64,000 bases of DNA from Albidovulum litorale. Lineage in GTDB: Bacteria > Pseudomonadota > Alphaproteobacteria > Rhodobacterales > Rhodobacteraceae. The stretch is from the NCBI RefSeq assembly GCF_025751495.1, contig NZ_JAOWKZ010000001.1, positions 751,920 through 815,919 on the forward strand, read 5' to 3'. Of the stretch, positions 1 to 64,000 are shown one piece after another. Every line of letters starts with the position of its first letter. The first letter of the stretch is position 1. Position numbers and translations under genes: made by a program. A model generated the notes under the pieces. That model was not told the DNA's origin. It saw only the letters and a program-made list of their open reading frames with translations, and made no database searches.

Positions 1-261
1 AATCAGCTTGTTGGGTTCGGGGTAGAGATGCGGGATACCGGGGGAAACGATGAGTGTAGCCACCTCATCCCAGGCATTGCCGCGCGTCAGGTCGGTCAAC
101 GAATAGCCTGCCGCCTCGGCATTGGCGCGCGCCTCGGGGCTGTCGTCCCAGAGGCAGGGTTCGGCACCGCCCGCGATCAGCGCCCGCGCGGTTGCAAGCC
201 CCGACCGGCCCAGGCCCAGCACCGCGACCTTCCTGCCCTCATAGCCCCTGACCGGAATCAT
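1..261 (-). CDS. murD: MurD, UDP-N-acetylmuramoylalanine-D-glutamate ligase, N-terminal part
   Basis: Cytoplasmic ATP-dependent ligase that adds D-glutamate to UDP-MurNAc-L-Ala in peptidoglycan precursor synthesis. Only the first 87 residues are in the window; the 3' end lies beyond the left edge. The N-terminus reads [20 protein letters not shown], a Rossmann-like nucleotide-sugar binding fold, and further on has LIVSPGIP, the MurD signature of the substrate-binding domain. The ATG at 261 is divergent from the FKBP gene. It belongs with the mraY-murF-murE genes on the same strand but is about 3 kb away from them, so the dcw cluster is split here. Confidence 0.9.
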
Positions 262-421
262 GCTGCCCCCATATCCTTCGCGCCCGCGACAATGCCCTGC
301 CCCCCGCGCGCCCGCAAGGACCCCGGCTTTACCCCCGCGCCCATCCGGTCTAGGGTCGGGCCACGAGAGCACCCGCGAGAGACGCGGCCTCAGAATTCAT
401 CCCCCATCCCGAAAGGACGCC

Positions 422-850
422 ATGACCCAGGTAAAGACGGGCGATAAGGTAAGCATTCACTATCGCGGCACGCTGAACGACGGCACTCAGTTCGACAGTT
501 CAGAAGGGCGCGATCCACTGGAATTCACTGTGGGCTCCGGCCAGATCATCCCCGGCCTCGACAAGGCGCTGCCGGGCATGGCGGTGGGCGACAAAAAGTC
601 GGTGCCGGTTCCGGCGACGGAGGCTTACGGCGCGCACAATCCCGATGCCCGTCAGGCCATCCCGCGCGACCAGATTCCCGCCGACATCCCGCTCGAAATC
701 GGGACCGCCCTGCAGATGCGCACACCGGACGGACAAGCGATGCAGGTCATCGTGGCAGAGGTTACCGCCGAGACGGTCACGCTCGACGCCAATCATCCGC
801 TCGCGGGGAAAGACCTGAACTTCGACATCGAATTGGTGTCGATCGGCTAA
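422..850 (+). CDS. FKBP-type peptidyl-prolyl cis-trans isomerase (SlyD-like)
   Basis: Prolyl isomerase and probable chaperone of 142 residues, cytoplasmic because no signal peptide is seen. The FKBP half-motifs are clear: VSIHYRGTLNDGTQFDSS near residues 10-27, IIPGLDKALPGMAVGD near 41-56, and the closing strand NHPLAGKDLNFDIELVSI. The middle region (AYGAHNPDARQAIPRDQIP) fits the insert-in-flap domain of SlyD-type FKBPs; the His/Cys-rich metal-binding tail of E. coli SlyD is missing. The start at 422 follows GAAAGGA by a few bases; a longer in-frame extension upstream has no such site. It reads divergently from murD and is not part of the division operon. Confidence 0.9.
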   Translation: MTQVKTGDKVSIHYRGTLNDGTQFDSSEGRDPLEFTVGSGQIIPGLDKALPGMAVGDKKSVPVPATEAYGAHNPDARQAIPRDQIPADIPLEIGTALQMRTPDGQAMQVIVAEVTAETVTLDANHPLAGKDLNFDIELVSIG

Positions 851-926
851 AACGCGGTGACGCAGGGGGCGTCCGATTGCCTCCTGCATTTCACTGGCAG
901 GTCCCCCAAACAGGCCAGGGCAGACC

Positions 927-1289
927 TTATTTCAAAGTGAACAACGCGGTATCGCCCTTGCCCTTCTTGCGGACGTTCCGCAACGTGCGGCCGTCAAACT
1001 CAACCACCTGGCAGTCCGAGCCGATTTCCTGCCCGCCGAGAACGCCGTTGCGACACCAGTAGCTGCCCTTCCAAAGCCATTTCCCGGAAAATTCCTTGCC
1101 GCCGAACTGGCCGTTCATCGAACCATCGGCATTCACGGTCACCCAGTCGCCCTTTTCGTTTCCAAAGGTGTTGCCCACGATCAGGGCGCGATAATCGGCC
1201 TCTGTCTTGATCCGTTTCATCGCCTCGCTGTGGGCGGGGGACATACACAGGACCCCGACTGCCATCGCCGACAAGATTGTGCGCTTCAT
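927..1289 (-). CDS. Small secreted protein of unknown function
   Basis: A 120-residue protein with a clear Sec signal peptide (MKRTILSAMAVGVLCMSPAHSEA), so it should be periplasmic. The mature part is compact and rich in Gly and Trp (GNTFGNEKGDWVTV, GKWLWKGSYWCRNG) with two cysteines that could form a disulphide, resembling small lipocalin-like or DUF995-type periplasmic proteins; I cannot assign a family firmly. The second ATG (1289) is preferred because AGAGGGG lies about six bases before it, whereas the ATG at 1295 abuts that sequence. A perfect 16-nt palindrome lies 66 bp upstream. Confidence 0.7.
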   Translation of the reverse strand: MKRTILSAMAVGVLCMSPAHSEAMKRIKTEADYRALIVGNTFGNEKGDWVTVNADGSMNGQFGGKEFSGKWLWKGSYWCRNGVLGGQEIGSDCQVVEFDGRTLRNVRKKGKGDTALFTLK

Positions 1290-1355
1290 GGCCATCCCCT
1301 CTAATGCAGTTCAACAATATAAGGACCAAGGATAGCGCAGAGGAACACCGTTTCA

Positions 1356-1371
1356 TGATCCAATTGGATCA
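1356..1371. promoter_or_regulatory. Perfect 16-nt palindrome, possible operator
   Basis: TGATCCAATTGGATCA is fully self-complementary with no spacer. It sits between the start of the secreted protein (1289) and the stop of the SDR gene (1422), where an operator for the minus-strand gene would be expected. The regulator is unknown. Confidence 0.35.
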
Positions 1372-1421
1372 AAGTGGCCGACACAACTAACACCTGCGCG
1401 ACCCGGAATGGATCATCTGAG

Positions 1422-2093
1422 TTACCAATCGAAGGGTTGACGGTCGCGGAAGAACCCGCCCGTCGGCCCGTCTTCAGGCAGGAGCGCCAGCCAGATCGCG
1501 GTGTCGGCGCCTTCTTCGGGGCTGCGGTTGGCACCTTCTCCGCCCATGCGGGTTCTGACCCATCCCGGGCACATCGCATTGACCTTGACGCCCGCGGGCA
1601 GGTCGCGCGGCAGTGCTTTCGTCAACGCGTTCAGGGCCGCCTTGGCAACGCCATAAGCGCCCGGCCCGGCAAGGCCATGGCCGAAACTGCCCCAATCAGA
1701 CGACAGGTTCACGATCCGGCCCCAGCCGGTCTCTCGCCAATGCGGCAGGTTGAGCCGGATCAGGTCGAGAGGTGCCGACACCATCACCTGCATCGCATCG
1801 TCGAAATCGCTCTTGGGGCTCAGCAGCGAGGCGCCGCTGAGGATACCGGCATTGTTGACGAGGATGTCAAAGCCGCCTGCCCCGGTCATCGCTGTAAAAT
1901 AGCTCTCCGGATCGGCCAGATCGAGAGGCAGGAAACCGCAGCCTATTTCCGCGGCCGCCTTGCGACCAGCCTCTGCATCCCGCGCCCCGATCGTCACCGC
2001 ACAACCCGTCGCGGTCAGGCCCGCCGCGATGGCGCGACCAATGCCGCGATTGCCGCCGGTGACAAGCGCGGTCGGACGGGAGGGTCTGGTCAT
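1422..2093 (-). CDS. Short-chain dehydrogenase/reductase (SDR)
   Basis: NAD(P)-dependent oxidoreductase of the classical SDR family, 223 residues. The cofactor motif TGGNRGIG is near residues 12-19, NNAG lies in the expected middle position, and the catalytic residues appear as Ser in NLSSDWG and YGVAK. The substrate is not predictable. The start at 2093 (MTRPSRP) is preferred over an ATG ten codons upstream because AGGACACC precedes it and because SDRs start just before the glycine motif. It is divergent from the membrane protein at 2195. Confidence 0.85.
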   Translation of the reverse strand: MTRPSRPTALVTGGNRGIGRAIAAGLTATGCAVTIGARDAEAGRKAAAEIGCGFLPLDLADPESYFTAMTGAGGFDILVNNAGILSGASLLSPKSDFDDAMQVMVSAPLDLIRLNLPHWRETGWGRIVNLSSDWGSFGHGLAGPGAYGVAKAALNALTKALPRDLPAGVKVNAMCPGWVRTRMGGEGANRSPEEGADTAIWLALLPEDGPTGGFFRDRQPFDW

Positions 2094-2194
2094 GGAGGTG
2101 TCCTCGATCATCTGCCGCGCCATTTACCGGCACGGCCACGGTTTTGCGCCAGCTTGGCCGCATTAATGCTTTATTTAGCAGACACGCTCATCCT

Positions 2195-2665
2195 ATGGAA
2201 ATGTCAGCGACACCCTCTCTTTTGACCCGTTTTGCCAGGCGCCTGCGCCGCGAAACGCGGCTTTTGCGCTTCGTGATCGGCCTGTCCTTCCTCGCGGGCT
2301 TCGTCATGTATATGCGCTACGACGTGATAGTCATGGGCATGCCGATGCCGATTTTCACCGGTCTCTTCTACGCTGCGTTCATCGGTACCACCGCGACCAT
2401 CGTCAGTCTTCTGTTACCCGCCCTACGTACAATGATCGAGGCGGCGGCGATTTCGCGGCTCGGCGTGGCATTGGCGGCCTATGGTGTTCCGGAGTTCGGG
2501 CTGAAACTGGCCATGTCGCCGCTCCTGAGCGCGACCGTGATCATTCTCGGCGCGGTCTTGGTGCGAAAGCTTTTCCGGACCGAAGCCTTCGCGCATTGGT
2601 CAGTCCTTGCGCATGAGACCGGTCACGCAGTAACCGGCACCCCGGTACCGGCAGAGGCTGGTTAG
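2195..2665 (+). CDS. Membrane protein of unknown function
   Basis: About 156 residues with an Arg-rich N-terminus (RFARRLRRETRLLRF) followed by three or four hydrophobic segments: FVIGLSFLAGFVMYM, PIFTGLFYAAFIGTTATIVSLL, and SPLLSATVIILGAVLV. The positive-inside pattern puts the N-terminus in the cytoplasm. I recognise no family. The start at 2195 or 2201 is chosen because the upstream in-frame ATG at 2144 would overlap the divergent promoter. Its 3' end overlaps the 3' end of the DUF2161 gene by four bases in convergent orientation. Confidence 0.55.
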   Translation: MEMSATPSLLTRFARRLRRETRLLRFVIGLSFLAGFVMYMRYDVIVMGMPMPIFTGLFYAAFIGTTATIVSLLLPALRTMIEAAAISRLGVALAAYGVPEFGLKLAMSPLLSATVIILGAVLVRKLFRTEAFAHWSVLAHETGHAVTGTPVPAEAG

Positions 2666-3321
2666 GCCCGACCGCGCGACTCCTCCACCGCCTCGACAGC
2701 CCCTTTGGGCGTCAGCCTGTAGACCCCGCGTTCCACCCGTTCAAACCAGCCGTAGTGATCGGCCCGAAACATCTGCCCGGCCCGGGCGACGCCCGTCGCC
2801 TGCGCAACCGAGGCGGCCTTGCAGGGTCCGTGGGCAGCCAGATGCGCCGCACAACGCAGCGCGTCCTGCCGGTAGGCGGTCATGCGCTTGACGCCCGTGG
2901 TGCCGCCGGTATTCGGATCGCCGACCCGATGGTCGAATTCGCGGATCAGGCGGCCCGCCTTTCGGGCATTCCGGCGCGGCTGATAGGGTCCGGGATCGAG
3001 ATGGGCCTCGACCCCGCCATGCTTTACCGCCAGAAGCCCGAGGCCAAGCCGGCGGCAAAGCCGGATGATATCCCTGTAGCGCAGCTTCCAGCCCCGTTCG
3101 GATGAAACCGGCACCGCCAGATAGACATGATCGAACATCGCCTGCCGCGCCACGCCCTGCATCACGAGCGCCAGCGAAAAGGTCAGCTTTAGTTCGACCA
3201 CAACGGGAGGTTCCTCGCCCCTCCGGGCCAGCACATCGCACTCGCCGATCTCGGCCTTGACCTCATAGCCCTGCGCCTCCAGATGCGCCTTCACCGGCGC
3301 GTAGAGGTCCGCCTCGCGCAT
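2662..3321 (-). CDS. DUF2161 family protein, putative PD-(D/E)XK nuclease fold
   Basis: A 219-residue protein matching the DUF2161 pattern common in Rhodobacterales. The N-terminal half has E..GECDVLARRG followed by VVVELKLTFS, the D...ExK arrangement of the PD-(D/E)XK fold. The C-terminal half looks like a winged helix (ALRCAAHLAAHGPCKAASVAQATGV ... GWFERVERGVYRLTPKG, shown in parts). Its ATG overlaps the mraY stop by one base, so it is translated from the dcw transcript. The function is unknown; nuclease activity is inferred from the fold only. Confidence 0.75.
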   Translation of the reverse strand: MREADLYAPVKAHLEAQGYEVKAEIGECDVLARRGEEPPVVVELKLTFSLALVMQGVARQAMFDHVYLAVPVSSERGWKLRYRDIIRLCRRLGLGLLAVKHGGVEAHLDPGPYQPRRNARKAGRLIREFDHRVGDPNTGGTTGVKRMTAYRQDALRCAAHLAAHGPCKAASVAQATGVARAGQMFRADHYGWFERVERGVYRLTPKGAVEAVEESRGRA

Positions 3322-4403
3322 CAGCGCAGCTTAAGCGTCGCCAGTCCGATCAGCGCGAGGATCAGCGAAATGATCCAGAAGCGGATGACGATCTGCGGCT
3401 CGGCCCAGCCCTTCTTCTCGAAATGATGGTGTATCGGCGCCATCAGGAAGACCCTTCGGCCGGTGCGCTTGAAATAGGCGACCTGGATGATGACGCTGAG
3501 CGCCTCCACCACGAACAATCCGCCGACGATCGCCAGCACGATCTCATGCTTGGTCGCGACCGCGATGGCACCCAGCGCGCCGCCCAGAGCCAGCGAACCG
3601 GTATCGCCCATGAAGACCGCCGCCGGCGGCGCGTTGTACCAGAGAAAACCGAGCCCGCCGCCGATGAGCGCCGCGGTAAAGATCAGGATCTCACCCGTGC
3701 CGGGCACATAATGAACGCCGAGATAGTTCGTGAAGTCGGTCCGGCCGACCGCATAGGCGATGACCCCAAGCGTCGCCGCCGCGATCATCACCGGCATCAC
3801 CGCAAGACCGTCGAGCCCGTCGGTCAGGTTCACGGCATTGGCCGCGCCGACGATGACGATCATCGCGAAGGGTACGAAGAAATAGCCAAGGTTCAAGAGC
3901 GCGTCCTTGAAGACCGGGAAGGCCAACTGATTGGTCAGATTGGCCGGATGGACATAAGCCGCCATCGCGCCCGCAAGGGCCGCGATCACCAAACCCAGCA
4001 ACAGCCGCATCCGCGACGACACGCCCTTGGTGTTCTGTTTCGTCACCTTGGCATAATCGTCGGCGAAGCCGATCAGCCCATAGGCATAGGTCACAAATAG
4101 CACGATCCAGATATAGGGATTGTCGAGCCGGGCCCAGAGCAGCGTCGCCACAAGGATCGCCGAGAGGATCAGCAAGCCCCCCATCGTCGGCGTCCCGGCC
4201 TTGGAAAAGTGGCTCTGCGGTCCGTCATCGCGGATCGGCTGACCCTTTTTCTGCTTGCGGCGCAATAAGTTGATCAGCGGTTGGCCGAAGAGAAAGCCAA
4301 ATACCAGAGCCGTGAAAAACGCCGCCCCCGCGCGGAAGGTGATGTAGCGGAAAAGGTTGAAGACATCGCCGCCTTCGGCCAGTCCGGAAAGCCAATACAG
4401 CAT
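3321..4403 (-). CDS. mraY: MraY, phospho-N-acetylmuramoyl-pentapeptide transferase
   Basis: Integral membrane enzyme that transfers phospho-MurNAc-pentapeptide to undecaprenyl phosphate, making lipid I. At 360 residues with about ten hydrophobic helices it has the normal family length. Family motifs are present: FADDYAKV near residues 113-120, [10 protein letters not shown] near 192-201, [11 protein letters not shown], and [11 protein letters not shown] near the C-terminus. The gene abuts murF (stop at 4404) and overlaps the following DUF2161 gene by one base, typical of translational coupling in this operon. Confidence 0.97.
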
Positions 4404-5849
4404 CTATTCAGTCCCCCGTGTCTCGCCCGCACCCGGCTGCCCGAGCTTTCTGAGCGCGTCAACCACAAGGCTTACCTTCGATCCTTTTGATCCCTTCACC
4501 AGCACCACATCACCGGCATCCGCCAAATGATGGGCACGCTCGGCCAGTTCCCCGGCGCGGTCAAACCATTCGCCGCGCTGGCGTTCCGGTAGCTTCTGCC
4601 AGAGCGCGCGCATCCTTGGCCCGACGCAATGAACAACGTGAAACCGCGCCATTGCCGGATGGTCCGCCACCGCCTCATGCAGAGCGCCCTCATCCGGGCC
4701 AAGCTCCAGCATGTCACCCAGAACAGCGATGCGGCGGCCTTCGAGTTTACGGCCGATCCCGTCACGGGGTTCTGTGACAGCGAGAACCTCCAAGGCGGCG
4801 GCCATGGAGGCGGGGTTGGCGTTGAAGGCGTCATCGATCAGATCGAAGCTCAGCGCCTCATCGACGATATCGAGATAGATGCGCTCGCGCTGGCCCCGGC
4901 CTGCTGGCGGGCGCCACTGGCCGATATCGCAGGCCGCAACAGCAGGGTCCGCACCAATGGCATCGGCCACCGCCAGAACGCCCAGCGCATTGGCGGCAAA
5001 ATGGCGTCCCGCCGTCTGGACCTTGAAGAGCACAGGCTCGCCACCCCTTGTGGCCCGCACGATGGTCGTATCCTGCGCCAGCTTGACCTCGTCCAGCCGG
5101 TAGTCGCTGTCCTTCGCCGGGCCAAACGTGATCACACGGGCGGCCCTGGCGGCGGCATCGGCAAGGATCGGCGTCACGTGAAGGCCGGTCGGGATCACGG
5201 CCACGCCGTCCGGCTCCAGCCCTTCAAAGATCGCGCCCTTTTCGCGGGCGATGCCCTCGATATTCTCGAACGCCTCCAGATGGGCGGGCGCGACCGTGGT
5301 GATCATCGCCACATGCGGCCGCGCAAGGCGGGCAAGGGGTGCAATTTCGCCGGGATGGTTCATGCCGATCTCGATCACCGCGAAATCGGCGTCTTGAGGC
5401 ATCCGCGCCAGCGTGATCGGCACGCCCCAGTGGTTGTTGAAACTCGCCTCGGCGGCATGGACGCTGCCCTGCCCCGCCAGCACCGCGCGCAGCATTTCCT
5501 TGGTGGAGGTCTTGCCCACGGACCCCGTGACCGCGATCACCCGCGCCCGGGTCCGCGCCCGCCCCGCCGCGCCGAGCGCGGTCAGCGCTTCCAGAACATC
5601 CGGCACGATCAGCAGGGGATCGGTGTCCGAGCACCCATCCGGGATATGCGACACCAGCGCGCCCGCCGCACCTTTCTTCAGCGCATCGGCGGCGAAATCA
5701 TGGCCGTCGCGCACATCTTTCAGCGCGACAAAGAGGTCGCCCGGCTGGATCGAGCGCGTATCAATGGAGATTCCCATCGCCTCGAACGCTGTCGTCGTCC
5801 GACCGCCGGTGGCGGCCTCCGCCTCGGCCGATGTCCAGAGCGCGCCCAT
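4404..5849 (-). CDS. murF: MurF, UDP-MurNAc-tripeptide-D-alanyl-D-alanine ligase
   Basis: Cytoplasmic Mur ligase that adds D-Ala-D-Ala to the UDP-MurNAc tripeptide. It has 481 residues. The N-terminal domain carries STRAIGHT-type DTRSIQPGDLFVAL near 31-43, the ATP-binding loop is VTGSVGKTSTKEM near 107-119, and the central domain has NNHWGVP and EIGMNHPGEI, both diagnostic for MurF. The start at 5849 overlaps the murE stop by one base. Confidence 0.96.
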   Translation of the reverse strand: MGALWTSAEAEAATGGRTTTAFEAMGISIDTRSIQPGDLFVALKDVRDGHDFAADALKKGAAGALVSHIPDGCSDTDPLLIVPDVLEALTALGAAGRARTRARVIAVTGSVGKTSTKEMLRAVLAGQGSVHAAEASFNNHWGVPITLARMPQDADFAVIEIGMNHPGEIAPLARLARPHVAMITTVAPAHLEAFENIEGIAREKGAIFEGLEPDGVAVIPTGLHVTPILADAAARAARVITFGPAKDSDYRLDEVKLAQDTTIVRATRGGEPVLFKVQTAGRHFAANALGVLAVADAIGADPAVAACDIGQWRPPAGRGQRERIYLDIVDEALSFDLIDDAFNANPASMAAALEVLAVTEPRDGIGRKLEGRRIAVLGDMLELGPDEGALHEAVADHPAMARFHVVHCVGPRMRALWQKLPERQRGEWFDRAGELAERAHHLADAGDVVLVKGSKGSKVSLVVDALRKLGQPGAGETRGTE

Positions 5850-7327
5850 CAGATACGGCCCTCCAAAGCGGCAACCGCGACCGATGCCTGTTCGGCATCG
5901 TCGAAGGGATAGATATCGCTGCCGACGATCTGCCCCGTCTCATGGCCCTTGCCCGCGATCAAGAGCGCGTCACCCGGTTGCAGCGCATCTACCCCGCGCA
6001 GGATCGCCTCGGCCCGGTCGCCGACCTCGGTCGCCTCGGGGCAGCCCGCCATCACCTCGGCGCGGATCGCGGCGGGGTCTTCGGTTCTGGGATTGTCATC
6101 GGTGACGATGACCACATCCGCAAAGGCCGCCGCCGCCTCGCCCATCAGTGGACGCTTCAACCGATCGCGGTCGCCGCCCGCGCCGAACACCACAACGATG
6201 CGGCCCATGACATGCGGGCGGAGCGATTGCAGGGCCGAGGCGAGTGCGCCCGGCTTGTGCGAATAATCGACAAAGACCGTCGCGCCATTGTCGCGCTTGG
6301 CGGCAAGCTCCATCCGCCCCCGCACGGTGACAAGGCCGGGGAGCGTCCCGAAGACGGCCTCCGGCTCCTCCCCCGCGGCCATGACGAGACCGGCAGCGGC
6401 CAGCACATTCTCGGCCTGAAAGCCGCCGATCAGGGCCAGACGCACCAGATGCGGCTTGCCGTCAAAGGTGAAACGCAGGTCCTGACCGGTCGCATCAAAG
6501 CGCTGCGAGGTGATGCACAGGTCGGCAACGGGATTGCGGCCCACGGTCAGCAGGCGCTGGCCGCGATGGCGCGCGATCTCGGCCATTTCCCGGCCGCGCG
6601 CTTCGTCGATATTGATGACCGCCGTGCCCTCTTCGGGCAGGACACGGGCGAAAAGCCCTGCCTTGGCGGCGAAATAGTCGTCAAAATTGGCGTGGTAGTC
6701 GAGGTGGTCCTGACTGAAATTGGTGAACGCCGCCGCATCCAGCCGCACCCCGTCGAGCCGCCCCTGATCAAGCCCATGGGACGACGCCTCCATCGCCGCA
6801 TGGGTGACACCGGCATCGGCCATCTCACGCAATACGCGGTGCAGCGTGATCGGTTCGGGCGTCGTGTGCGCGAGTGGCGCGGTGAAATCGCCCATCACCC
6901 CCATCGTACCGAGATTGGCGGAAACCCGCCCAAGCGCCTGCCAGATCTGCCGGGTGAAGGTCGCGACAGAGGTCTTGCCCGAGGTGCCGGTGACTGCAAC
7001 GACGGTTTCGGGCTGGCGTTCGAACCAAAGGGCGGCGCTATAGGCCAGCGTCTGGCGCGGGTCCTCGGTCACGATCAGCGCGGCGTCGGACGCCGCGAGT
7101 TCCGCCTTGGCGATCTCCGCGCCCTCGCGGTCGGTCAGGATCGCGCCCGCCCCCATGCGCAGGGCATATTGAATGAATTCAGCACCATGCATCCGGCTGC
7201 CGGGAAGGGCCGCAAAAAGGTGCCCCTCCTTCACCTGACGGCTGTCGACGGAAAGGCCGGTGACGCGCGCCTCGCGCCCGCCCTGTGCGGTCAGGCCAAG
7301 TTCCCCCAGCGATTTGGTCCCGGCCAT
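5849..7327 (-). CDS. murE: MurE, UDP-MurNAc-tripeptide synthetase (meso-DAP type)
   Basis: Cytoplasmic Mur ligase that adds the third amino acid of the stem peptide. About 492 residues. It shows VDSRQVKEGHLFAAL near 28-42, P-loop TGTSGKTS near 113-120, and TDDNPRTEDP in the C-terminal domain. The DNPR motif is the signature of meso-diaminopimelate-adding MurE, so the cell wall should be of the DAP type. A GTG six codons upstream (7345) is an equally possible start; I chose the ATG at 7327. FtsI ends ten bases upstream of the GTG. Confidence 0.95.
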   Translation of the reverse strand: MAGTKSLGELGLTAQGGREARVTGLSVDSRQVKEGHLFAALPGSRMHGAEFIQYALRMGAGAILTDREGAEIAKAELAASDAALIVTEDPRQTLAYSAALWFERQPETVVAVTGTSGKTSVATFTRQIWQALGRVSANLGTMGVMGDFTAPLAHTTPEPITLHRVLREMADAGVTHAAMEASSHGLDQGRLDGVRLDAAAFTNFSQDHLDYHANFDDYFAAKAGLFARVLPEEGTAVINIDEARGREMAEIARHRGQRLLTVGRNPVADLCITSQRFDATGQDLRFTFDGKPHLVRLALIGGFQAENVLAAAGLVMAAGEEPEAVFGTLPGLVTVRGRMELAAKRDNGATVFVDYSHKPGALASALQSLRPHVMGRIVVVFGAGGDRDRLKRPLMGEAAAAFADVVIVTDDNPRTEDPAAIRAEVMAGCPEATEVGDRAEAILRGVDALQPGDALLIAGKGHETGQIVGSDIYPFDDAEQASVAVAALEGRI

Positions 7328-7355
7328 GAAATTCGTCCCCGCCACATGTCTGCCC

Positions 7356-9140
7356 TCAGTTGCGGACGCGTATTACCCCGGCCTCTGCCACGGGTTCAAG
7401 CTCGGGTCTCAACCCCAGCAATGGTGCCGCGCGGCGGATGATCTCGGCGCCCACGGGCACCGCTGTCCAGCCCGCCGTGCGGCGCGGTTCGGTGCCCGAG
7501 GTTTCGACCGGTTCATCGAGCGAGACAACCAGCACATATTTCGGATCGTTCGATGGAAAGATCGACGCGAAGGTCGCGATGACCTTGTCCTTGTGATAGC
7601 CCTTGCCGTTCGGCAGCGGCTTGTCCGCGGTCCCGGTCTTGCCGCCGACGGCATAGCCCGGCACCTCGCCAAAACTCGCAGTCCCCCGCACGACGACCTG
7701 CCGCAGCATGTCGCGGAGCGTGGCCGAGGTCGCCTCGGACACCAGACGCGCGCCGGTTTCCACCTTGTCGCGCTTCAGGATCGTGGGCGTGATCCGCGTG
7801 CCGCCATTGACGAGCGAGGCATAGGCCGAGGCCAGATGCAGCGGGCTTGCCGCGACGCCATGGCCGTAGGACACGGTCAGCGTGGTGATTTCCGGCCATT
7901 TTGCGGGCCGGAGCGGTTTACCCGTGGGGGCCTCGACCAACTCGATCGAGGTCGGATCGAACATGCCGAGGGCCTGAAGGAACTGCTGCTGGCGCTCGCC
8001 GCCGATCGCTTGAGCGATATGGGCGGTGCCGATATTCGAGGACTTCACGATCACATCGGTGACCGAAAGCTGCGGCCCGTAATTGTGGAAATCGCGGATC
8101 TTGAACTTGCCCCAGAACATCGGACCCTTGGTCTCGACCATCGTCGTGGGGTTGACGAGGCCCAGCTCCATCGCCTGCGCCACGGCGAAAATCTTGAATG
8201 TGGAGCCCAGCTCATAGACCCCCTGTACCGCGCGGTTGAAAAGCGGGCTGTCAGAAGGATCGCCCTTCAGCAACGGCGCGGGCCTTGTGTTCGGGTCGAA
8301 ATCCGGCAATGAGGCCAGCGCCACCACTTCGCCCGAATGGACATCCATCAGCACGGCCGTCGCGCCCTTGGCGTTCATCAGCTTCATGCCGCCATAAAGC
8401 ACATCCTCGACCGTCGACTGGATCGTCAGATCGAGCGAAAGCGCCAGCGGCGCACCGCCATTCGCCGGATCGCGGAGCCATCCGTCGAAAGTCTTTTCAA
8501 CACCGGCGACACCGACGACCTCAGCCGAATGGACGCCTTCACGCCCGAAACTCGCACCGCCCAGAACATGGGCCGCAATCGCGCCGTTCGGATAAAGCCG
8601 CATTTCGCGCGGACCGAAAAGAAGGCCGGGATCGCCGATCTCATGCACAAGCTGCATTTGCTCGGGCGAGATTTTCTTCTTTACCCAAAGGAACTTGCGC
8701 TTGCCGCTGAAGTCGTCCTTCAGGCGCGCCTCATCAAGGTCGGGAAAGATCGCGGCCAATTCACTCGCCGCGCGCGCGGGATCGACCATGAGCTGCGGCT
8801 GGGCATAGAGCGAATGGGTGACGAGGTTCGTCGCCAGAATCCGCCCCTGTCGATCGATGATGTCTGCGCGCTGTGCGATGATCGACGCGCCGGTTGCGGC
8901 GGTCTGCGGCTCGGCCGGTTCGGTCGAGGCCAGCACCCCCATACGGGCACCGACCGTGATGAAGGCCGCAAGAAAGGCAACGCCCAGAAGCAGAAGGCGC
9001 CCCTCGGCGCGGATACGCGCCTTGTCGCGCATCGCCTCGTGCCTCAGGCGGATATTCTCGCGTTCGATGGCGTCCGGGTTCTCGCCCTTTTCACGGGCCG
9101 ACAGGATGCGGGCAAGCGGGCGAAGCGGTATCCGGGTCAT
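7356..9140 (-). CDS. ftsI: FtsI, peptidoglycan D,D-transpeptidase (PBP3)
   Basis: Septal class B penicillin-binding protein, 594 residues, anchored in the inner membrane by one helix near residues 47-70 (LLLLGVAFLAAFITVGARMG) with the bulk periplasmic. The pedestal domain is followed by the transpeptidase domain with the three active-site motifs: STFK (in ELGSTFKIFAV), SSN (in VKSSNIGTAH) and KTG (in VGGKTGTADKP). It overlaps ftsL by four bases (ATGA), consistent with joint translation of divisome subunits. Confidence 0.96.
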   Translation of the reverse strand: MTRIPLRPLARILSAREKGENPDAIERENIRLRHEAMRDKARIRAEGRLLLLGVAFLAAFITVGARMGVLASTEPAEPQTAATGASIIAQRADIIDRQGRILATNLVTHSLYAQPQLMVDPARAASELAAIFPDLDEARLKDDFSGKRKFLWVKKKISPEQMQLVHEIGDPGLLFGPREMRLYPNGAIAAHVLGGASFGREGVHSAEVVGVAGVEKTFDGWLRDPANGGAPLALSLDLTIQSTVEDVLYGGMKLMNAKGATAVLMDVHSGEVVALASLPDFDPNTRPAPLLKGDPSDSPLFNRAVQGVYELGSTFKIFAVAQAMELGLVNPTTMVETKGPMFWGKFKIRDFHNYGPQLSVTDVIVKSSNIGTAHIAQAIGGERQQQFLQALGMFDPTSIELVEAPTGKPLRPAKWPEITTLTVSYGHGVAASPLHLASAYASLVNGGTRITPTILKRDKVETGARLVSEATSATLRDMLRQVVVRGTASFGEVPGYAVGGKTGTADKPLPNGKGYHKDKVIATFASIFPSNDPKYVLVVSLDEPVETSGTEPRRTAGWTAVPVGAEIIRRAAPLLGLRPELEPVAEAGVIRVRN

Positions 9141-9484
9141 TGTGCGACCTCTCCAAGCGCGACCGTATCGATGGGATCGGTGATCGGCGGCAGCGCGACC
9201 GCGGGATAGCGCACTTCGGCAATCCCGCCGAACTGCCGGGGATCCAGCGGCAGAAGACCAAGGCGTTCAAAGTTGATATCCGCCAGCTCCCGCAACCGGT
9301 CAGGTCGGTTGAGATAGGCCCATTCCGCCCTCAGCACACCAAGGCTTTCGCGAAGCTGCCCGATTTCGCGCTGAAGATCGCGTATCTCGGCAAGTTCGGC
9401 CTGGGTCCGGTAGTTTTCCCGGTAGGCCCAGAAGGCAAGTGCCATGACAGCGGCGGCGGCAAGGACAACGATCAGGCTGCGCAT
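9137..9484 (-). CDS. ftsL: FtsL-like division protein
   Basis: Bitopic membrane protein of 115 residues. One N-terminal helix (LIVVLAAAAVMALAFWAY) is followed by a periplasmic coiled coil (TQAELAEIRDLQREIGQLRE) and a short tail. FtsL sequences diverge strongly; size, topology and position between rsmH and ftsI support the call. In other bacteria FtsL forms a complex with FtsB and FtsQ at the septum. One-base overlap with rsmH and four-base overlap with ftsI. Confidence 0.85.
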   Translation of the reverse strand: MRSLIVVLAAAAVMALAFWAYRENYRTQAELAEIRDLQREIGQLRESLGVLRAEWAYLNRPDRLRELADINFERLGLLPLDPRQFGGIAEVRYPAVALPPITDPIDTVALGEVAQ

Positions 9485-10476
9485 CAGTTTCGCCCTTCAA
9501 GCGCGGGTTTCGGAAGTCCGAGCGCGGCGCGGTCGACGGAACCGGCCGGTGCCTCGGTACGGATACCCACGCGCAGTTTTGCGGACCGTGCGCGCGGGTT
9601 TTGTGCAAGTTCTTCGTCATCGGGCCCGACGGCCTTGCGGGTCTTGAGCGAGAAGGCGGGCTCAACCTGCTTACGCGCCGGCGCATAGCGGCTGCCCTGC
9701 CCCTCGCCGCCCGAGCGAAGCTGGAAGAAGCGCTTGACGATGCGGTCCTCCAGTGAATGGAAGGTGACGACCGCAAGCTGCCCGCCCGGTTTCAACGCCC
9801 GCTCGGCGGCTTCGAGCCCCTCGGCCAACTGCCCGAACTCGTCATTCACGGCGATCCGGATCGCCTGAAAGCTGCGGGTCGCCGGATGGCTCTGGCCCGG
9901 TTTCTGCCGTGGCAGGCAGCGTTCGATGACAGCGGCAAGTTCCAGCGTGCGCGAAAACGGCCGCGCGGCGACAATGGCGCGGGCGATCCGGCGAGAGGCG
10001 CGCTCTTCACCGTAATGATAAAGGATGTCGGCAATCTCGCCCTCGCCCGCCTCGTTTACCAGATCGGCGGCGGTAGGCCCACTGTGGGCCATCCGCATGT
10101 CGAGGGGGCCGTCTTTCTGGAAGGAAAAGCCCCGCTCGGCCTGATCAAGCTGCATCGACGACACGCCGAGGTCGAGGACAACGCCATCGACCGGTTCACC
10201 GGCCAAACGATCCATGTCGGAAAACGTGCCTTCGACCAGTTCCAGCCGATCGCCATATTGCCCGGCCCAGTCTTCGGCCATGCGAAACACCATCGGATCG
10301 CGGTCGATGCCGATGACCTTGTCCGCCCCTGCCTCCAAGAGGCCGCGCGAATAGCCCCCGGCCCCGAACGTGCCGTCAATCCATGTGCCGGAGACAGGTG
10401 CGACCGCCTCTAGGAGCGGCCGCAGCAAAACCGGGATATGGGGGGCGTCTGATATGCGGGCAGCGGCAGCGGCCAT
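9484..10476 (-). CDS. rsmH: RsmH (MraW), 16S rRNA m4C1402 methyltransferase
   Basis: SAM-dependent methyltransferase that modifies the N4 position of C1402 in 16S rRNA. 330 residues. Family motifs: [13 protein letters not shown] near the N-terminus, the SAM-binding [39 protein letters not shown] and [13 protein letters not shown]. The ATG at 10476 follows AAAGGGTGAGAG. It starts three bases after the mraZ stop, the usual dcw arrangement. Confidence 0.97.
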
Positions 10477-10479
10477 CTC

Positions 10480-10983
10480 TCACCCTTTCGGCAGGGATGG
10501 CAGGAGGCTTCTAGGGTCGAAGTCCTCGGGATACTGATCGGCGAGTTTTGCGCTCCGCCGTGCGGCCTTGGCCTCGTAGGCCTCAGGGTTCCAGATCCGG
10601 AAATAGTCGCCCGCCGAGATGAAGAACGCCTCATTCGTCAGGCCGATCTTGTCGCGGTATTTCTGCGGGATGGTCAGGCGGCCGTCATCGTCGATCTGCG
10701 CCTCGAAGGACTGGCCATACATCAGCTCCTCGATCATCAGGCGCTCGGGCGAGCCGCGCTGCATCATGCCGATCTGGTCGTCCATCTCGTGAATCGCTTC
10801 CATCGAGAAGACATCAAGCCAGTTCTGGCTTTCCGGTCCGTAGACGATGACGATGTTGGGACGCAGACCTTCGGTCCAGTCGGGGTCAGAGGCTTCGATC
10901 ACGCGGCGGAACGGCGCGGGGATGGAAACGCGACCTTTCGCGTCCACCTTGAACGTATCCGATCCTCTGAATCTGCGTGCCAA
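10480..10983 (-). CDS. mraZ: MraZ, transcriptional regulator of the dcw cluster
   Basis: First gene of the division and cell-wall operon, 167 residues. Two MraZ half-domains each carry the DxxxR motif: DAKGR near residues 14-18 and DDDGR in IDDDGRLTIP. In E. coli MraZ binds TGGG repeats upstream of its own gene. The start is a TTG at 10983: the family N-terminus (LARRFRGSDTFKVDAKGRV) begins exactly there and AAGGAG lies nine bases before it. An ATG further upstream would add about 45 residues that are unlike MraZ. Confidence 0.93.
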   Translation of the reverse strand: MARRFRGSDTFKVDAKGRVSIPAPFRRVIEASDPDWTEGLRPNIVIVYGPESQNWLDVFSMEAIHEMDDQIGMMQRGSPERLMIEELMYGQSFEAQIDDDGRLTIPQKYRDKIGLTNEAFFISAGDYFRIWNPEAYEAKAARRSAKLADQYPEDFDPRSLLPSLPKG

Positions 10984-11037
10984 CGGCCCGCGCTCCTTAA
11001 CCTGTCCCCTCCCCCCGAAATCCGCCGTCCGGACCCT

Positions 11038-11240
11038 GAAACGACAACGGCGGATTGGGCTGCTGCCACTGCCCAATCCGCCGCCCTCGTCCCATCTCTG
11101 GGTTGTCCGGCTGCGCATGCCACCTGGGGGGATGTCTGCTCGCTCACGCGCCGGATCTTTGGTTCGATGAAAGCGGGTGCCTGTATGAAACCTGACTTTC
11201 GCCTTTTGGGTCTTGATGCCCTTGAGCCCGTCCTCATCGG
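11038..11240 (-). ncRNA. Candidate UpsM-like sRNA from the mraZ 5' leader
   Basis: In Rhodobacter sphaeroides the dcw cluster is preceded by an unusually long leader that yields the abundant sRNA UpsM by premature termination. Here the same arrangement is seen: no gene for 635 bp upstream of mraZ, a TAATAC -10-like hexamer at 11242-11247 on the minus strand, and a strong hairpin at 11048-11083. A transcript between them would be about 200 nt. No recognisable -35 hexamer. The ends are estimates and homology to UpsM was not computed. Confidence 0.45.
11048..11083 (-). terminator. 13-bp perfect hairpin in the mraZ leader
   Basis: Arms CGGCGGATTGGGC (11048-11060) and its exact complement (11071-11083) with a 10-nt loop. 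On the minus strand it is followed by TTGTCGTTTC, a weak U-tract. It lies 64 bp before the mraZ start and could end a leader RNA while letting some transcription through. Confidence 0.6.
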
Positions 11241-11349
11241 TGTATTAGGGATGCCATGGGAATTTACGGGAAGCAAGGAAAATCTTGCTTCAAAAGGTAC
11301 TAGAAGTTGCGCCAAAGAATGCTGCAACGCAACAATTGGTAGGAGTTAT

Positions 11350-11442
11350 CCCCAGACTCATCCCACAATTTGCAAAGCATGACATATTTACCGCTACATA
11401 TAGACATTCCCGCTCGAAGAACGTGAGTCCCATAATTTCCCA
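11350..11442 (-). promoter_or_regulatory. Candidate MraZ-binding TGGG boxes in the dcw promoter region
   Basis: On the minus strand, TGGGA-AATTA-TGGGA occurs at 11428-11442, exactly the TGGGN-N5-TGGGN spacing known for MraZ operators. A second pair, TGGGA and TGGGG spaced 11 bp, occupies 11350-11365. The surrounding 11230-11480 is clearly AT-richer than its neighbours, as expected for a promoter region. A small inverted repeat (GAAGCAAG/CTTGCTTC) sits at 11270-11291. Only two boxes per site instead of the usual three or four keeps confidence moderate. Nothing else was seen in 11241-11618. Confidence 0.4.
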
Positions 11443-11618
11443 GAAATTTATGCAGATACCTGAGATTGACCGCCATGCGTAGCCCATGAGGACGTTCAGC
11501 GGCCAGAATCACGCCAAAACACGGGAAATCACAGCCCGTTGATTCGTTATACGGACAGATTTCGATGTCTGCCCCATGCATTCCCATGGAGCAGCCGACG
11601 CTCCCGTGAATTCCCGGA

Positions 11619-12689
11619 TCAGGCCATTCCGCCTGCCACAAGACGCTGGGCAAGACGCGCATAGGCCTCGGCGATCGGCCCCTCGCCAGCCGCGATGGGC
11701 GTTCCGGCGTCCCCCGCCAGCCGAACGTCGAGGCTGAGGGGAACCTCACCGAGGAACGGCACGCCAAGCTTGTCAGCCTCGGCAGCGACCCCGCCATGAC
11801 CGAAGATATGCGCCTCGTGTCCGCAATTGGGGCAGACATAGGTTGACATGTTTTCGATCAGACCAAGGATCGGCGTCTTCAGCTTGCCGAACATGTCGAT
11901 GGCACGTCGGGCATCGAGAAGCGCCACATCCTGCGGGGTAGAAACGATCAGAGCGCCGGTCACATGGCTTTTCTGACAGAGCGTCAGCTGCACGTCGCCC
12001 GTTCCGGGCGGCAGGTCGACGATCAGAACATCCAGATCGCCCCAGGCCACCTGCCCCAGCATCTGCTGAAGCGCGCCCATCAGCATTGGCCCCCGCCAGA
12101 CCACGGCCTCATCCTCTTTCAGCATCAGACCGATGGACATGAAGGTGACGCCATGGGCCTGCAGGGGAATGATTGTCTTGCCATCGGGCGAGGCGGGGCG
12201 TTTTGACAGCCCCATCATGCGCGGCTGCGAGGGGCCGTAGATATCGGCATCGAGTAGCCCGACGCGGCGGCCTTGCCGTGCAAGCGCCACCGCAAGGTTC
12301 GATGAAACGGTGGATTTGCCGACCCCTCCCTTTCCTGACCCGACAGCAAGAATGCGATCGACGCCCGCAATCTTTGCTGGCCCCGCCTGCGGCGTCGGAT
12401 GCCCGCCGATCTTCAGCGAGGGCGGCGCGGGTTTCGCGGCCGGGCCATGCGCGGTCAGCACGGCTGACACAGTTGTCACGCCGGGCAGCGCCTTCACCGC
12501 TGCTTCCGCGGCCTGACGCACCGGTTCCATCCGCCGCGCGATCTCCGGGTCCGGCGCTTCGATCACGAAGCGGACGCTGTCGCCTTCGATCGTGAGCGCC
12601 CGCACCAGATCGCGTGAGACGAGGTCGCCGCCATCAGGCAGTGCAAGGCGGGAAAGGGCGGCGAGAACGGTGTCGCGGGTCTGGGTCAT
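11619..12689 (-). CDS. mrp: Mrp/ApbC family iron-sulfur cluster carrier ATPase
   Basis: P-loop ATPase of 356 residues that carries Fe-S clusters to apoproteins. An N-terminal MIP18/DUF59 domain (about residues 1-85) is followed by the deviant Walker A GSGKGGVGKSTVSSNLA near 118-134, LDADIYGPSQPRM, DLPPGTGD, and the cluster-binding CPNC in STYVCPNCGHEAHIFG. The ATG at 12689 follows AAGGACAG; an upstream in-frame start at 12719 lacks such a site. It is on the same strand as mraZ but separated by the long leader region, so it is a separate transcription unit. Confidence 0.93.
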   Translation of the reverse strand: MTQTRDTVLAALSRLALPDGGDLVSRDLVRALTIEGDSVRFVIEAPDPEIARRMEPVRQAAEAAVKALPGVTTVSAVLTAHGPAAKPAPPSLKIGGHPTPQAGPAKIAGVDRILAVGSGKGGVGKSTVSSNLAVALARQGRRVGLLDADIYGPSQPRMMGLSKRPASPDGKTIIPLQAHGVTFMSIGLMLKEDEAVVWRGPMLMGALQQMLGQVAWGDLDVLIVDLPPGTGDVQLTLCQKSHVTGALIVSTPQDVALLDARRAIDMFGKLKTPILGLIENMSTYVCPNCGHEAHIFGHGGVAAEADKLGVPFLGEVPLSLDVRLAGDAGTPIAAGEGPIAEAYARLAQRLVAGGMA

Positions 12690-12816
12690 GATGTCTGTCC
12701 TTAAGGTCGAACCCAACATGCCCGCTTTCTGGGCAAGGACAAGGGGGACATTGCCGCATCATTACGCAATCCCGTAAGCTACCGCTAGGGAAGGTAAAAT
12801 TCCCGTGATGCGCTAT

Positions 12817-12844
12817 GCAATTGCTGCATGGCAGCATTGATTGC
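12817..12844. promoter_or_regulatory. Dyad upstream of the DUF1127-CcsR unit
   Basis: TGCTGC-ATG-GCAGCA at 12822-12836 is a perfect inverted repeat, flanked by GCAAT and ATTGC. It lies about 100 bp before the DUF1127 start, in the expected promoter. In R. sphaeroides the equivalent operon depends on the RpoHI/RpoHII stress sigma factors; I could not recognise their -35/-10 elements here. Confidence 0.3.
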
Positions 12845-12935
12845 GGCGGGTATTGTGCATCCGCAGCATGAGGTCCATGTTATCGGCAACGGCGCCTGAG
12901 ACGGTGCCAATGATCCGAATGATGAGGCAAGAAAA

Positions 12936-13151
12936 ATGGCTTACTCAACTGTTACCCGTGGCGCCCATATCGGCCTGGCCGACCGTATCGCCGCTTTCTT
13001 CACTGCGCTCCGCGACAGCCGTCAGCGTTACCGCATGTACCGCCAGACCGTCAACGAATTGTCGGTGCTGAGCGACCGTGAACTGCACGACCTCGGCCTG
13101 CACCGCTCCTCGATCGACGCGATCGCGCTGGAAGCGGCCTACGGCAAGTAA
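12936..13151 (+). CDS. DUF1127 small protein (CcaF1-like) heading the CcsR RNA operon
   Basis: Basic 71-residue protein. The C-terminal half carries the DUF1127 pattern: RMYRQTVNELSVLSDRELHDLGL followed by HRSSIDAIA (shown in parts). In Rhodobacter sphaeroides the corresponding protein CcaF1 is co-transcribed with the downstream CcsR RNAs and has been described as an RNA-binding protein acting on RNA maturation and turnover. Here too the gene is followed within 10 bp by the hairpin array and a terminator at 13475, supporting one transcript. The start at 12936 has only a weak GAGG upstream. Confidence 0.88.
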   Translation: MAYSTVTRGAHIGLADRIAAFFTALRDSRQRYRMYRQTVNELSVLSDRELHDLGLHRSSIDAIALEAAYGK

Positions 13152-13159
13152 GTTTCTCT

Positions 13160-13185
13160 GCGGGCCTCCTCCTCCCCCGGCCTGC
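13160..13185 (+). ncRNA. CcsR-like hairpin 1
   Basis: 7-bp stem GCGGGCC/GGCCTGC with one G-U pair; loop contains CCTCCTCCC. Short and the weakest of the first four. Confidence 0.7.
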
Positions 13186-13191
13186 GGAAGA

Positions 13192-13223
13192 TGCGGCGGC
13201 TCCTCCTCCCTGAGGCCGCCGCA
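13192..13223 (+). ncRNA. CcsR-like hairpin 2
   Basis: 9-bp perfect stem TGCGGCGGC/GCCGCCGCA; loop starts TCCTCCTCCC. A separate small hairpin GGACC-CGAAA-GGTCC follows at 13230-13244 without the motif. Confidence 0.8.
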
Positions 13224-13253
13224 GAGATCGGACCCGAAAGGTCCCTGACGATG

Positions 13254-13284
13254 CGCCGCCCCCTCCTCCTCCCTGGGGCTGGCG
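13254..13284 (+). ncRNA. CcsR-like hairpin 3
   Basis: Stem CGCCGCCCC/GGGGCTGGCG with one bulged base; loop CTCCTCCTCCCT. Confidence 0.8.
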
Positions 13285-13291
13285 ATGTGAA

Positions 13292-13329
13292 ATGCGGCGG
13301 TGGCGTCCTCCTCCCTGCCACCGCCGCAT
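13292..13329 (+). ncRNA. CcsR-like hairpin 4
   Basis: 13-bp perfect stem ATGCGGCGGTGGC and complement, the most stable in the array; loop GTCCTCCTCCCT. Confidence 0.85.
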
Positions 13330-13342
13330 CTTCACCCTGATC

Positions 13343-13372
13343 CGGCTGGCCCACTTCCTCCCGGGACAGCCG
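13343..13372 (+). ncRNA. CcsR-like hairpin 5 (variant motif)
   Basis: 6-bp stem CGGCTG/CAGCCG, extendable by inner CCC/GGG pairing; loop contains CTTCCTCCC, one substitution from the consensus. Confidence 0.65.
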
Positions 13373-13382
13373 CGATGAAGAT

Positions 13383-13417
13383 GGGCGGCGCCCCTCCTCC
13401 TCCCTGAGGTGCCGCCC
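13383..13417 (+). ncRNA. CcsR-like hairpin 6
   Basis: 10-bp stem GGGCGGCGCC/GGTGCCGCCC with one G-U pair; loop CCTCCTCCTCCCTGA; followed by GTTTTC, so it could also cause partial termination. Confidence 0.8.
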
Positions 13418-13437
13418 GTTTTCATCCAGATTACGAC

Positions 13438-13462
13438 GGTCCCTCTCTCCCCCTTTGGGATC
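13438..13462 (+). ncRNA. Degenerate CcsR-like hairpin 7
   Basis: 6-bp stem GGTCCC/GGGATC with one G-U pair and a loop of TCTCTCCCCCTTT, resembling but not matching CUCCUCCC. Confidence 0.4.
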
Positions 13463-13474
13463 GTGGTTGCGACT

Positions 13475-13502
13475 GGCGGTGCCTTCAGGGCACCGCCTTT
13501 TT
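13475..13502 (+). terminator. Rho-independent terminator of the DUF1127-CcsR transcript
   Basis: 9-bp perfect stem GGCGGTGCC/GGCACCGCC, loop TTCAG, then five T residues. Confidence 0.92.
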
Positions 13503-13526
13503 CATTCTGCGGATATGAAAAGATTG

Positions 13527-13544
13527 TGGCCCGCATGCGGGCCA
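13527..13544 (-). terminator. 18-nt perfect palindrome, probable uvrD terminator
   Basis: TGGCCCGCATGCGGGCCA is self-complementary and on the minus strand is followed by CAATCTTTTC. It lies 78 bp past the uvrD stop and facing the CcsR terminator. Confidence 0.55.
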
Positions 13545-13621
13545 TTCGCTTGTCTCGCCTGCGCGCTTACGCGCTTAGGCTCAGACCGCCTCCGGCAGGG
13601 GTATTTCTGCAATGAAGAAAC

Positions 13622-15973
13622 TCAGAAGGGGATATCGTCCGCCGCCTCGGCGCTGACGATGAAGCTCGCCACGACATGTTTGGTGCCAGCTTTATCGAAG
13701 GCGACCTCCAGCTTGTCGCCCTCGATCCCCTCGACCACGCCGTAGCCGAATTTCTGGTGGAAAACGCGGTCGCCCTCGGTGAAGGCCGAAACGGCATCGA
13801 GGTCGATGACCACATTGCGCGCCTCGCGCGGCTGGCTGACGGGCCGGGTCTGGCTGCGGGTCTGCATGCGTTTCCAGCCGGGCGAGTTGTAGACGTCTGC
13901 CCGTGCGGCGCGATCCTCGATCCCGGCCGACATGGCAGCGGCCCCGTAGCCGCCACCATAGAGGCCGGGAGGCGTCAGCACCTCGACATGTTTGGCGGGC
14001 AGTTCGTCGATAAAGCGTGAGGGCATCTGGCTTTGCCATTGTCCGTAAACCCGCCGGTTCCCGGCGAACGAAATCGTGCACAGCTCTTCGGCCCGAGTGA
14101 TACCCACATAGCCAAGGCGGCGCTCCTCTTCGAGGCCCTTGAGCCCGCTTTCATCCATCGAACGCTGGCTGGGGAAAAGCCCGTCCTCCCATCCCGGCAG
14201 AAACACGACCGGAAACTCCAGCCCCTTGGCCGCGTGGAGGGTCATGATGGTGATCTTCTCTTCGGCATCCTCGCTGTCATTGTCCATGATCAGCGAGACA
14301 TGCTCGAGGAAGCCCTGAAGGTTGTCGAAATTTTCCAGCGCCTTCACGAGTTCCTTGAGGTTTTCCAGCCGCCCCGGCGCTTCGGGCGTCTTGTCGTTCT
14401 GCCACATCGCGGTGTAGCCGGATTCGTCGAGGATGGTTTCGGCCAGCCGGACATGGTCGTAGTCCGGGACCAGCGTCGCCCGGTGCCAGCGGTCGATGTT
14501 CTCGACGAAAGTCCGAAGCTGCGCGCCGCCCTTGCCACCGATCTGGCCCGAGGCAACGCAATAGCGCGCGCCTTCCAGAAGGCTGACCCCGTCCTCCCGC
14601 GCCTGCCGTTGGATCGTCTGCTGCGCCTTGTCGCCGAGGCCGCGTTTGGGCGTATTGACCACCCGCTCGAAGGCCAGATCGTCGTCGGGCGACACGGCAA
14701 GGCGGAAATAGGCCATCGCATCGCGAATCTCGAGCCGTTCGTAAAAGCGCGGGCCGCCGATGACACGGTAGGGCAGGCCGATGGTCAGGAACCGGTCCTC
14801 GAAGGCGCGCATCTGGTGCGAGGCGCGGACAAGGATCGCCTGATCGTTCAGGCTGCGCGGCTCCATGCCGCGGGTTCCGCGCTGAATGGCCTCCGCCTCT
14901 TCCCCGATCCAGCGCGCCTCTTCCTCGCCGTCCCAGTGGCCGATGAGGCGGACCTTCTCGCCGCCCTTGGCCTCGGTCCAGAGCGTCTTGCCCAAGCGCC
15001 CGGCATTGGCCGAGATCAGCCCTGAAGCGGCGGCGAGGATATGTTCGGTCGAGCGGTAGTTCTGTTCCAGCCGGATCACGGTCGCGCCGGGGAAGTCCTT
15101 TTCGAACCGCAGGATGTTGCCTACCTCCGCCCCACGCCAGCCATAGATCGACTGGTCGTCATCACCGACGCAGCAGATGTTCTTGTGTTTCGCCGCAAGG
15201 AGGCGCAGCCAGAGATATTGGGCGACGTTCGTATCCTGATATTCGTCCACCATTATATAGCGAAACCAGCGTTGATATTGTTCGAGAACGTCAATGTGGT
15301 TCTGAAAGATCGTCACCACATGCAGCAGCAGGTCGCCGAAATCGCAGGCATTCAGTGTCAGCAGCCGGGCCTGATAGGCAGCGTAAAGCTCGGTGCCCAT
15401 ATTGTTGAAGGCCGAGGCCTCGGACGAGGGCACCTGTTCCGGCCCCCAGGCGCGGTTCTTCCAGTTGTCAATGAGCCCCGCCAACTGCCGCGCGGGCCAG
15501 CGCTTTTCGTCGATATTGGCGGCGGCGATGATCTGTTTCATCAGTCGGATCTGGTCGTCGGTGTCGAGGATCGTAAAGTTCGACTTCAGCCCCACCAGTT
15601 CCGCGTGGCGGCGCAGAAGCTTCACGCTGATCGAGTGGAATGTGCCCATCCACGGCATCCCCTCGACCGCATGGCCCATCAGTCGCCCGACCCTCTCCTT
15701 CATCTCGCGCGCGGCCTTGTTGGTGAAGGTGACGGCCAGAACCTCGTTCGGTCGGGCCTGCCCCCGCGCCAGAAGATGCGCGATCCGGGCGGTCAAGGCC
15801 CGGGTCTTGCCCGTCCCCGCCCCGGCCAGCATCAGGACCGGACCGTCCAGCGTCTCGACCGCCTGCCGCTGCGCCGGGTTCAGACCGTCGAGATACGGTG
15901 CCGGTCGCGCGGCCATCGCGCGGGCAGAGAGGGAGGCGCCCTCAAAGGCGTCGGTATCGTCGAAACTGCTCAT
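13622..15973 (-). CDS. uvrD: UvrD/PcrA-type superfamily 1 DNA helicase
   Basis: 3'-5' DNA helicase of 783 residues acting in repair and in clearing replication obstacles. Motifs in order: Q-motif LNPAQRQAVE near 30-39, Walker A GAGTGKTRALT near 50-60, VTFTNKAAREM, Walker B VDEYQDTN, GDDDQSIYGWRGA, QNYRST, TMHAAKGLEFP-type (TLHAAKGLEFPVVF), and VGITRAEE. The start MSSFDD at 15973 is used because extension upstream enters the divergent promoter; no strong ribosome binding site precedes it. The gene is monocistronic and divergent from the FMN dehydrogenase. Confidence 0.95.
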   Translation of the reverse strand: MSSFDDTDAFEGASLSARAMAARPAPYLDGLNPAQRQAVETLDGPVLMLAGAGTGKTRALTARIAHLLARGQARPNEVLAVTFTNKAAREMKERVGRLMGHAVEGMPWMGTFHSISVKLLRRHAELVGLKSNFTILDTDDQIRLMKQIIAAANIDEKRWPARQLAGLIDNWKNRAWGPEQVPSSEASAFNNMGTELYAAYQARLLTLNACDFGDLLLHVVTIFQNHIDVLEQYQRWFRYIMVDEYQDTNVAQYLWLRLLAAKHKNICCVGDDDQSIYGWRGAEVGNILRFEKDFPGATVIRLEQNYRSTEHILAAASGLISANAGRLGKTLWTEAKGGEKVRLIGHWDGEEEARWIGEEAEAIQRGTRGMEPRSLNDQAILVRASHQMRAFEDRFLTIGLPYRVIGGPRFYERLEIRDAMAYFRLAVSPDDDLAFERVVNTPKRGLGDKAQQTIQRQAREDGVSLLEGARYCVASGQIGGKGGAQLRTFVENIDRWHRATLVPDYDHVRLAETILDESGYTAMWQNDKTPEAPGRLENLKELVKALENFDNLQGFLEHVSLIMDNDSEDAEEKITIMTLHAAKGLEFPVVFLPGWEDGLFPSQRSMDESGLKGLEEERRLGYVGITRAEELCTISFAGNRRVYGQWQSQMPSRFIDELPAKHVEVLTPPGLYGGGYGAAAMSAGIEDRAARADVYNSPGWKRMQTRSQTRPVSQPREARNVVIDLDAVSAFTEGDRVFHQKFGYGVVEGIEGDKLEVAFDKAGTKHVVASFIVSAEAADDIPF

Positions 15974-16076
15974 GGGTGGCAATCTAGCCGCATCGGGAAG
16001 TGAATTAAAGAGAAGTTCACACTCTGTTCCAACCCCAACGCTGGACTTTTTGCGCGCGCCTCGGAACAACTCCCCC

Positions 16077-17213
16077 ATGGATCTGCATCAGCGTTACCCC
16101 GCGATATCCGACCTGAAGGCCCGCGCAAGGGCCCGCATCCCGCATTTCGTCTGGGAATATCTCGACAGCGCGACGGGGACCGAGGCGACGTTGAGGCGCA
16201 ATCGCGTCAAGCTGGATGAGGTCCTGCTTAGTCCCTCGATCCTGCATGGCGAGTTCACGCCGGACCTTTCGACAAAGCTTTTTGGCCATGACTTCCCCCT
16301 GCCCTTCGGCATCTCGCCCGTCGGCATGTCGGGACTGATCTGGCCCGATGCCGAGCGGCTCTTGGCCGCCGCGGCAGGCAAGGCGGGGCTACCCTATTCG
16401 ATCTCTACCGTCGCCAGCCAGACGCCGGAATTCGTGGCCCCGGTCCTCGGGGCGCATGGCTGGTTCCAGATGTACCCGCCGCGCGATCCGAAGATTCGCG
16501 CCGACATGCTGAAGCGGGCGAAGGATGCCGGGTTCAATGCCCTGATCTTGACCGTCGACGTGCCCGTGGCCAGCCGCCGCGAACGCCAGACCCGATCGGG
16601 CCTGACCCAGCCACCGAAACTGACGCCGCGCCTGATGGCGCAGGTGGCGCTGCGGCCTGCCTGGGCAATGGGCACGATGCGCATGGGTATGCCGCGGATG
16701 CGGCTGATGGATGGCTATGCCGAGAACACCGTCAGCCTCTCCTCGACCGCCCATATCGGCTATCTGCTGCGCACCTCGCCCGACTGGGACTATGTGAAGG
16801 CCTTGCGCGATGCTTGGGAGGGGCCGTTGATCGTCAAGGGCGTGCTTCGCGCCGACGATGCCGCGCGGTTGCAGGATGAAGGTGCGGACGCGATCTGGGT
16901 TTCCAACCATGCCGGGCGTCAGTTCGATGCCGCCCCCGCGACGATCGAGGCCCTGCCGCAGGTGCGCGCCGCGACCACCCTTCCGGTCATCTTCGACAGC
17001 GGGATCGAGGGCGGGCTCGATATCCTGCGCGCGCTGGCGCTTGGCGCTGATTTCGTCATGCTGGGTAGGGCCTGGCACTATGCGCTCGGGGCGCTTGGGG
17101 CCGTGGGGCCTGCCCATCTCGCCGACATCCTCGCCAAGGACATGGCTTCGAATATGGGACAGCTTGGCGCAAAGACGCTTGCCGACCTGCCGGGCTGCTT
17201 GCTGACCCCCTGA
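16077..17213 (+). CDS. FMN-dependent alpha-hydroxy-acid dehydrogenase (LldD-like)
   Basis: Flavoenzyme of 378 residues that oxidises a 2-hydroxy acid such as L-lactate to the keto acid. TIM-barrel features of the family are complete: ISPVGMSGLIWP near the FMN site, the catalytic-base motif SNHAGRQFD (usually SNHGGRQ) and the phosphate-binding segment DSGIEGGLDILRALALGADFVMLGRAW (shown in parts). The substrate cannot be fixed; the Gly-to-Ala change next to the catalytic His is mild. The ATG at 16077 matches the family start MDLHQRYPAISDLKARAR. It stands alone ahead of pyc. Confidence 0.85.
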   Translation: MDLHQRYPAISDLKARARARIPHFVWEYLDSATGTEATLRRNRVKLDEVLLSPSILHGEFTPDLSTKLFGHDFPLPFGISPVGMSGLIWPDAERLLAAAAGKAGLPYSISTVASQTPEFVAPVLGAHGWFQMYPPRDPKIRADMLKRAKDAGFNALILTVDVPVASRRERQTRSGLTQPPKLTPRLMAQVALRPAWAMGTMRMGMPRMRLMDGYAENTVSLSSTAHIGYLLRTSPDWDYVKALRDAWEGPLIVKGVLRADDAARLQDEGADAIWVSNHAGRQFDAAPATIEALPQVRAATTLPVIFDSGIEGGLDILRALALGADFVMLGRAWHYALGALGAVGPAHLADILAKDMASNMGQLGAKTLADLPGCLLTP

Positions 17214-17376
17214 ACGTCGCTTTCGGAATAATTGCTTCGCTTGCGCGTCAGAACGCCGCCCAAAGGGGCATATGCAGAACGAAACGTTACCGAATCCTGA
17301 CAGATCGGTGGTTTTGGGTATTGCGCCGCAGCGCAGCATCCCTAAAGTTCGCGCCGCGCCACCCGGGGAGGGACCG

Positions 17377-20300
17377 ATGACCGAATTCAAGAAGATCCTT
17401 GTCGCCAACCGTGGAGAAATCGCGATCCGCGTCATGCGCGCCGCAACCGAACTCGGCAAGCGCACCGTCGCGGTCTATGCCGAGGAAGACAAACTCTCGC
17501 TCCACCGGTTCAAGGCGGATGAAGCCTACCGGATCGGCGAGGGCATGGGGCCGGTCGCGGCATACCTCTCGATCCCGGAGATCATCCGGGTAGCCAAAGA
17601 ATGCGGCGCGGATGCGATCCATCCGGGTTACGGGCTCCTCTCCGAGAACCCCGAATTCGTCGAGGCCTGCGCCGCGAACGGCATCACCTTCATCGGTCCG
17701 AAGGCAGAAACCATGCGCGCCCTTGGCGACAAGGCCTCGGCCCGCCGGGTTGCCATCGCCGCCGGCGTACCGGTCATCCCGGCGACCGAAGTTCTGGGCG
17801 ACGATTTCGACGCGATCAAGACTGAAGCGGCCGAGATCGGCTATCCGCTGATGCTCAAAGCCTCTTGGGGCGGCGGCGGTCGTGGGATGCGGCCGATCAC
17901 CAAGCCCGAGGAACTGGTCGAAAAGGTCCGTGAAGGCCGCCGCGAGGCCGAGGCCGCCTTCGGCAACGGCGAAGGCTATCTGGAAAAGATGATCCTGCGC
18001 GCCCGCCATGTCGAGGTGCAGATCCTCGGCGACAGCCACGGCAATATCTATCACCTCTATGAACGCGACTGCACCGTCCAGCGCCGAAACCAGAAGGTCG
18101 TTGAACGCGCGCCCGCGCCCTACCTGACCGACGCGCAGCGTGCCGAGATCTGCGAGCTTGGCCGCAAGATCTGTGCCCATGTAAACTATGAATGCGCGGG
18201 TACGGTCGAATTCCTGATGGATATGGATACCGGCCAGTTCTACTTCATCGAGGTGAACCCCCGCGTTCAGGTCGAACACACCGTCACCGAAGAGGTGACC
18301 GGCATCGACATCGTGCAAAGCCAGATCAAGATCGCCGAGGGCAAGACGCTGGCCGAGGCGACCGGTGTCGTCCGGCAGGAGGACGTGCAGCTCAAGGGCC
18401 ACGCGCTCCAATGCCGCGTCACGACCGAAGACCCGCAGAACAACTTCATCCCGGACTATGGCCGCATCACCGCCTATCGCTCGGCCACCGGGATGGGCAT
18501 CCGCCTCGATGGCGGCACCGCCTATTCGGGCGGCGTCATTACCCGGTACTACGACTCGCTGCTGGTGAAAGTCACCGCTTGGGCGCCGACGCCCGAGCAG
18601 GCCATCGCGCGGATGGACCGGGCCTTGCGCGAATTCCGTATCCGGGGCGTCTCGACCAACATCGCCTTTGTCGAGAACCTGCTGAAGCACCCGACCTTCC
18701 TGAACGACACCTACACGACGAAGTTCATCGACACGACGCCGGGCCTCTTCAACTTCAAGAAGCGCCGCGACCGGGCGACGAAGATCCTGACCTATATCGC
18801 CGACATCACGGTGAACGGGCACCCCGAAACCGCCGGCCGTCCGAAACCCCATGCCGAGGCGCGCGCGCCGAAGCCGCCCGCGCTCCGCGCGGCACCGGCC
18901 AAAGGCACGCGGAACCTCTTGGAAGAAAAGGGGCCACAGGCCGTCGCCGACTGGATGGCGAGCCAGAAGAAACTGCTGCTGACCGACACCACGATGCGCG
19001 ACGGGCACCAGTCGCTTCTGGCGACCCGGATGCGGTCGATCGACATGATCAAGGTGGCACCCGCCTATGCCGCCAACCTGCCCGAACTGTTCAGCGTCGA
19101 ATGCTGGGGCGGTGCCACGTTCGACGTGGCCTACCGCTTCCTGCAGGAATGCCCCTGGCAGCGTCTGCGCGACTTGCGCAAGGCCATGCCGAACCTGATG
19201 ACGCAGATGCTGCTGCGCGCCTCGAACGGCGTCGGTTACACCAATTATCCCGACAACGTGGTGCAGGAATTCGTGCGTCAGGCCGCGACGACCGGCATCG
19301 ACGTCTTCCGTGTCTTCGACAGCCTCAACTGGGTCGAGAACATGCGCGTCGCGATGGATGCGGTGGTCGAGAACAACAAAGTCTGCGAAGCGGCGATCTG
19401 CTACACGGGCGACATCCTGAACCCCGACCGGGCGAAATACGACCTGAAATACTATGTCGGGATGGGCAAGGAACTGAAGGCCGCAGGCGCGCATGTGCTC
19501 GGCCTGAAGGACATGGCGGGGCTTCTGAAGCCTGCTTCGGCCCGCGTTCTTTTCAAGGCGCTGAAGGAAGAGGTCGGCCTGCCGATCCACTTCCACACGC
19601 ATGACACCTCTGGCATTGCCGGGGCGACGATCCTCGCCGCCGCCGATGCGGGCGTAAGCGCCGTCGATGCCGCGATGGATGCCTTCTCGGGCGGTACATC
19701 GCAGCCCTGCCTCGGCTCCATCGTCGAGGCGCTGGCACATACCGATCGCGACACCGGCCTCAATATCGGTGCGATCCGCGAGATTTCGAACTACTGGGAA
19801 GGTGTGCGCGGCCAGTATGCGGCCTTCGAGAGCGGCCTCGAAGCCCCTGCGTCCGAGGTCTACCTGCATGAAATGCCGGGTGGCCAGTTCACCAACCTCA
19901 AGGCGCAGGCCCGGTCGCTCGGACTTGAGGAGCGCTGGCACGAAGTGGCGCAGGCCTATGCCGATGCCAACCAGATGTTCGGCGACATCGTCAAGGTAAC
20001 ACCCTCGTCGAAGGTCGTGGGCGACATGGCCCTGATGATGGTGGCGCAGAACCTTTCCCGCGCGCAGGTGGAAGACCCCGCCACCGACGTCGCCTTCCCC
20101 GATTCCGTCGCCGACATGATGCGCGGCAATCTCGGCCAGCCGCCGGGCGGCTTCCCGGAAGGGATCATCCGCAAGGTGCTGAAGGATGAAAAGCCCAATA
20201 CCGAACGACCCGGCAAGCATCTGAAACCCGTCGACCTCGAAGCGACCCGAGCGAGCGTCACGAAAGAGCTTCTGGGCTTTGCCGTTGATGACGAGGACCT

Positions 20301-20817
20301 GAACGGCTACCTGATGTATCCCAAGGTCTTCCTCGACTATATGGGCCGCCACCGGATCTATGGCCCGGTCCGGACCCTGCCCACCCGCACCTTCTTCTAC
20401 GGCATGCAGCCGGGCGAGGAGATCTCGGCCGAGATCGACCCAGGCAAGACGCTGGAAATCCGGCTTCAGGCGGTGGGCGAGACCAATGAGGAAGGCGAGG
20501 CCAAGGTCTTCTTCGAGCTCAATGGCCAGCCCCGCGTCATCCGGGTGCCGAACCGCGCGATCAAGGCCAAGACGGCGGCCAAGCCGAAAGCGGCAGACGG
20601 CAACCCCAACCATATCGGTGCGCCGATGCCGGGTTCCGTCGCCTCGGTCGCGGTCAAAGCCGGGCAATCAGTGAATGCGGGCGACCTTCTTCTCACCATC
20701 GAGGCGATGAAGATGGAAACCGGCATCCATGCCGACCGGGCCGCAACCGTGAAGGCTGTCCTCATCCACGCCGGCAGCCAGATCGAGGCCAAGGACCTTT
20801 TGGTGGAGCTGGAATGA
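17377..20817 (+). CDS. pyc: Pyruvate carboxylase
   Basis: Biotin enzyme that carboxylates pyruvate to oxaloacetate, replenishing the TCA cycle and feeding gluconeogenesis. 1146 residues, the normal single-chain length. The order is biotin carboxylase (KKILVANRGEIAIRV at the N-terminus; ATP-grasp KASWGGGGRGMR; EVNPRVQVEHTVTEEVTG), carboxyltransferase (DTTMRDGHQSLLATRMR; FHTHDTSGIAGAT) and C-terminal biotinyl domain with the biotinylated Lys in EAMKMETG. The ATG at 17377 follows GGGGAGGG; an earlier ATG at 17272 would add an unrelated tail. The stop overlaps the next gene by four bases. Confidence 0.97.
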   Translation: MTEFKKILVANRGEIAIRVMRAATELGKRTVAVYAEEDKLSLHRFKADEAYRIGEGMGPVAAYLSIPEIIRVAKECGADAIHPGYGLLSENPEFVEACAANGITFIGPKAETMRALGDKASARRVAIAAGVPVIPATEVLGDDFDAIKTEAAEIGYPLMLKASWGGGGRGMRPITKPEELVEKVREGRREAEAAFGNGEGYLEKMILRARHVEVQILGDSHGNIYHLYERDCTVQRRNQKVVERAPAPYLTDAQRAEICELGRKICAHVNYECAGTVEFLMDMDTGQFYFIEVNPRVQVEHTVTEEVTGIDIVQSQIKIAEGKTLAEATGVVRQEDVQLKGHALQCRVTTEDPQNNFIPDYGRITAYRSATGMGIRLDGGTAYSGGVITRYYDSLLVKVTAWAPTPEQAIARMDRALREFRIRGVSTNIAFVENLLKHPTFLNDTYTTKFIDTTPGLFNFKKRRDRATKILTYIADITVNGHPETAGRPKPHAEARAPKPPALRAAPAKGTRNLLEEKGPQAVADWMASQKKLLLTDTTMRDGHQSLLATRMRSIDMIKVAPAYAANLPELFSVECWGGATFDVAYRFLQECPWQRLRDLRKAMPNLMTQMLLRASNGVGYTNYPDNVVQEFVRQAATTGIDVFRVFDSLNWVENMRVAMDAVVENNKVCEAAICYTGDILNPDRAKYDLKYYVGMGKELKAAGAHVLGLKDMAGLLKPASARVLFKALKEEVGLPIHFHTHDTSGIAGATILAAADAGVSAVDAAMDAFSGGTSQPCLGSIVEALAHTDRDTGLNIGAIREISNYWEGVRGQYAAFESGLEAPASEVYLHEMPGGQFTNLKAQARSLGLEERWHEVAQAYADANQMFGDIVKVTPSSKVVGDMALMMVAQNLSRAQVEDPATDVAFPDSVADMMRGNLGQPPGGFPEGIIRKVLKDEKPNTERPGKHLKPVDLEATRASVTKELLGFAVDDEDLNGYLMYPKVFLDYMGRHRIYGPVRTLPTRTFFYGMQPGEEISAEIDPGKTLEIRLQAVGETNEEGEAKVFFELNGQPRVIRVPNRAIKAKTAAKPKAADGNPNHIGAPMPGSVASVAVKAGQSVNAGDLLLTIEAMKMETGIHADRAATVKAVLIHAGSQIEAKDLLVELE

Positions 20818-21317
20818 TCCGCGCCGTCCTGACGTCCCTGTGCCTGCTTTCGCCGCTCGGCGCGCAGGCGCAGGACCCGACGATCAATGTTCCGGCCTCC
20901 GACCCGGCTATGAGCCGGGCCTTTTCAGAAGCGGCAGAAACCCTACCTGTATTTCTGGAACATTCCGGCGCGCTTTCAGGCGGGTCGGGCGATGGTTTCA
21001 GCATCAAGGTCGAAGTGCCGGTAGACCACTCCGAGATGGATGACGAGATCATCTGGGTGAGCACATTCGCCGTCAAACCCGATGGCATCGCCCACGGCCT
21101 TCTCGATAACGAACCGGTCTCGATCAAGGGAAAACGGATTGGCGACCGGATCGAGTTCCACCGCGACAGCATCCGCGACTGGAGCTTTGTCGGACATGAC
21201 CAGAAGCTTTACGGTCACTACACGACGCGTGTGCTTCTGGACCGGATGAGCCCGGCCAGCGCGGCTCAACTGCAGCAGCTCCTTGCGCAATACCCGGTAC
21301 CAACCAGCTGGCGCTGA
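20814..21317 (+). CDS. Secreted DUF2314 (YegJ-like) protein
   Basis: A 167-residue protein with signal peptide MIRAVLTSLCLLSPLGAQA, so periplasmic. The mature part matches the DUF2314 pattern: FSIKVEVPV, IWVSTFAV, GLLDNEPVSIKGKRIGDRIEF and IRDWSF. The function of the family is unknown. Translation is coupled to pyc by an ATGA overlap, although a periplasmic DUF2314 protein has no obvious link to pyruvate carboxylation. Confidence 0.75.
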   Translation: MIRAVLTSLCLLSPLGAQAQDPTINVPASDPAMSRAFSEAAETLPVFLEHSGALSGGSGDGFSIKVEVPVDHSEMDDEIIWVSTFAVKPDGIAHGLLDNEPVSIKGKRIGDRIEFHRDSIRDWSFVGHDQKLYGHYTTRVLLDRMSPASAAQLQQLLAQYPVPTSWR

Positions 21318-21378
21318 ACTCTTAGCATCGCATTAACCCGTCGTTCCTAGTGTACTCAGGGACAAAGCGGGGTGACAG

Positions 21379-21714
21379 ATGACAGATGTGACAAGGCTTG
21401 GGCTTGAACAGTTTCTGGTCGAGGATGTGATCGTCACGCTTGGCAACATCCGCAGGACCTTCCGCTGGGTGCGGGAATCCGGTCCCGGCGCAGACCCTGC
21501 TGAACTGCATGAAAGGCTGGACCGGCTCGACCGGCTCATCGACGTTGTCGAGACGCGGGCGCGCGACGTCTGTCAGCAGCTGCAGGCCGCCGGGGGCCAG
21601 CTGATCCGCTACGCCGCACCCGTGGCACAGAATGAAATTCCGATTGAACTGGCAATCCTCGATGCCCTGGCCGGAATGGACGAGCCACCCCTGTTCCGGA
21701 GCCAGCGCCGCTGA
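21379..21714 (+). CDS. Small helical protein of unknown function
   Basis: A 111-residue cytoplasmic protein, mostly helical and charged, with LHERLDRLDRLIDVVETRARDVCQ suggesting a coiled-coil segment (shown as a 20-residue-scale helix near 42-65). No family recognised. GCGGGGTGACAG precedes the ATG. Codon use and GC resemble the neighbours, so it is likely real. Confidence 0.55.
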   Translation: MTDVTRLGLEQFLVEDVIVTLGNIRRTFRWVRESGPGADPAELHERLDRLDRLIDVVETRARDVCQQLQAAGGQLIRYAAPVAQNEIPIELAILDALAGMDEPPLFRSQRR

Positions 21715-21825
21715 CGATCCGAGGCCGGCCAACTGCAATGCATCTCCCGAAAAATCTGCCCGCGACACACGATTTTCCTCTTGCAGCCGGTTCATAGGTC
21801 TACTAAATCGCTCCCATCCAAGGAT

Positions 21826-21900
21826 GCGGGCGTAGCTCAGGGGTAGAGCATAACCTTGCCAAGGTTAGGGTCGTGAGTTCGAATCTCATCGCCCGCTCCA
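21826..21900 (+). tRNA. tRNA-Gly (GCC)
   Basis: Complete cloverleaf: 7-bp acceptor GCGGGCG/CGCCCGC, D-arm GCTC/GAGC, anticodon stem TAACC/GGTTA (21851-21867) with loop TTGCCAA and anticodon GCC at 21858-21860, T-arm GTGAG/CTCAT with TTCGAAT loop, discriminator T and encoded CCA. It stands alone, followed at once by a terminator. Confidence 0.97.
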
Positions 21901-21907
21901 AAAAAAC

Positions 21908-21938
21908 ACGGGGCACCTTAGGGTGCCCTTTGTGTTTT
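21908..21938 (+). terminator. Terminator of the tRNA-Gly gene
   Basis: Stem GGGCACC/GGTGCCC with loop TTAG, extended by CAC/GTG-type pairing, then TTTGTGTTTT. The next 270 bp up to 22209 are AT-richer and hold no gene that I can see; they probably contain the promoter of the repeat protein. Confidence 0.85.
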
Positions 21939-22209
21939 CCAGCCTTCCTTCCCACCCGGGCGGCACGCCACTCCACCAGACTACTGGAATTCCTGCCTTT
22001 GCAAGCCGCTTCAAAAAACCTAGATTAATCAGCGTGCTTTGCGCTCGCTGCGGAAACTGTTCGCGGGATTTTGAGCGGATAGCCACATTTTGGACAAAGT
22101 TAAGACGCTTTTTTGACTTGGTGGTTGGCGGGTGCAACCATCGAATTCAGTTCGGTTTCGGCTGTCTTGCGCCGACGACACCAAGACATTTTTTATGAAG
22201 GGTGGACAC

Positions 22210-22680
22210 ATGAAACTCATGACTTTTTCGGCAACCAAACGGATGTTTGCAGCGGCGCTTCTGGTCGCTCCAGGTCTCGTTATGACGAATTCAGCGGCGC
22301 AGGCCGCTGCGCCATCGCAGGAGGAGCTTCAGGCATTCTGCGAACGCACGTCGTTCACACGCGGTGAAATCCGCCGTCTGCAGCGCAGCCGGTATTTCGA
22401 TGACATCCTCGAATACACACTGGAATACTGCCCCTATGTAACGGCGGCGCTGACCAGCATTCCGACGGCGACAATCGAAGACGAGCCGGATGAGAAGCGC
22501 GATGACAGGGTGCGCCCGCAGCCGACTGGCGGCGGTGGAGAAGAGCCCGAAGGCGAAGAGGAGCCCGAAGGCGAAGAGGAGCGTGAAGACGAAGGTGAGC
22601 GCGAGGGCGAAGAGGAGCCCGAAGACGAAGGTGAGCGCGAGGGCGAAGAGGAGCGCGAGGGCGAGCGGGAAGCCGTTTAG
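22210..22680 (+). CDS. Secreted protein with Glu-rich tandem-repeat tail
   Basis: About 156 residues. Signal peptide MKLMTFSATKRMFAAALLVA ending near SAAQAAA, a small folded part with three Cys (FCERTSF, EYCPYV) and Pro-rich linker, then a strongly acidic tail of about 48 residues built from EEPEGE/EREGE units. The protein should be exported; an extended polyanionic tail could bind Ca2+ or basic surfaces (inference). The start at 22210 follows AAGGGTGGACAC; an earlier ATG at 22195 is possible. No family recognised. Confidence 0.6.
   Translation: MKLMTFSATKRMFAAALLVAPGLVMTNSAAQAAAPSQEELQAFCERTSFTRGEIRRLQRSRYFDDILEYTLEYCPYVTAALTSIPTATIEDEPDEKRDDRVRPQPTGGGGEEPEGEEEPEGEEEREDEGEREGEEEPEDEGEREGEEEREGEREAV
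22543..22650 (+). repeat. In-frame tandem repeats coding for the acidic tail
   Basis: Two identical 18-bp units (22543-22560, 22561-22578) encode EPEGEE. They are followed by two 36-bp units (22579-22614, 22615-22650) that differ at only three positions and end in an identical GACGAAGGTGAGCGCGAG-type block. All lengths are multiples of three, so gain or loss of units keeps the frame. Confidence 0.85.
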
Positions 22681-22749
22681 TAACGGCACCTCACACACGC
22701 GGGGCCTTCCTGACGAACACTACCGGCAAAGGGCGTCTTCTGGCTCACA

Positions 22750-23352
22750 TCATCGGAAGACGCCGCCGACCAGCGCCGCGCTCCATTGCGTTGGCCTGGA
22801 TGGGTTCTGGATGCGGATAAAACTGTATCCCGTCCGCCACCAGGGCAGAATCTGGTTCCGGACATTGTCCAGTACCATGTCGCCCTGGTCCGTTCTCAGG
22901 ACGAGAACCGCGTGTGATCCCCTTTTGCGGTCAAGCACCGTAGCAATCAGCAGCCGCTCTGGCGCGACACCGTGGCGTATCAACTCTCTTTTCTTCAAGA
23001 GAACGAAGTCCTCACAATCCCCGCCCCGAGCTGTGGGAAGGGCCCATACCTCTTCGCGGCCGTATTGACGGCGGTCGGAAATCGAATGTGTGCTCCGGTT
23101 GACCTGACGGTTGATCTTGCCAGCAAGCTTTACGTCATCCGATGAGGCCCCGTTTCCACCTCCGTTGCGCGCGCAGGCCCACCGATACCGATCGCAAAGA
23201 CCCGCGAAGCCGTCAGGCGGCGCTATCGGTTTATCTGCTTGTATGAAAGATTCGCCATCGGCGCTCGCGTGGAGCGGTGTCGGCGTGAGCACTACAGCAA
23301 GGCACGCCAGCGTCACCGCAGCCACATAGCTGAGGCAGGACCGCAAATCCAT
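22750..23352 (-). CDS. Bacterial transglutaminase-like cysteine proteinase (BTLCP)
   Basis: About 200 residues with a signal peptide (SYVAAVTLACLAVVLTPTPLHA), so periplasmic. The catalytic triad of the LapG/BTLCP family is visible: Cys in RGGDCEDFVLLKK, His in GSHAVLVLR and Asp in MVLDNVRNQILPW. In Pseudomonas, LapG cuts the adhesin LapA under c-di-GMP control; no LapD or large adhesin gene is seen here, so the substrate is open. The start at 23352 (MDLRSCLSY) gives a normal signal peptide; a longer frame begins at 23424. It runs towards the repeat-protein gene, 69 bp apart. Confidence 0.82.
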   Translation of the reverse strand: MDLRSCLSYVAAVTLACLAVVLTPTPLHASADGESFIQADKPIAPPDGFAGLCDRYRWACARNGGGNGASSDDVKLAGKINRQVNRSTHSISDRRQYGREEVWALPTARGGDCEDFVLLKKRELIRHGVAPERLLIATVLDRKRGSHAVLVLRTDQGDMVLDNVRNQILPWWRTGYSFIRIQNPSRPTQWSAALVGGVFR

Positions 23353-23602
23353 CGCATCAGACCCAATGGGCGTAGTCCTTCTGCATTCGCCCCAATCTGG
23401 GCGTCGCGCAAATACTCCGATCATGTGGCAGCCTCTATTGTTCCCATCCCCGAAACTGAATGTCAGAAAAAGGTTATTTGATCATGACATCAAGATGTTT
23501 GTGATTAACGCTGCGTAAGCATGCAAAAGGCCGCCCATGCTCGCCCCCTTTTCAGGCGCTCTCCCGCCGCCTATAAGCACCCGGCAGGCAGCGGAGGCAG
23601 CG

Positions 23603-24190
23603 ATGCGCAAAGCGACGATCACGCGGAAAACCGCCGAGACCGACATTGCTGTCGAGATCAATCTCGACGGCAGCGGCAGCTATTCCAACCAGACCGATGT
23701 CGGCTTCTTCGACCACATGCTGGACCAGCTTTCACGCCATTCGCTGATCGACATCGCCATTCGCGCCAAGGGTGATCTGCATATCGACGACCACCACACG
23801 GTCGAGGATTGCGGCATCGCGCTCGGCCAGGCGCTGACACAGGCGCTTGGCGACAAGAAGGGCATCCGCCGTTACGGCCATTTCGCGCTGGCGATGGACG
23901 ATGCGCAGATCACGACCGCGCTTGACCTCTCCGGGCGGCCTTACCTTGTCTGGAACGTCGATTTCCCGACGGCAAAGATCGGTACATTCGACACCGAACT
24001 GGTGCGCGAGTTCTTTCAGGCGCTGTCGACCCATGGCGGGATCACGCTGCATGTCGACCGCGTGCATGGGATCAACAGCCACCACATCGCCGAGGCGGCG
24101 TTCAAATCGGTCGCAAAGGCATTGCGCATGGCCGTGGAGCCCGATCCGCGCGCGGCAGGCGTTCTCCCTTCGACCAAGGGGGCACTGTGA
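23603..24190 (+). CDS. hisB: HisB, imidazoleglycerol-phosphate dehydratase
   Basis: Mn-dependent dehydratase of histidine biosynthesis, 195 residues, monofunctional type without the phosphatase domain of E. coli. Metal-binding motifs: [25 protein letters not shown], and [15 protein letters not shown]. The ATG at 23603 follows GGAGGCAGCG; an upstream in-frame ATG would add 22 unrelated residues. The stop overlaps the hisH GTG. Confidence 0.96.
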
Positions 24191-24828
24191 GCCTGACGGT
24201 CCTTGTCGATTACGACAGCGGCAACCTGCATTCGGCCGAGAAGGCGTTTCAGCGCATGGCGACAGAGACAGGGGCCGGATCGGTTCTCGTGTCTTCCCTC
24301 CCCGAAGATGTGGCCCGCGCCGACAGGATCGTGCTGCCGGGCGACGGGGCCTTCCCGTCCTGCCGGGCCGCGCTCGACCGGTTCACCGGACTTTTCGAGG
24401 CGATTGAACAGGCGGTGACCGTAAAGGCTCGCCCCTTCCTCGGCATCTGCATTGGCATGCAGATGATGGCCACGCGCGGGCTTGAATACCGCGAGACTCC
24501 GGGCTTTGGCTGGATCGGCGGCGAGGTTGTGCGGATCGAACCTTCGGAACCGTCGATGAAAATCCCCCATATGGGCTGGAACGACCTGATCATCGACCAT
24601 CCCCATCCGGTTCTCACAGGAATCGAAACCGGCCAGCATGCCTATTTCGTGCATTCCTACCATTTCCGTGTGGCCGACCCGGCCCATCGCCTTGCCCATT
24701 GCGACTACGGCGGCGACATCACCGCAATCGTTGGGCGCGACAACATGGTCGGCATGCAGTTCCACCCCGAAAAGAGCCAGGCGACCGGCCTGCGCCTGAT
24801 CGCAAATTTTCTCAACTGGCGACCATGA
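24187..24828 (+). CDS. hisH: HisH, glutaminase subunit of imidazole glycerol phosphate synthase
   Basis: Class I glutamine amidotransferase, 213 residues, that supplies ammonia to His[16 protein letters not shown] opens the protein; the nucleophile is Cys in [10 protein letters not shown]; His and Glu of the triad are in [18 protein letters not shown] (shown in part). GTG start within GTGA shared with hisB. hisA and hisF, which normally follow, are not here: a glutaminase gene follows instead. Confidence 0.95.
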
Positions 24829-25739
24829 CCGATATCCCCACGATCCTGCGCGCGATTCTCGATACGGTCGGGCAGAGTGCGGATCGCGGGCAGGTCGCGG
24901 ACTATATCCCCGAACTGGCGAGCGTCGATCCAGCCCATTTCGGCCTCTCGGTCGTGCTTGCCGATGGCAGCCAGCATTCGGTGGGCGATGCCGCCGTGCC
25001 GTTCTCGATCCAGTCCGTCTCCAAGGTCTTTGCACTCGCACTGGCACTCGGGCGGCTTGGCGACAGGCTTTGGACCCGCGTCGGGCGCGAGCCCTCGGGC
25101 CTTGCCTTCAACTCGATCCTCCAGCTTGAACATGAGAAGGGCAAACCCAGAAACCCCTTCATCAATGCGGGTGCCATCGTCGTCACCGACGCGGTACTGG
25201 CCGGTCACGCGCCGCGGGAATATCTGGGCGAGCTTCTGCGTTTCATCCGCGCGGCCGCCGAGGATGACGACATTCATATCAACGAAGACGTCGCCCGCTC
25301 GGAAACCGAAACAGGCCACCGCAACTTCGCGCTGGCGCATTTCATGCGTGGCCACGGCAACCTGCAAAACCCGCCTGAACTGACGCTTGGCGCCTATTTC
25401 CACCAGTGCGCGGTCGAGATGAGCTGCGATCAGCTCGCCCGCGCCGGCCGCTTCCTGATGGGCGCGCCTGATGCACCCCGGCTGGTATCCCCCGACCGCG
25501 TGCGGCGGATCAATGCGCTGATGATGTCTTGCGGCCACTATGACGGGTCGGGCGAGTTCGCCTATCGCGTGGGCCTGCCGGGGAAATCCGGGGTTGGCGG
25601 CGGTATCCTCGTCATCGCGCCGGGGCGGGCCTCGATCGCGGTCTGGTCGCCGGGCCTGAACCTACAGGGAAATTCCAAGCTGGGCACCGAGGCGGTCGAG
25701 ATGCTCGCCCGCCGCACCGGCTGGTCGGTCTTTGGCTGA
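24825..25739 (+). CDS. glsA: Glutaminase (GlsA family, beta-lactamase-like fold)
   Basis: Hydrolyses L-glutamine to glutamate and ammonia. 304 residues, normal length. The catalytic Ser-x-x-Lys is SVSK in [15 protein letters not shown] near 62-76; [28 protein letters not shown] and GKSGVGGGI are further family motifs. Its ATG overlaps the hisH stop (ATGA), so it occupies the place usually held by hisA in this group. No signal peptide, so cytoplasmic. Whether it helps the HisH/HisF ammonia supply or is simply co-transcribed is not known. Confidence 0.93.
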
Positions 25740-25802
25740 CGCCTGCGGCGGGTTCGGCACCGCCCTGCTCATCGCCACCTGACAAAACCACGCGGACCAG
25801 AC

Positions 25803-25827
25803 CCCGATTTCTTTCAATGAAATCGGG
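25803..25827. terminator. Bidirectional hairpin between convergent genes
   Basis: 9-bp perfect stem CCCGATTTC/GAAATCGGG with loop TTTCAAT between glsA and the amidinotransferase. There is no long T-run. The core is nearly the same as the palindrome at 30727-30749. Confidence 0.55.
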
Positions 25828-25838
25828 CCGGACAAGAG

Positions 25839-26948
25839 CTATTGTTTGGGGAAATAGTCCTCGCAGCCGCCTTCGCGGTAGACATCCGCCGTGCAGCAAT
25901 GCAGGCCGCCGCCAAAGGCATAGGCGTCGCGCAGCTCGACCGGCACGACCTCCATCCCCAGCTTGTCCATCTGTTCCATCTGATAGACTTCCGAGGCTTC
26001 GACACAGACCGTCTTGGGGTCGAGCACCAGCACATTCATCGAAAGCCAGGTCGAGGAATAGCACAAGGGCGGCGGGGCGTTGTGGGCCGGTTGCGCGGCA
26101 TCCACGATCTCCCAGTCATTGGCACTGAACATCTCGCGCTGGTCCTCCGGCAGACGGCGCTGCGGGTTGTTCAGGATCAGGCCGGGGCGGAGCGGGGTGA
26201 AGGTCGCGTCGATATGGATCGGATAGGGGTCGCCGGGGAAGTTCACCGCATGGACCCGGTGATCGGGGAAGTGGCGGCGCAGCCATTCGATGCCCTTGAG
26301 GTTGGTGGTAAAACCATGCTGCACCACCAGATCGCGGCCGAAACGCAAGACATCGGCGGCGTCGAACAAAGGCTCTTCCTCGGTCGTGACAAAGAACTTC
26401 TCGGCTGTCCATTTCAGCCGCTTTTCCACGCCGATCTTCTCAGACAGGTAATCGGGGTGGTAATCGGCATCCGTCAGCCGCGGCTTCGGCGCGCTTTCGT
26501 GACGGAAGTTCGGGTCCTCGTTGAAATACTGCTGCATCAGCGGCCGGTAGTTCAGATATTCGAACCAACGGCAACGATAGGACATCGTCGCCTCCAGCAT
26601 CTCGGACCCGACGGTCAACAGCACATCGCGCGGCGGCATGCAGCCGAACTGGCTGTCGGTGTGGAAATCGGGCGTGGTCGCGGGCAGCGAATGGTCGATC
26701 GGTGTCGGCCGGTCCACCCGGATGCCGCGCCCCTCCAGCATAGACGCGAAGTTGTCCAGAAGTTCATTGGCCCGGTCAATCGTCTCCTGCGGCCGCCGCC
26801 CCCACTGGCCGCGCATGTCGCTGTCCTCGGGCACCTTGGCGTCCAGCGCCGGTTCCTCCGGCGGGATATGGCAATTGTCGGCGCGGCCGACGATGACATG
26901 TTTCAGAGGGTCCCATTCGTTCCAGCTGTTCACGACGGTCTTTTGCAT
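25839..26948 (-). CDS. Glycine amidinotransferase-like enzyme
   Basis: Amidinotransferase of the AGAT/StrB family, 369 residues, which moves an amidino group from arginine to an amine acceptor through a Cys intermediate. The catalytic Cys is in GGGLHCCTADVYREGG near the C-terminus, His in YPIHIDATFTPLRPG and Asp in LFDAADVLRFG. The acceptor (glycine, lysine, inosamine or another amine) cannot be read from sequence. The ATG at 26948 matches the family start (MQKTVVNSWNEWDPLKHVIV). It is followed on the same strand, upstream, by folE2 with a 120-bp gap. Confidence 0.82.
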   Translation of the reverse strand: MQKTVVNSWNEWDPLKHVIVGRADNCHIPPEEPALDAKVPEDSDMRGQWGRRPQETIDRANELLDNFASMLEGRGIRVDRPTPIDHSLPATTPDFHTDSQFGCMPPRDVLLTVGSEMLEATMSYRCRWFEYLNYRPLMQQYFNEDPNFRHESAPKPRLTDADYHPDYLSEKIGVEKRLKWTAEKFFVTTEEEPLFDAADVLRFGRDLVVQHGFTTNLKGIEWLRRHFPDHRVHAVNFPGDPYPIHIDATFTPLRPGLILNNPQRRLPEDQREMFSANDWEIVDAAQPAHNAPPPLCYSSTWLSMNVLVLDPKTVCVEASEVYQMEQMDKLGMEVVPVELRDAYAFGGGLHCCTADVYREGGCEDYFPKQ

Positions 26949-27068
26949 GTGATCCCATCCCCCGGGTCGGTGTTTGCCCGAATTCCTATGAGGACGGAAC
27001 GCCGCACACAAGCCCCGGGAGCGACGCGATAAGGACATCGCCCGCCAAACGGTCAGGGACGCCCGGTT

Positions 27069-28166
27069 TCAACCAGCCTTGTGAAGCGAGGAAAAGAGCC
27101 GCGGGTCGATGCTGTCGGCGACGAAGGTCGGACCTTCGGTCAGGATCGACACGGCATCGTGGCTGTGCAGGCTTTCCTGATGGCTCGCAACGATGCGGAA
27201 ATCGCCGATCCGGTCGTCGCCCAGAAGCCGTTCGGCAAAGCTGCGCGCGGCATCCTCAACGAAGATCGGGTTGGCGGCGTTCAGCTCGGCAAAGGCCTGC
27301 TCGTCCTCACGCTTGACCATCACTTGCGTTTCGGTCGGCACGGCGGCGCGGGCGAGGTCGATCAGATCCTCGTACCAGAGCCGTTTGCCGCCCTCCTCCA
27401 CCACCGAGATGCGCGCGACCGAGCGTTGCGAATGCGGCGTAGCCAGTTGCCCGCGCGCCTGGCGCGCATGTTCGGAAAGCTCCAGCGAACAGGGGCAGGT
27501 CGAGGAATAGACATAGTCGAGATGGGTGATCCGGGTCTGCCGCCCCTCGCGCTCCATCAGTTCCAGCGCGATGTCGTAATACTGCCAGCCGGTCAGGCCC
27601 GAACGCAGCGATTGCACCTTCGCGGGGAACGAAAACCGCATCATCAGACGGGCGTCGATGCTGTCATGGTCCTTCTTGTAATCCTCCAGCACGGCGGCGA
27701 GGACGGAAAAGGAAAAGGTCCGTTCGGCATGGGCATAGAAGGACCGCATGATGCGGCTCATGTTGATGCCCTTCTTCTCACCGATCAGGCTGACCGTGCC
27801 GGTGACCGAGGTTTCCAGCGTGATGTCGCCGCCATCGCGGGTGTGAAACACGATCGGCAGGCGGAAGTTGGAGATGCCGACATGCTGGATCGGCGCCTGC
27901 GCACCGACGATCAGGCTGGAGGGGCCGTTCTGAAGATCGGGCATGGAGGCGCGATAGGCCTCATCGGCCTTGAACCCCTCGGGATAGGTCCGTGACAGAT
28001 CGGGGTAATTGCCCAGGTCGCGCCCGGGTAGAAGCCGGGCGATGGCGGGGTCGAGCCGGGCGACCTCGGTCGGGTCGGCACGTTGCGCCCATGCACGCAG
28101 GACGGCCAAAGCCTCCTCGGCATCGGCGCGGTTCGGTTCCCGGTCAATCTCGCCCACGAAGTTCAT
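27069..28166 (-). CDS. folE2: FolE2, GTP cyclohydrolase IB
   Basis: Converts GTP to dihydroneopterin triphosphate, the first step of folate and queuosine synthesis. 365 residues, full length. The FolE2 catalytic Cys is in YVYSSTCPCSLELSEHAR; QHVGISNFRLP and the C-terminal ESLHSHDAVS are typical. In many bacteria folE2 is the metal-flexible isoenzyme induced under zinc limitation; no Zur box was recognised here. GAGGAG six bases before the ATG at 28166 fixes the start. Confidence 0.94.
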   Translation of the reverse strand: MNFVGEIDREPNRADAEEALAVLRAWAQRADPTEVARLDPAIARLLPGRDLGNYPDLSRTYPEGFKADEAYRASMPDLQNGPSSLIVGAQAPIQHVGISNFRLPIVFHTRDGGDITLETSVTGTVSLIGEKKGINMSRIMRSFYAHAERTFSFSVLAAVLEDYKKDHDSIDARLMMRFSFPAKVQSLRSGLTGWQYYDIALELMEREGRQTRITHLDYVYSSTCPCSLELSEHARQARGQLATPHSQRSVARISVVEEGGKRLWYEDLIDLARAAVPTETQVMVKREDEQAFAELNAANPIFVEDAARSFAERLLGDDRIGDFRIVASHQESLHSHDAVSILTEGPTFVADSIDPRLFSSLHKAG

Positions 28167-28269
28167 GGCAAGCTCCTCGATGATCCGGACAAGACCGGAC
28201 GACCCATTATGCGGGAAGGCCGGGCACCTTGTCCAACCCTACGCGGATATTCTCGGCGCTTTCGCGACC

Positions 28270-29445
28270 TTAGACCGCATCCAGCGCCTGACGGAGATCA
28301 GCCAGGAGGTCACCCGCATCCTCGATCCCGACCGACAGGCGCACAAGCCCCGGCGTAATGCCGAGCATGACCTTCTGCTCGGCCGGAAGCCGCTGGTGGG
28401 TCGTCGTCGCGGGATGCGTGATGATCGACTTGGCATCGCCGAGATTGTTGGAAATCTTCACGATTTCCAGCGCGTTGAGGAAGCGGAAGGCCGCCGCCTG
28501 CCCGTCCTTGACCTCCAGCGTCACCACGGTGCCACCCGCTCCCATCTGCTCCATCGCGATCCCGTGCTGGGCATGACCTTTGAGCCCCGGATAAATCACG
28601 CGGGAAAGCTTGTCGTGCCCCTCTAGCGCCTCAGCCAGCGCCAGCGCATTGGCGGCCTGCGCCCGCACGCGCAGATCAAGCGTTTCCAGCCCCTTCAGCA
28701 TCACCCAGGCGTTGAACGGGCTGAGCGCCGCGCCGGTATGCTTCAGATAGGGTTCCAGAACCTTGCGAATGTAGTCCTTCGAGCCGCAGACCACGCCACC
28801 GAGGCAGCGCCCGCCCCCGTCGATATGCTTGGTAGCGGAATAGACGACGACATCCGCGCCCAGTTCAACGGCCCTGGAGAAGGTCGGTGTCGCAAAGACG
28901 TTGTCGACGATGACGGTCGCGCCGACGCCGTGCGCAATCTCGCAGACCGATTTCACGTCGATGACCTCAAGCGTCGGGTTCGATACCGATTCGAGAAAAA
29001 CGACCTTGGTGTCAGGCTGCATCGCCGCCCGCCACTGATCCAGATCGGTGCCGTCCACCAGCGTCACATCAACACCGAAACGGCCCAGAATCTCAAGGAC
29101 ATAGAGACAGGAGCCAAAGAGCGCCCTTGCCGCTACGACATGATCGCCGGCTTTCAGCATCGAGGTCAGCGCGCCATTGACCGCTGCCATGCCGCTCGCC
29201 GTGGCGAAGGCATCCTCGGTCCCCTCGATCGCGGCCATGCGTTCCTCGAACATGCGCACGGTCGGGTTGCCGTAGCGGGCATAGATGAACTCGTCCGGCC
29301 CGCTTTCGATGAACCGTGCCTCGGCCTGTTCGGCGCTCTCATAGACGAAGCCCTGCGTCAGATAGATCGCCTCGGACATCTCGCCATATTGGCTGCGCCG
29401 CGCGCCTGCGTGGATGAGTTTGGTGCGTGTTTTCCAGTCTGCCAT
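28270..29445 (-). CDS. metZ: MetZ, O-succinylhomoserine sulfhydrylase
   Basis: PLP-dependent enzyme of the Cys/Met metabolism family, 391 residues, that makes homocysteine from O-succinylhomoserine and sulfide. The PLP lysine is in VVYSATKHIDGGGRCLGGVV; YARYGNPTVRMFEERMAAIEG (in parts) and TGLVRLSVGIEDAGDLLADL-type C-terminus are also typical. The start MADWKT (29445) has GGAGGA six bases before it; the ATG two codons earlier abuts it. Expression is under the SAM-II riboswitch just upstream, which fits methionine biosynthesis. Confidence 0.94.
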   Translation of the reverse strand: MADWKTRTKLIHAGARRSQYGEMSEAIYLTQGFVYESAEQAEARFIESGPDEFIYARYGNPTVRMFEERMAAIEGTEDAFATASGMAAVNGALTSMLKAGDHVVAARALFGSCLYVLEILGRFGVDVTLVDGTDLDQWRAAMQPDTKVVFLESVSNPTLEVIDVKSVCEIAHGVGATVIVDNVFATPTFSRAVELGADVVVYSATKHIDGGGRCLGGVVCGSKDYIRKVLEPYLKHTGAALSPFNAWVMLKGLETLDLRVRAQAANALALAEALEGHDKLSRVIYPGLKGHAQHGIAMEQMGAGGTVVTLEVKDGQAAAFRFLNALEIVKISNNLGDAKSIITHPATTTHQRLPAEQKVMLGITPGLVRLSVGIEDAGDLLADLRQALDAV

Positions 29446-29463
29446 GACCATTCCTCCGGCAAC

Positions 29464-29491
29464 AAAAAACCCCCACCGGAACAGGTGGGGG
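29464..29491 (-). terminator. Attenuator terminator of the SAM-II riboswitch
   Basis: 8-bp perfect stem CCCCCACC/GGTGGGGG (29470-29491) with a 6-nt loop; on the minus strand it is followed by TTTTTTGTT. It lies 15 nt after the aptamer and just before the metZ ribosome binding site, the place of an expression platform. Confidence 0.9.
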
Positions 29492-29505
29492 CCTTGGGCC
29501 TCCGA

Positions 29506-29558
29506 CCTCTTTAGCGGCATGTTTAACGTGGCCCGCAATCCGGTAACAAATCGCCACA
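29506..29558 (-). promoter_or_regulatory. SAM-II riboswitch controlling metZ
   Basis: The minus strand shows the SAM-II consensus in order: stem P1 GTGGC...GCCAC, loop segment GATTTGTTACCGGATTGC, then TTAAACATGCC and GCTAAAGAGG, where the last segment forms the pseudoknot. The classic metX SAM-II aptamer has the same string of elements (GATTTAACCGTATTGC, GATAAATGTAGCTAAA). SAM binding would favour the downstream terminator or hide the start region, shutting down methionine synthesis. Confidence 0.9.
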
Positions 29559-29668
29559 AGACAGGCGATAGCGCGAAGTGGACGCCGGGTCAACGTCCGA
29601 ATACAGCCCTGATCCTTGTGACCGCTGTCCCGATGCGGTCAACTGGCCTCACAGCGAAAGGAGATTCG

Positions 29669-29914
29669 ATGCCCCGTTCCGCCGCCCTCGCCGCCCTCTT
29701 TACCCTTGCTGCCTGCGTTCAGCCCGCCCCCGCGCCTCTGGGCGAATTTCGCATCGGGGCCGAAACCTATCGGATTACAGAGAACGCCGCCGGTACCTGG
29801 CGGGTTCTGGTCGACGGCCGGTCCGTCATCTGCTCCAAGCCGACGGAAGAGGCCTGTTACTGGTCGGTCCGTCATTACCTGACCTCGCAGGAAGTTCTCA
29901 ACGATTACGGGTAG
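29669..29914 (+). CDS. Small lipoprotein
   Basis: 81 residues with a lipoprotein signal peptide: lipobox TLAAC near residues 12-16 (MPRSAALAALFTLAACVQPA). The mature part is about 65 residues with two further Cys. No family recognised. Start chosen because GAAAGGAG lies six bases upstream; a longer frame from 29414 runs through the metZ promoter. It is divergent from metZ. Confidence 0.7.
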   Translation: MPRSAALAALFTLAACVQPAPAPLGEFRIGAETYRITENAAGTWRVLVDGRSVICSKPTEEACYWSVRHYLTSQEVLNDYG

Positions 29915-29998
29915 TCAACCTGTGCGTCAGCGCACGTTGCACCGGGGGATTTCACGCTCCACATATGGCTCAACTGACGGATGAGCACAGGATCGGAC

Positions 29999-30700
29999 AT
30001 GACCGCCCCCATCGAGCTTTATTACTGGCCCACGCCGAATGGCTGGAAGATTTCAATCGCGCTGGAGGAGATGGGGCTGCCCTACAACCTCAATCTGGTG
30101 AATATCGGTGCCGGAGATCAGTTCAAGCCGGACTTCCTGAAGATTTCACCGAACAACCGGATGCCCGCGATCGTCGATCCCGAGGGGCCGGACGGCGAAC
30201 CGATTTCAATCTTCGAAAGCGGCGCGATCCTGCAATATCTGGCCCGCAAGAGCGGGAAGTTTTACGGCTCAACCGAACGAGAACGGGTCGCGGTCGACCA
30301 ATGGCTCTTCTGGCAGGTCGGCGGCGTGGGGCCGATGGCGGGACAGGCGCATCACTTCCTGAAATATGCGCCGTCGCTGGAGGTGCCGCAGGTCCTGCCC
30401 TATGCGCAGGACCGCTACCGGGCCGAAGTCGGGCGGCTTTACGGCGTGCTCGACCAGCAACTGGCAGACAACCGTTTCGTCGCGGGTGAATTCTTCTCGA
30501 TCGCCGACATGGCGCTCTGGGGCTGGTGTTCGGGTTGGAAAGGTCAACAGCAGACGCTGGACGACAAGCCCAACATGAAACGCTGGCTCGACGAGGTCGG
30601 CGCCCGCCCCGGCGTCCAGCGTGGTCGGGCAGTGGCGAATGAAAAACGCAGCAATCTGCAGGACGACCGCAAGGCGCAGGAACTGCTGTTCCGGCGGTGA
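29999..30700 (+). CDS. Glutathione S-transferase (YfcG/Ure2p-like)
   Basis: About 233 residues. The N-terminal thioredoxin fold has ELYYWPTPNGWKISIALEEMG (in parts), RMPAIVDPEG with the cis-Pro, and the glutathione-binding ESGAILQYLARKSG. The C-terminal helical domain has FVAGEFFSIADMALWGW. The TPNG pattern is typical of YfcG-like Nu-class enzymes, which act as disulfide reductases in E. coli. Start at 29999 follows AGGATCGG; an ATG at 29981 is an alternative. Confidence 0.88.
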   Translation: MTAPIELYYWPTPNGWKISIALEEMGLPYNLNLVNIGAGDQFKPDFLKISPNNRMPAIVDPEGPDGEPISIFESGAILQYLARKSGKFYGSTERERVAVDQWLFWQVGGVGPMAGQAHHFLKYAPSLEVPQVLPYAQDRYRAEVGRLYGVLDQQLADNRFVAGEFFSIADMALWGWCSGWKGQQQTLDDKPNMKRWLDEVGARPGVQRGRAVANEKRSNLQDDRKAQELLFRR

Positions 30701-30703
30701 TGC

Positions 30704-30749
30704 CGGAAACTTTCAAAGTTTCCGACGCGATTTCTTTCGAAGAAATCGC
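30704..30749. repeat. Two adjacent palindromes between convergent genes
   Basis: CGGAAACTTT-C-AAAGTTTCCG (30704-30724) and GCGATTTCTT-TCG-AAGAAATCGC (30727-30749) are both perfect. They lie between the GST and lysR stops and could terminate both. The second shares its core with the hairpin at 25803-25827, so this seems to be a dispersed element. Confidence 0.6.
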
Positions 30750-30830
30750 TTCCCTACCATATCGGCCAATTCTGCAAAACGCTTCAAACCAGTGAGACGT
30801 GGCTCCTTCCCGAGCCCCAGCCACAAGCCC

Positions 30831-31703
30831 CTAACCGCTCGCCATTTCTGCCGCCACCTCGAAGAAGGCCTGCACCAGCTTGCCGGCCTTGCGCTCGCGC
30901 AGGCAGATCAGCGCCTCATCCATGACCATCGCAGCCCCGGCCTCGATCGGAATGCTGACCAGCCGCGCGTCCGATCCGAACTCGGCCGCCGAGACGAACC
31001 CGACGCCCGCGCCCGAGGCCACGATCTCGCGCACCGCCTCGCGCCCCTCGGCCTCGATGGCGGGCGTCAGCACCACGCCCGCGGCCCGCGCCGTCTCTTC
31101 CAGCTTTGCCCGCGTCCGCGACCCTTCCTCGCGAAACACCAGCGGCAGCCCTGCAAGATCGCGGAACGTCAGGCTGGACCGGCGCGCCACCGGATGATCC
31201 CGCGCCACGAAGGCGGTAATCGGCGTGGAGTTCAGCTTCAGCGCCTCGATATCGCGGCTGTCGGGCATGTTTCCCAGAACCCCGATATCGGCCTCATAAG
31301 CATAAAGCGCATCCAGCACGCTTTCCGTATTGCCCGCGTGAACCGTAATACGCACTCCGGGGTAACGGTCGCGGAACCGGGCAAGGATGTGCAGCAGGTG
31401 ATGGGCGCTGTCGGCCACGATGCGCAGGGCCCCCGAGCGCAACGCGCGCGCTTCGGACAAAAGGTCCAGCGCCTGACTTTCGCTGTCAAACAGCCGCCGC
31501 GTGATCTCCAGAAGACGCTCACCCTGCGGCGTTAGAGACACCTGCCGCTTGTGACGGTTAAAGAGCAGGACGTCGTATTCCTCTTCCAGCTTCCGAACCT
31601 GATCGGAGATCGCGGGCTGGGTCAGATGCAACGCCTCCGCGGCCCGGGAAAACCCGCCGAAAATGGCGACATGATGAAAGGCGCGAAGCTGGACATAGCG
31701 CAT
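30831..31703 (-). CDS. LysR-type regulator of the phosphonate operon
   Basis: 290 residues. N-terminal winged helix-turn-helix with FSRAAEALHLTQPAISDQVRKLEEEY near residues 20-45 (in parts), then a periplasmic-binding-protein-like effector domain. GGGAGG five bases upstream supports the ATG at 31703; the family start (MRYVQLRAFHHVA) fits. It is divergent from phnW over a 133-bp AT-rich gap, the classic place for a LysR regulator of the adjacent operon. The likely inducer is 2-aminoethylphosphonate or a breakdown product (inference). Confidence 0.88.
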   Translation of the reverse strand: MRYVQLRAFHHVAIFGGFSRAAEALHLTQPAISDQVRKLEEEYDVLLFNRHKRQVSLTPQGERLLEITRRLFDSESQALDLLSEARALRSGALRIVADSAHHLLHILARFRDRYPGVRITVHAGNTESVLDALYAYEADIGVLGNMPDSRDIEALKLNSTPITAFVARDHPVARRSSLTFRDLAGLPLVFREEGSRTRAKLEETARAAGVVLTPAIEAEGREAVREIVASGAGVGFVSAAEFGSDARLVSIPIEAGAAMVMDEALICLRERKAGKLVQAFFEVAAEMASG

Positions 31704-31836
31704 GGCGGCCTCCCAATGGACATGTTCCACAGATGTATCATTTAAACTTATATATCAATCTAAATTAACGATTTTACATATGGTGTGACACATGGAAAAA
31801 GACCCCCATCCGCAGCGTCCCGAACGGAGCCTCCGC
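31704..31836. promoter_or_regulatory. Divergent lysR/phnW promoter region
   Basis: The stretch 31737-31780 is very AT-rich (TTTAAACTTATATATCAATC and following) inside GC-rich flanks. Overlapping T-N11-A patterns suited to LysR binding are present, but several choices exist and I cannot pick the operator. Confidence 0.5.
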
Positions 31837-33021
31837 ATGACGCAGACCACACCCCTGCCGACCCCCAGACTGGGCGAGCCCTATCTCTTGACCCCCGGCC
31901 CGCTGACCACGGCCTATTCCACCAAGGAAGCGATGCTGAAGGACTGGGGTTCGTGGGATGCCGATTTCCGCGCCATGACGAAGTCGCTTTGCAATCAGCT
32001 TGTTGCGCTTGCAGGTGACACGAAGGGAGAGTTCGTCTGCGTGCCGATGCAGGGCTCCGGTTCTTTCTCGGTCGAGGCGATGCTGGGCACCTTCATTCCC
32101 TGGGACGGCAAGGTTCTGGTGCTGGCGAACGGCGCCTACGGGCTCCGCGCCGCAGAGACAATGAAATACTTGGGCCGGGGCTACACCCTGATCGACAAGG
32201 GCGACTACATGCCGCCCCGGGGCGACGAAGTTGCGGCCGCGCTCGATGCCGATCCCGACATCACCCATGTGATCGTGATCCATTGCGAAACGTCGTCGGG
32301 TATCCTGAACCCGGTCGCCGAAATCTCGGAAGCCGTTTACGCCAAGGGCCGCAAGCTTCTGATCGACTCGATGTCCGCCTTCGGCGCCCTGCCCCTCGAC
32401 GTGAACGAGATCCGGTACGAGGCGATGGTATCCTCTGCCAACAAATGCATTGAGGGTGTGCCGGGCTTCGGCTTCGTCATCGCGCGGCGCTCTGAACTGG
32501 AGAATGCAAAGGGCAACAGCCACTCGCTTGCGCTCGATATCCACGCGCAATGGGCCTATCTCGAAAAGACCGGCCAGTGGCGCTACACGCCGCCCACCCA
32601 TGTCGTCGCGGCCTTTCTGGAAGCTTTGCGCCTCCATGCCGAGGAAGGCGGCGTCGCGGGCCGTGGCGCACGGTATACCCGCAACCGCGACGTGATGGTC
32701 GAGGGGATGCGGGAACTGGGCTTTGAGACGCTGCTGAAGGATCGCTGGCTCAGCCCGATCATCGTGACCTTCTTCTGCCCGGCCGATCCGAACTTCGTCT
32801 TCAACGACTTCTACGAAAAGATGAAACAGAAGGGCTTCATCATCTATCCCGGCAAGCTGACCGTTGTGGACAGCTTCCGTGTCGGCTGCATCGGCCGGAT
32901 GGACGAACATGTGATGCGGAACGTGGTTCAGGCCGCCAAAGAGGCTTTGGCCGAGATGGGCGTCACCTCTGCTGCCCCGCCCGCAGCCGCGATTGCCGAA
33001 CGCGCCAAACTCGCCGCCTGA
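31837..33021 (+). CDS. phnW: PhnW, 2-aminoethylphosphonate-pyruvate transaminase
   Basis: PLP enzyme that moves the amino group of 2-aminoethylphosphonate (AEP) to pyruvate, giving phosphonoacetaldehyde and alanine. 394 residues. [56 protein letters not shown] and the PLP lysine in [19 protein letters not shown] all match PhnW. GGAG seven bases before the ATG at 31837 favours this start over an ATG at 31792. The C-terminal Ala-rich tail is about 20 residues longer than I would expect. Confidence 0.93.
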
Positions 33022-33056
33022 GGCGGCGCCCGAAATTTGAGACGGAAGGACCTAAG

Positions 33057-34307
33057 ATGAATATGCAAAACCGCGCGCCCGTGATGGCTAATGACCGCGC
33101 CTATCCCTGGCCGAAAGTGCCCGCCGTAGCGATCTGCCTAGACGGCTGTGAGCCGGAATATCTGGAGGTCGCCATCGCCGACGGGCTTATGCCGACACTG
33201 AAGCGGATGCGCGAGACGGGCACCGACCGGCTGGCGCATTCGGTCATCCCCTCCTTCACCAACCCCAACAACCTCTCGATCGCCACGGGGCGGCCTCCTG
33301 CGGTGCATGGCATCTGCGGCAATTACCTCTATGACCCCGAGACGGGCGAGGAGGTGATGATGAACGACGTGCGCTTCCTGCGCGCGCCGACAATCTTTTC
33401 ACAATTCTACGAGGCCGGCGCCCGGGTGGCGATGGTCACCGCCAAGGACAAGCTGCGCGCGCTTCTGGGCGCGGGGCTGAAGTTCGACGAGGACCGCGCG
33501 GTCGCCTTCTCGTCGGAGAAGTCCGGCACCACGACCAAGGCCGAACACGGGATCGATAATGCGAGCGCATGGCTTGGGATGCCGGTGCCTGAGGTCTATT
33601 CGGCCGACCTTTCCGAGTTCGTCTTCGCCGCCGGGGTCAAGCTTCTCAAGGAATTCAAACCCGACGTGATGTATCTCTCGACGACGGACTACATCCAGCA
33701 CAAATACGCCCCCGACCAGAAGGGCGCGAAGGACTTCTACGAAATGTTCGACCGCTATCTGGCGGAGCTCGACGCGCTCGGCGCCGCCGTCGTCGTCACC
33801 GCCGACCATGGCATGAAGCCCAAGCACAACGCGGACGGGACGCCCGCCGTGATCTATGTGCAGGACCTGATGGACGAATGGCTGGGCGAGGACGCCGCCC
33901 GCGTGATCCTGCCGATCACCGACCCTTATGTCGTCCACCACGGGGCGCTCGGGTCCTTCGCGACCTGCTATCTGCCCGCCGGGACCGACCGCGCCGGTAT
34001 CATGGCGAAACTCGATGCGCGCGACGAGATCATCCTTGTCGTCACCCGCGAAGAGGCGGTGAAACGCTTCGAACTGCCCGCCGACCGGATCGGCGATATC
34101 GTCATGATCTCGGGCGAGAACATGACCATCGGCACCTCGGCCCACCGCCACGACCTTGCCGCGCTGAAAGAGCCGCTACGTTCCCACGGCGGCTTGACCG
34201 AGCAGGAAGTGCCCTTCATCGTCAACCGCAAGGTGGACCTGCCGAACGCGCCGGAACTCAGGAACTTCGACGCGTTCCTATACGCCTGCACCGCAGCGGC
34301 GCTCTGA
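33057..34307 (+). CDS. phnA: PhnA, phosphonoacetate hydrolase
   Basis: Zinc hydrolase of the alkaline phosphatase superfamily, 416 residues, that splits the C-P bond of phosphonoacetate to acetate and phosphate. Metal ligands and nucleophile: Asp in [11 protein letters not shown], Thr in [13 protein letters not shown], Asp and His in [12 protein letters not shown], Asp-His in [11 protein letters not shown], and His in [10 protein letters not shown]. This is the catabolic PhnA, not the unrelated YjdM/PhnA zinc-ribbon protein. GGAAGGACCTAAG precedes the ATG. 35 bp after phnW, same operon. Confidence 0.94.
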
Positions 34308-34324
34308 CCATGAAGGACCAGCAC

Positions 34325-35773
34325 ATGACGACTATCGACATCCGCCACGAAGGCATGCGGATCGGCGGCGAGACGGTCTTTACCGACAAGGTGATCGAGG
34401 TCCGTTATCCCTATACTGACGAGGTCGTGGGGACGGTCCCGGCAGGCACCGCCGAACATGCCCGCAAGGCGTTCGAGATCGCGGCGAACTACCGATCGAA
34501 GCTGACGCGCTACGAGCGCAGCCAGATCCTGAAGCGCACAGGCGAAATCATCGGCGAGCGGCGCGACTATCTGGCCAAATGGCTCGTTCTGGAACTGGGC
34601 ATCTGCTATCAGCACGCGGTCTACGAGACGAAGCGCGCGCAGGACGTCTATACCTTCGCCGCCGCGCAGGCTTTGCAGGATGACGGGCAGATCTTCTCCT
34701 GCGACCTCACGCATAACGGCAAAGACCGCAAGATCTATACCAAGCGCGAGCCGGTCCGGGCGATCAGCGCGATCACGCCCTTCAACCATCCCCTGAACAT
34801 GGTCAGCCACAAGATCGCCCCGTCGATCGCCACCAACAACTGCATGGTGTGCAAGCCGACCGAACTGACGCCGCTCACGGCACTGACCCTCGCCGATATC
34901 CTCTATGAAGCCGGATTGCCGCCTGAAATGTTCCAGGTAGTGACCGGCTGGCCGCAGGATATCGGCGAGGAGATGATCACCAACCCCAATATCGACATCA
35001 TCACCTTCACCGGCGGGGTGCCGGTCGGCAAGATGATCGCCGCAAAAGGCGTCTATAAGCGTCAGGCGCTGGAACTGGGTGGCAACGATCCCCTGATCGT
35101 GCTCAATGACCTCAACGATGCCGATCTGGACAAGGCTGCGACGATTGCGGTGGCGGGCGCGACCGGCAATAGCGGCCAGCGCTGCACGGCGGTAAAGCGC
35201 ATCCTCGTGCAGGAGTCGGTCGCCGACCGCTTCGTGCCGCTGGTTCTGGAGAAAGCCAAGAAGATCAAGTTCGGCGATCCGATGGACCCCGCGACCGAGC
35301 TTGGCTGCGTGATCCATTCCAAGGCCGCCGAGCTTTTCGAAAAGCGCGTCTATATGGCGGCCGATCAGGGCGCCAAGGTGCTCTACGATCCCGGTCGCAA
35401 GGGTGCGCTGCTGCCACCGATCGTCGTCGATCACGTGCCCCATGACAGCGAGCTTGTCATGGAGGAAACCTTCGGCCCCGTCATCCCGATCGTCCGCGTC
35501 CCGGACAATGACGAAGAGGTCATGCGGATTTCGAACGGCACCGAGTTCGGCCTCTCCTCCGGCGTCTGCACCAACGATTTCCGCCGCATGCAGGCCTATA
35601 TCGAGGGGCTGAATGTCGGCACGGTGAATATCTGGGAACAGCCCGGCTACCGGATCGAAACCTCGCCCTTCGGTGGGATCAAGGATTCCGGTAACGGCGT
35701 GAAGGAAGGTGTGACCGAGGCAATGAAGTTCTTCACCAATGTGAAGACTTATTCGCTTCCCTGGCCACGCTGA
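34325..35773 (+). CDS. phnY: PhnY, phosphonoacetaldehyde dehydrogenase
   Basis: NAD-dependent aldehyde dehydrogenase, 482 residues, that oxidises phosphonoacetaldehyde to phosphonoacetate for PhnA. ALDH motifs: [18 protein letters not shown] (Asn), [12 protein letters not shown] (Glu), [13 protein letters not shown] (catalytic Cys) and [10 protein letters not shown]. Assignment to PhnY among the ALDHs rests on the context between phnA and pbfA. The ATG at 34325 follows GAAGGACC; an ATG at 34310, three bases after the phnA stop, is the alternative. Confidence 0.92.
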
Positions 35774-35788
35774 GCATGTGGCGAGGAC

Positions 35789-35812
35789 GGGAGCCTCCGG
35801 CGGGAGTATTTT
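35789..35812 (+). repeat. Recurrent Rhodobacterales-type intergenic motif
   Basis: GGGAGCCTCCGGCGGGAG followed by TATTTT between phnY and pbfA. It can fold as GGAG/CTCC or CTCC/GGAG hairpins. I recall this string as common in intergenic regions of Rhodobacterales genomes; only this copy is seen in the window. It may weaken read-through into pbfA. Confidence 0.4.
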
Positions 35813-35833
35813 CGGACAGAAAGTGAGGCGCGT

Positions 35834-37180
35834 GTGATCACCCACACCGAAGGCGAGTCCAATACATCGGAAGCGCGCCGCAACTGGGCGGCGCGCCATC
35901 CCGATGCGGCGACGCGCGACCTGCTGGCGCGCGACGCGGACGCATTCCTGCACCAGTCGCTGTCCTCGCCCTGCGTTTCCACCATCGTCAAGGCGGACGG
36001 CATCTGGATCGAGGACACCGCCGGGCGGCGCTACATGGATTTCCATGGCAATTCCGTCCATCACATCGGCTATGGCCATCCGCGCGTCGTGGCCGCGATT
36101 AAGGACCAGCTTGATCGCTTAAGCTTCTCGCCCCGCCGCTTCACCAACGAGATCTCGGTGGAACTGGCCGAAGCGCTCGGGACGCTGGCGCCGGGCGATC
36201 TGGGCAAGGTTCTTTTTACGACCGGTGGCTCGGACGCGAATGAGGTCGCGCTTCGCATCGCGCGGGCGGCGACCGGACGGTTCAAGACAGTGAGCTTCTG
36301 GGACGCCTTCCACGGCGCGGGCTTCGGAGCGTCGAGCGTCGGCGGCGAGGCGACGTTCCGGTCCCACATCGCCGGGCCCCTGCTGCCGGGCGCCGAACAT
36401 GTCGCCCCCTTCAACTGCTACCGCTGCGCCTATGGCCATGCCGGGCCGGAATATTGCGGACTCGCCTGCGCGAAGATGGTGGAGTTCGTGCTGGAGCGCG
36501 AGGGCGATGTCGCCGCAGTCATCGCCGAACCGATGCGGGCGGTGCCCGTTGTGCCGCCGCCGGGCTTCTGGAAAGCGGTGCGCGCGGCCTGCAACCGGCA
36601 CGGCGCGCTTCTGATCATGGATGAGATCCCGACGGGCCTTGGCAAGACCGGAAGAATGTTCGCCTTCGAACATGACGAGGTGATCCCAGACATCGTGACT
36701 TTGGGAAAGGCGCTCGGCGGTGGCATCCTGCCCATCGCGGCGGTGATCGCGCGGCGCGATCTGGATGTCTGCGGCGATTTCGCCATCGGCCACTACACCC
36801 ATGAAAAGAACCCGGTGACGGCCCGGGCGGCGCTGGAAACCCTTGGCGTAGTTCACGACGAGGGGCTGGTGGACCGCGCGGCGGAGCTTGGCGCCCATGC
36901 GCTCAACCGGCTGCAGGAAATGGTCGGCGACCATCCACTCGTCGGCGATATCCGGGGCCGCGGCCTGATGTTCGGGGTCGAGATCGTCGAGCACTGCGAG
37001 ACCCGCGCACCGGGACGCGCGGCGGCGGAACGCATCTACTACCGCTGCCTTGAGGCGGGTCTCAGCTTCAAGATCAGCGCGGGATGTGTCCTCACACTTT
37101 CCCCGCCCCTGACCATCGCGAAAGACGACCTGGACCGAGCACTCGACATCGTGGCCGAGGCCATCCGCGCCGAGATCTGA
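35834..37180 (+). CDS. pbfA: PbfA, (R)-1-hydroxy-2-aminoethylphosphonate ammonia-lyase
   Basis: PLP enzyme with the class III transaminase fold, 448 residues. In phn clusters this enzyme is known to convert (R)-1-hydroxy-AEP to phosphonoacetaldehyde and ammonia, widening the substrate range of the AEP route. It shows YMDFHGNSVHHIGYGHPRVV, FTTGGSDANEVALRIAR, LLIMDEIPTGLGKTGRMF and the PLP lysine in VTLGKALGGGILP. A plain AEP-type transaminase would be redundant with phnW, so PbfA is the best reading. GTG start at 35834 after AGTGAGGC. It ends five bases from the convergent ABC operon. Confidence 0.85.
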   Translation: MITHTEGESNTSEARRNWAARHPDAATRDLLARDADAFLHQSLSSPCVSTIVKADGIWIEDTAGRRYMDFHGNSVHHIGYGHPRVVAAIKDQLDRLSFSPRRFTNEISVELAEALGTLAPGDLGKVLFTTGGSDANEVALRIARAATGRFKTVSFWDAFHGAGFGASSVGGEATFRSHIAGPLLPGAEHVAPFNCYRCAYGHAGPEYCGLACAKMVEFVLEREGDVAAVIAEPMRAVPVVPPPGFWKAVRAACNRHGALLIMDEIPTGLGKTGRMFAFEHDEVIPDIVTLGKALGGGILPIAAVIARRDLDVCGDFAIGHYTHEKNPVTARAALETLGVVHDEGLVDRAAELGAHALNRLQEMVGDHPLVGDIRGRGLMFGVEIVEHCETRAPGRAAAERIYYRCLEAGLSFKISAGCVLTLSPPLTIAKDDLDRALDIVAEAIRAEI

Positions 37181-37185
37181 GGCCC

Positions 37186-38187
37186 CTAGGCTGCCAGAGT
37201 ATCGGCCAGTTCGCGCCAACGGTGGCAGGCGACCTCATGCCCGTCACCGGGATGTTCCAGCTTCGGCTCATCCTTCTTGCAGATGTCGATGGCGAAGGGG
37301 CAGCGGGTGTGGAACTTGCAGCCCGAGGGCTGGTTTGTGGGCGACGGGATTTCGCCTTCCAGCTTCTGCGCGCGGCCCCGGTCATCGGGGTCGAGCGACG
37401 GGATCGCCGAGAACAGGGCCTTGGTATAGGGGTGGCGCGGCGCCTTGAAGACCTCGCGCGTCGGCGCGCTTTCCACCAGTCGCCCCAGATACATAACCGC
37501 GAGATGATCGCAGGTATGGGCGACGACCGACAGGTCATGGCTGATGAAGAGGAAGGTGATCTTCAGATCGCGTTGCAGCTCTTTCAGGAGGTTCAGAACA
37601 TCGGCCTGAATGGAGACGTCGAGCGCCGCCACGCTCTCATCGGCCACGACGAATTTCGGCCCCGAAACGAGCGCCCTTGCGATGGAAATCCGCTGGCGCT
37701 GACCGCCCGAGAAGGCATGCGGGAAGCGCCGCAGGTGTTCGAGGTTCAGCCGGCATTTCGCCGCGATCTGACGGACCCTTGCATCGGTTTCCTCGCGGGT
37801 CTTGGTCAGCCCCATCACCTCCAGGGGTTCGGCGATGATGTCGCGCACGGTCATGCGGGGGCTAAGCGCCGCATAGGGATCCTGGAAGATGAGCTGCGCG
37901 CGCTTGCGGTAGTCTTTCAGTTCCGGCCCCGCGAGCGTCGTCAGGTCGTAATCGACCTCGCCATCGGTATAGTGCGCCGACCCGCCGGTGATCGGCACCG
38001 CCTTCAGAAGCGCCCGACCGAGCGTCGTCTTGCCCGATCCGCTTTCGCCGACAAGACCGAAGAACGACCCCTTCTCGATGTCGATATCGACATGGTCCAC
38101 CGCCTTCAGGATCGACTTTCCGAAGAAGCCGGAACCGATCTTGAAACCGACCGACAGGTCGCGGGCCTTGATCAGGGTCTCGCTCAT
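37186..38187 (-). CDS. ABC importer ATPase, OppF/DppF type
   Basis: 333 residues, last gene of a five-gene importer operon. Walker A GESGSGKTTLGRALL, signature FSGGQRQRISIARAL, Walker B FVVADESVAALD, H-loop FISHDLSVV. The C-terminal oligopeptide-transporter domain has the Cys pattern CKFHTRCPFAIDICKK and a later Cys. Overlaps its partner ATPase gene by four bases. Annotation databases would call it a peptide or dipeptide transporter; the neighbouring phosphonate genes suggest another cargo. Confidence 0.93.
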   Translation of the reverse strand: MSETLIKARDLSVGFKIGSGFFGKSILKAVDHVDIDIEKGSFFGLVGESGSGKTTLGRALLKAVPITGGSAHYTDGEVDYDLTTLAGPELKDYRKRAQLIFQDPYAALSPRMTVRDIIAEPLEVMGLTKTREETDARVRQIAAKCRLNLEHLRRFPHAFSGGQRQRISIARALVSGPKFVVADESVAALDVSIQADVLNLLKELQRDLKITFLFISHDLSVVAHTCDHLAVMYLGRLVESAPTREVFKAPRHPYTKALFSAIPSLDPDDRGRAQKLEGEIPSPTNQPSGCKFHTRCPFAIDICKKDEPKLEHPGDGHEVACHRWRELADTLAA

Positions 38188-39179
38188 GCCGGGACCTCCG
38201 TATGCAGATGGCAGGCGACCCGGTGCGTGGGATCGACCTGCGTGTCATGGGGCAGTTTCGACTTGCAGACATCGCCGATGATCTTCGGGCACCGCGTATG
38301 GAAGACGCAGCCCGAAGGGCGCTCCAGTGGCGACGGGATGTCGCCCGCAACAGGGGTCAGCGGCGCATCGAGATCGTCGAGTTTCGGCAGGGCCGCCAGC
38401 AGGCCTTGCGTATAGGGATGTTTCGGGTTGCGGATGACCTCACGCACCGGACCTTCCTCGACGATCCGACCGAGATATTTCACCGCGACCTTGTCGGCGG
38501 TCTGGGCGATGACGCCGAGGTCATGGGTGATGAAGATGATCCCCATGTGAAACTCGCGCACGAGGTCCTTCATCAGGTCGATGACCTGCGCCTGAATGGT
38601 CACGTCGAGTGCCGTCGTCGGCTCATCGGCGATCAGAAGCTTCGGCTTGGTCGAGATCGCCATCGCGATCATCGCCCGCTGGCGCATCCCGCCGGAAAGC
38701 TCGAACGCATACTGGCTGAACCGCCTTGCCGGGTCAGAAATGCCGACCCGGTCCAGCATCTCGACCGACAGGTCCCGGGCCTGCGCCTTTGACATGTTGG
38801 AATGCAGCATCAGCTGTTCGACCATCTGGTCGCCGATGGTGATGGCGGGGGCAAAGCTCGCCATCGGTTCCTGAAAGATCATGGAGATCGCGCCGCCCCG
38901 CACGATCTTCAGATCGCGCGCGGATTTCAGCTTCAGGACCTCAACCGGGCCATTCGCCGTGTGCAGGATGATCTGGCTTTTCGGCCCGTAGACCGCGTTC
39001 TTCGCATTCAGATGCATCAGCGCCTTCGCGGTCACCGACTTGCCCGAGCCGCTTTCGCCGACAAGGCCCATCACCTGCCCCTTGTCGATCGAAAAGCTCA
39101 CATCATCGACCGCCGTTACCAGACCCTCATCGGTCCGGAACTGGATGGTCAGGTTCTTGACTTCGATGAGTGCCGTCAT
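38184..39179 (-). CDS. ABC importer ATPase, OppD/DppD type
   Basis: 331 residues. Walker A GESGSGKSVTAKALM, signature ELSGGMRQRAMIAMAI, Walker B LLIADEPTTALDVTIQ, H-loop FITHDLGVI, and the Opp C-terminal domain with GCVFHTRCPKIIGDVC. It pairs with the preceding OppF-like ATPase. Four-base overlaps on both sides show strict translational coupling. Confidence 0.93.
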   Translation of the reverse strand: MTALIEVKNLTIQFRTDEGLVTAVDDVSFSIDKGQVMGLVGESGSGKSVTAKALMHLNAKNAVYGPKSQIILHTANGPVEVLKLKSARDLKIVRGGAISMIFQEPMASFAPAITIGDQMVEQLMLHSNMSKAQARDLSVEMLDRVGISDPARRFSQYAFELSGGMRQRAMIAMAISTKPKLLIADEPTTALDVTIQAQVIDLMKDLVREFHMGIIFITHDLGVIAQTADKVAVKYLGRIVEEGPVREVIRNPKHPYTQGLLAALPKLDDLDAPLTPVAGDIPSPLERPSGCVFHTRCPKIIGDVCKSKLPHDTQVDPTHRVACHLHTEVPA

Positions 39180-40327
39180 TTCTTCGTATCCGAATAGGGG
39201 TCAGCCGCGTCGCGCAATCCGTCGCCGACGAAGACGAAGGCCAGAACCAGCGCCACGAAGAAGATGACGGGGATGAAATACCACTGGTAATTCAGAAGCA
39301 CGTCCGCCTTCGAGACGTTCTGCATCAGCGCGCCGAGCGAGTTGACCGGGTCCTTGAGCCCGAGGCCGATGAAGCTGAGCGCGGTTTCCGACCGGACCAT
39401 GTAGGGGAAGGAAATCATCAGGTCGACGATGATGTAGCTGGTGAACGAGGGCAGCAGGTGGCGGCGGATGATATGGCCCGCCGAGGCGCCCGACAATTCG
39501 GCTGCCAGCACATATTCCTGCGTCCGCTCGGTCAAGAGGTGCGTTCGTATTCGTCGCGCCAATGTTGGCCAGCCAATGAGGCCGAGGATGATCGAGATGA
39601 AGAAGAACCGCGTCTCGGACGACCAGTGATCGGGCATGAAGGCGGCAAGCGCCATGAACAGCGGGATCGACGGCACGGTTCGGATCGCGTCGGTGATCAT
39701 TTGCAGGACCGAGTCGATCCAGCCGCCGAAATAGCCGGCCACCCCTCCTATGATCAGTGCCAGCACGAAGGAGATGAAGACACCCAATGTACCGACCGCG
39801 AGCGACGTCCATATCGCGTGCAGCGTTCGCCCGAAGATATCCTTGCCGCTGGCATCGGTACCGAAGAGGTGGATCATGCCGCCTTCATCCAGTCCGAAAA
39901 GATGAATGTTGCCGGGAATGACGCCGAGGATCTTGTAGTCCCACCCCTTCACGAAGAACCGCATATAGAGCCGGTGCTCGCGGTTTTCGGTCACGACCCA
40001 GCGGAAGTTCGTCTTGATCGAACGCTCGCGTTCCGTTGCATAAACGAAGGGGCGGAGCGAGAACCCGTTCTCGTCCCAGAATTTCGGGAATTGTGGCGCG
40101 CCGTTTTCATAGTTCTCGTCGCGGCCCGCGATGGTCGGATCATAGGGCGACAGGAAGGGCGCGAAGATGCCCATCATGATCATCAGGACCAGTGCCCAGG
40201 CGGCAATCATCGCCGTCCGGTTGCCCTTGAACCGCGCCCAGATCAGCTGCCCCTGCGAGGCGGTGAAATAAGCTTCCTTGGCCTTCTGATCGACCCCGGC
40301 GGTGGCTGTCTTGCGTCTGAACAACAT
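39176..40327 (-). CDS. ABC importer permease, OppC/DppC type
   Basis: 383 residues, longer than the usual ~300 because about 95 residues of hydrophilic sequence sit between the first membrane helix (AMIAAWALVLMIMMGIFAPF) and FGTDASGKDIFGRTLHAIWTSLAVG (in parts). That puts a large loop in the periplasm near the binding protein. The EAA loop contacting the ATPases is ELSGASAGHIIRRHLLP. Five further membrane helices follow. 12 bp separate it from the next permease gene. Confidence 0.92.
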   Translation of the reverse strand: MLFRRKTATAGVDQKAKEAYFTASQGQLIWARFKGNRTAMIAAWALVLMIMMGIFAPFLSPYDPTIAGRDENYENGAPQFPKFWDENGFSLRPFVYATERERSIKTNFRWVVTENREHRLYMRFFVKGWDYKILGVIPGNIHLFGLDEGGMIHLFGTDASGKDIFGRTLHAIWTSLAVGTLGVFISFVLALIIGGVAGYFGGWIDSVLQMITDAIRTVPSIPLFMALAAFMPDHWSSETRFFFISIILGLIGWPTLARRIRTHLLTERTQEYVLAAELSGASAGHIIRRHLLPSFTSYIIVDLMISFPYMVRSETALSFIGLGLKDPVNSLGALMQNVSKADVLLNYQWYFIPVIFFVALVLAFVFVGDGLRDAADPYSDTKK

Positions 40328-40339
40328 GGCCGCCTCCCC

Positions 40340-41350
40340 TTACGATCCGATGATGCCGCGCCGGACGCGCGGGTCGATGAGGGCCAGAAGAATATCGGTG
40401 ACGAAATTCAGGGCCACGATGCTGGCGGTCAGAAGGAAGATGATCGCCCCCGCCAACTGCTGGTCGTTTGACCGGGCGAGACTCTCGAAGAGAAGCGCCC
40501 CGGCCTCGGTCAGCGTCAGGATCAGCGCGACGATGGGCAATTCGTTGAAGATACGGTTGAGGTCGAAGCCGAGCGAGTTAATGACCGGCCCCAGTGAATG
40601 CTTGGCAGGATAGCGCCAGAGGAGTTTCGACCCCGACACGCCCCTCGCCGAGGCGGCGGTGACGTAAAGCTTGCCGATCTCGTCCAGCATCAGCGCCCGC
40701 ACCGTTTGCAGGGCGAAGGCGGTGGCGGACCATCCGAGGATGAAGACCGGCAGCCAGGCGCGGCTGATGAAGTCGCCGAACTTCGCCCAGCTCCACGCCG
40801 CATCCCTGTATTCCTTAGAGAACAGGCCCGTCAGACTGTCGCCGAACAGAACCGTCGAAATCAGCATGATGATGAGCGCCAGAAGGAAGTTCGGCAGCGC
40901 CAGGCCGAGATAGGAGACGAAGCGCAGGGAGTTGTTGGCAACCGCGCTCGTCGAACTGGCGGTCACGATGCCTATTGGCACCGCGATCGCGTATGAGAGG
41001 ATCAGCGCGGCCATACAGATGCCAAGGGAAATCCAGAACTTGTCCGCCAGAAGCTGGTTGATGTTCAGCCGCAGGATGCAGCTGTCGCCGAATTCGCCAT
41101 GGACGAAGACGTTGTAGACCCAGTTCCCCCACCTGACCGGGAAGGGTTTGTCGAGGCCCAGACGTTTCTCCTCTGCCTCAATATCGGCGATGGTGATCTG
41201 CGAGCCTTGGGTGTTCTTGAATGCAAGGTAGCGTTCCGCACAGGTGCCGGGCACCAGCTCCATCAGCGTGAAGACGATGAGCGAGACGGTCAGAAGCGTG
41301 ATCAGCGCAAGAATGGCGCGGGTCAGCGCGAACTGGGCGAATTGGGCCAT
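40340..41350 (-). CDS. ABC importer permease, OppB/DppB type
   Basis: 336 residues, six membrane helices. The first is ALITLLTVSLIVFTLMELVPG; the EAA loop is AASARGVSGSKLLWRYPAK followed by HSLGPVINSLG. Forms the transmembrane channel with the OppC-type permease. It lies behind the binding-protein gene with an 83-bp gap that holds a strong stem-loop. Confidence 0.92.
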   Translation of the reverse strand: MAQFAQFALTRAILALITLLTVSLIVFTLMELVPGTCAERYLAFKNTQGSQITIADIEAEEKRLGLDKPFPVRWGNWVYNVFVHGEFGDSCILRLNINQLLADKFWISLGICMAALILSYAIAVPIGIVTASSTSAVANNSLRFVSYLGLALPNFLLALIIMLISTVLFGDSLTGLFSKEYRDAAWSWAKFGDFISRAWLPVFILGWSATAFALQTVRALMLDEIGKLYVTAASARGVSGSKLLWRYPAKHSLGPVINSLGFDLNRIFNELPIVALILTLTEAGALLFESLARSNDQQLAGAIIFLLTASIVALNFVTDILLALIDPRVRRGIIGS

Positions 41351-41384
41351 GGCGGGTGGTCCTGTGTGAAAGCGGGCCTTCGAA

Positions 41385-41408
41385 CCGGGGCGGCCTGAGC
41401 CGCCCCGG
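41385..41408 (-). terminator. Stem-loop between binding-protein and permease genes
   Basis: 10-bp perfect stem CCGGGGCGGC/GCCGCCCCGG, loop CTGA, without a T-run. Such structures commonly protect or partly terminate the upstream mRNA, so that the binding protein is made in excess over the membrane components. Confidence 0.7.
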
Positions 41409-41433
41409 CCGATTTCGACATCAGGTCACGACA

Positions 41434-43473
41434 TCACTCGTCGAAGTACCACTGTTGTGCGCGGTAAGGATACGTCCGGTAGTATTCGTAGGACGCGGTC
41501 TTGAACTCGGTGAAGTTCTTAAGCGCATTGCGGTGATAGATCGGGTCCGGCGTCAGCGCAGTGCCGATGAACAGCAGGTTTCCGGTCATGTTCTCGACCA
41601 TGCGGTTGGCGATGGCCTTGAACTCGTCCGTGCCCGCCGGCGTCGATTGCAACGCGTTGATGTCGTCGACAAGCTGCTTGACGTAATCGGGCGGCTCAAC
41701 CCCGCTCGCACCGCCGGAATCGACCCATTCGGCCCAGAGCATCCCGGTGCGGTGAGCAAAGTAGTTCTCGAACGGCGGCACCCAAAGTTCGTTGTTGCCA
41801 AGGATGATACCCGTCGGCTGACCCTTTTCCCAAAGACCGACATCGAGCTGGTTCGAGGATTGCGCCGAGCGGTACTCGTCCGGCGTAATTTCCTTCACCG
41901 TGGTGTTGATGCCGACATTGGACCAGTGCTGGCCAATCAGTTCGACGACCTGCCCGGCGATACCCTGAGTCGCGAACTGCAGGTTCAGCACCAGCGGATC
42001 GCCGTTTGGCAGGTCGCGGAAGCCGTCACCATTGGCGTCGACCACGCCGACCTCATCCAGCAGCGCCTTGGCGCCGTCGGGATCGAACTCGGCCGCGAAG
42101 GCCTTCCACTTCTCGTCGATGTAGTCCGGCAGCGGCGAGAAGCCGGTATACTGCTGGATAACGCCCTCACCGAAGTAAGCCGTCTGGTTCAGTTCCTCGC
42201 GGTTGATCGCGATCGACATCGCCTTGCGGAACCGGAAATCGCCGAAGACCTTGCGCTTTTCCTCGTCCGCCGAGGTGACGTTGAACGACACCGCATGCAT
42301 AGCGATTTTCGGCTTCAGCTGGATCGTATACCCGCCCTTCTCCTGGTTCTCCAGCAGCAGCGGTGCATCGGCCAGTTGCAGCGACTGGGTCTTGTAGTCC
42401 GCTTCGCCGTTCACAAGCTTCAGCAGCCGTACTTCCTGGTCGTTGGCATAGATCTCGTCCTGCTCATTGATGTAGGGCAGCTGCTGACCCGTCGTATCGA
42501 CCATATGGAAATAGGGGTTCGCCACGAAGTGCCGGCCCTCGGTCGTATCCCGGATCAGGATGTGGCTTTCCAGCGTCGGCATCGTATCGGCCGGCATGTT
42601 TGCAACCTTGTCCGGCGCGTTCAACTGCGGCGTCGGCGTGTCGGTCCAGTCCGAGTTGCCGTAATAGGCCTTGATGACCTCATAGCCATTGGCAAAGCCC
42701 AGATCGGCGGCCAGCTTGTCGGCATCCGGGTTCACATCCGGGTGGAACTGGCCAAGGAAGTGCTTGGGCTGGAAGCCCTGACCGAAATGGGTCGCGAAGT
42801 GGGCCAGAAGACCCGGCTTCGGCGCCGGAAGATTGAAGACCACGGTCTGCTCATCCGGCGTATCGACCGTCATCCGCTCACCGGCGACCAGCACATAGTC
42901 CTTCGGCTTTTCGATGACGTTTGAGTCAAGCGCGAGGTTATCGTACCAGAACTTAACGTCTGCCGACGTAAACGGCGCGCCGTCCGACCATTTGTGGCCC
43001 TTACGCAGGTGGAAGGTCAGCTGCGTGTAATCCGCGTTCCATTCCCACGACTTGGCGATGTTCGGCACGATGGTTTCAAGATCGTCCGAATAGCGCACGA
43101 GGTTGACATGGCGGGTCGAGAGGAAGTCGGACGTACCGGCCTCGGTCGCGTTCGACAGCGCGTCGAGCGTGCCGCCGTATTTGCCCACCGAGTCATAGGG
43201 CACCACGACAAGCGGTTCCTCCGGCAGACGATCCGCGAGCGCCGGCAGCTCCGGATTTCCGCGGATCATGCCGTTCAGATCGGCAATTGCCGGGTTTTCC
43301 GAGAACTCCATCGTGCAACCGGCGGCTGTCTGGAATTCCGCCAAGTCGTATTGTTGGGGGAAGGCGCCGGGTGCGATCCCGCCCATATCGGCAACTGTGA
43401 TGCCGGGGCAGTTCGCATAGGCCGCCATGGGCAATGCAAGCAGCGCAACGCTACCGAATAACAGTCTTTTCAT
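41434..43473 (-). CDS. Periplasmic solute-binding protein, family 5 (Opp/Dpp type)
   Basis: 679 residues with signal peptide MKRLLFGSVALLALPMAAYA; the usual length of the family is 500-600, so this one is large. The family core is visible in SWEWNADYTQLTFHLRKG, KWSDGAPFTSADVKFWYDN and FRKAMSIAINREELN. First gene of the importer operon; GGGAG lies before the ATG at 43473. The 285 bp upstream to 43758 hold no gene I can support. Cargo unknown; see findings for the phosphonate-ester hypothesis. Confidence 0.92.
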   Translation of the reverse strand: MKRLLFGSVALLALPMAAYANCPGITVADMGGIAPGAFPQQYDLAEFQTAAGCTMEFSENPAIADLNGMIRGNPELPALADRLPEEPLVVVPYDSVGKYGGTLDALSNATEAGTSDFLSTRHVNLVRYSDDLETIVPNIAKSWEWNADYTQLTFHLRKGHKWSDGAPFTSADVKFWYDNLALDSNVIEKPKDYVLVAGERMTVDTPDEQTVVFNLPAPKPGLLAHFATHFGQGFQPKHFLGQFHPDVNPDADKLAADLGFANGYEVIKAYYGNSDWTDTPTPQLNAPDKVANMPADTMPTLESHILIRDTTEGRHFVANPYFHMVDTTGQQLPYINEQDEIYANDQEVRLLKLVNGEADYKTQSLQLADAPLLLENQEKGGYTIQLKPKIAMHAVSFNVTSADEEKRKVFGDFRFRKAMSIAINREELNQTAYFGEGVIQQYTGFSPLPDYIDEKWKAFAAEFDPDGAKALLDEVGVVDANGDGFRDLPNGDPLVLNLQFATQGIAGQVVELIGQHWSNVGINTTVKEITPDEYRSAQSSNQLDVGLWEKGQPTGIILGNNELWVPPFENYFAHRTGMLWAEWVDSGGASGVEPPDYVKQLVDDINALQSTPAGTDEFKAIANRMVENMTGNLLFIGTALTPDPIYHRNALKNFTEFKTASYEYYRTYPYRAQQWYFDE

Positions 43474-43758
43474 GTTCACTCCCGTTGTTTGGCTTTGTTG
43501 GATTTCGTTGTTTTTGTGAAGTAATCCGGCCAACTGCCCGAACGCTATGAACGGCCGGAATTCAAGTATAGGTCCAGTACCTCCCTTCAGATATGGCCAG
43601 AATCCGACGCGCAGACCAAGCCTTTCGGCCTATGAGAAAACGCGTGATTCCTCCCCTTGGTGCGCCGGCTTCCCGGCGTCGCTGGCCCGAGTATGGGCCT
43701 GCGACCGAAACCCCGTCAAGCATGCCGAATGCCCGTGGAAATGTTTGTACACCCATGG

Positions 43759-45267
43759 TCATCGCGGCACCGTCACGGCTCCTTCCCCCGTCACCATCGT
43801 TCGGGTAAATCGGCTCGCCGCATGGGTCATCCGGTGATCGGCCATGGCGCGGTACATCTCCAACAAAGCGCTCTGCGCGTCCGGATCGCCCGAGATGTCG
43901 CGCATCTCACCGTGCCGGTCATGATCAAAAAGCAGCGATGGCAGGCCGCCATTGAAATGAACGAGGGTATGCCTCCCGCTCCTGAGCACAGCCAGATTCG
44001 TCGTCTCGGGCGTCAGGCCCAGCCGCTTCTGCGGCAGGGTCGGCGCCACCGGATCGCCGAAATCCAGCTCCGAGAATGTGAAGCGGCGCCACTCGCGGGG
44101 CTTTTCCCCCCGAAGCATGGGCATCAGGCTGCGGCCATTCATCGTCTGCGGCACCTCCAGCCCGAACCGGTCGAGAATCGTCGGTGTGACGTCGATGGAT
44201 TCCGTCGGCAGGTCATGTACCGCGCCGAACGATCCCGGCAGGTCCGGATCGCGGATGATCAGCGGCACATGGTAGGCCGCATCGTGATAGGTCGACTTCG
44301 CCCAGATATAGCGGTCGCCCAGCATCTCGCCATGATCGGCGGTCACGATGATCAGGGTCCGGTCATACTGACCGGTCTCTTTCAGGAAGGCGATCAGGCG
44401 TCCGAGATGGTGATCGACCTCGGTCGCAAGCCCCAGATAGATCGCGCGCAACTGCTGGATATTCTCATCCGTTGGGTCAAGATCGGCGAATCCCTCCACC
44501 ATGCCCGCGATTGGGTTCTTGGCATGACACGGGGCGACAAACGGATGCACCGCCTGCTCCTCCGCCATCGTTCCAGCGCGGGCAGGCAAGGGCAATACCG
44601 CAGGATCATACATCCGGTTGTAGGGTTCGGGCGCGACCAGCGGATTATGTGGCCGGATATAGGTCACATGCGCGAACCAGCCCTGCTTTCGGGCGCGCAG
44701 GGCGCGGATCGTCTCATCGGTCAGGAACGCCGTATCGCTGTCCTCGGCCCGGTAAAGTGCCGGGTCGTCGGGGCGGGGACCGGCCGGGCGGAAGATGTCG
44801 GGATAAGGCGGAACGTCATAGCCCTTTTCCATCAGATAAGCCCGCCATGGCAGGCTCTCCTCCAGCCGCATCTCGACGACTTCCTGAAAGCCGGGCAGCA
44901 CTTGCTCATAGCTTTTCAGCACCGGATCATCCGGCGCGTGGACACGCGGGTCGGGCGTCGCGTCGGTGTAGCCGAAGAGCAGCGGCAGCCAGCCCGCCCT
45001 TCGCATTTCCGTTGCAAGGTTCGGCGTATCATGCGGCAAGGGCGTACCGTTCCGGACCGACCGATGGTTCATCGCATATTGCCCGGTCAGCAGCGAGGCG
45101 CGAGAGGGCCCGCAGGGATTGGCGACCGAGTAATGGCGGTGAAACGACGCCGCATCGGCCACCAGCGCCCGCAGATTCGGCAGATCGACATGGCTGGCCA
45201 GCGCGCCATGCAGACAGTCCGCCCGAAGCTGGTCGATCACGACGAAAAGAACGTTATCCCTTGGCAC
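43759..45267 (-). CDS. Phosphonate monoester hydrolase-like enzyme (sulfatase superfamily)
   Basis: 502 residues without signal peptide, so cytoplasmic. Metal site Asp in NVLFVVIDQLRAD; nucleophile Cys in NPCGPSRASLLTGQY, the CxPxR motif in which Cys is turned into formylglycine; TADHGEMLGDR carries further metal ligands. Beyond these, MNHRSVRN, GYTDATPDPR, EVDHHLGRLIAFL and ESIDVTPTILD resemble the Rhizobium/Burkholderia phosphonate monoester hydrolases more than arylsulfatases; these enzymes also cleave phosphodiesters and sulfate esters. GTG start with GGAGGGGC upstream. Divergent from the DeoR gene. Confidence 0.8.
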   Translation of the reverse strand: MPRDNVLFVVIDQLRADCLHGALASHVDLPNLRALVADAASFHRHYSVANPCGPSRASLLTGQYAMNHRSVRNGTPLPHDTPNLATEMRRAGWLPLLFGYTDATPDPRVHAPDDPVLKSYEQVLPGFQEVVEMRLEESLPWRAYLMEKGYDVPPYPDIFRPAGPRPDDPALYRAEDSDTAFLTDETIRALRARKQGWFAHVTYIRPHNPLVAPEPYNRMYDPAVLPLPARAGTMAEEQAVHPFVAPCHAKNPIAGMVEGFADLDPTDENIQQLRAIYLGLATEVDHHLGRLIAFLKETGQYDRTLIIVTADHGEMLGDRYIWAKSTYHDAAYHVPLIIRDPDLPGSFGAVHDLPTESIDVTPTILDRFGLEVPQTMNGRSLMPMLRGEKPREWRRFTFSELDFGDPVAPTLPQKRLGLTPETTNLAVLRSGRHTLVHFNGGLPSLLFDHDRHGEMRDISGDPDAQSALLEMYRAMADHRMTHAASRFTRTMVTGEGAVTVPR

Positions 45268-45339
45268 TACTCAGCCCCTCCTGTGGGCATCGTTATCGAC
45301 CAGAAGTGCAACAATTTTGATTCGGTGCAATGAAATTTC

Positions 45340-45364
45340 GTGGATTTTTGTGGATTTATGTGGG
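45340..45364. promoter_or_regulatory. Three 10-bp direct repeats, candidate DeoR operator
   Basis: GTGGATTTTT, GTGGATTTAT and GTGGGCTAAC start at 45340, 45350 and 45360, exactly one helical turn apart. They lie 25-50 bp before the DeoR start and in the divergent promoter shared with the hydrolase gene. GTGCAA also occurs twice 18 bp apart (45307 and 45325). Confidence 0.55.
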
Positions 45365-45388
45365 CTAACTTCCGTTTAGGGAGGAACC

Positions 45389-46174
45389 ATGACGCGACCG
45401 GACGGTGGAAAGACCAGCCACCGGCAGTTTGAACTGCTGGAAGTCCTGCGCCGGCAGGGCGGATCGGCGCGCAATGCCGACATCGCGCAAGCCATGGATG
45501 TTTCAGAAGAAACGGTGCGCCGACTGGTCAAGACTCTGGCCGATGACGGCAAGGTCGAACGACTTCATGGCGGCACTGTGCTGGCCGGTGTGGAGCCGGG
45601 ATTTTACCAGCGCATCGCGCAGAATCCCGACGGAAAGAAGCGCATCGCTAAAAGTGTCGCGCGCGAGATCACCGACGGCATGTGCATCTTCCTCGATGTC
45701 GGCACCACCACGACCTTCGTCGCCGAGGCGCTGCGCGCACACCACCGGCTTTATGTCGTGACGAACTCCATGCCCGTGGCCCAAACGCTCGCCCATCACA
45801 ATGACAACCGCGTGGTGCTGACCGGTGGCGATGTCGGCCATGACGAACACGGCACCTATGGCCCTCTCGCCGAAGAGGTGCTGCGCCGCCACGCCTTCGA
45901 TGTCGCGATCCTCTCAGCCAACGCGCTGAACGACCGCCATGGCTTTCTCGTCTTCAACCCCGCCGAGGCCGCCATCTCGCGCGTCGCCGTGGAACAGGCC
46001 CACCGTCCTATCGTGACGGCGGACCACGAAAAATTCGGCCGCCGTGCGCCGCAAGTCTCCTGCGACCCCGCCGATATCGACCTGCTGGTGACCGACCGCG
46101 TCCCTCCCGCCCGTCTCTCCGCGGCACTCAAAGGTTGGGGGGTCTCGGTGCGTATTGCGAAGGAGGTGGTTTGA
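45389..46174 (+). CDS. DeoR/GlpR-family transcriptional regulator
   Basis: 261 residues. N-terminal helix-turn-helix (QFELLEVLRRQGG, NADIAQAMDVSEETVRRLVK), then the DeoR sensor domain, which binds sugar or polyol phosphates: DVGTTTTFVAEAL with the phosphate-binding Thr run, VVTNSMPVAQTLA, LTGGDV. Family members are usually repressors released by a phosphorylated sugar. Its position between the hydrolase/importer and the monophosphatase suggests that a sugar or polyol phosphate is formed in this pathway (inference). GGGAGG precedes the ATG. Confidence 0.9.
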   Translation: MTRPDGGKTSHRQFELLEVLRRQGGSARNADIAQAMDVSEETVRRLVKTLADDGKVERLHGGTVLAGVEPGFYQRIAQNPDGKKRIAKSVAREITDGMCIFLDVGTTTTFVAEALRAHHRLYVVTNSMPVAQTLAHHNDNRVVLTGGDVGHDEHGTYGPLAEEVLRRHAFDVAILSANALNDRHGFLVFNPAEAAISRVAVEQAHRPIVTADHEKFGRRAPQVSCDPADIDLLVTDRVPPARLSAALKGWGVSVRIAKEVV

Positions 46175-46175
46175 A

Positions 46176-46946
46176 ATGACTGCGACCATGGCCGATGCCA
46201 TTCAGATCGCCGAGGCGGCCGGCAAAGTGGCGATGCGCCATTTCCGGGGCGCCCTTGGCGTCGATTTCAAGTCAGACGACAGCCCGGTGACGCAAGCCGA
46301 CCGCGCGGTGGAGGCCGAAGTGCGCCGCCTGATCGCCGACCGCTTCCCCGGCCACGGCATCTATGGCGAGGAACAGGGGATCGAACGCGGCGAGGCTGAC
46401 GACCTCTGGATCGTCGATCCGATCGACGGCACCCGCAGTTTCATGACCGGCCATCCTTTGTTCGGTTTCCTGCTGGCCAAGCTGACGCGCGGTACAGCCG
46501 ACCTCGCCATCGTCTCGGCCCCCGCCATGGGCGAGGTCTATGCCGCCGCAAGAGGGCAAGGCGCGATGCTGAACGGGCAGAAGCTGCGCACCTCCGGCCG
46601 CCGGGGGCAGGACAGCGCGGTGCTCTACATCAACGAAGGTGAAAAGATCTGGCGCGCCGCGCCCGGGGTCTTTGCCCGCCTCATGGAATTCGGCCGCACA
46701 AGGCGCTTCGCCTATGACTGCTACCCTTACGCGCTGCTGGCCTCGGGTCATGTCGATGCGGTCGTGGATTTCGACCTGCAACCCTATGACTACCACGCGG
46801 TTGCGCTTCTGGTGGAGGAAGCGGGTGGCGTGATGACCGGCTGGCGGGGCGAAAGGCTTTCCATGCAGACCGGGATCGCAACCGTGGCCGCCGCCACGGC
46901 AGAGCTTCACGCCGAACTGCTGGAGATCACCGCGTCAGGTCTTTGA
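46176..46946 (+). CDS. Inositol monophosphatase-family phosphatase
   Basis: 256 residues. Li-sensitive Mg-dependent phosphatase fold: SPVTQADRAVEAEVR, GEEQG with the metal-binding Glu, IVDPIDGTRSFMTGHPLFGF and the C-terminal DFDLQPYDYHAVALLVEEAGG. IMPase, histidinol phosphatase (HisN) and 3'(2'),5'-bisphosphate nucleotidase share these motifs and cannot be told apart by eye. It starts one base after the DeoR stop, with AAGGAGG inside the DeoR gene, so the two form an operon. The 3' end overlaps ribD by 12 bp, convergent. Confidence 0.87.
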   Translation: MTATMADAIQIAEAAGKVAMRHFRGALGVDFKSDDSPVTQADRAVEAEVRRLIADRFPGHGIYGEEQGIERGEADDLWIVDPIDGTRSFMTGHPLFGFLLAKLTRGTADLAIVSAPAMGEVYAAARGQGAMLNGQKLRTSGRRGQDSAVLYINEGEKIWRAAPGVFARLMEFGRTRRFAYDCYPYALLASGHVDAVVDFDLQPYDYHAVALLVEEAGGVMTGWRGERLSMQTGIATVAAATAELHAELLEITASGL

Positions 46947-48032
46947 CCAGAGGCTGAGCGTATCCGCCCCGACCCGCTCGACCGAATTCAGCCGGAACCG
47001 TTCCGCACCCCCCAGTGCCGTCAGCCCCAGCGGCCCGAGCCCCGGCCGAGCATCGGCGCCCAGCGCCAGTCCCGCGGTGAAAAGCGCGATCTCATCCACG
47101 AGCCCCGCCGCCATCAATGACGCCGCTAACTGCCCGCCGCCCTCACAGAAGACCCGCGTCAGCCCCGCCGCGCCAAGTGCCGCGAGCATCGCGGTGGGGT
47201 CGAGCCCCCCCGCCCCCTCAGCGCAATCGAACAGACGTGCCCCGGCTGCCTGCCACGCATCCCGCCGCGCCTTCGGCGCGTCTGCTCCATGAACCAGCCA
47301 GACCGGCACATCGCGCGCGGTCCGGGCGAGAGTGCTGCCCTCCGGCAGATCGAGGTTGCGCGCGGCAATCACACGGACGGGCTGATGCGCGACACCCATG
47401 TCGCGGACCCTCAGATCAGGGTCATCCGCCCGCGCCGTCCCGCCCCCGACCAGAACAGCGTCATGGGTCGCCCGCATCGCATGAACCCGCCGCCGCGCCT
47501 CGGGCCCGGTGATCCATTTGCTTTCGCCCGACACCGTCGCGATGCGTCCATCCACGCTCATCGCCAGTTTCAGCGTCACTATCGGGCGGCCCTGCCGCAT
47601 ACGTGTCAGGAAGCCGCGCTGCATCGCCTCGGCCTCGGTCGCCATCATCCCGGTCTCAACCGCGATCCCGGCGTCGCGCAGCATCGCATGGCCCTTGCCT
47701 GCAACGCGGGTATCGGGGTCCTCCAGCGACGAAACGACCCGCGCAATACCGGCGGCGATCAATGCGTTCGCGCAGGGCGGGGTCTTGCCGTGATGGGCGC
47801 AGGGCTCAAGGCTCACATAGGCCGTCGCGCCACGGGCCGCTGAACCCGCCTCAGCCAATGCCACCGTCTCGGCATGCGGCCGACCGCCCGGCTGGGTCCA
47901 GCCGCGCCCCACGAGCCGGCCGCCCTTCACGATCACGCAACCGACGGCGGGATTGGGCCAGACCCGGCCCAGCCCACGCCGGGCAAGGCCGAGAGCATGG
48001 GCCATATGACGCCGGTCGTCGGCGGCGCTCAC
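46935..48032 (-). CDS. ribD: RibD, riboflavin deaminase/reductase
   Basis: Bifunctional enzyme of riboflavin synthesis, 365 residues. The N-terminal deaminase has Zn ligands in HAETVAL and [18 protein letters not shown]; the C-terminal reductase has [24 protein letters not shown] (in parts), [15 protein letters not shown] and [16 protein letters not shown] start at 48032 shared with the nrdR stop (GTGA). Other rib genes are not in the window. Confidence 0.95.
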
Positions 48033-48496
48033 TCTTCCGCCGTTGAGGGCGGGCGCAGTTCAGAAACGAACTTGTCGAAATCGTCCGCCGCTTGGAAGTT
48101 CTTGTAAACGCTGGCAAACCGCACATAGGCAACCGTGTCGATCCGCGCCAGCGTCTCCATCACGATCTCGCCGATGGTTTTCGACGGGATGTCCGTCTCG
48201 CCAAGGCTTTCCAGCCGCCGCACGATGCCGGAAATCATCTGGTCGATGCGTTCAGGCTCGATCGGGCGTTTCTGCATCGCGATGCGGATAGAGCGTTCCA
48301 TCTTGTCGCGGTCGAAATCCTCACGCTTGCCCGAGGACTTGATCACCACGAGGTCGCGCAGCTGCACCCGCTCATAGGTCGTAAACCGCCCGCCGCAGGC
48401 CGGGCAGAAGCGTCGCCGCCTGATGGCCACATGATCCTCGGCGGGGCGTGAATCCTTTACCTGAGTATCGACATTTCCGCAAAACGGGCAGCGCAT
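48029..48496 (-). CDS. nrdR: NrdR, ribonucleotide reductase repressor
   Basis: 155 residues. N-terminal zinc ribbon [20 protein letters not shown] with CPxC twice (the second in [15 protein letters not shown]), then an ATP-cone domain. NrdR represses nrd genes according to ATP/dATP. The start at 48496 matches the invariant family start MRCPFC; an in-frame ATG six codons upstream is unlikely. nrdR-ribD is a common pair in Alphaproteobacteria. Confidence 0.96.
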
Positions 48497-48523
48497 TCCC
48501 TTCCCCTCGGCCAAGATCCCCGG

Positions 48524-48532
48524 TTATCCACA
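48524..48532 (+). promoter_or_regulatory. Consensus DnaA box upstream of nrdR
   Basis: TTATCCACA, the exact consensus, 28 bp from the nrdR start. A single box does not make an origin; it could link nrdR to DnaA activity or be chance. The rest of 48533-48749 shows nothing I can name. Confidence 0.4.
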
Positions 48533-48749
48533 GGCACTATAGGCTCGCCTCAAGAGTTTGGGTAGGGGGCAATTTCCACCACCAAATGACGCGACGGAAC
48601 TGGGGGAAATTGCGCAACAGGTTCCCCTCGTTTGCGCGCTCCGGTTGTGGGACAAAGCATCTGTTCAGCCCGGAGCCGGGGGTAACGAGACTCCGGCCGA
48701 ACGACCGCAGCCACGGATCTTCCCGGCAGGCCCCTCCCGCAGATGCGGC

Positions 48750-49169
48750 CTACCGGATGAGATGTGCCACCACCATGCGGTCATGGGGCGCCCGGCGATG
48801 TTCGAACAGGTAGACACCCTGCCAGGTTCCAAGCGCCGGGCGCCCCGCCATCACAGGGATCGACAGGCTGACGGGCAGCAGGGCCGCCTTGATATGGGCG
48901 GGCATGTCGTCGGGGCCTTCATAGGTATGGGTCAGGTAGGACATGGCCGGGTGATCGGAGGGCGGCACCAGCCGGTGGAAGAACTCCGTCAGGTCGGTCC
49001 TCACCTCGGGATCGGCGTTTTCCTGAATGGCGAGCGAACAAGAGGTGTGGCGCACGAAGAGCGTCAGCAGCGCATCGCCCTGCCCTTGGCAAAAGGTTCG
49101 CACCTTGTCGGTGAACTCGTAAAGCCCCGGCCCGCGCGTCGGGATGGTGAACACCTCCTGCCGGCTCAT
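48750..49169 (-). CDS. YjbQ family protein (UPF0047)
   Basis: 139 residues. Family motifs LTLFVRHTSCSLAIQENADPEVR and HPAMSYLTHTYEGPDDMPAHIK, with GTWQGVYLFEHR near the C-terminus. The conserved His and Glu residues could bind metal; some members show weak thiamine phosphate synthase activity, but the physiological role is unknown. Four-base overlap with the DUF616 gene upstream. Confidence 0.9.
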   Translation of the reverse strand: MSRQEVFTIPTRGPGLYEFTDKVRTFCQGQGDALLTLFVRHTSCSLAIQENADPEVRTDLTEFFHRLVPPSDHPAMSYLTHTYEGPDDMPAHIKAALLPVSLSIPVMAGRPALGTWQGVYLFEHRRAPHDRMVVAHLIR

Positions 49170-49906
49170 TTCCGCCCCTTGATCCGGTGCCAGACCTTGC
49201 GCGCCTCCTGATAAAGGACGTTCCTTCGCGGGAAGTCAGTCTTGCGGGTCTTGCGGTCATGGACGGTGAACTCCACCGTTTCGCGCCAGTCGAGCACGGT
49301 GATGAAATCGTAGGACAGCCCCAGCCGCCAGACGAGATAGGGAAAAGATATCTGATCCCGCCGCGAAAAGCGCAAGACATGTTCCATCCATCGGTCGCCG
49401 AAGCGCATCATGGCCGGGTCCTTGTGGCAGCGCACCATGAAATGGCCCTCGATCAGGCCGGAATGCGCGGGCATGCCTTCGCTGCGGTAAGTCCGTTCAC
49501 GCTCTTTCAGGATACGGTAATCGTCGAGCCCATTTTCCCAACAGGTCTGCAATTCGTGGTAAACGCAGTCGCGCCGGAAATGCGGGAAGGCGAAGAATGC
49601 AGCATCGGATTGCCCCCGGACCGCCGCCAGCACCTCCAACGGGTCACGTTTCAGCCGCGACTTGTTGTCGATCCAGATCGACCATTCGGCATCAGGGAAG
49701 TAGCGATGCGGCGCGAGTTTCGCCCGACGCGAGGCACGGGCAGGGTCAAGCCCGTCGAGCGGATCACTGATCACTTCCACCCCCGGCAGGGTCACCCCTT
49801 CCCGGTCGGTGAACAGAACCCTGCGGCACGTGTCGAAGCCGCCGAAGACATCGGGATTCAGCGGATCGGCGGCCCCGTAATGGGCGGAATAAAGAACAAG
49901 GGACAT
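49166..49906 (-). CDS. DUF616 protein (TOD1/MUCI70-like, putative glycosyltransferase)
   Basis: 246 residues, no signal peptide. SLVLYSAHYGAADPLNPDVF at the N-terminus, RRAKLAPHRYFPDAEWSIWIDNK (in parts) with a D-x-D-like WIDNK, and AFFAFPHFRRDCVYHELQ match the DUF616 family, which in plants includes a glycosyltransferase acting on cell walls. Activity in bacteria is undefined. The start at 49906 is used because the longer frame to 50062 begins with a basic stretch lacking homology. The 235 bp between it and ubiV hold no gene I can support. Confidence 0.78.
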   Translation of the reverse strand: MSLVLYSAHYGAADPLNPDVFGGFDTCRRVLFTDREGVTLPGVEVISDPLDGLDPARASRRAKLAPHRYFPDAEWSIWIDNKSRLKRDPLEVLAAVRGQSDAAFFAFPHFRRDCVYHELQTCWENGLDDYRILKERERTYRSEGMPAHSGLIEGHFMVRCHKDPAMMRFGDRWMEHVLRFSRRDQISFPYLVWRLGLSYDFITVLDWRETVEFTVHDRKTRKTDFPRRNVLYQEARKVWHRIKGRK

Positions 49907-50141
49907 GGAACCCCAGAGGCAGTTTCGCCCGGCACTATAACCACGCCTTGGCGGGATGACAGGGGGGGCAGCGTGGCAATGCCTTGATCTGACCTTTCGC
50001 CAGGCGGATAGAGCGGGCATGCCCGACAGATCAGGACGGCGTGGCGGGAAAAGTTTTAACAAAAACCTTCATGCCTTGTCGCAATACCGAAGGTGGGAGG
50101 GATATCTGCAATCGGTCGTCAACGGGCTCACAGTGGACGTG

Positions 50142-51080
50142 TCATGCAGAGACACCGTCGGCTGCGCCCATGCGGGCAATGCGGCGATAGCCGGCCTCGC
50201 CCCACCAGAAGCCATTGGAAAAACCGGGACCCATTTTCAGTGCATCCAACTGTGACGTAGCCTCGTCGGCTCCGATGCGACCATCGGCAAGATCGCGATA
50301 GATGTGCGCGACCGCCACCATGTCCTGCTTCTGCGGCCCGAGCCTGAGCGCGGTCACACCCATTCCCACCATCTCCGGCACCGCGGCGGCAAGATTCATG
50401 TAGCTCCGCGACATGGTCTGGATGCCGTTCACTGTCAGGAACCCTGGCCCGTCGAGCGTATCGAGCGGCATGCCGTCCGGATCCTCCTCGCAGACGAATT
50501 GGCAGTTGTCCTTGGTCCGGCCATGCGCGCGGGCATGATAGCACCGCGCCGACAGCGCGAGCGAGGCGCGGCCAAAGACCTGCACCTCAAGTCCTGCACC
50601 CAGCACCCTCGCCTTTTCACCGAGAACCGCAACCGCATCGCGCGGCAATTCGGCGGGCAGCGCGAAATGGGTGGCACCGCGCGCAGCAAGAAACGCCATC
50701 GTCTCTTCGTTATAGACGTTCATATAGGGACCGACCCGGTGCGGGCGGCCGGTCAGGTGCAGAAGGGCGGCGGCGTTATTGGCCTCCACCTCGCGCCCGT
50801 CCTCGCCGTCGCACAGCCCCTGGGTCGCCTTGCGTTCGCGCTTCAGCATGATCTCGGCAAGTGACGAGATGACGACACGCTTGCCCGCCCGCTCCAGCCG
50901 TTCGGCGGTCTCATAGAGGTCGGGCTCATGGAAAGGCGCGCGTTTGGAACAGATGACCTCGCCCAGATAGACCGTATCGACCGGTGCCTCGTCGGCGATC
51001 CTTGCATAGAAGTCGCGCCGGGCCTCTGCCGACCAGTGAAAGGGGATCGGGCCGAGTGTCAGGTCCATCTTTACCGCCAT
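50142..51080 (-). CDS. ubiV: UbiV, oxygen-independent ubiquinone hydroxylation protein
   Basis: U32 peptidase-like protein, 312 residues, that with UbiU forms a complex with two [4Fe-4S] clusters hydroxylating the ubiquinone ring without O2. LGPIPFHWSAEARRDFYARI, VYLGEVICSKR and the Cys-rich CYHARAHGRTKDNCQFVC are typical. The start at 51080 follows AGGACTAAGAC and overlaps ubiU by ten bases. A second ATG at 51068 is possible. Confidence 0.92.
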   Translation of the reverse strand: MAVKMDLTLGPIPFHWSAEARRDFYARIADEAPVDTVYLGEVICSKRAPFHEPDLYETAERLERAGKRVVISSLAEIMLKRERKATQGLCDGEDGREVEANNAAALLHLTGRPHRVGPYMNVYNEETMAFLAARGATHFALPAELPRDAVAVLGEKARVLGAGLEVQVFGRASLALSARCYHARAHGRTKDNCQFVCEEDPDGMPLDTLDGPGFLTVNGIQTMSRSYMNLAAAVPEMVGMGVTALRLGPQKQDMVAVAHIYRDLADGRIGADEATSQLDALKMGPGFSNGFWWGEAGYRRIARMGAADGVSA

Positions 51081-52069
51081 GTCTTAGTCCTGAAGGCACC
51101 TTGCGTTTCCTTCTGCCCCTCGGTCAGGGCCAGGAGGTTCGCCAGTTCCGGCTCCCGCCCTGCGCGGATCGCGTCGACTGCGGACCGGAAGGCCGAAACC
51201 ACTTGTCGCACATAGGCGCGCGACCGCTGGCGCCCCTCGATCTTGAAGGCGTGCACGCCCGCCGCCATCAACTCGGGCAGAAGCCGCGAGAGGTTGAGGC
51301 TGATCGGTTCCTCGAACGCATAATAGCCCTCGGGCCTGCAGGGCGCGCGGTAGCGGCCCTTGCAGATCGTCGGATAGCCTGCCGTTTCATCCGGTGCGAA
51401 ACGGTCGATGGTGAAGGCGCCGAGCCTTGTGGTCATCGACCCGTCGGCCTCGCGCCGGTATTCGACATCGTTCGCGGGCGAGCAGACGCCATCCATATTG
51501 GTCGAAAGCCCGGTGGCGTAGTTCGTCAGCGAACAGCGCCCCTCGACCATCAGGCCGTGATTGCCGAAGATGAAGGTCTCGATCTCGCAGGGGATCTCGG
51601 CCGCCAGCGTGCGGATTTCCGGCACTGTCAGGATGCGCGGCAGGACGACGCGCTTGATGCCGAAGGCCTCGACATAATAGCGGATCGCCTCCGGACTGGA
51701 GGCCGCGGCCTGCACCGACAGGTGCAGCCGCTGGCCGGGATGGGTGCGGCGCAGCCACTCGGCGACCCCCATATCCGCGACGATCATCGCGTCGACGCCG
51801 TATTTCGCGCCCAGATCGGCCGCCTCCTGCCAAAGCGCGAACTTGCCCGCCGGGGGAAAGGTGTTCAGCGCCAGCAGAACCTTGGCCCCCTTCGCATGGG
51901 CATAAGCGACGCCTTCCGCCATCTCGTCAGGGGTAAAATTCAGCCCCGGGAAGTTGCGCGCATTGGTCGCGTTCTGAAACCCGCAATAGACCGCGTCAGC
52001 CCCCGCATCGACCGCCGTGCGCAAAGCGGCGGGCGTCCCCGCCGGACAGACAAGCTCGGCCGTGGTCAT
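51071..52069 (-). CDS. ubiU: UbiU, oxygen-independent ubiquinone hydroxylation protein
   Basis: U32 peptidase-like protein, 332 residues, partner of UbiV. ELVCPAGTPAALRTAVDAGADAVYCG (in parts), FGNHGLMVEGRCSLTNYATG, GVCSPANDVEY and CKGRYRAPC carry the four Cys expected to hold a [4Fe-4S] cluster. Overlaps ubiT by four bases. Confidence 0.93.
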   Translation of the reverse strand: MTTAELVCPAGTPAALRTAVDAGADAVYCGFQNATNARNFPGLNFTPDEMAEGVAYAHAKGAKVLLALNTFPPAGKFALWQEAADLGAKYGVDAMIVADMGVAEWLRRTHPGQRLHLSVQAAASSPEAIRYYVEAFGIKRVVLPRILTVPEIRTLAAEIPCEIETFIFGNHGLMVEGRCSLTNYATGLSTNMDGVCSPANDVEYRREADGSMTTRLGAFTIDRFAPDETAGYPTICKGRYRAPCRPEGYYAFEEPISLNLSRLLPELMAAGVHAFKIEGRQRSRAYVRQVVSAFRSAVDAIRAGREPELANLLALTEGQKETQGAFRTKTWR

Positions 52070-52581
52070 GCGCGTGCCTCCTTCTGCCGCGCACGTTCGC
52101 CTGCGCGGCGCAGCGCAGCCAGCACCGCCCGGCCCGGCGCACCGAACATGCCAGCGACCCGTTCGGCAATCGACCCGTCGATATCGTCAAGCGCATTGCG
52201 CAGCGAAACCACCGCCTCGGTATTGCCCGCGATCACCAGCGCGCGCGAAAAGAATAGCGCATCACCGTCCAGATCGGCGTCGATCAGTTCCAGAAGGTCG
52301 AGGAACCGGCCCGAGATATGCGCGACATGGGGCGGCAGCGCCCGACGCGATACGGCGCGCAGAACCGGCGCTTCGCGATCCGGCCTCAGATGCAATGCAA
52401 AGGGCATATTCACCGGGTCGATGATGAAATCCGCCCCGACCCAGGGGCCGAGGCGGTTAAACATCGACGGGTTCTCGGCCGCGATCCGCCGCACGATCCG
52501 TGCGAGGATCGGCTGCAGAGGGAACAGGGGCAGCAGAGGCGGGGGCATGCGGGCGGCGGGGCCGGAATCAGTGTCGTTCAT
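52066..52581 (-). CDS. ubiT: UbiT, SCP2-domain ubiquinone biosynthesis protein
   Basis: 171 residues with a sterol-carrier-protein-2 domain, which binds the hydrophobic quinone intermediate for UbiU/UbiV. PPHVAHISGRFLDLLELIDADLDGDALFFSRAL (in parts) and GNTEAVVSLRNALDDID match UbiT. First gene of ubiTUV; an FNR-type box lies about 40 bp upstream. Confidence 0.9.
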   Translation of the reverse strand: MNDTDSGPAARMPPPLLPLFPLQPILARIVRRIAAENPSMFNRLGPWVGADFIIDPVNMPFALHLRPDREAPVLRAVSRRALPPHVAHISGRFLDLLELIDADLDGDALFFSRALVIAGNTEAVVSLRNALDDIDGSIAERVAGMFGAPGRAVLAALRRAGERARQKEARA

Positions 52582-52616
52582 GGCCAGATCGCTAGCACCG
52601 TCCCGATCCGCCTTAC

Positions 52617-52630
52617 TTGATATTTGTCAA
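52617..52630 (-). promoter_or_regulatory. FNR/DNR-type binding site for ubiTUV
   Basis: TTGAT-ATTT-GTCAA, one mismatch from the FNR consensus TTGATnnnnATCAA. It is centred about 42 bp before the ubiT start, so anaerobic activation of ubiTUV by FnrL or a Dnr-type regulator is likely. Confidence 0.75.
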
Positions 52631-52715
52631 TCGCCCGCAATCCTACAAAACCGTGATCGGGAACACTGCCCAGCAATGCTAACTTCCGCCGACAGGCTAC
52701 AGGGAGGACCTCAGG

Positions 52716-53603
52716 ATGACCCGTCTCACAGCAAAGGACTTCGCTCCGGAAATCCTCGAGCTTTATGACTTCTACGCCCATGGCATGATCACCAAGCGCG
52801 AATTCCTCGACCGGGCCGCCAAGTACACGGTCGGCACCATGACCGCCGCCGCGATCCTCGGCGCGATGAGCCCGAACTATGCGCTGGCCGAACAGGTCAG
52901 CTTCAACGACCCCGACATCACGCCCGAATACATCACCTATCCCTCGCCCAACGGTCACGGAGAGGTGCGCGGCTACCTCGTCCGACCCGCAGAAGCTGCG
53001 GGCAGGCTGCCCTCGGTCGTCGTTGTGCACGAGAACCGGGGGCTCAACCCCTATATCGAAGACGTGGCCCGCAGGCTGGCCAAGGCGGGTTTCATGGCGC
53101 TTGCGCCCGACGGGCTGACCTCGGTCGGCGGCTATCCGGGCAATGATGATGAGGGGCGCGCTTTGCAGAAGATCGTAGACGGCACGAAACTGATGAACGA
53201 TTTCTTTGCCGCCGTCGAACACCTCATGGCGCATGAGGGGTCGACCGGCAATGTCGGGATCGTGGGATTCTGCTACGGAGGCGGCGTCTGTAACGCAGCG
53301 GCCGTGGCCTATCCGGAACTGAAGGCTTCCGTCCCCTTTTACGGACGGCAGGCAGCAGCAGAGGATGTGCCGAAAATCAAAGCCGCATTGATGCTCCACT
53401 ACGCAGGCCTTGATGAGCGGATCAACGAAGGCTGGCCCGCCTATGAAGCCGCGCTGAAGGCGGCGGGAACCGATTATCAGGCCTTCATATACGAGGGCGT
53501 CAATCACGGCTTCCACAACGACTCCACCCCACGTTACGACGAGGCGGCGGCAGACCTCGCCTGGGGCCGGACCGTGGAGTTTTTCCGCGAAAAGCTGGTC
53601 TGA
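52716..53603 (+). CDS. Dienelactone hydrolase-family protein (YghX-like)
   Basis: Alpha/beta hydrolase, 295 residues. [18 protein letters not shown] carries the conserved Glu, [15 protein letters not shown] the nucleophile Cys, and [15 protein letters not shown] the His. An N-terminal extension [25 protein letters not shown] (in parts) resembles the helical leader of YghX proteins, possibly a non-canonical export signal. Substrate unknown. GGAGG eight bases before the ATG. Divergent from ubiT. Confidence 0.87.
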
Positions 53604-53606
53604 GCC

Positions 53607-53978
53607 TCAGCGCCGGTTGCGCCGGATTTCGCAGAGCGACTGGGTGTGGCCGGCGGTCAGACCCGGGCGCTGATCAAAAAGCGTGACAAGCCCCGATGAG
53701 GCCGCCGCCCGATCGGCGGAAAGGGTGAAGGTCATCGGTTCGCCCGCCCGGCGCGGCGGTTCGGACGCGCGGTAGATCATCGCGGTGGGGGCCAGATGCA
53801 GGGCGCGGATCGCGTAATCCCCCGCCGCGCACCAGAAATCCTGCGGTCCTGACTTGCCGCGCCACGGAACGGTGAAGTCCGACGCACCGTCCGACCGCAC
53901 GATCAGGCCGTTCTGGGCAGTGAAGCCGAAAGCGGGGGACGCGAGGGCAAGGGCGACGAAAAGAACTGCGAAGCGCAT
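53607..53978 (-). CDS. Small secreted protein of unknown function
   Basis: 123 residues with signal peptide MRFAVLFVALALASPAFG. The mature part has two Cys in FWCAAGDYAIRAL and SLCEIRR, likely a disulfide. It resembles a Rhodobacterales-specific family that I cannot name. GGAAGG precedes the ATG. Three bases from the convergent hydrolase gene. Confidence 0.6.
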   Translation of the reverse strand: MRFAVLFVALALASPAFGFTAQNGLIVRSDGASDFTVPWRGKSGPQDFWCAAGDYAIRALHLAPTAMIYRASEPPRRAGEPMTFTLSADRAAASSGLVTLFDQRPGLTAGHTQSLCEIRRNRR

Positions 53979-54048
53979 GGTGCGACCTTCCGAAAGCTGT
54001 TCCCTTCAGATAAGCCCTGCACCGCGAATTCCAAGCCCGCCGCGCGGG

Positions 54049-54543
54049 CTATTCGCAGGCCGACCAGACCTCTCGGCCCGGGTCCCAGCACTGCCCGGCA
54101 GCGGTCTTTGCCTCATAAAGCCCGTCACCATAGGCGAAGGTGACCGAGCCCGGATCGCAACGCAGCGTGGCCAGAACCGCGTCGCCCCGCCGCACCTCGA
54201 TCCCGCCGGTCACCTCGGGGTCCGTCCCCTCCTCGACCGGCCGGTCGATAGTGCCGAAGACGGTGTAGCTGACATCGCCCGACCGGAAGGTGACGGTTTC
54301 CCAGATCGCGCGACCGATACCGGGCCAGGGCTGGTACTCGACTTGCGTCAGCGGCACAGCCAGCGAAAGTTCCGGCGCACGACCCGGGCGACCGAAAGCA
54401 TAGGTGACGGTTTCGGCATCATGGCAGACATCGACCGCCTTGGCCCCGGAGGAGAAAGTGCAGGCAAAATCGGTCTCGGTCGTCTCCGGACAGGCGGCGA
54501 ATGCGGGGCCGGCAAGAATGGAAAGCAGGAAGAGAAATCGCAC
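54049..54543 (-). CDS. Secreted protein of unknown function
   Basis: 164 residues, GTG start, signal peptide ending near AGPAFAA. Six Cys in the mature part, fitting several disulfides in the periplasm. ETDFACTFSSGAKAVDVC and GQCWDPGREVWSACE are the ends of the mature region. No family recognised. GAAGGAATT precedes the start. Same strand as the previous small secreted protein. Confidence 0.6.
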   Translation of the reverse strand: MRFLFLLSILAGPAFAACPETTETDFACTFSSGAKAVDVCHDAETVTYAFGRPGRAPELSLAVPLTQVEYQPWPGIGRAIWETVTFRSGDVSYTVFGTIDRPVEEGTDPEVTGGIEVRRGDAVLATLRCDPGSVTFAYGDGLYEAKTAAGQCWDPGREVWSACE

Positions 54544-54720
54544 CGGGCAATTCCTTCGGGAGAGAACAATTGGCCCCAGACTAGAACAGCGGCCGTTCGG
54601 AAGGAAGCACCGTCGGAGCCCCGCGGCTCGCCTCCCCCTTGCGGGGGTAGTGTTAGGGAGCCCACCTAGTTTCAGCAGAGCTGAGTGTACGCCCTATGCC
54701 CGGATTGCGGCCAGTTGTCT

Positions 54721-55362
54721 CTAAAGCAGACTGACATCTGGCGAGACATGGTGGATGTATCCTGAAAGTTTGTGACGCGCGGGCAAACCAAGAGCATAGG
54801 TGGCCACCTCGAAAGCCGCGATCCATGTTTCCCGGTGGACGGGACCCTTCATTTCATGGTCGTTGAGAAAGCCGACGAAGACCAGATGAGCCTTAACACC
54901 CTGTTCGTGAAACCACCACAAATGGGCCAGCCGGTTGGCATATTGATAAAAGTACTGAGCCCAGTTCACATCGCCATCCGCATTCAGATCTCGTTTTACT
55001 GCCAAAAACGCCGCTTCGATTCTTCCGCGTGATGCGGGGCCAGCCTGACAGGCCGACGACAGGAATTCGGAGACATGCGCCTTGGCTTCAACCAAGACAG
55101 GCGCGCGGTCTGCCAGCCCAAGGGCATCCCATTGTGGACCGCGTTCAGGCCAGAAAGTCCTCAAATTCGGAGCGAGAGCTTCCAGTCCTAACCGATCAAG
55201 AAAGGCCGTATCCCGGTATTCGGCATATTCATCTCCCGCCAGCGGCGAAACCCATTCAATTGGCGCAAGGCTTTCGGGTTGCAAAAGATTGGGATATCGG
55301 GCGACGCATATTTGAATCCATTTCTGGCTGCCCCGACGCCCCTCGCGTTGAACCACCCTCAT
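54721..55362 (-). CDS. Protein of unknown function in a GC-poor patch
   Basis: 213 residues without signal or membrane segments. FLDRLGLEALAPNLRTFWP, APVLVEAKAHVSEF and ADGDVNWAQYFYQYANRLAHLWW (in parts) are the most distinctive stretches; VLVEAKAH recalls the E-x-K of restriction-type nucleases, with D in WDALGLADRAPV before it, but this is weak. GGGAGG seven bases before the ATG at 55362 supports the start. Base composition is visibly poorer in GC than its neighbours, suggesting recent acquisition. A small CCCCC/GGGGG hairpin lies at 54634-54647. Confidence 0.6.
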   Translation of the reverse strand: MRVVQREGRRGSQKWIQICVARYPNLLQPESLAPIEWVSPLAGDEYAEYRDTAFLDRLGLEALAPNLRTFWPERGPQWDALGLADRAPVLVEAKAHVSEFLSSACQAGPASRGRIEAAFLAVKRDLNADGDVNWAQYFYQYANRLAHLWWFHEQGVKAHLVFVGFLNDHEMKGPVHRETWIAAFEVATYALGLPARHKLSGYIHHVSPDVSLL

Positions 55363-55607
55363 CCATGTGCCTCCCTGATCAGCCTGTCGGACAATGCGAG
55401 CGGCTGCCATGTGCGGTCAAGGAGGCAAGTCGGAGGACTGCGGATCGACCGTCGGTGCAGGGTCCATATGAATCGAGCCACAGCGAACCCCAACTATTTC
55501 CACTCGGCGCGCACCCTGCGTCCAAGGGTGCGGACGGGAGAACGAAATGACTTGCCTCGGGCCCTCCGCCGCGCCTTTCATGGCCCGTCCCGATACCGGA
55601 GGTCCCG

Positions 55608-56054
55608 ATGCCCTATGCAGCTCTTCTCACCCTTGCCCTCTCCATGGGCGTCCTGCTCGCGGTCTATCTGCCCGTTCTCAGCCAAAGCGGCCGCATCGTC
55701 GACTCACCCATCCTCGCCAATGCGCCGTTCTACTTCTTCGGTCTCGTCACGACCGTGATACTGGCGGTCGGCGCCGGCAACCGGATGGCCGACTTCGCAC
55801 GGCTGCGCGAGGTGCCGGGCTGGATGTTTCTGACCGGCGTCGTCAGCGCGCTGATGATCCTCGGCTCGACCTTCCTCATCCCCCGGATCGGGCCCGGCCC
55901 GTTCTTCGTTCTTCTGGTCGCGGGCCAGATCGTGACCGGGGCGGTCCTCAGCCATATGGGCTGGTTCGGCGCGCCGGTGGATGCGGTGGGGCTGAGGAAA
56001 GCCACCGGACTGCTTCTGGTGATCTGCGGCGCGGGCCTCGTCTCGCTGCGTTGA
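55608..56054 (+). CDS. YdcZ-type (DUF606) membrane protein, putative DMT transporter
   Basis: 148 residues with five hydrophobic segments. GPGPFFVLLVAGQIVTGAVLSHMGWFG (in parts) and ATGLLLVICGAGLVS are typical of the YdcZ half of the drug/metabolite transporter superfamily, where short copies pair to form a full transporter. Substrate unknown. GGAGG five bases before the ATG. Confidence 0.85.
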   Translation: MPYAALLTLALSMGVLLAVYLPVLSQSGRIVDSPILANAPFYFFGLVTTVILAVGAGNRMADFARLREVPGWMFLTGVVSALMILGSTFLIPRIGPGPFFVLLVAGQIVTGAVLSHMGWFGAPVDAVGLRKATGLLLVICGAGLVSLR

Positions 56055-56367
56055 CAAGGTCGCCGGGGTAGCAGGCAAAGGTAAATCCGGCGCACGGCCC
56101 TGCCATACGTTTTGCCGACGGTTTGCAGACGCTTTGCCGACAAGCGTCAGTCCGGTTTTCCCGACCTGCGGGACGACTCCCGATCTGCTATTCTGTTCCC
56201 ATTGATGAAAGGCATTTTTCAAGGGACCGAGGGGTAACAGGCCGGGGTCCCGAAACACGTCGGCACCCCGGTCGCGCACGCCTTTTCACGACCCCGCCAG
56301 AAGCCTGAAATGAAGCTGGCACGGCCGCATCAGGCCCCCATGTCTTTCCCATGCGAAGGAGGAAGCC
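56055..56367. other. Intergenic region with structured elements
   Basis: 313 bp without a supported gene. It holds three 11-bp direct repeats (56111-56143) and a GC-rich inverted repeat CCGGGGT...ACCCCGG around 56242-56275, ending in a strong ribosome binding site for the short ORF that follows. A small RNA or leader could lie here; no T-run terminator is evident. Confidence 0.4.
56111..56143 (+). repeat. Three tandem 11-bp repeats
   Basis: TTTGCCGACGG, TTTGCAGACGC and TTTGCCGACAA follow each other without a gap. The TTTGCnGAC core is repeated every 11 bp, about one helical turn, which fits cooperative binding of a protein on one face. Confidence 0.7.
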
Positions 56368-56475
56368 ATGCCCCGCAACGCGCCAAAACCGCCCGTCCCG
56401 AAGCCCCGTCCCGGCGACCGGAAACCACCGGCGCCGCGCTTAGCCTACCGCTTTACTGACTGGGCGATGATCTGA
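56368..56475 (+). CDS. Possible 35-residue Pro-rich small protein
   Basis: ATG preceded by an almost ideal AAGGAGGAAGCC. The peptide is Pro/Lys/Arg-rich (MPRNAPKPPVPKPRPGDRKP) and ends in a less polar segment LAYRFTDWAMI. No homologue recognised. The ribosome binding site is the main support; a Pro-rich frame can also arise from GC-rich sequence by chance. Confidence 0.4.
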   Translation: MPRNAPKPPVPKPRPGDRKPPAPRLAYRFTDWAMI

Positions 56476-56543
56476 GACCGAGGCGATATCCCGCCCCGCA
56501 ATAATATGAAAATCAATGAGAATCTAATATGGCGGTGGAGAGA

Positions 56544-58025
56544 TTACTCCGCCGCCAAAACCGGCTTGCCCGACCCTTTCGGAGCGTCCTTGACCTCGAA
56601 TTCCTCGTGGTAGGACCGCTCCACATTGACGTTCCACACGTCGTTCTTTTCACCAAGGATATTGCGGGCGGCATACATCGCCGACAGCATCGAATGGTCC
56701 TGGTTGTTGTAGCGGTGCAGCCCGTTGCGCCCCACGGTCTGGAAGTTCTCCAGCCCGAGAATCCACTCCTCCAGCACATCAAGCGCCTCGCGGTATTCGC
56801 CGTCATAAACCGGATAGGCCTTGGGCTGACGGATGATGGCCGCGTCGATGACGTCCGTGGCTTTGGCGAGCCCAAGCTGCTCCAGCTCTTTCGACGCCAG
56901 TTCACGCAATTCGGTATTCGACATCGACCAGAGCCCGTCACCCTGCTGGCAGAAATACTCCATGCCGATCGAGGCGGTGTTCTGGTCGGGCAGCATTTCC
57001 TTTGACCAGGCGCGGAAGTTCTGGATACGTCCGACCTTCACCTTCGGCGAATGGATATAGATCCAGTTGTCGCGGAACGGGTCAGCGTGGTCGAGAACCA
57101 GCGTCACGATCAGGAAGTCGCGGTATTTCAGCTTGTTGGCGGCCTCCACCACTTCCGGCGGCGGGGGCGGGTCGAAAGAATGAATCAGATCGCGAAGCGC
57201 CATCGAATTGACGAAATGCTCGCCCTCCACCCGCTCGATCACAGGCTCACGCCCGTCCTCGTGCCAATGCTTCACGTCGATCGAGGTGACGCGGTTGCCT
57301 TCACGGTTCACCTTGATCACTTCAGATCTCAGATGCACCTCGCCGCCCTTTTCCTCGACAAGGCTTTGCGTCTTTTCCCACATCATACCGGGGCCGAGAC
57401 GGGGATACTGAAATTCCTCGATCAGTGAGGTCGTATCATTCGCCCCCGAGATCGCGTTCCAGACCGCCTTGAACAAGGACAGGTTCTTGATCCTCTGCGC
57501 CGCCCAGTCGGCGCGGATATCCTTTGGATTGATGCCCCAGACCTTCTGCGTGTAGCTGCGGAAGAAATGCATGTAGAGCCGACCGCCGAAGCGGTTGATG
57601 ACCCATTCCTCGAAGTTCTCTTCCTTGCGGTAGGGACGGACCTGCCACTTGAAGTAGGAAAGCAGGATGCGCATCGACTCGTAAGGGCCGATATTCGTGA
57701 GCGCGTTGAAGAGCTTCAGCGGATAGTCGAAAAACTTTTCGCGGTAGTAGATTCTGCTGAGGCGTGGCACGGTGATGAAGTCGTCCTTCAACACCTCATG
57801 CCACATCTCCTCCACTTCCTTCACCTTGGTGAAGAAACGGTGGCCGCCGATATCGAACCGGTAGCCGTTGTTCGATTCCGTGCGCGAGATGCCCCCAACC
57901 ATGTCGGAGGCTTCATAGACAAGTGGCTTGTGCCGGCAGCTGCGTTTTTGCAATTCGTAGGCGGCAGTAAGACCGGCTGGGCCGCCGCCGATAACGACGA
58001 CCGGGGAACGTTTATCCTGCTTCAT
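56544..58025 (-). CDS. FAD-dependent oxidoreductase, UDP-galactopyranose mutase-like
   Basis: 493 residues. FAD-binding VVVIGGGPAGLTAAYELQKR at the N-terminus, VGGISRTESNNGYRFDIGGHRFF typical of mutase and protoporphyrinogen-oxidase-like enzymes, and TVGRNGLHRYNNQDHSMLSA near the C-terminus. Such proteins often sit in polysaccharide loci and may isomerise or oxidise sugar nucleotides or lipid-linked sugars. The start at 58025 follows GGTAGAGATT. The gene heads a minus-strand stretch of polysaccharide genes. Confidence 0.85.
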   Translation of the reverse strand: MKQDKRSPVVVIGGGPAGLTAAYELQKRSCRHKPLVYEASDMVGGISRTESNNGYRFDIGGHRFFTKVKEVEEMWHEVLKDDFITVPRLSRIYYREKFFDYPLKLFNALTNIGPYESMRILLSYFKWQVRPYRKEENFEEWVINRFGGRLYMHFFRSYTQKVWGINPKDIRADWAAQRIKNLSLFKAVWNAISGANDTTSLIEEFQYPRLGPGMMWEKTQSLVEEKGGEVHLRSEVIKVNREGNRVTSIDVKHWHEDGREPVIERVEGEHFVNSMALRDLIHSFDPPPPPEVVEAANKLKYRDFLIVTLVLDHADPFRDNWIYIHSPKVKVGRIQNFRAWSKEMLPDQNTASIGMEYFCQQGDGLWSMSNTELRELASKELEQLGLAKATDVIDAAIIRQPKAYPVYDGEYREALDVLEEWILGLENFQTVGRNGLHRYNNQDHSMLSAMYAARNILGEKNDVWNVNVERSYHEEFEVKDAPKGSGKPVLAAE

Positions 58026-58369
58026 AATCTCTACCACCGTTCCCTTAAGTATGCGTCCATAAAATCCACCCACGCAGACGCCAATATACATTGCGCGCGC
58101 CGAGGCTCAAAACGATCCATACCAGTTCACCCCTCAACACAGTCACATCCGGAACCAATAATTCAACTTCTGCACTCTTCGTTCATCTGAACGCATGATT
58201 GTTGCTCATATGCATATTTTGATACACAATCATTGGTTGAATAAATTGCACAACTAATATCGCTAAAAATGTTTTTTCCGAATCGGAGACCGTCACTTCG
58301 CCACATTTCCATAACCATGACTCACCAGAAAAACCACAAAATCCCAAAAAGTTAACGTTTCCGTCAACG
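58026..58369. other. AT-rich intergenic region in the polysaccharide locus
   Basis: 344 bp between two minus-strand genes, markedly AT-rich (for example CATATGCATATTTTGATACA near 58207) against GC-rich coding flanks. It should contain the promoter of the FAD enzyme gene. No ORF, tRNA or clear terminator seen. Confidence 0.5.
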
Positions 58370-59716
58370 TCAGATCTTAATCAATCTGCCACAATTCTCT
58401 GTAAGCGAGAGCGTTGCAAAGACGTTCCTCGTATCAAGGACCAGTCGGGCAGAGGAAGCCACCAGCGCATAGTCTACATTGCTGTGGTCGGTCGCCACGA
58501 GAACCGCGTCGTATCCGGCGACGGCGTCCTTCGACAATGCCACCGACTGGCGCCCTGCGAGAGACGGATGATCCCGCGTCACCGGCATCACCGGGAAATA
58601 GGGATCGTGATAGTCGCACACCGCCCCCATCTCTTCCAGCTCAGTCAGGATCGCGAGTGCGGGGCTTTCGCGGGTGTCCTCGACATTCTTCTTGTAGGCA
58701 ATACCAAGGATCAGAACACGCGCGCCCTTGACGGCAACGCCGCCCCGCCCGAGTTCAATCGCAACGCGGCCGGCGATGAGAGCAGGCGCTGAATCGTTGT
58801 TCAGCCGCGCAAGGTCGATGATCGGCATGGCCGAACCGACATCCTTTGCCCGCCAGGACAGATAGACCGGCGAAACCGGAATGCAGTCGCCGCCGATACC
58901 GGGGCCGGGATAGAAGGGCATGTAGCCGAAGGGCTTGGTCGCGGCAGCCTGCACTACTTCCCAGACATCGACGCCCATCGCCTCCAGCGCGACCTTCATC
59001 TCGTTCACCAACGCGATATTCACGGTGCGGAAGCTGTTTTCAGCCAGCTTCACCGCCTCGGCGGTGGCCAGTGAACTGACCGGCACGGTCCGGGTCACGA
59101 TCTGCGAATAGAAAAGATCGACCAAATCACGCGACCGAACATCATCGGCGCCGACGATCTTGGGGATGGTATGGGTCGTGAAATTCGCATTGCCCGGATC
59201 CTCGCGTTCGGGCGAGAAGGCGAGAAAGAAATCATCCCCCGCGCGGAGCCCCCGGGATTCAAGGATCGGCTTGACGACGGTCGCGGTCGCACCCGGCCAT
59301 ACCGTGCTTTCCAGAACGACAAGCTGCCCCGGACGCAATTGGGCGACAATCGTTTCGGCAGCGCGGATCACGTAGCTCAGATCAGGTTCGCGCGACGGTG
59401 AGAGCGGCGTCGGCACACAGATCAGGATCACGTCGACATCGGCGAGCTTCGCAGGGTCGCTTGTCGCTGTGAAACGGCCCGTCGCAACGGCGTCACGCAC
59501 GCGGGTTTCAGGGAAGTAGGAGATGACGCGCTCACCAGCATTGATCGCGGAAACGCGCGCCTCGTTCAGATCGAGCCCGGTAACTGGAAATCCTACCTCA
59601 TTTACTGTCAGTGCAAGCGGCAGACCGACATAACCCAACCCAACGGTCGCAATCCGGGCGTCATGTCTGCCGATGCGATCCTTGAGCGTGGAATAGAGGG
59701 AAAATACGTTGGTCAT
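58370..59716 (-). CDS. Nucleotide-sugar 6-dehydrogenase (WbpA/WecC-type)
   Basis: 448 residues. NAD-dependent four-electron oxidation of a UDP-hexose(amine) to the uronic acid for capsule, O-antigen or exopolysaccharide. Rossmann motif TVGLGYVGLPLAL near 26-38, CVPTPL, FSPEREDPGN, the catalytic Cys in GPGIGGDCIPVSP and GIAYKKNVEDTRESP. FSPERE and GGDCIPV favour UDP-N-acetylhexosamine dehydrogenases over UDP-glucose dehydrogenase. ATG at 59716 chosen; a GTG two codons upstream is possible. Confidence 0.92.
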   Translation of the reverse strand: MTNVFSLYSTLKDRIGRHDARIATVGLGYVGLPLALTVNEVGFPVTGLDLNEARVSAINAGERVISYFPETRVRDAVATGRFTATSDPAKLADVDVILICVPTPLSPSREPDLSYVIRAAETIVAQLRPGQLVVLESTVWPGATATVVKPILESRGLRAGDDFFLAFSPEREDPGNANFTTHTIPKIVGADDVRSRDLVDLFYSQIVTRTVPVSSLATAEAVKLAENSFRTVNIALVNEMKVALEAMGVDVWEVVQAAATKPFGYMPFYPGPGIGGDCIPVSPVYLSWRAKDVGSAMPIIDLARLNNDSAPALIAGRVAIELGRGGVAVKGARVLILGIAYKKNVEDTRESPALAILTELEEMGAVCDYHDPYFPVMPVTRDHPSLAGRQSVALSKDAVAGYDAVLVATDHSNVDYALVASSARLVLDTRNVFATLSLTENCGRLIKI

Positions 59717-59965
59717 TAACACCCTGCTTCAACAATCAGGCAGCCCGCAGAACGCGCGTCCCAGCCACAACCCTTGATAAAATGGCACATAGACTATAGA
59801 GGCCGCAATCTTGCTGACGCCAGTCAGGAATGTTGTACCCCCTTTGCGAACAATCCCTAACAAGGCGACGGTTTGGCCCCGACAGGGGATATGCCGATGG
59901 TCGTCGACAAAGCCCCATGCTACGATCCGGGCCGATTGAAGCTGCGGCTTTTTTTGCGAGGGAAT

Positions 59966-60937
59966 ATGAAGGTTCTGATTACCGGTGGTGCGGGGTTCAT
60001 CGGATCGCATCTGGCAGAGCGGCTTGTGGCCGAGGGGCATGGCGTGACCGCGCTCGATGATCTGTCGACGGGCCGCAGGGAGAACCTTTCCGGATTGGCC
60101 GGTAGTAACCGGTTCCGTTTTGTCGAGGGCACGATCCTCGACGCACCGACCGTGCAGGATCTGGTGGATGAGGCCGATGTCATCTTCCACTTAGCCGCCG
60201 CCGTGGGCGTCAAGCTGATCATGGACGAACCGTCTCGCTCTATCCTGACCAATGTCGGCGGGACCGAAACGGTGCTGAAAGCGGCGCTAAAGGACAAGAA
60301 GCTGACCTTCGTCGCCTCCACCTCGGAGGTTTACGGTAAGGCAACGAAATTTCCGTTCTCCGAAGATGACGATCTGACCATCGGTGCGACGAAGAACCTG
60401 CGCTGGTCCTATGCCTCGGCCAAGCAGCTCGACGAGTTCCTGACGCTCGCCTATGTGCGTGAGGCCGAGCTTCCGGCGATCGTTCTGCGCTTCTTCAACA
60501 CGACCGGCCCACGCCAGACGGGGCGCTACGGCATGGTTCTGCCGAATTTCGTGCAGTCCGCGCTGGAAGGCCGTCCGCTGATGGTTCATGGCACCGGGCA
60601 GCAATCACGCTGCTTCGGCCATGTCGCCGATGTGGTCGAGGCGCTGGTGCGGCTGATGGCGACGCCGTCGGCGCTGGGTCAGGTCTTCAATGTCGGCAAT
60701 GACCAGGAGGTCACGATCCTTAGCCTTGCCGAACAGGTGATCGCGGCGACCGGCTCGCGGTCGGAGATTCAGCTTGTGCCTTACGAGAGCGTCTACCCGG
60801 TTGGCTTCGAGGACATGGCCCGTCGCCTGCCCGACGTGTCGAAGCTGGAACGCGCCATCGGCTTCCGGCCGCGTCGCCCCCTGAGCGAGATCATCGCCGA
60901 TATCGTGGCCGAGAAACGCGCCGCCATGGCGGCCTGA
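59966..60937 (+). CDS. NAD-dependent sugar epimerase/dehydratase (extended SDR)
   Basis: 323 residues. MKVLITGGAGFIGSHLAERL at the N-terminus, Ser-Thr in ASTSEVYGK, the catalytic YASAK and RFFNTTGPRQTGRYGMVLP. Probably acts on a UDP-sugar, as a 4-epimerase or UDP-glucuronate-type enzyme; the exact reaction is open. GAGGGAAT precedes the ATG. Divergent from the nucleotide-sugar dehydrogenase across about 250 bp. Confidence 0.9.
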   Translation: MKVLITGGAGFIGSHLAERLVAEGHGVTALDDLSTGRRENLSGLAGSNRFRFVEGTILDAPTVQDLVDEADVIFHLAAAVGVKLIMDEPSRSILTNVGGTETVLKAALKDKKLTFVASTSEVYGKATKFPFSEDDDLTIGATKNLRWSYASAKQLDEFLTLAYVREAELPAIVLRFFNTTGPRQTGRYGMVLPNFVQSALEGRPLMVHGTGQQSRCFGHVADVVEALVRLMATPSALGQVFNVGNDQEVTILSLAEQVIAATGSRSEIQLVPYESVYPVGFEDMARRLPDVSKLERAIGFRPRRPLSEIIADIVAEKRAAMAA

Positions 60938-61024
60938 CGACATGCCCAAGGTGACCTGCCCGGCACTGCAAGCTGCGTTTGAAGACCGCAGAGGCGTTTC
61001 GTCCGGCAACGGCGCCCTCAGACC

Positions 61025-62566
61025 ATGGCCCTGATGCCCGATATCGTCATCGGTTCCGGCCCCTCCGGTGTTGCGGCTGCAAAAGCGCTGCTGGCGCGTG
61101 GCCGTCCGGTCCTGATGCTAGATGGCGGCAAGGTGCTGGAACCCGAGGCCGAAGCCCGCCGCACGGCCCTCGCCAACGATGATCCCGGCACGTGGGGGCA
61201 GGCAGCGCGCGACGCGTGGATGGAGCCGCAATTTGCCGCCGCGCCGGGTCAGGTTCGCCGTTACGGTTCGGATTTCGCGATGGAGGACGGGGCGGACACC
61301 TTCGCCAACCTGCCCGGCTGGATGGGCCTGCGTGCATCACGCGCGGCCGGGGGCCTGTCGAACCTCTGGGGTTCGGCCGTGCTGCCCTATGCGCAGAAGG
61401 ACATGGTGGACTGGCCGATCTCGGCCGACGACCTCGCGCCACATTACCGTGCCGTGGCGGGATTCCTACCGGTGGCGGGCATACCGGACGAGATTGAAAC
61501 CACACTACCGGCCTTCCCGATGGAGGGAAGAACCGGCATCGAGCCGTCAACACAGGCGCGGGAACTGCTGGCCCGCGTCGATGCACGGCGCGCGGTGCTA
61601 TCCGGGATGGGCGTACATGCGGGCCCCGCCCGTCAGGCCGTCGACACCTCCTGCCACCTCTGCGGCCTCTGCCTGCATGGCTGCCCTTTTGGGTTCATCT
61701 GGTCGGCGCGCGATACTCTGGCCGACTTGCGGCAGGACCCGGGTTTCACCTACCGTCCCGGCGCCGTCGTCACCCGGATCGAGGAGGGGCCGGACCGCAT
61801 CACGCTCCATCTCGGCGATGGCACTACCGTCACCGGCGCACGCGCCTTCCTTGGAGCTGGCGTTCTGGAAACGGCGCGCATCCTCATGGCGTCGCAACCA
61901 AGCCTTCACGAACTGGTGCTGAAGGACAGCCAGCACGCCTTCCTGCCGATGCTGCACCGCTGGCGCAACTCCACTCGCCCCGACCGGGGGCCATTCCACA
62001 CGCTGCCGCAGGCCTTCGTCGAGATTGACGCGCCCGAGGTGTCACCCTTCCTCGTTCATTCCCAGCTTTACACCTGGAACGAACATTTCCCCCGCGATCT
62101 TGTCGAGAACTATGCGAGAAAAGTGCCCGGCTCCGCCCCCCTCTTCACCGCACTGGCAAGGCGGCTGATCGTGGCGCAGCTCTTCCTGCATTCGGACCAT
62201 TCGCACCGGATATCTCTCAGCCTTGCCAGCGATGGGCGGTTACAGGCACGGCTGGAGGCAAACCCGGCAATGGAGCGCATTCTGACGGCCGCCGCCGGGC
62301 ACATGGGCCGTGCAATGCGCAAAGTGGGACTGTTGCCACTCATCTTCGCCGCCCGTCCCGGTGTACCCGGATCGAGTTTTCATGTCGGGGCCTCCATCCC
62401 GATGTCCGCCGAACCGAAGGCGGGCGAGTCCGATCCACTGGGCCGTCCACTCGGCTGGGACAGACTGCACCTGATCGACGCGTCCAGCCTGCCTGCGATC
62501 CCGGCGACAACGATCACCTTTTCGGTCATGGCCAACGCCCACCGCATCGGTACGCTGGCGCCTTAA
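61025..62566 (+). CDS. GMC-family FAD oxidoreductase with a ferredoxin-like Cys motif
   Basis: 513 residues. FAD-binding PDIVIGSGPSGVAAAKALLA at the N-terminus and the C-terminal IDASSLPAIPATTITFSVMANAHRI typical of GMC oxidoreductases. Near residues 210-222 lies CHLCGLCLHGCPFG, the CxxCxxCxxxCP pattern of [4Fe-4S] ferredoxins, so electrons may pass from FAD to a cluster rather than to O2. Start at 61025 or 61034 is uncertain, as no clear ribosome binding site is seen. Its 3' end overlaps the glycosyltransferase gene by four bases, convergent. Confidence 0.8.
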   Translation: MALMPDIVIGSGPSGVAAAKALLARGRPVLMLDGGKVLEPEAEARRTALANDDPGTWGQAARDAWMEPQFAAAPGQVRRYGSDFAMEDGADTFANLPGWMGLRASRAAGGLSNLWGSAVLPYAQKDMVDWPISADDLAPHYRAVAGFLPVAGIPDEIETTLPAFPMEGRTGIEPSTQARELLARVDARRAVLSGMGVHAGPARQAVDTSCHLCGLCLHGCPFGFIWSARDTLADLRQDPGFTYRPGAVVTRIEEGPDRITLHLGDGTTVTGARAFLGAGVLETARILMASQPSLHELVLKDSQHAFLPMLHRWRNSTRPDRGPFHTLPQAFVEIDAPEVSPFLVHSQLYTWNEHFPRDLVENYARKVPGSAPLFTALARRLIVAQLFLHSDHSHRISLSLASDGRLQARLEANPAMERILTAAAGHMGRAMRKVGLLPLIFAARPGVPGSSFHVGASIPMSAEPKAGESDPLGRPLGWDRLHLIDASSLPAIPATTITFSVMANAHRIGTLAP

Positions 62567-63822
62567 GCCCCTTTCTCGAACGCCCCAGCCTCAAGCGCCT
62601 TGGCCAGTTCGGCGTCGCCCTTTCGCTGCGCCGCGCGGGCAAATGCGGCGCCAAATGCCTTCAGAACCCGGTCCTCGCGCCAGACCTCGGTGAAAGCCTT
62701 GCGGGCGGCGTCCGAGCGGGCGGCACGGGTTTTCGGGTCTGATTGGATCGCCCGCATTGCATCAACCAGTTCGTCCTCGGTCTCAAAGAGGGCCCCCGCG
62801 CCCGACCGTTCCACGATCTCGGGGAATGGCCCCAGCCTGCGGGCGATGACCGGTGTGCCAAGCCGGAAGCTTTCGATCAGGATGATGCCGAAGGTCTCAT
62901 AGCAGACCGAGGGCACGATGAGCCCGAGCGCCCCCCGATAGTAGGCGTTCAGTTCATCGGGACTCTTGCGGCCAAGGAACTGGATATTCCGGCGCCCGCC
63001 CGCCAGCCGCTTCAACTCATCCGCATAATCTCCGTCGCCGAGGATCAAGAGGTCCGCATCGGGATAGCGGTCCATCGCCGGGAACACGTCCTGCAGGCCC
63101 TTGATCTTCTCCAGCCGCCCCACGAACAGAAAATAGGGGCGCGGATGGCCGGTATAGGGCTCGGCCAGTTCCGGCAGGTCGGGCAGGAAATAGGGCAGGA
63201 CCTGCATCTCCTGCCTCAGACCGAACTCCGCATGCTTCAACCGGCTGAATTCGCTTTTTGCGATGATCAGGTCCATATGATCCAGTGCCCGGTCGAGCAT
63301 CCCGGTATGCCGCCAGAGTTGCGGCGGGCGTTTGAAACTCAGCTGGCATTTCAGGCAATGCTTTTCATCGCAAAGCTCGCGCCCGTAACGCCAGAGAACA
63401 TGGCTTGGGCAGACCAGCCAATGTTCATGCGCCTCATAGACCTTTAGCCCCTCGCCCATCGGCAACAGGCCGGGCCCGCCGATGAGTGAGGTGTTGTTGT
63501 GCCAGATAATGTCCGGTTTTCGCTGGTCTAGGATCTCGCGGATGTGTCCAGCATGGACGACCGGCCGACCAAGCTGCTGTGTCAGAAGATTCGAGACGAA
63601 GCCGTTCTTGGCGCGAAGGCCAATCCGCCTCACCCCGTCGGGCGATCCTTCCGCCTGAAGCTTGCCGCCAAGGATCAGATAGCTGTCCTCGTCATGCACG
63701 ACCGTAACGTCATGCCCCCGCGCCGCCAGCGCGCGCGCCATGCGCTGCACGCCGATCGCGTCGCCGCCAAAGGAATAGGGCGGGTAGAAGGTGGTGAACA
63801 TGACAATGGACAGCGACCTCAT
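62563..63822 (-). CDS. Glycosyltransferase family 4
   Basis: 419 residues, GT-B fold retaining glycosyltransferase. TFYPPYSFGGDAIGVQRMAR opens the N-terminal domain; EAHEHWLVCPSHVLWRYGRE with later Cys (CDEKHCLKC) is a Cys-rich acceptor-side region seen in a GT4 subgroup; YFLFVGRLEKIKGLQ and SVCYETFGIILIESF hold the donor-binding Ex7E motif. Donor and acceptor unknown. Overlaps the upstream membrane gene by four bases. Confidence 0.9.
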   Translation of the reverse strand: MRSLSIVMFTTFYPPYSFGGDAIGVQRMARALAARGHDVTVVHDEDSYLILGGKLQAEGSPDGVRRIGLRAKNGFVSNLLTQQLGRPVVHAGHIREILDQRKPDIIWHNNTSLIGGPGLLPMGEGLKVYEAHEHWLVCPSHVLWRYGRELCDEKHCLKCQLSFKRPPQLWRHTGMLDRALDHMDLIIAKSEFSRLKHAEFGLRQEMQVLPYFLPDLPELAEPYTGHPRPYFLFVGRLEKIKGLQDVFPAMDRYPDADLLILGDGDYADELKRLAGGRRNIQFLGRKSPDELNAYYRGALGLIVPSVCYETFGIILIESFRLGTPVIARRLGPFPEIVERSGAGALFETEDELVDAMRAIQSDPKTRAARSDAARKAFTEVWREDRVLKAFGAAFARAAQRKGDAELAKALEAGAFEKGA

Positions 63823-64000
63823 ACCGGGATCTCCGGTGCGGCGGGCCGCGCATAGGACAGGAACAGCCGCAGGCGGTCGCGCATGAAGAGCAGCGTCAGC
63901 GCGGCAAAGGTGACGACCCCCGTGAGGATGCTAACCGCGACATCGACGATCAGCGGCGCGCCGACAAGCGCCCGATGGGTCAGGATCACCACCGATGCCA
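63819..64000 (-). CDS. Membrane protein C-terminus, probable polysaccharide flippase (partial)
   Basis: The last 60 residues of a gene that continues beyond the right edge. Two hydrophobic stretches (LVGAPLIVDVAVSILTGVV and TFAALTLLFM) are followed by a basic tail RDRLRLFLSYAR. This resembles the end of Wzx-type flippases, and the coupling (ATGA) to a glycosyltransferase fits, but the identification is mostly by context. Confidence 0.45.
   Translation of the reverse strand, partial: ASVVILTHRALVGAPLIVDVAVSILTGVVTFAALTLLFMRDRLRLFLSYARPAAPEIPV

Follow-up and report, generated by a model that had tools for sequence, protein, structure and literature searches.

Overall, our analysis suggests that the gene cluster described here, which lies within a window of Albidovulum litorale DNA (the whole stretch of 64,000 nucleotides that was analysed), is probably a front end through which the cell scavenges 2-aminoethylphosphonate (AEP) in esterified form. 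In the periplasm, a family-5 solute-binding protein (SBP) would capture a small AEP monoester, in which AEP sits on glycerol, a sugar or another alcohol, and OppBCDF would carry it into the cell. In the cytoplasm, a phosphonate monoester hydrolase (PMH)-type enzyme would cleave the P-O-C ester into AEP and the alcohol by means of a formylglycine nucleophile and a metal site. AEP or its 1-hydroxy form would then be degraded by PhnW, PhnY and PhnA (PhnX in other genomes) plus PbfA. Weak pointers suggest that the alcohol part may be glycerol or another polyol. Gene identities, co-occurrence, linkage, hydrolase family and a DNA repeat come directly from computation, whereas we infer the substrate, the location of the hydrolase, the order of steps, the binding and ligand of the DeoR regulator and the role of the IMPase.

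The gene set that the earlier note had described, including its tail-to-tail meeting with the AEP operon, is in place, with all nine genes where the note put them (Table 1). The end of pbfA (37180, + strand) faces the OppF-type ATPase gene (37186, − strand) across a gap of 5 bases. Two permeases, two oligo_HPY ATPases and an SBP_bac_5 protein in one series make up an Opp/Dpp-type importer, although none of its subunits reached an NCBIfam equivalog cut-off among the matches listed. The neighbouring operon is an AEP-degradation cluster, taken as phnW with phnA and phnY or with phnX, and its PhnY matches TIGR03250 over residues 155-629 of an ORF at 33878-35773. The SBP ORF extends to 43533; Met at 43473 is the likely start because a signal-peptide-like stretch follows it and it is conserved in relatives. 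The IMPase ORF starts with TTG and has a Met at 46176. The window and shuffled sequences had similar numbers of promoter-like and terminator-like sites. A lysR-like gene also adjoins phnW in seven other loci.

Table 1. Features of the locus (positions in the window)
Feature	Position	Strand	Profile or sequence evidence
LysR-type regulator, divergent from phnW	30831-31730	-	
PhnW, AEP-pyruvate transaminase	31792-33021	+	over NCBIfam cut-off
PhnA, phosphonoacetate hydrolase	33057-34307	+	TIGR02335 over cut-off
PhnY, phosphonoacetaldehyde dehydrogenase	about 34340-35773	+	TIGR03250 over cut-off
PbfA	35834-37180	+	NF049939 over cut-off
OppF/DppF-type ATPase of importer	37186-38187	-	ABC_tran + oligo_HPY; under NCBIfam equivalog cut-offs
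OppD/DppD-type ATPase of importer	38184-39179	-	profile matches, oligo_HPY
OppC permease	39176-40327	-	BPD_transp_1 + OppC_N
OppB permease	40340-41350	-	BPD_transp_1 + BPD_transp_1_N
Family-5 solute-binding protein (SBP), 679 aa	41434-43473	-	SBP_bac_5
PMH-type hydrolase, sulfatase fold, alkaline phosphatase superfamily, 502 aa	43759-45267	-	Sulfatase Pfam domain; motif CGPSR
Operator-like triple direct repeat, between PMH gene and deoR	45340-45363	-	CCACAN5CCACAN5CCAC
DeoR-family regulator	45389-46174	+	HTH_DeoR + DeoRC; under equivalog cut-offs
IMPase-family phosphatase, HisN-like	46155-46946	+	Inositol_P

The association of importer, PMH and PhnW is more than chance. Among 149 genomes of the same family, drawn from 148 genera, PMH was present in 34, the SBP in 29 and PhnW in 35. 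PMH and PhnW occurred together in 25 genomes (8.0 expected, p = 2.8e-13), SBP and PhnW in 23 (6.8 expected, p = 3.6e-13) and SBP and PMH in 25 (6.6 expected, p = 5.7e-17), where expectations and p values take no account of phylogeny. A general phosphonate lifestyle as the cause was ruled out by a control: the C-P lyase PhnJ, found in 68 of the 149 genomes, had no link with PMH (16 together, 15.5 expected) or with the SBP (11 together, 13.2 expected). PhnW or PhnJ was present in 32 of the 34 PMH genomes and 28 of the 29 SBP genomes, compared with 92 of 149 overall. The earlier note would have taken its reading as refuted if importer and hydrolase mostly occurred together without phn genes. They do not, as all three of PMH, SBP and PhnW were present in 22 genomes, that is, in 22 of the 25 with SBP and PMH. 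Two observations count against our reading. In three genomes (G038, G069 and G073), importer and PMH occur without PhnW; PhnJ is present in G038 and G073 and absent from G069. Conversely, both PMH and SBP are missing from nine of the 35 genomes with PhnW. Within the window's genus (22 genomes), presence is nested, from SBP (13) to PMH (16) to PhnW (19). In a class-wide sample of 385 genomes, the binding protein was found in 12, too few for statistics.

The genes are also frequently neighbours. PMH lay less than 10 kb from the SBP in 17 of 25 genomes with both and less than 20 kb from PhnW in 14 of 25, and SBP and PhnW were less than 20 kb apart in 11 of 23. Three loci contain the same-strand run SBP-oppBCDF-phnW-phnX-PMH, and a fourth has the order phnW-phnX-PMH-SBP-oppBCDF, also on one strand. 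The public plasmid CP049030.1 carries the former order as one same-strand run, with gaps of 19-22 nt within phnW-phnX-PMH and identities of 49% for the SBP, 45% for PMH and 67% for PhnW. Co-occurrence, distances and same-strand runs thus bear out the proposal that the importer, PMH and the genes for AEP degradation recur as a set. Counting against our reading, 74 of 128 mapped PMH loci lack both a window-type importer and phn genes in a range of about 12 kb; these genes are missing from nearly all mapped Ruegeria and Leisingera loci and likewise from the own locus of the R. pomeroyi PMH of structure 4UPK and from two further plasmids. On plasmids of Rhizobium johnstonii, Pseudoroseomonas and Roseibium, PMH/PehA is followed by other ABC sets of Opp-like layout.

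The hydrolase can be aligned with solved phosphonate monoester hydrolases from end to end; its full-length homologues are the R. pomeroyi PMH 4UPK (E 2e-192, residues 3-499), RlPMH (2VQR, E 9e-93) and 2W8S (E 3e-88). Judged by sequence, it is a close relative of 4UPK. No signal peptide was seen by eye, and the enzyme is probably cytoplasmic. It scored under the PehA equivalog cut-off (NF045661, 427.9 against 900 bits) and was not filed as PehA. The active site contains the formylglycine-type motif C52-G-P-S-R together with D12, Q13, D311, H312 and K324, and C52, P54, R56 and these five residues are invariant in alignment A1; the genome has one FGE-family gene. 2VQR and 4UPK share D12, Q13, N73, Y100, H207, D311, H312 and K324 with the hydrolase. 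C52 is also found in 4UPK; at that position, the 2VQR chain prints A and the 2W8S chain G. We take the Asp, (Gln), Asp and His residues to be the metal ligands and the Lys to touch the Gln. The roles of PMH active-site residues follow in part excerpts of PMC5870055, which report that the choline sulfatase SmCS shares 9 of 11 active-site residues with RlPMH. The Asp/Gln/Asp/His/Lys set is therefore not diagnostic for PMH, because it is common to choline sulfatase.

A further feature is the position of RlPMH T107, whose meaning, with His in the arylsulfatase SpAS1, we took from excerpts of PMC5488252. In our alignment with solved structures, the hydrolase has neither the Thr of RlPMH nor the sulfatase-type His of SpAS1 (4UPI), but an Asp (Asp102) that is invariant in alignment A1 and recurs in 4UPK and 4UPH. 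Because the PMH 4UPK has this Asp as well, Thr107 does not define the whole PMH group. The shared active-site set notwithstanding, a pure sulfatase reading was disfavoured, since the sulfatase-type His is lacking, and the earlier note's description of the enzyme as phosphonate monoester hydrolase-like held up. The resemblance to 4UPK does not extend to the gene neighbourhood. Chance proximity of the phn genes to a sulfatase and an ordinary importer for peptides or sugars would suit the Opp/Dpp model matches, the Sulfatase Pfam domain and the many unlinked PMH loci; we nevertheless regard this as very improbable, given the co-occurrence, the linkage, the nested presence in the window's genus and an enzyme that is near kin to 4UPK.

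In PDB sequence searches, the solved sequences closest to the SBP were 5IPW, SPH1118 and AgpA. The protein is of the long kind, and its nearest named solved relatives are family-5 proteins that take oligosaccharides (pectin for SPH1118, alpha-galactosides for AgpA), which counts against our reading. A PhnS2-type binding protein scored over its cut-off in 0 of the 11 genomes with the importer less than 20 kb from PhnW, compared with 13 of the 24 remaining PhnW genomes (p = 0.002), in a search for alternative AEP transporters that covered PhnS2. The importer thus occupies the PhnS2 slot of the AEP cluster, which agrees with our reading but also with an importer that carries free AEP or other aminophosphonates while PMH serves a separate, minor substrate. 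However, PhnS2 coexists with the SBP in 6 of the 23 genomes that have PhnW and SBP, which argues for a different cargo of the Opp-type importer. PMH, moreover, is found in 25 of the 29 SBP genomes, and the long, oligosaccharide-type SBP also speaks against free AEP as the cargo. We consider this alternative decidedly unlikely.

In the portions of PMC8316502 and PMC8154272 consulted, known AEP clusters combine phnWX or phnWAY (with or without pbfA) with PhnSTUV, AepXVW, AepP or AepSTU transporters, and the uptake systems described in PMC8316502 take up free AEP. The window shares PhnW, PhnA, PhnY and PbfA with these clusters but differs from them, as so described, in its five-gene Opp-type ABC importer with a family-5 SBP and its PMH-type hydrolase. 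In excerpts of their study on phosphonate ester use by Sulfitobacter HI0054, Sosa et al. 2017 (PMC5649143) postulate that marine polysaccharides have their phosphonate esters cleaved by APase-like enzymes, and point out a PMH (PEH) gene in Sulfitobacter isolates. Unlike in the window, the next step there is C-P lyase acting on methyl- and hydroxyethylphosphonate, and the excerpts link no importer or AEP operon to the PMH gene. We found no paper on PMH with an Opp-type importer and phnW in the text (figures excluded) covered of the open-licence PMC literature, and no such PMH/importer system in the portions covered of PMC10574752, PMC8154272, PMC12366243, PMC10590968, PMC9381506 and PMC8316502. 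In marine organisms, AEP is found attached to glycans, lipids and proteins (PMC9381506, in part). If our reading is true, a locus that joins an importer to an ester hydrolase would close the phosphorus-cycle gap between conjugated AEP and free-AEP uptake and provide a route by which some bacteria reach phosphonates locked in lipids and sugars. It would likewise supply the PMH enzymes, which are promiscuous and have, to our knowledge, no settled natural substrate, with a biological one. A wider proposal strikes us as evenly balanced: a dedicated AEP-monoester pathway across Rhodobacteraceae and related Alphaproteobacteria, in which the physiological role of PMH would be to hydrolyse imported phosphonate esters ahead of PhnW. 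The monoesters would then be glyceryl-AEP or AEP-glycan fragments from phosphonolipids and phosphonoglycans.

Phosphodiesters are one of the two primary activities of RlPMH (PMC5488252, in part), and the main substrate might instead be glycerophosphoethanolamine or another glycerophosphodiester. PMH would then yield a phosphomonoester, the IMPase would remove the phosphate, an Na/Pi-type transporter would handle the excess, and the phn genes would reflect a chemically similar diet. Several neighbourhoods fit this scheme. An IMPase gene and an Na/Pi-cotransporter-like gene (a model match under cut-off) accompany PMH/deoR in several loci; two loci of a distant clade have SBP-OppBCDF-PMH beside glycerol-3-phosphate-oxidase-like genes; and in Aureimonas, PMH has DeoR/GlpR, glpD and an ABC set of sugar type as neighbours. 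At importer loci away from PMH (L152, L153, L155, L156 and L163-L177), where unlabelled ORFs were compared with one another and ten chosen ones scanned in addition to ORFs of L153, L155 and L156, only a GDPD-family gene seemed relevant; it adjoins a related importer (SBP 46%) in L156. The scheme does not account, however, for the close match between the occurrence of PMH and SBP and that of PhnW, or for the same-strand runs with phnW-phnX. It also sits poorly with two loci in which regulator and transporter genes accompany AEP degradation itself: L175 has deoR, imp and nptA immediately beside phnWAY-pbfA, and L176 likewise has deoR-nptA. We therefore consider it unlikely and favour esterified AEP as the substrate.

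The regulator and the phosphatase fit less firmly into the esterified-AEP reading. DeoR scored under the cut-offs of the GlpR models (NF041397, 175.9 against 300 bits; NF008154, 135 against 331 bits), and the IMPase under that of HisN (TIGR02067, 233.5 against 275.15 bits). DeoR probably controls the hydrolase gene and deoR-imp through the triple CCACA repeat, which relatives likewise carry upstream of their pmh genes. With up to 2 mismatches allowed, the window holds no second site; the repeat thus lends no support to DeoR control of the importer and phn operon, because its sole match lies between pmh and deoR. The earlier note had further assigned the polyol part to the IMPase, with its phosphate form sensed by DeoR. 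Co-location with phnWAY in L175-L177 lends partial support to such a step, in which the IMPase may act on the polyol part and DeoR may sense its phosphate, but another role, for example in phosphate balance, fits equally well. In all three of these loci, DeoR and an Na/Pi-type transporter adjoin phnWAY, and in two of the three, an IMPase and an EamA-type protein are present as well.

The observation was confirmed: the nine genes lie in the window at the stated coordinates. Those for the Opp-type importer, the phosphonate monoester hydrolase-type enzyme (PMH), DeoR and the IMPase-type phosphatase meet the phn genes tail to tail, across a gap of 5 bases. phnW, phnA, phnY and pbfA each score above their curated NCBIfam cut-offs. 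The earlier note had interpreted importer and PMH as the front end of 2-aminoethylphosphonate (AEP) degradation; the interpretation was partly supported, with this core extended well past one locus and only partial support for the remainder, in which the polyol part of an AEP ester reaches the phosphatase and is sensed by DeoR. The individual parts all belong to known kinds; no report joining a PMH, an Opp-type importer and phnW was found in the literature searched on this question. Beyond the IMPase gene, ribD overlaps its 3′ end by 12 bases and is adjoined by nrdR on the same strand. Farther on lie ubiV, ubiU and ubiT in series (anaerobic ubiquinone synthesis; all above NCBIfam cut-offs) and a YghX-family hydrolase gene (562.5 bits, cut-off 460), opposite an ORF on the minus strand for which NCBIfam gave no match.

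The 4.05-Mb genome contains three Sulfatase-family matches and one FGE-family match. The window PMH shares 91% identity with its counterpart in Defluviimonas aestuarii, which makes a close relationship of the host to that species probable. The enzyme aligns over its full length with the solved PMHs 4UPK, 2VQR (RlPMH) and 2W8S, with the nucleophile motif, metal ligands and lysine conserved; most of this set is common to choline sulfatase too, according to PMC5870055. At the position of RlPMH T107, the window PMH has an Asp that is invariant in our PMH alignment and also occurs in 4UPK and 4UPH, whereas the arylsulfatase 4UPI has His. Speculatively, such an acidic residue could meet an ammonium group. 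No signal peptide was visible by eye in the PMH, and thus its substrate would need to be imported first.

In a set of 149 genomes of the same family, covering 148 genera, PMH (E ≤ 1e-60) was present in 34, the solute-binding protein of the importer (SBP; E ≤ 1e-100) in 29 and PhnW (E ≤ 1e-60) in 35, 34 of these above cut-off. With genomes treated as independent, which is not fully true, PMH and PhnW coincided in 25 genomes (expected 8.0, p 2.8e-13), SBP and PhnW in 23 (expected 6.8, p 3.6e-13) and SBP and PMH in 25 (expected 6.6, p 5.7e-17); 22 genomes had all three. The control, C-P lyase PhnJ (68/149), showed no positive association in these genomes with PMH (16, expected 15.5) or SBP (11, expected 13.2). 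PhnW or PhnJ was found in 32 of 34 PMH genomes and 28 of 29 SBP genomes, compared with 92 of 149 overall. Across 22 genomes of the window's genus, presence was strictly nested: SBP (13) inside PMH (16) inside PhnW (19).

Where both genes occurred, PMH lay within 10 kb of SBP in 17/25 genomes and within 20 kb of PhnW in 14/25, and SBP within 20 kb of PhnW in 11/23; these counts are lower bounds because some contigs are short. Among loci from other genomes and plasmids (L numbers), the single-strand order SBP-oppBCDF-phnW-phnX-PMH occurs in L051, L056 (PhnX above its cut-off) and L057, and phnW-phnX-PMH-SBP-oppBCDF in L059. The former run is also annotated on the public plasmid CP049030.1 (Rhodobacteraceae bacterium SC52, sea-cucumber intestine), with 168 nt separating SBP from the first permease gene and gaps of 19-22 nt at phnW, phnX and PMH. 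Importer and PMH accompany phnA/phnY/pbfA, mostly with phnW, in the window, L031, L049, L072, L074, L079, L084, L085 and L097; the L072 and L074 sequences stop short of phnW. PMH, importer, deoR, imp and a Na/Pi-type gene occur without phn genes in the available stretches of L033 (one contig with L088), L034, L039, L104 and L107. Since deoR and the Na/Pi-type gene lie beside phnWAY in L175 to L177, with imp and an EamA-type gene in two of the three, the genes of these phn-less loci are tied to the AEP module. In L049 an EamA-type membrane protein gene adjoins pbfA and matches phn_DUF6 (phosphonate utilisation associated; 134.7 bits, cut-off 288.15); relatives occur next to pbfA in L031 and L046, and others in deoR-imp loci.

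Counter-evidence came from a map of 128 PMH loci, some duplicated: the window, 32 family-survey, 9 plasmid, 6 distant and 80 named-genome loci, with the 3.2-kb contig L019 excluded. In this set, whose named-genome loci are the best 80 of more than 564 relatives, importer and phn genes both lay within about 12 kb in 17, the importer alone in 32, phn genes alone in 5 and neither in 74; the thresholds overlook the importer of L162 and leave the unrelated ABC sets of L067-L069 uncounted. Additionally, 4UPK is an R. pomeroyi protein (100% over 159 residues compared), and the neighbours of its gene are unrelated. In a tree of 83 dereplicated PMHs, linkage was dispersed, including the distant branches L059 and L158-L161, rather than confined to a single clade. 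In Rhizobium johnstonii (pRL9), Pseudoroseomonas (only one ATPase listed) and Roseibium (annotated phnF upstream), ABC genes with other binding proteins and an Opp-like layout come after the PMH/PehA gene. The pairing of PMH with an importer of this sort may be a wider theme.

The binding protein PhnS2 (TIGR03261, above cut-off; 14/149 genomes) was absent from all 11 PhnW genomes whose Opp-type importer lies no more than 20 kb from PhnW and present in 13 of the 24 others (p 0.002); therefore, the Opp-type importer takes the place that the importer has in the AEP cluster. By mere SBP presence among the 35 PhnW genomes, the figures were 6/23 with and 7/12 without SBP (p 0.08). This position fits uptake of an AEP ester and also uptake of plain AEP. 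Six genomes carry both PhnS2 and SBP, which argues for different cargo for the two. In G013, one surveyed genome, the PhnS2 match, about 4.4 kb from phnW, is split into two neighbouring pieces and may be a broken gene. The solved sequences closest to SBP are 5IPW, SPH1118 and AgpA, with classical dipeptide-binding proteins ranking behind; 5IPW was named an oligopeptide-binding protein by its depositors, and SPH1118 is pectin-binding.

For the alcohol part of the putative AEP ester, several pointers, none decisive, suggest glycerol or another polyol. On an Aureimonas sp. AU20 plasmid, PMH adjoins DeoR/GlpR, glpD and a sugar-type ABC set. The distant SBP-Opp-PMH loci L157 and L160 contain glycerol-3-phosphate-oxidase-like genes and a small-molecule kinase gene, and L160 also an FGGY kinase and a class II aldolase. 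In L156, a GDPD-family gene and a related importer meet tail to tail, and no PMH match was found within the 20 kb examined; this GDPD gene would also fit a phosphodiester substrate. The relatives of SBP point, again not decisively, to sugars.

The repeat CCACATAAATCCACAAAAATCCAC, between PMH and deoR, is the only site in the genome that fits CCACAN5CCACAN5CCAC without a mismatch, and one more site has one mismatch; the backward-read control pattern had one match. Shortly upstream of pmh, the repeat is perfect in L034, L072, L104 and L107, L072 being a near relative of the window; it has one mismatch in L033/L088, L074 and L120, and two in L031, L039, L045, L079, L084, L085, L118 and L143. At two mismatches, 0.28 matches per 64 kb are expected by chance, which amounts to about 13 over the 2.9 Mb scanned; many such matches, together with a one-mismatch match in L162, lie elsewhere than upstream of pmh; weight therefore falls mainly on the perfect and one-mismatch repeats and their position. 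We infer that DeoR would bind the repeat. In L031 and L079, where deoR sits at the other end of the phn genes, the repeat remains next to pmh.

Coordinates of features in the window and in other loci and genomes
Feature	Sequence	Position	Strand
CCACA repeat CCACATAAATCCACAAAAATCCAC	window	45340-45363	minus
ribD	window	46935-48032	minus
ribD-nrdR	window	46935-48514	minus
ubiV, ubiU, ubiT	window	50142-52581	minus
YghX-family hydrolase	window	52716-53603	plus
EamA-type gene	L049	8399-9238	
PMH/PehA and ABC genes, R. johnstonii	L067	11995-19207	
PMH/PehA and ABC genes, Pseudoroseomonas	L068	8992-15981	
PMH/PehA and ABC genes, Roseibium	L069	8956-15830	
PMH, glpD and neighbours, Aureimonas	L070	8965-19407	
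GDPD-family gene	L156	3254-4441	
PhnS2 pieces	G013	C1:2708701-2709683
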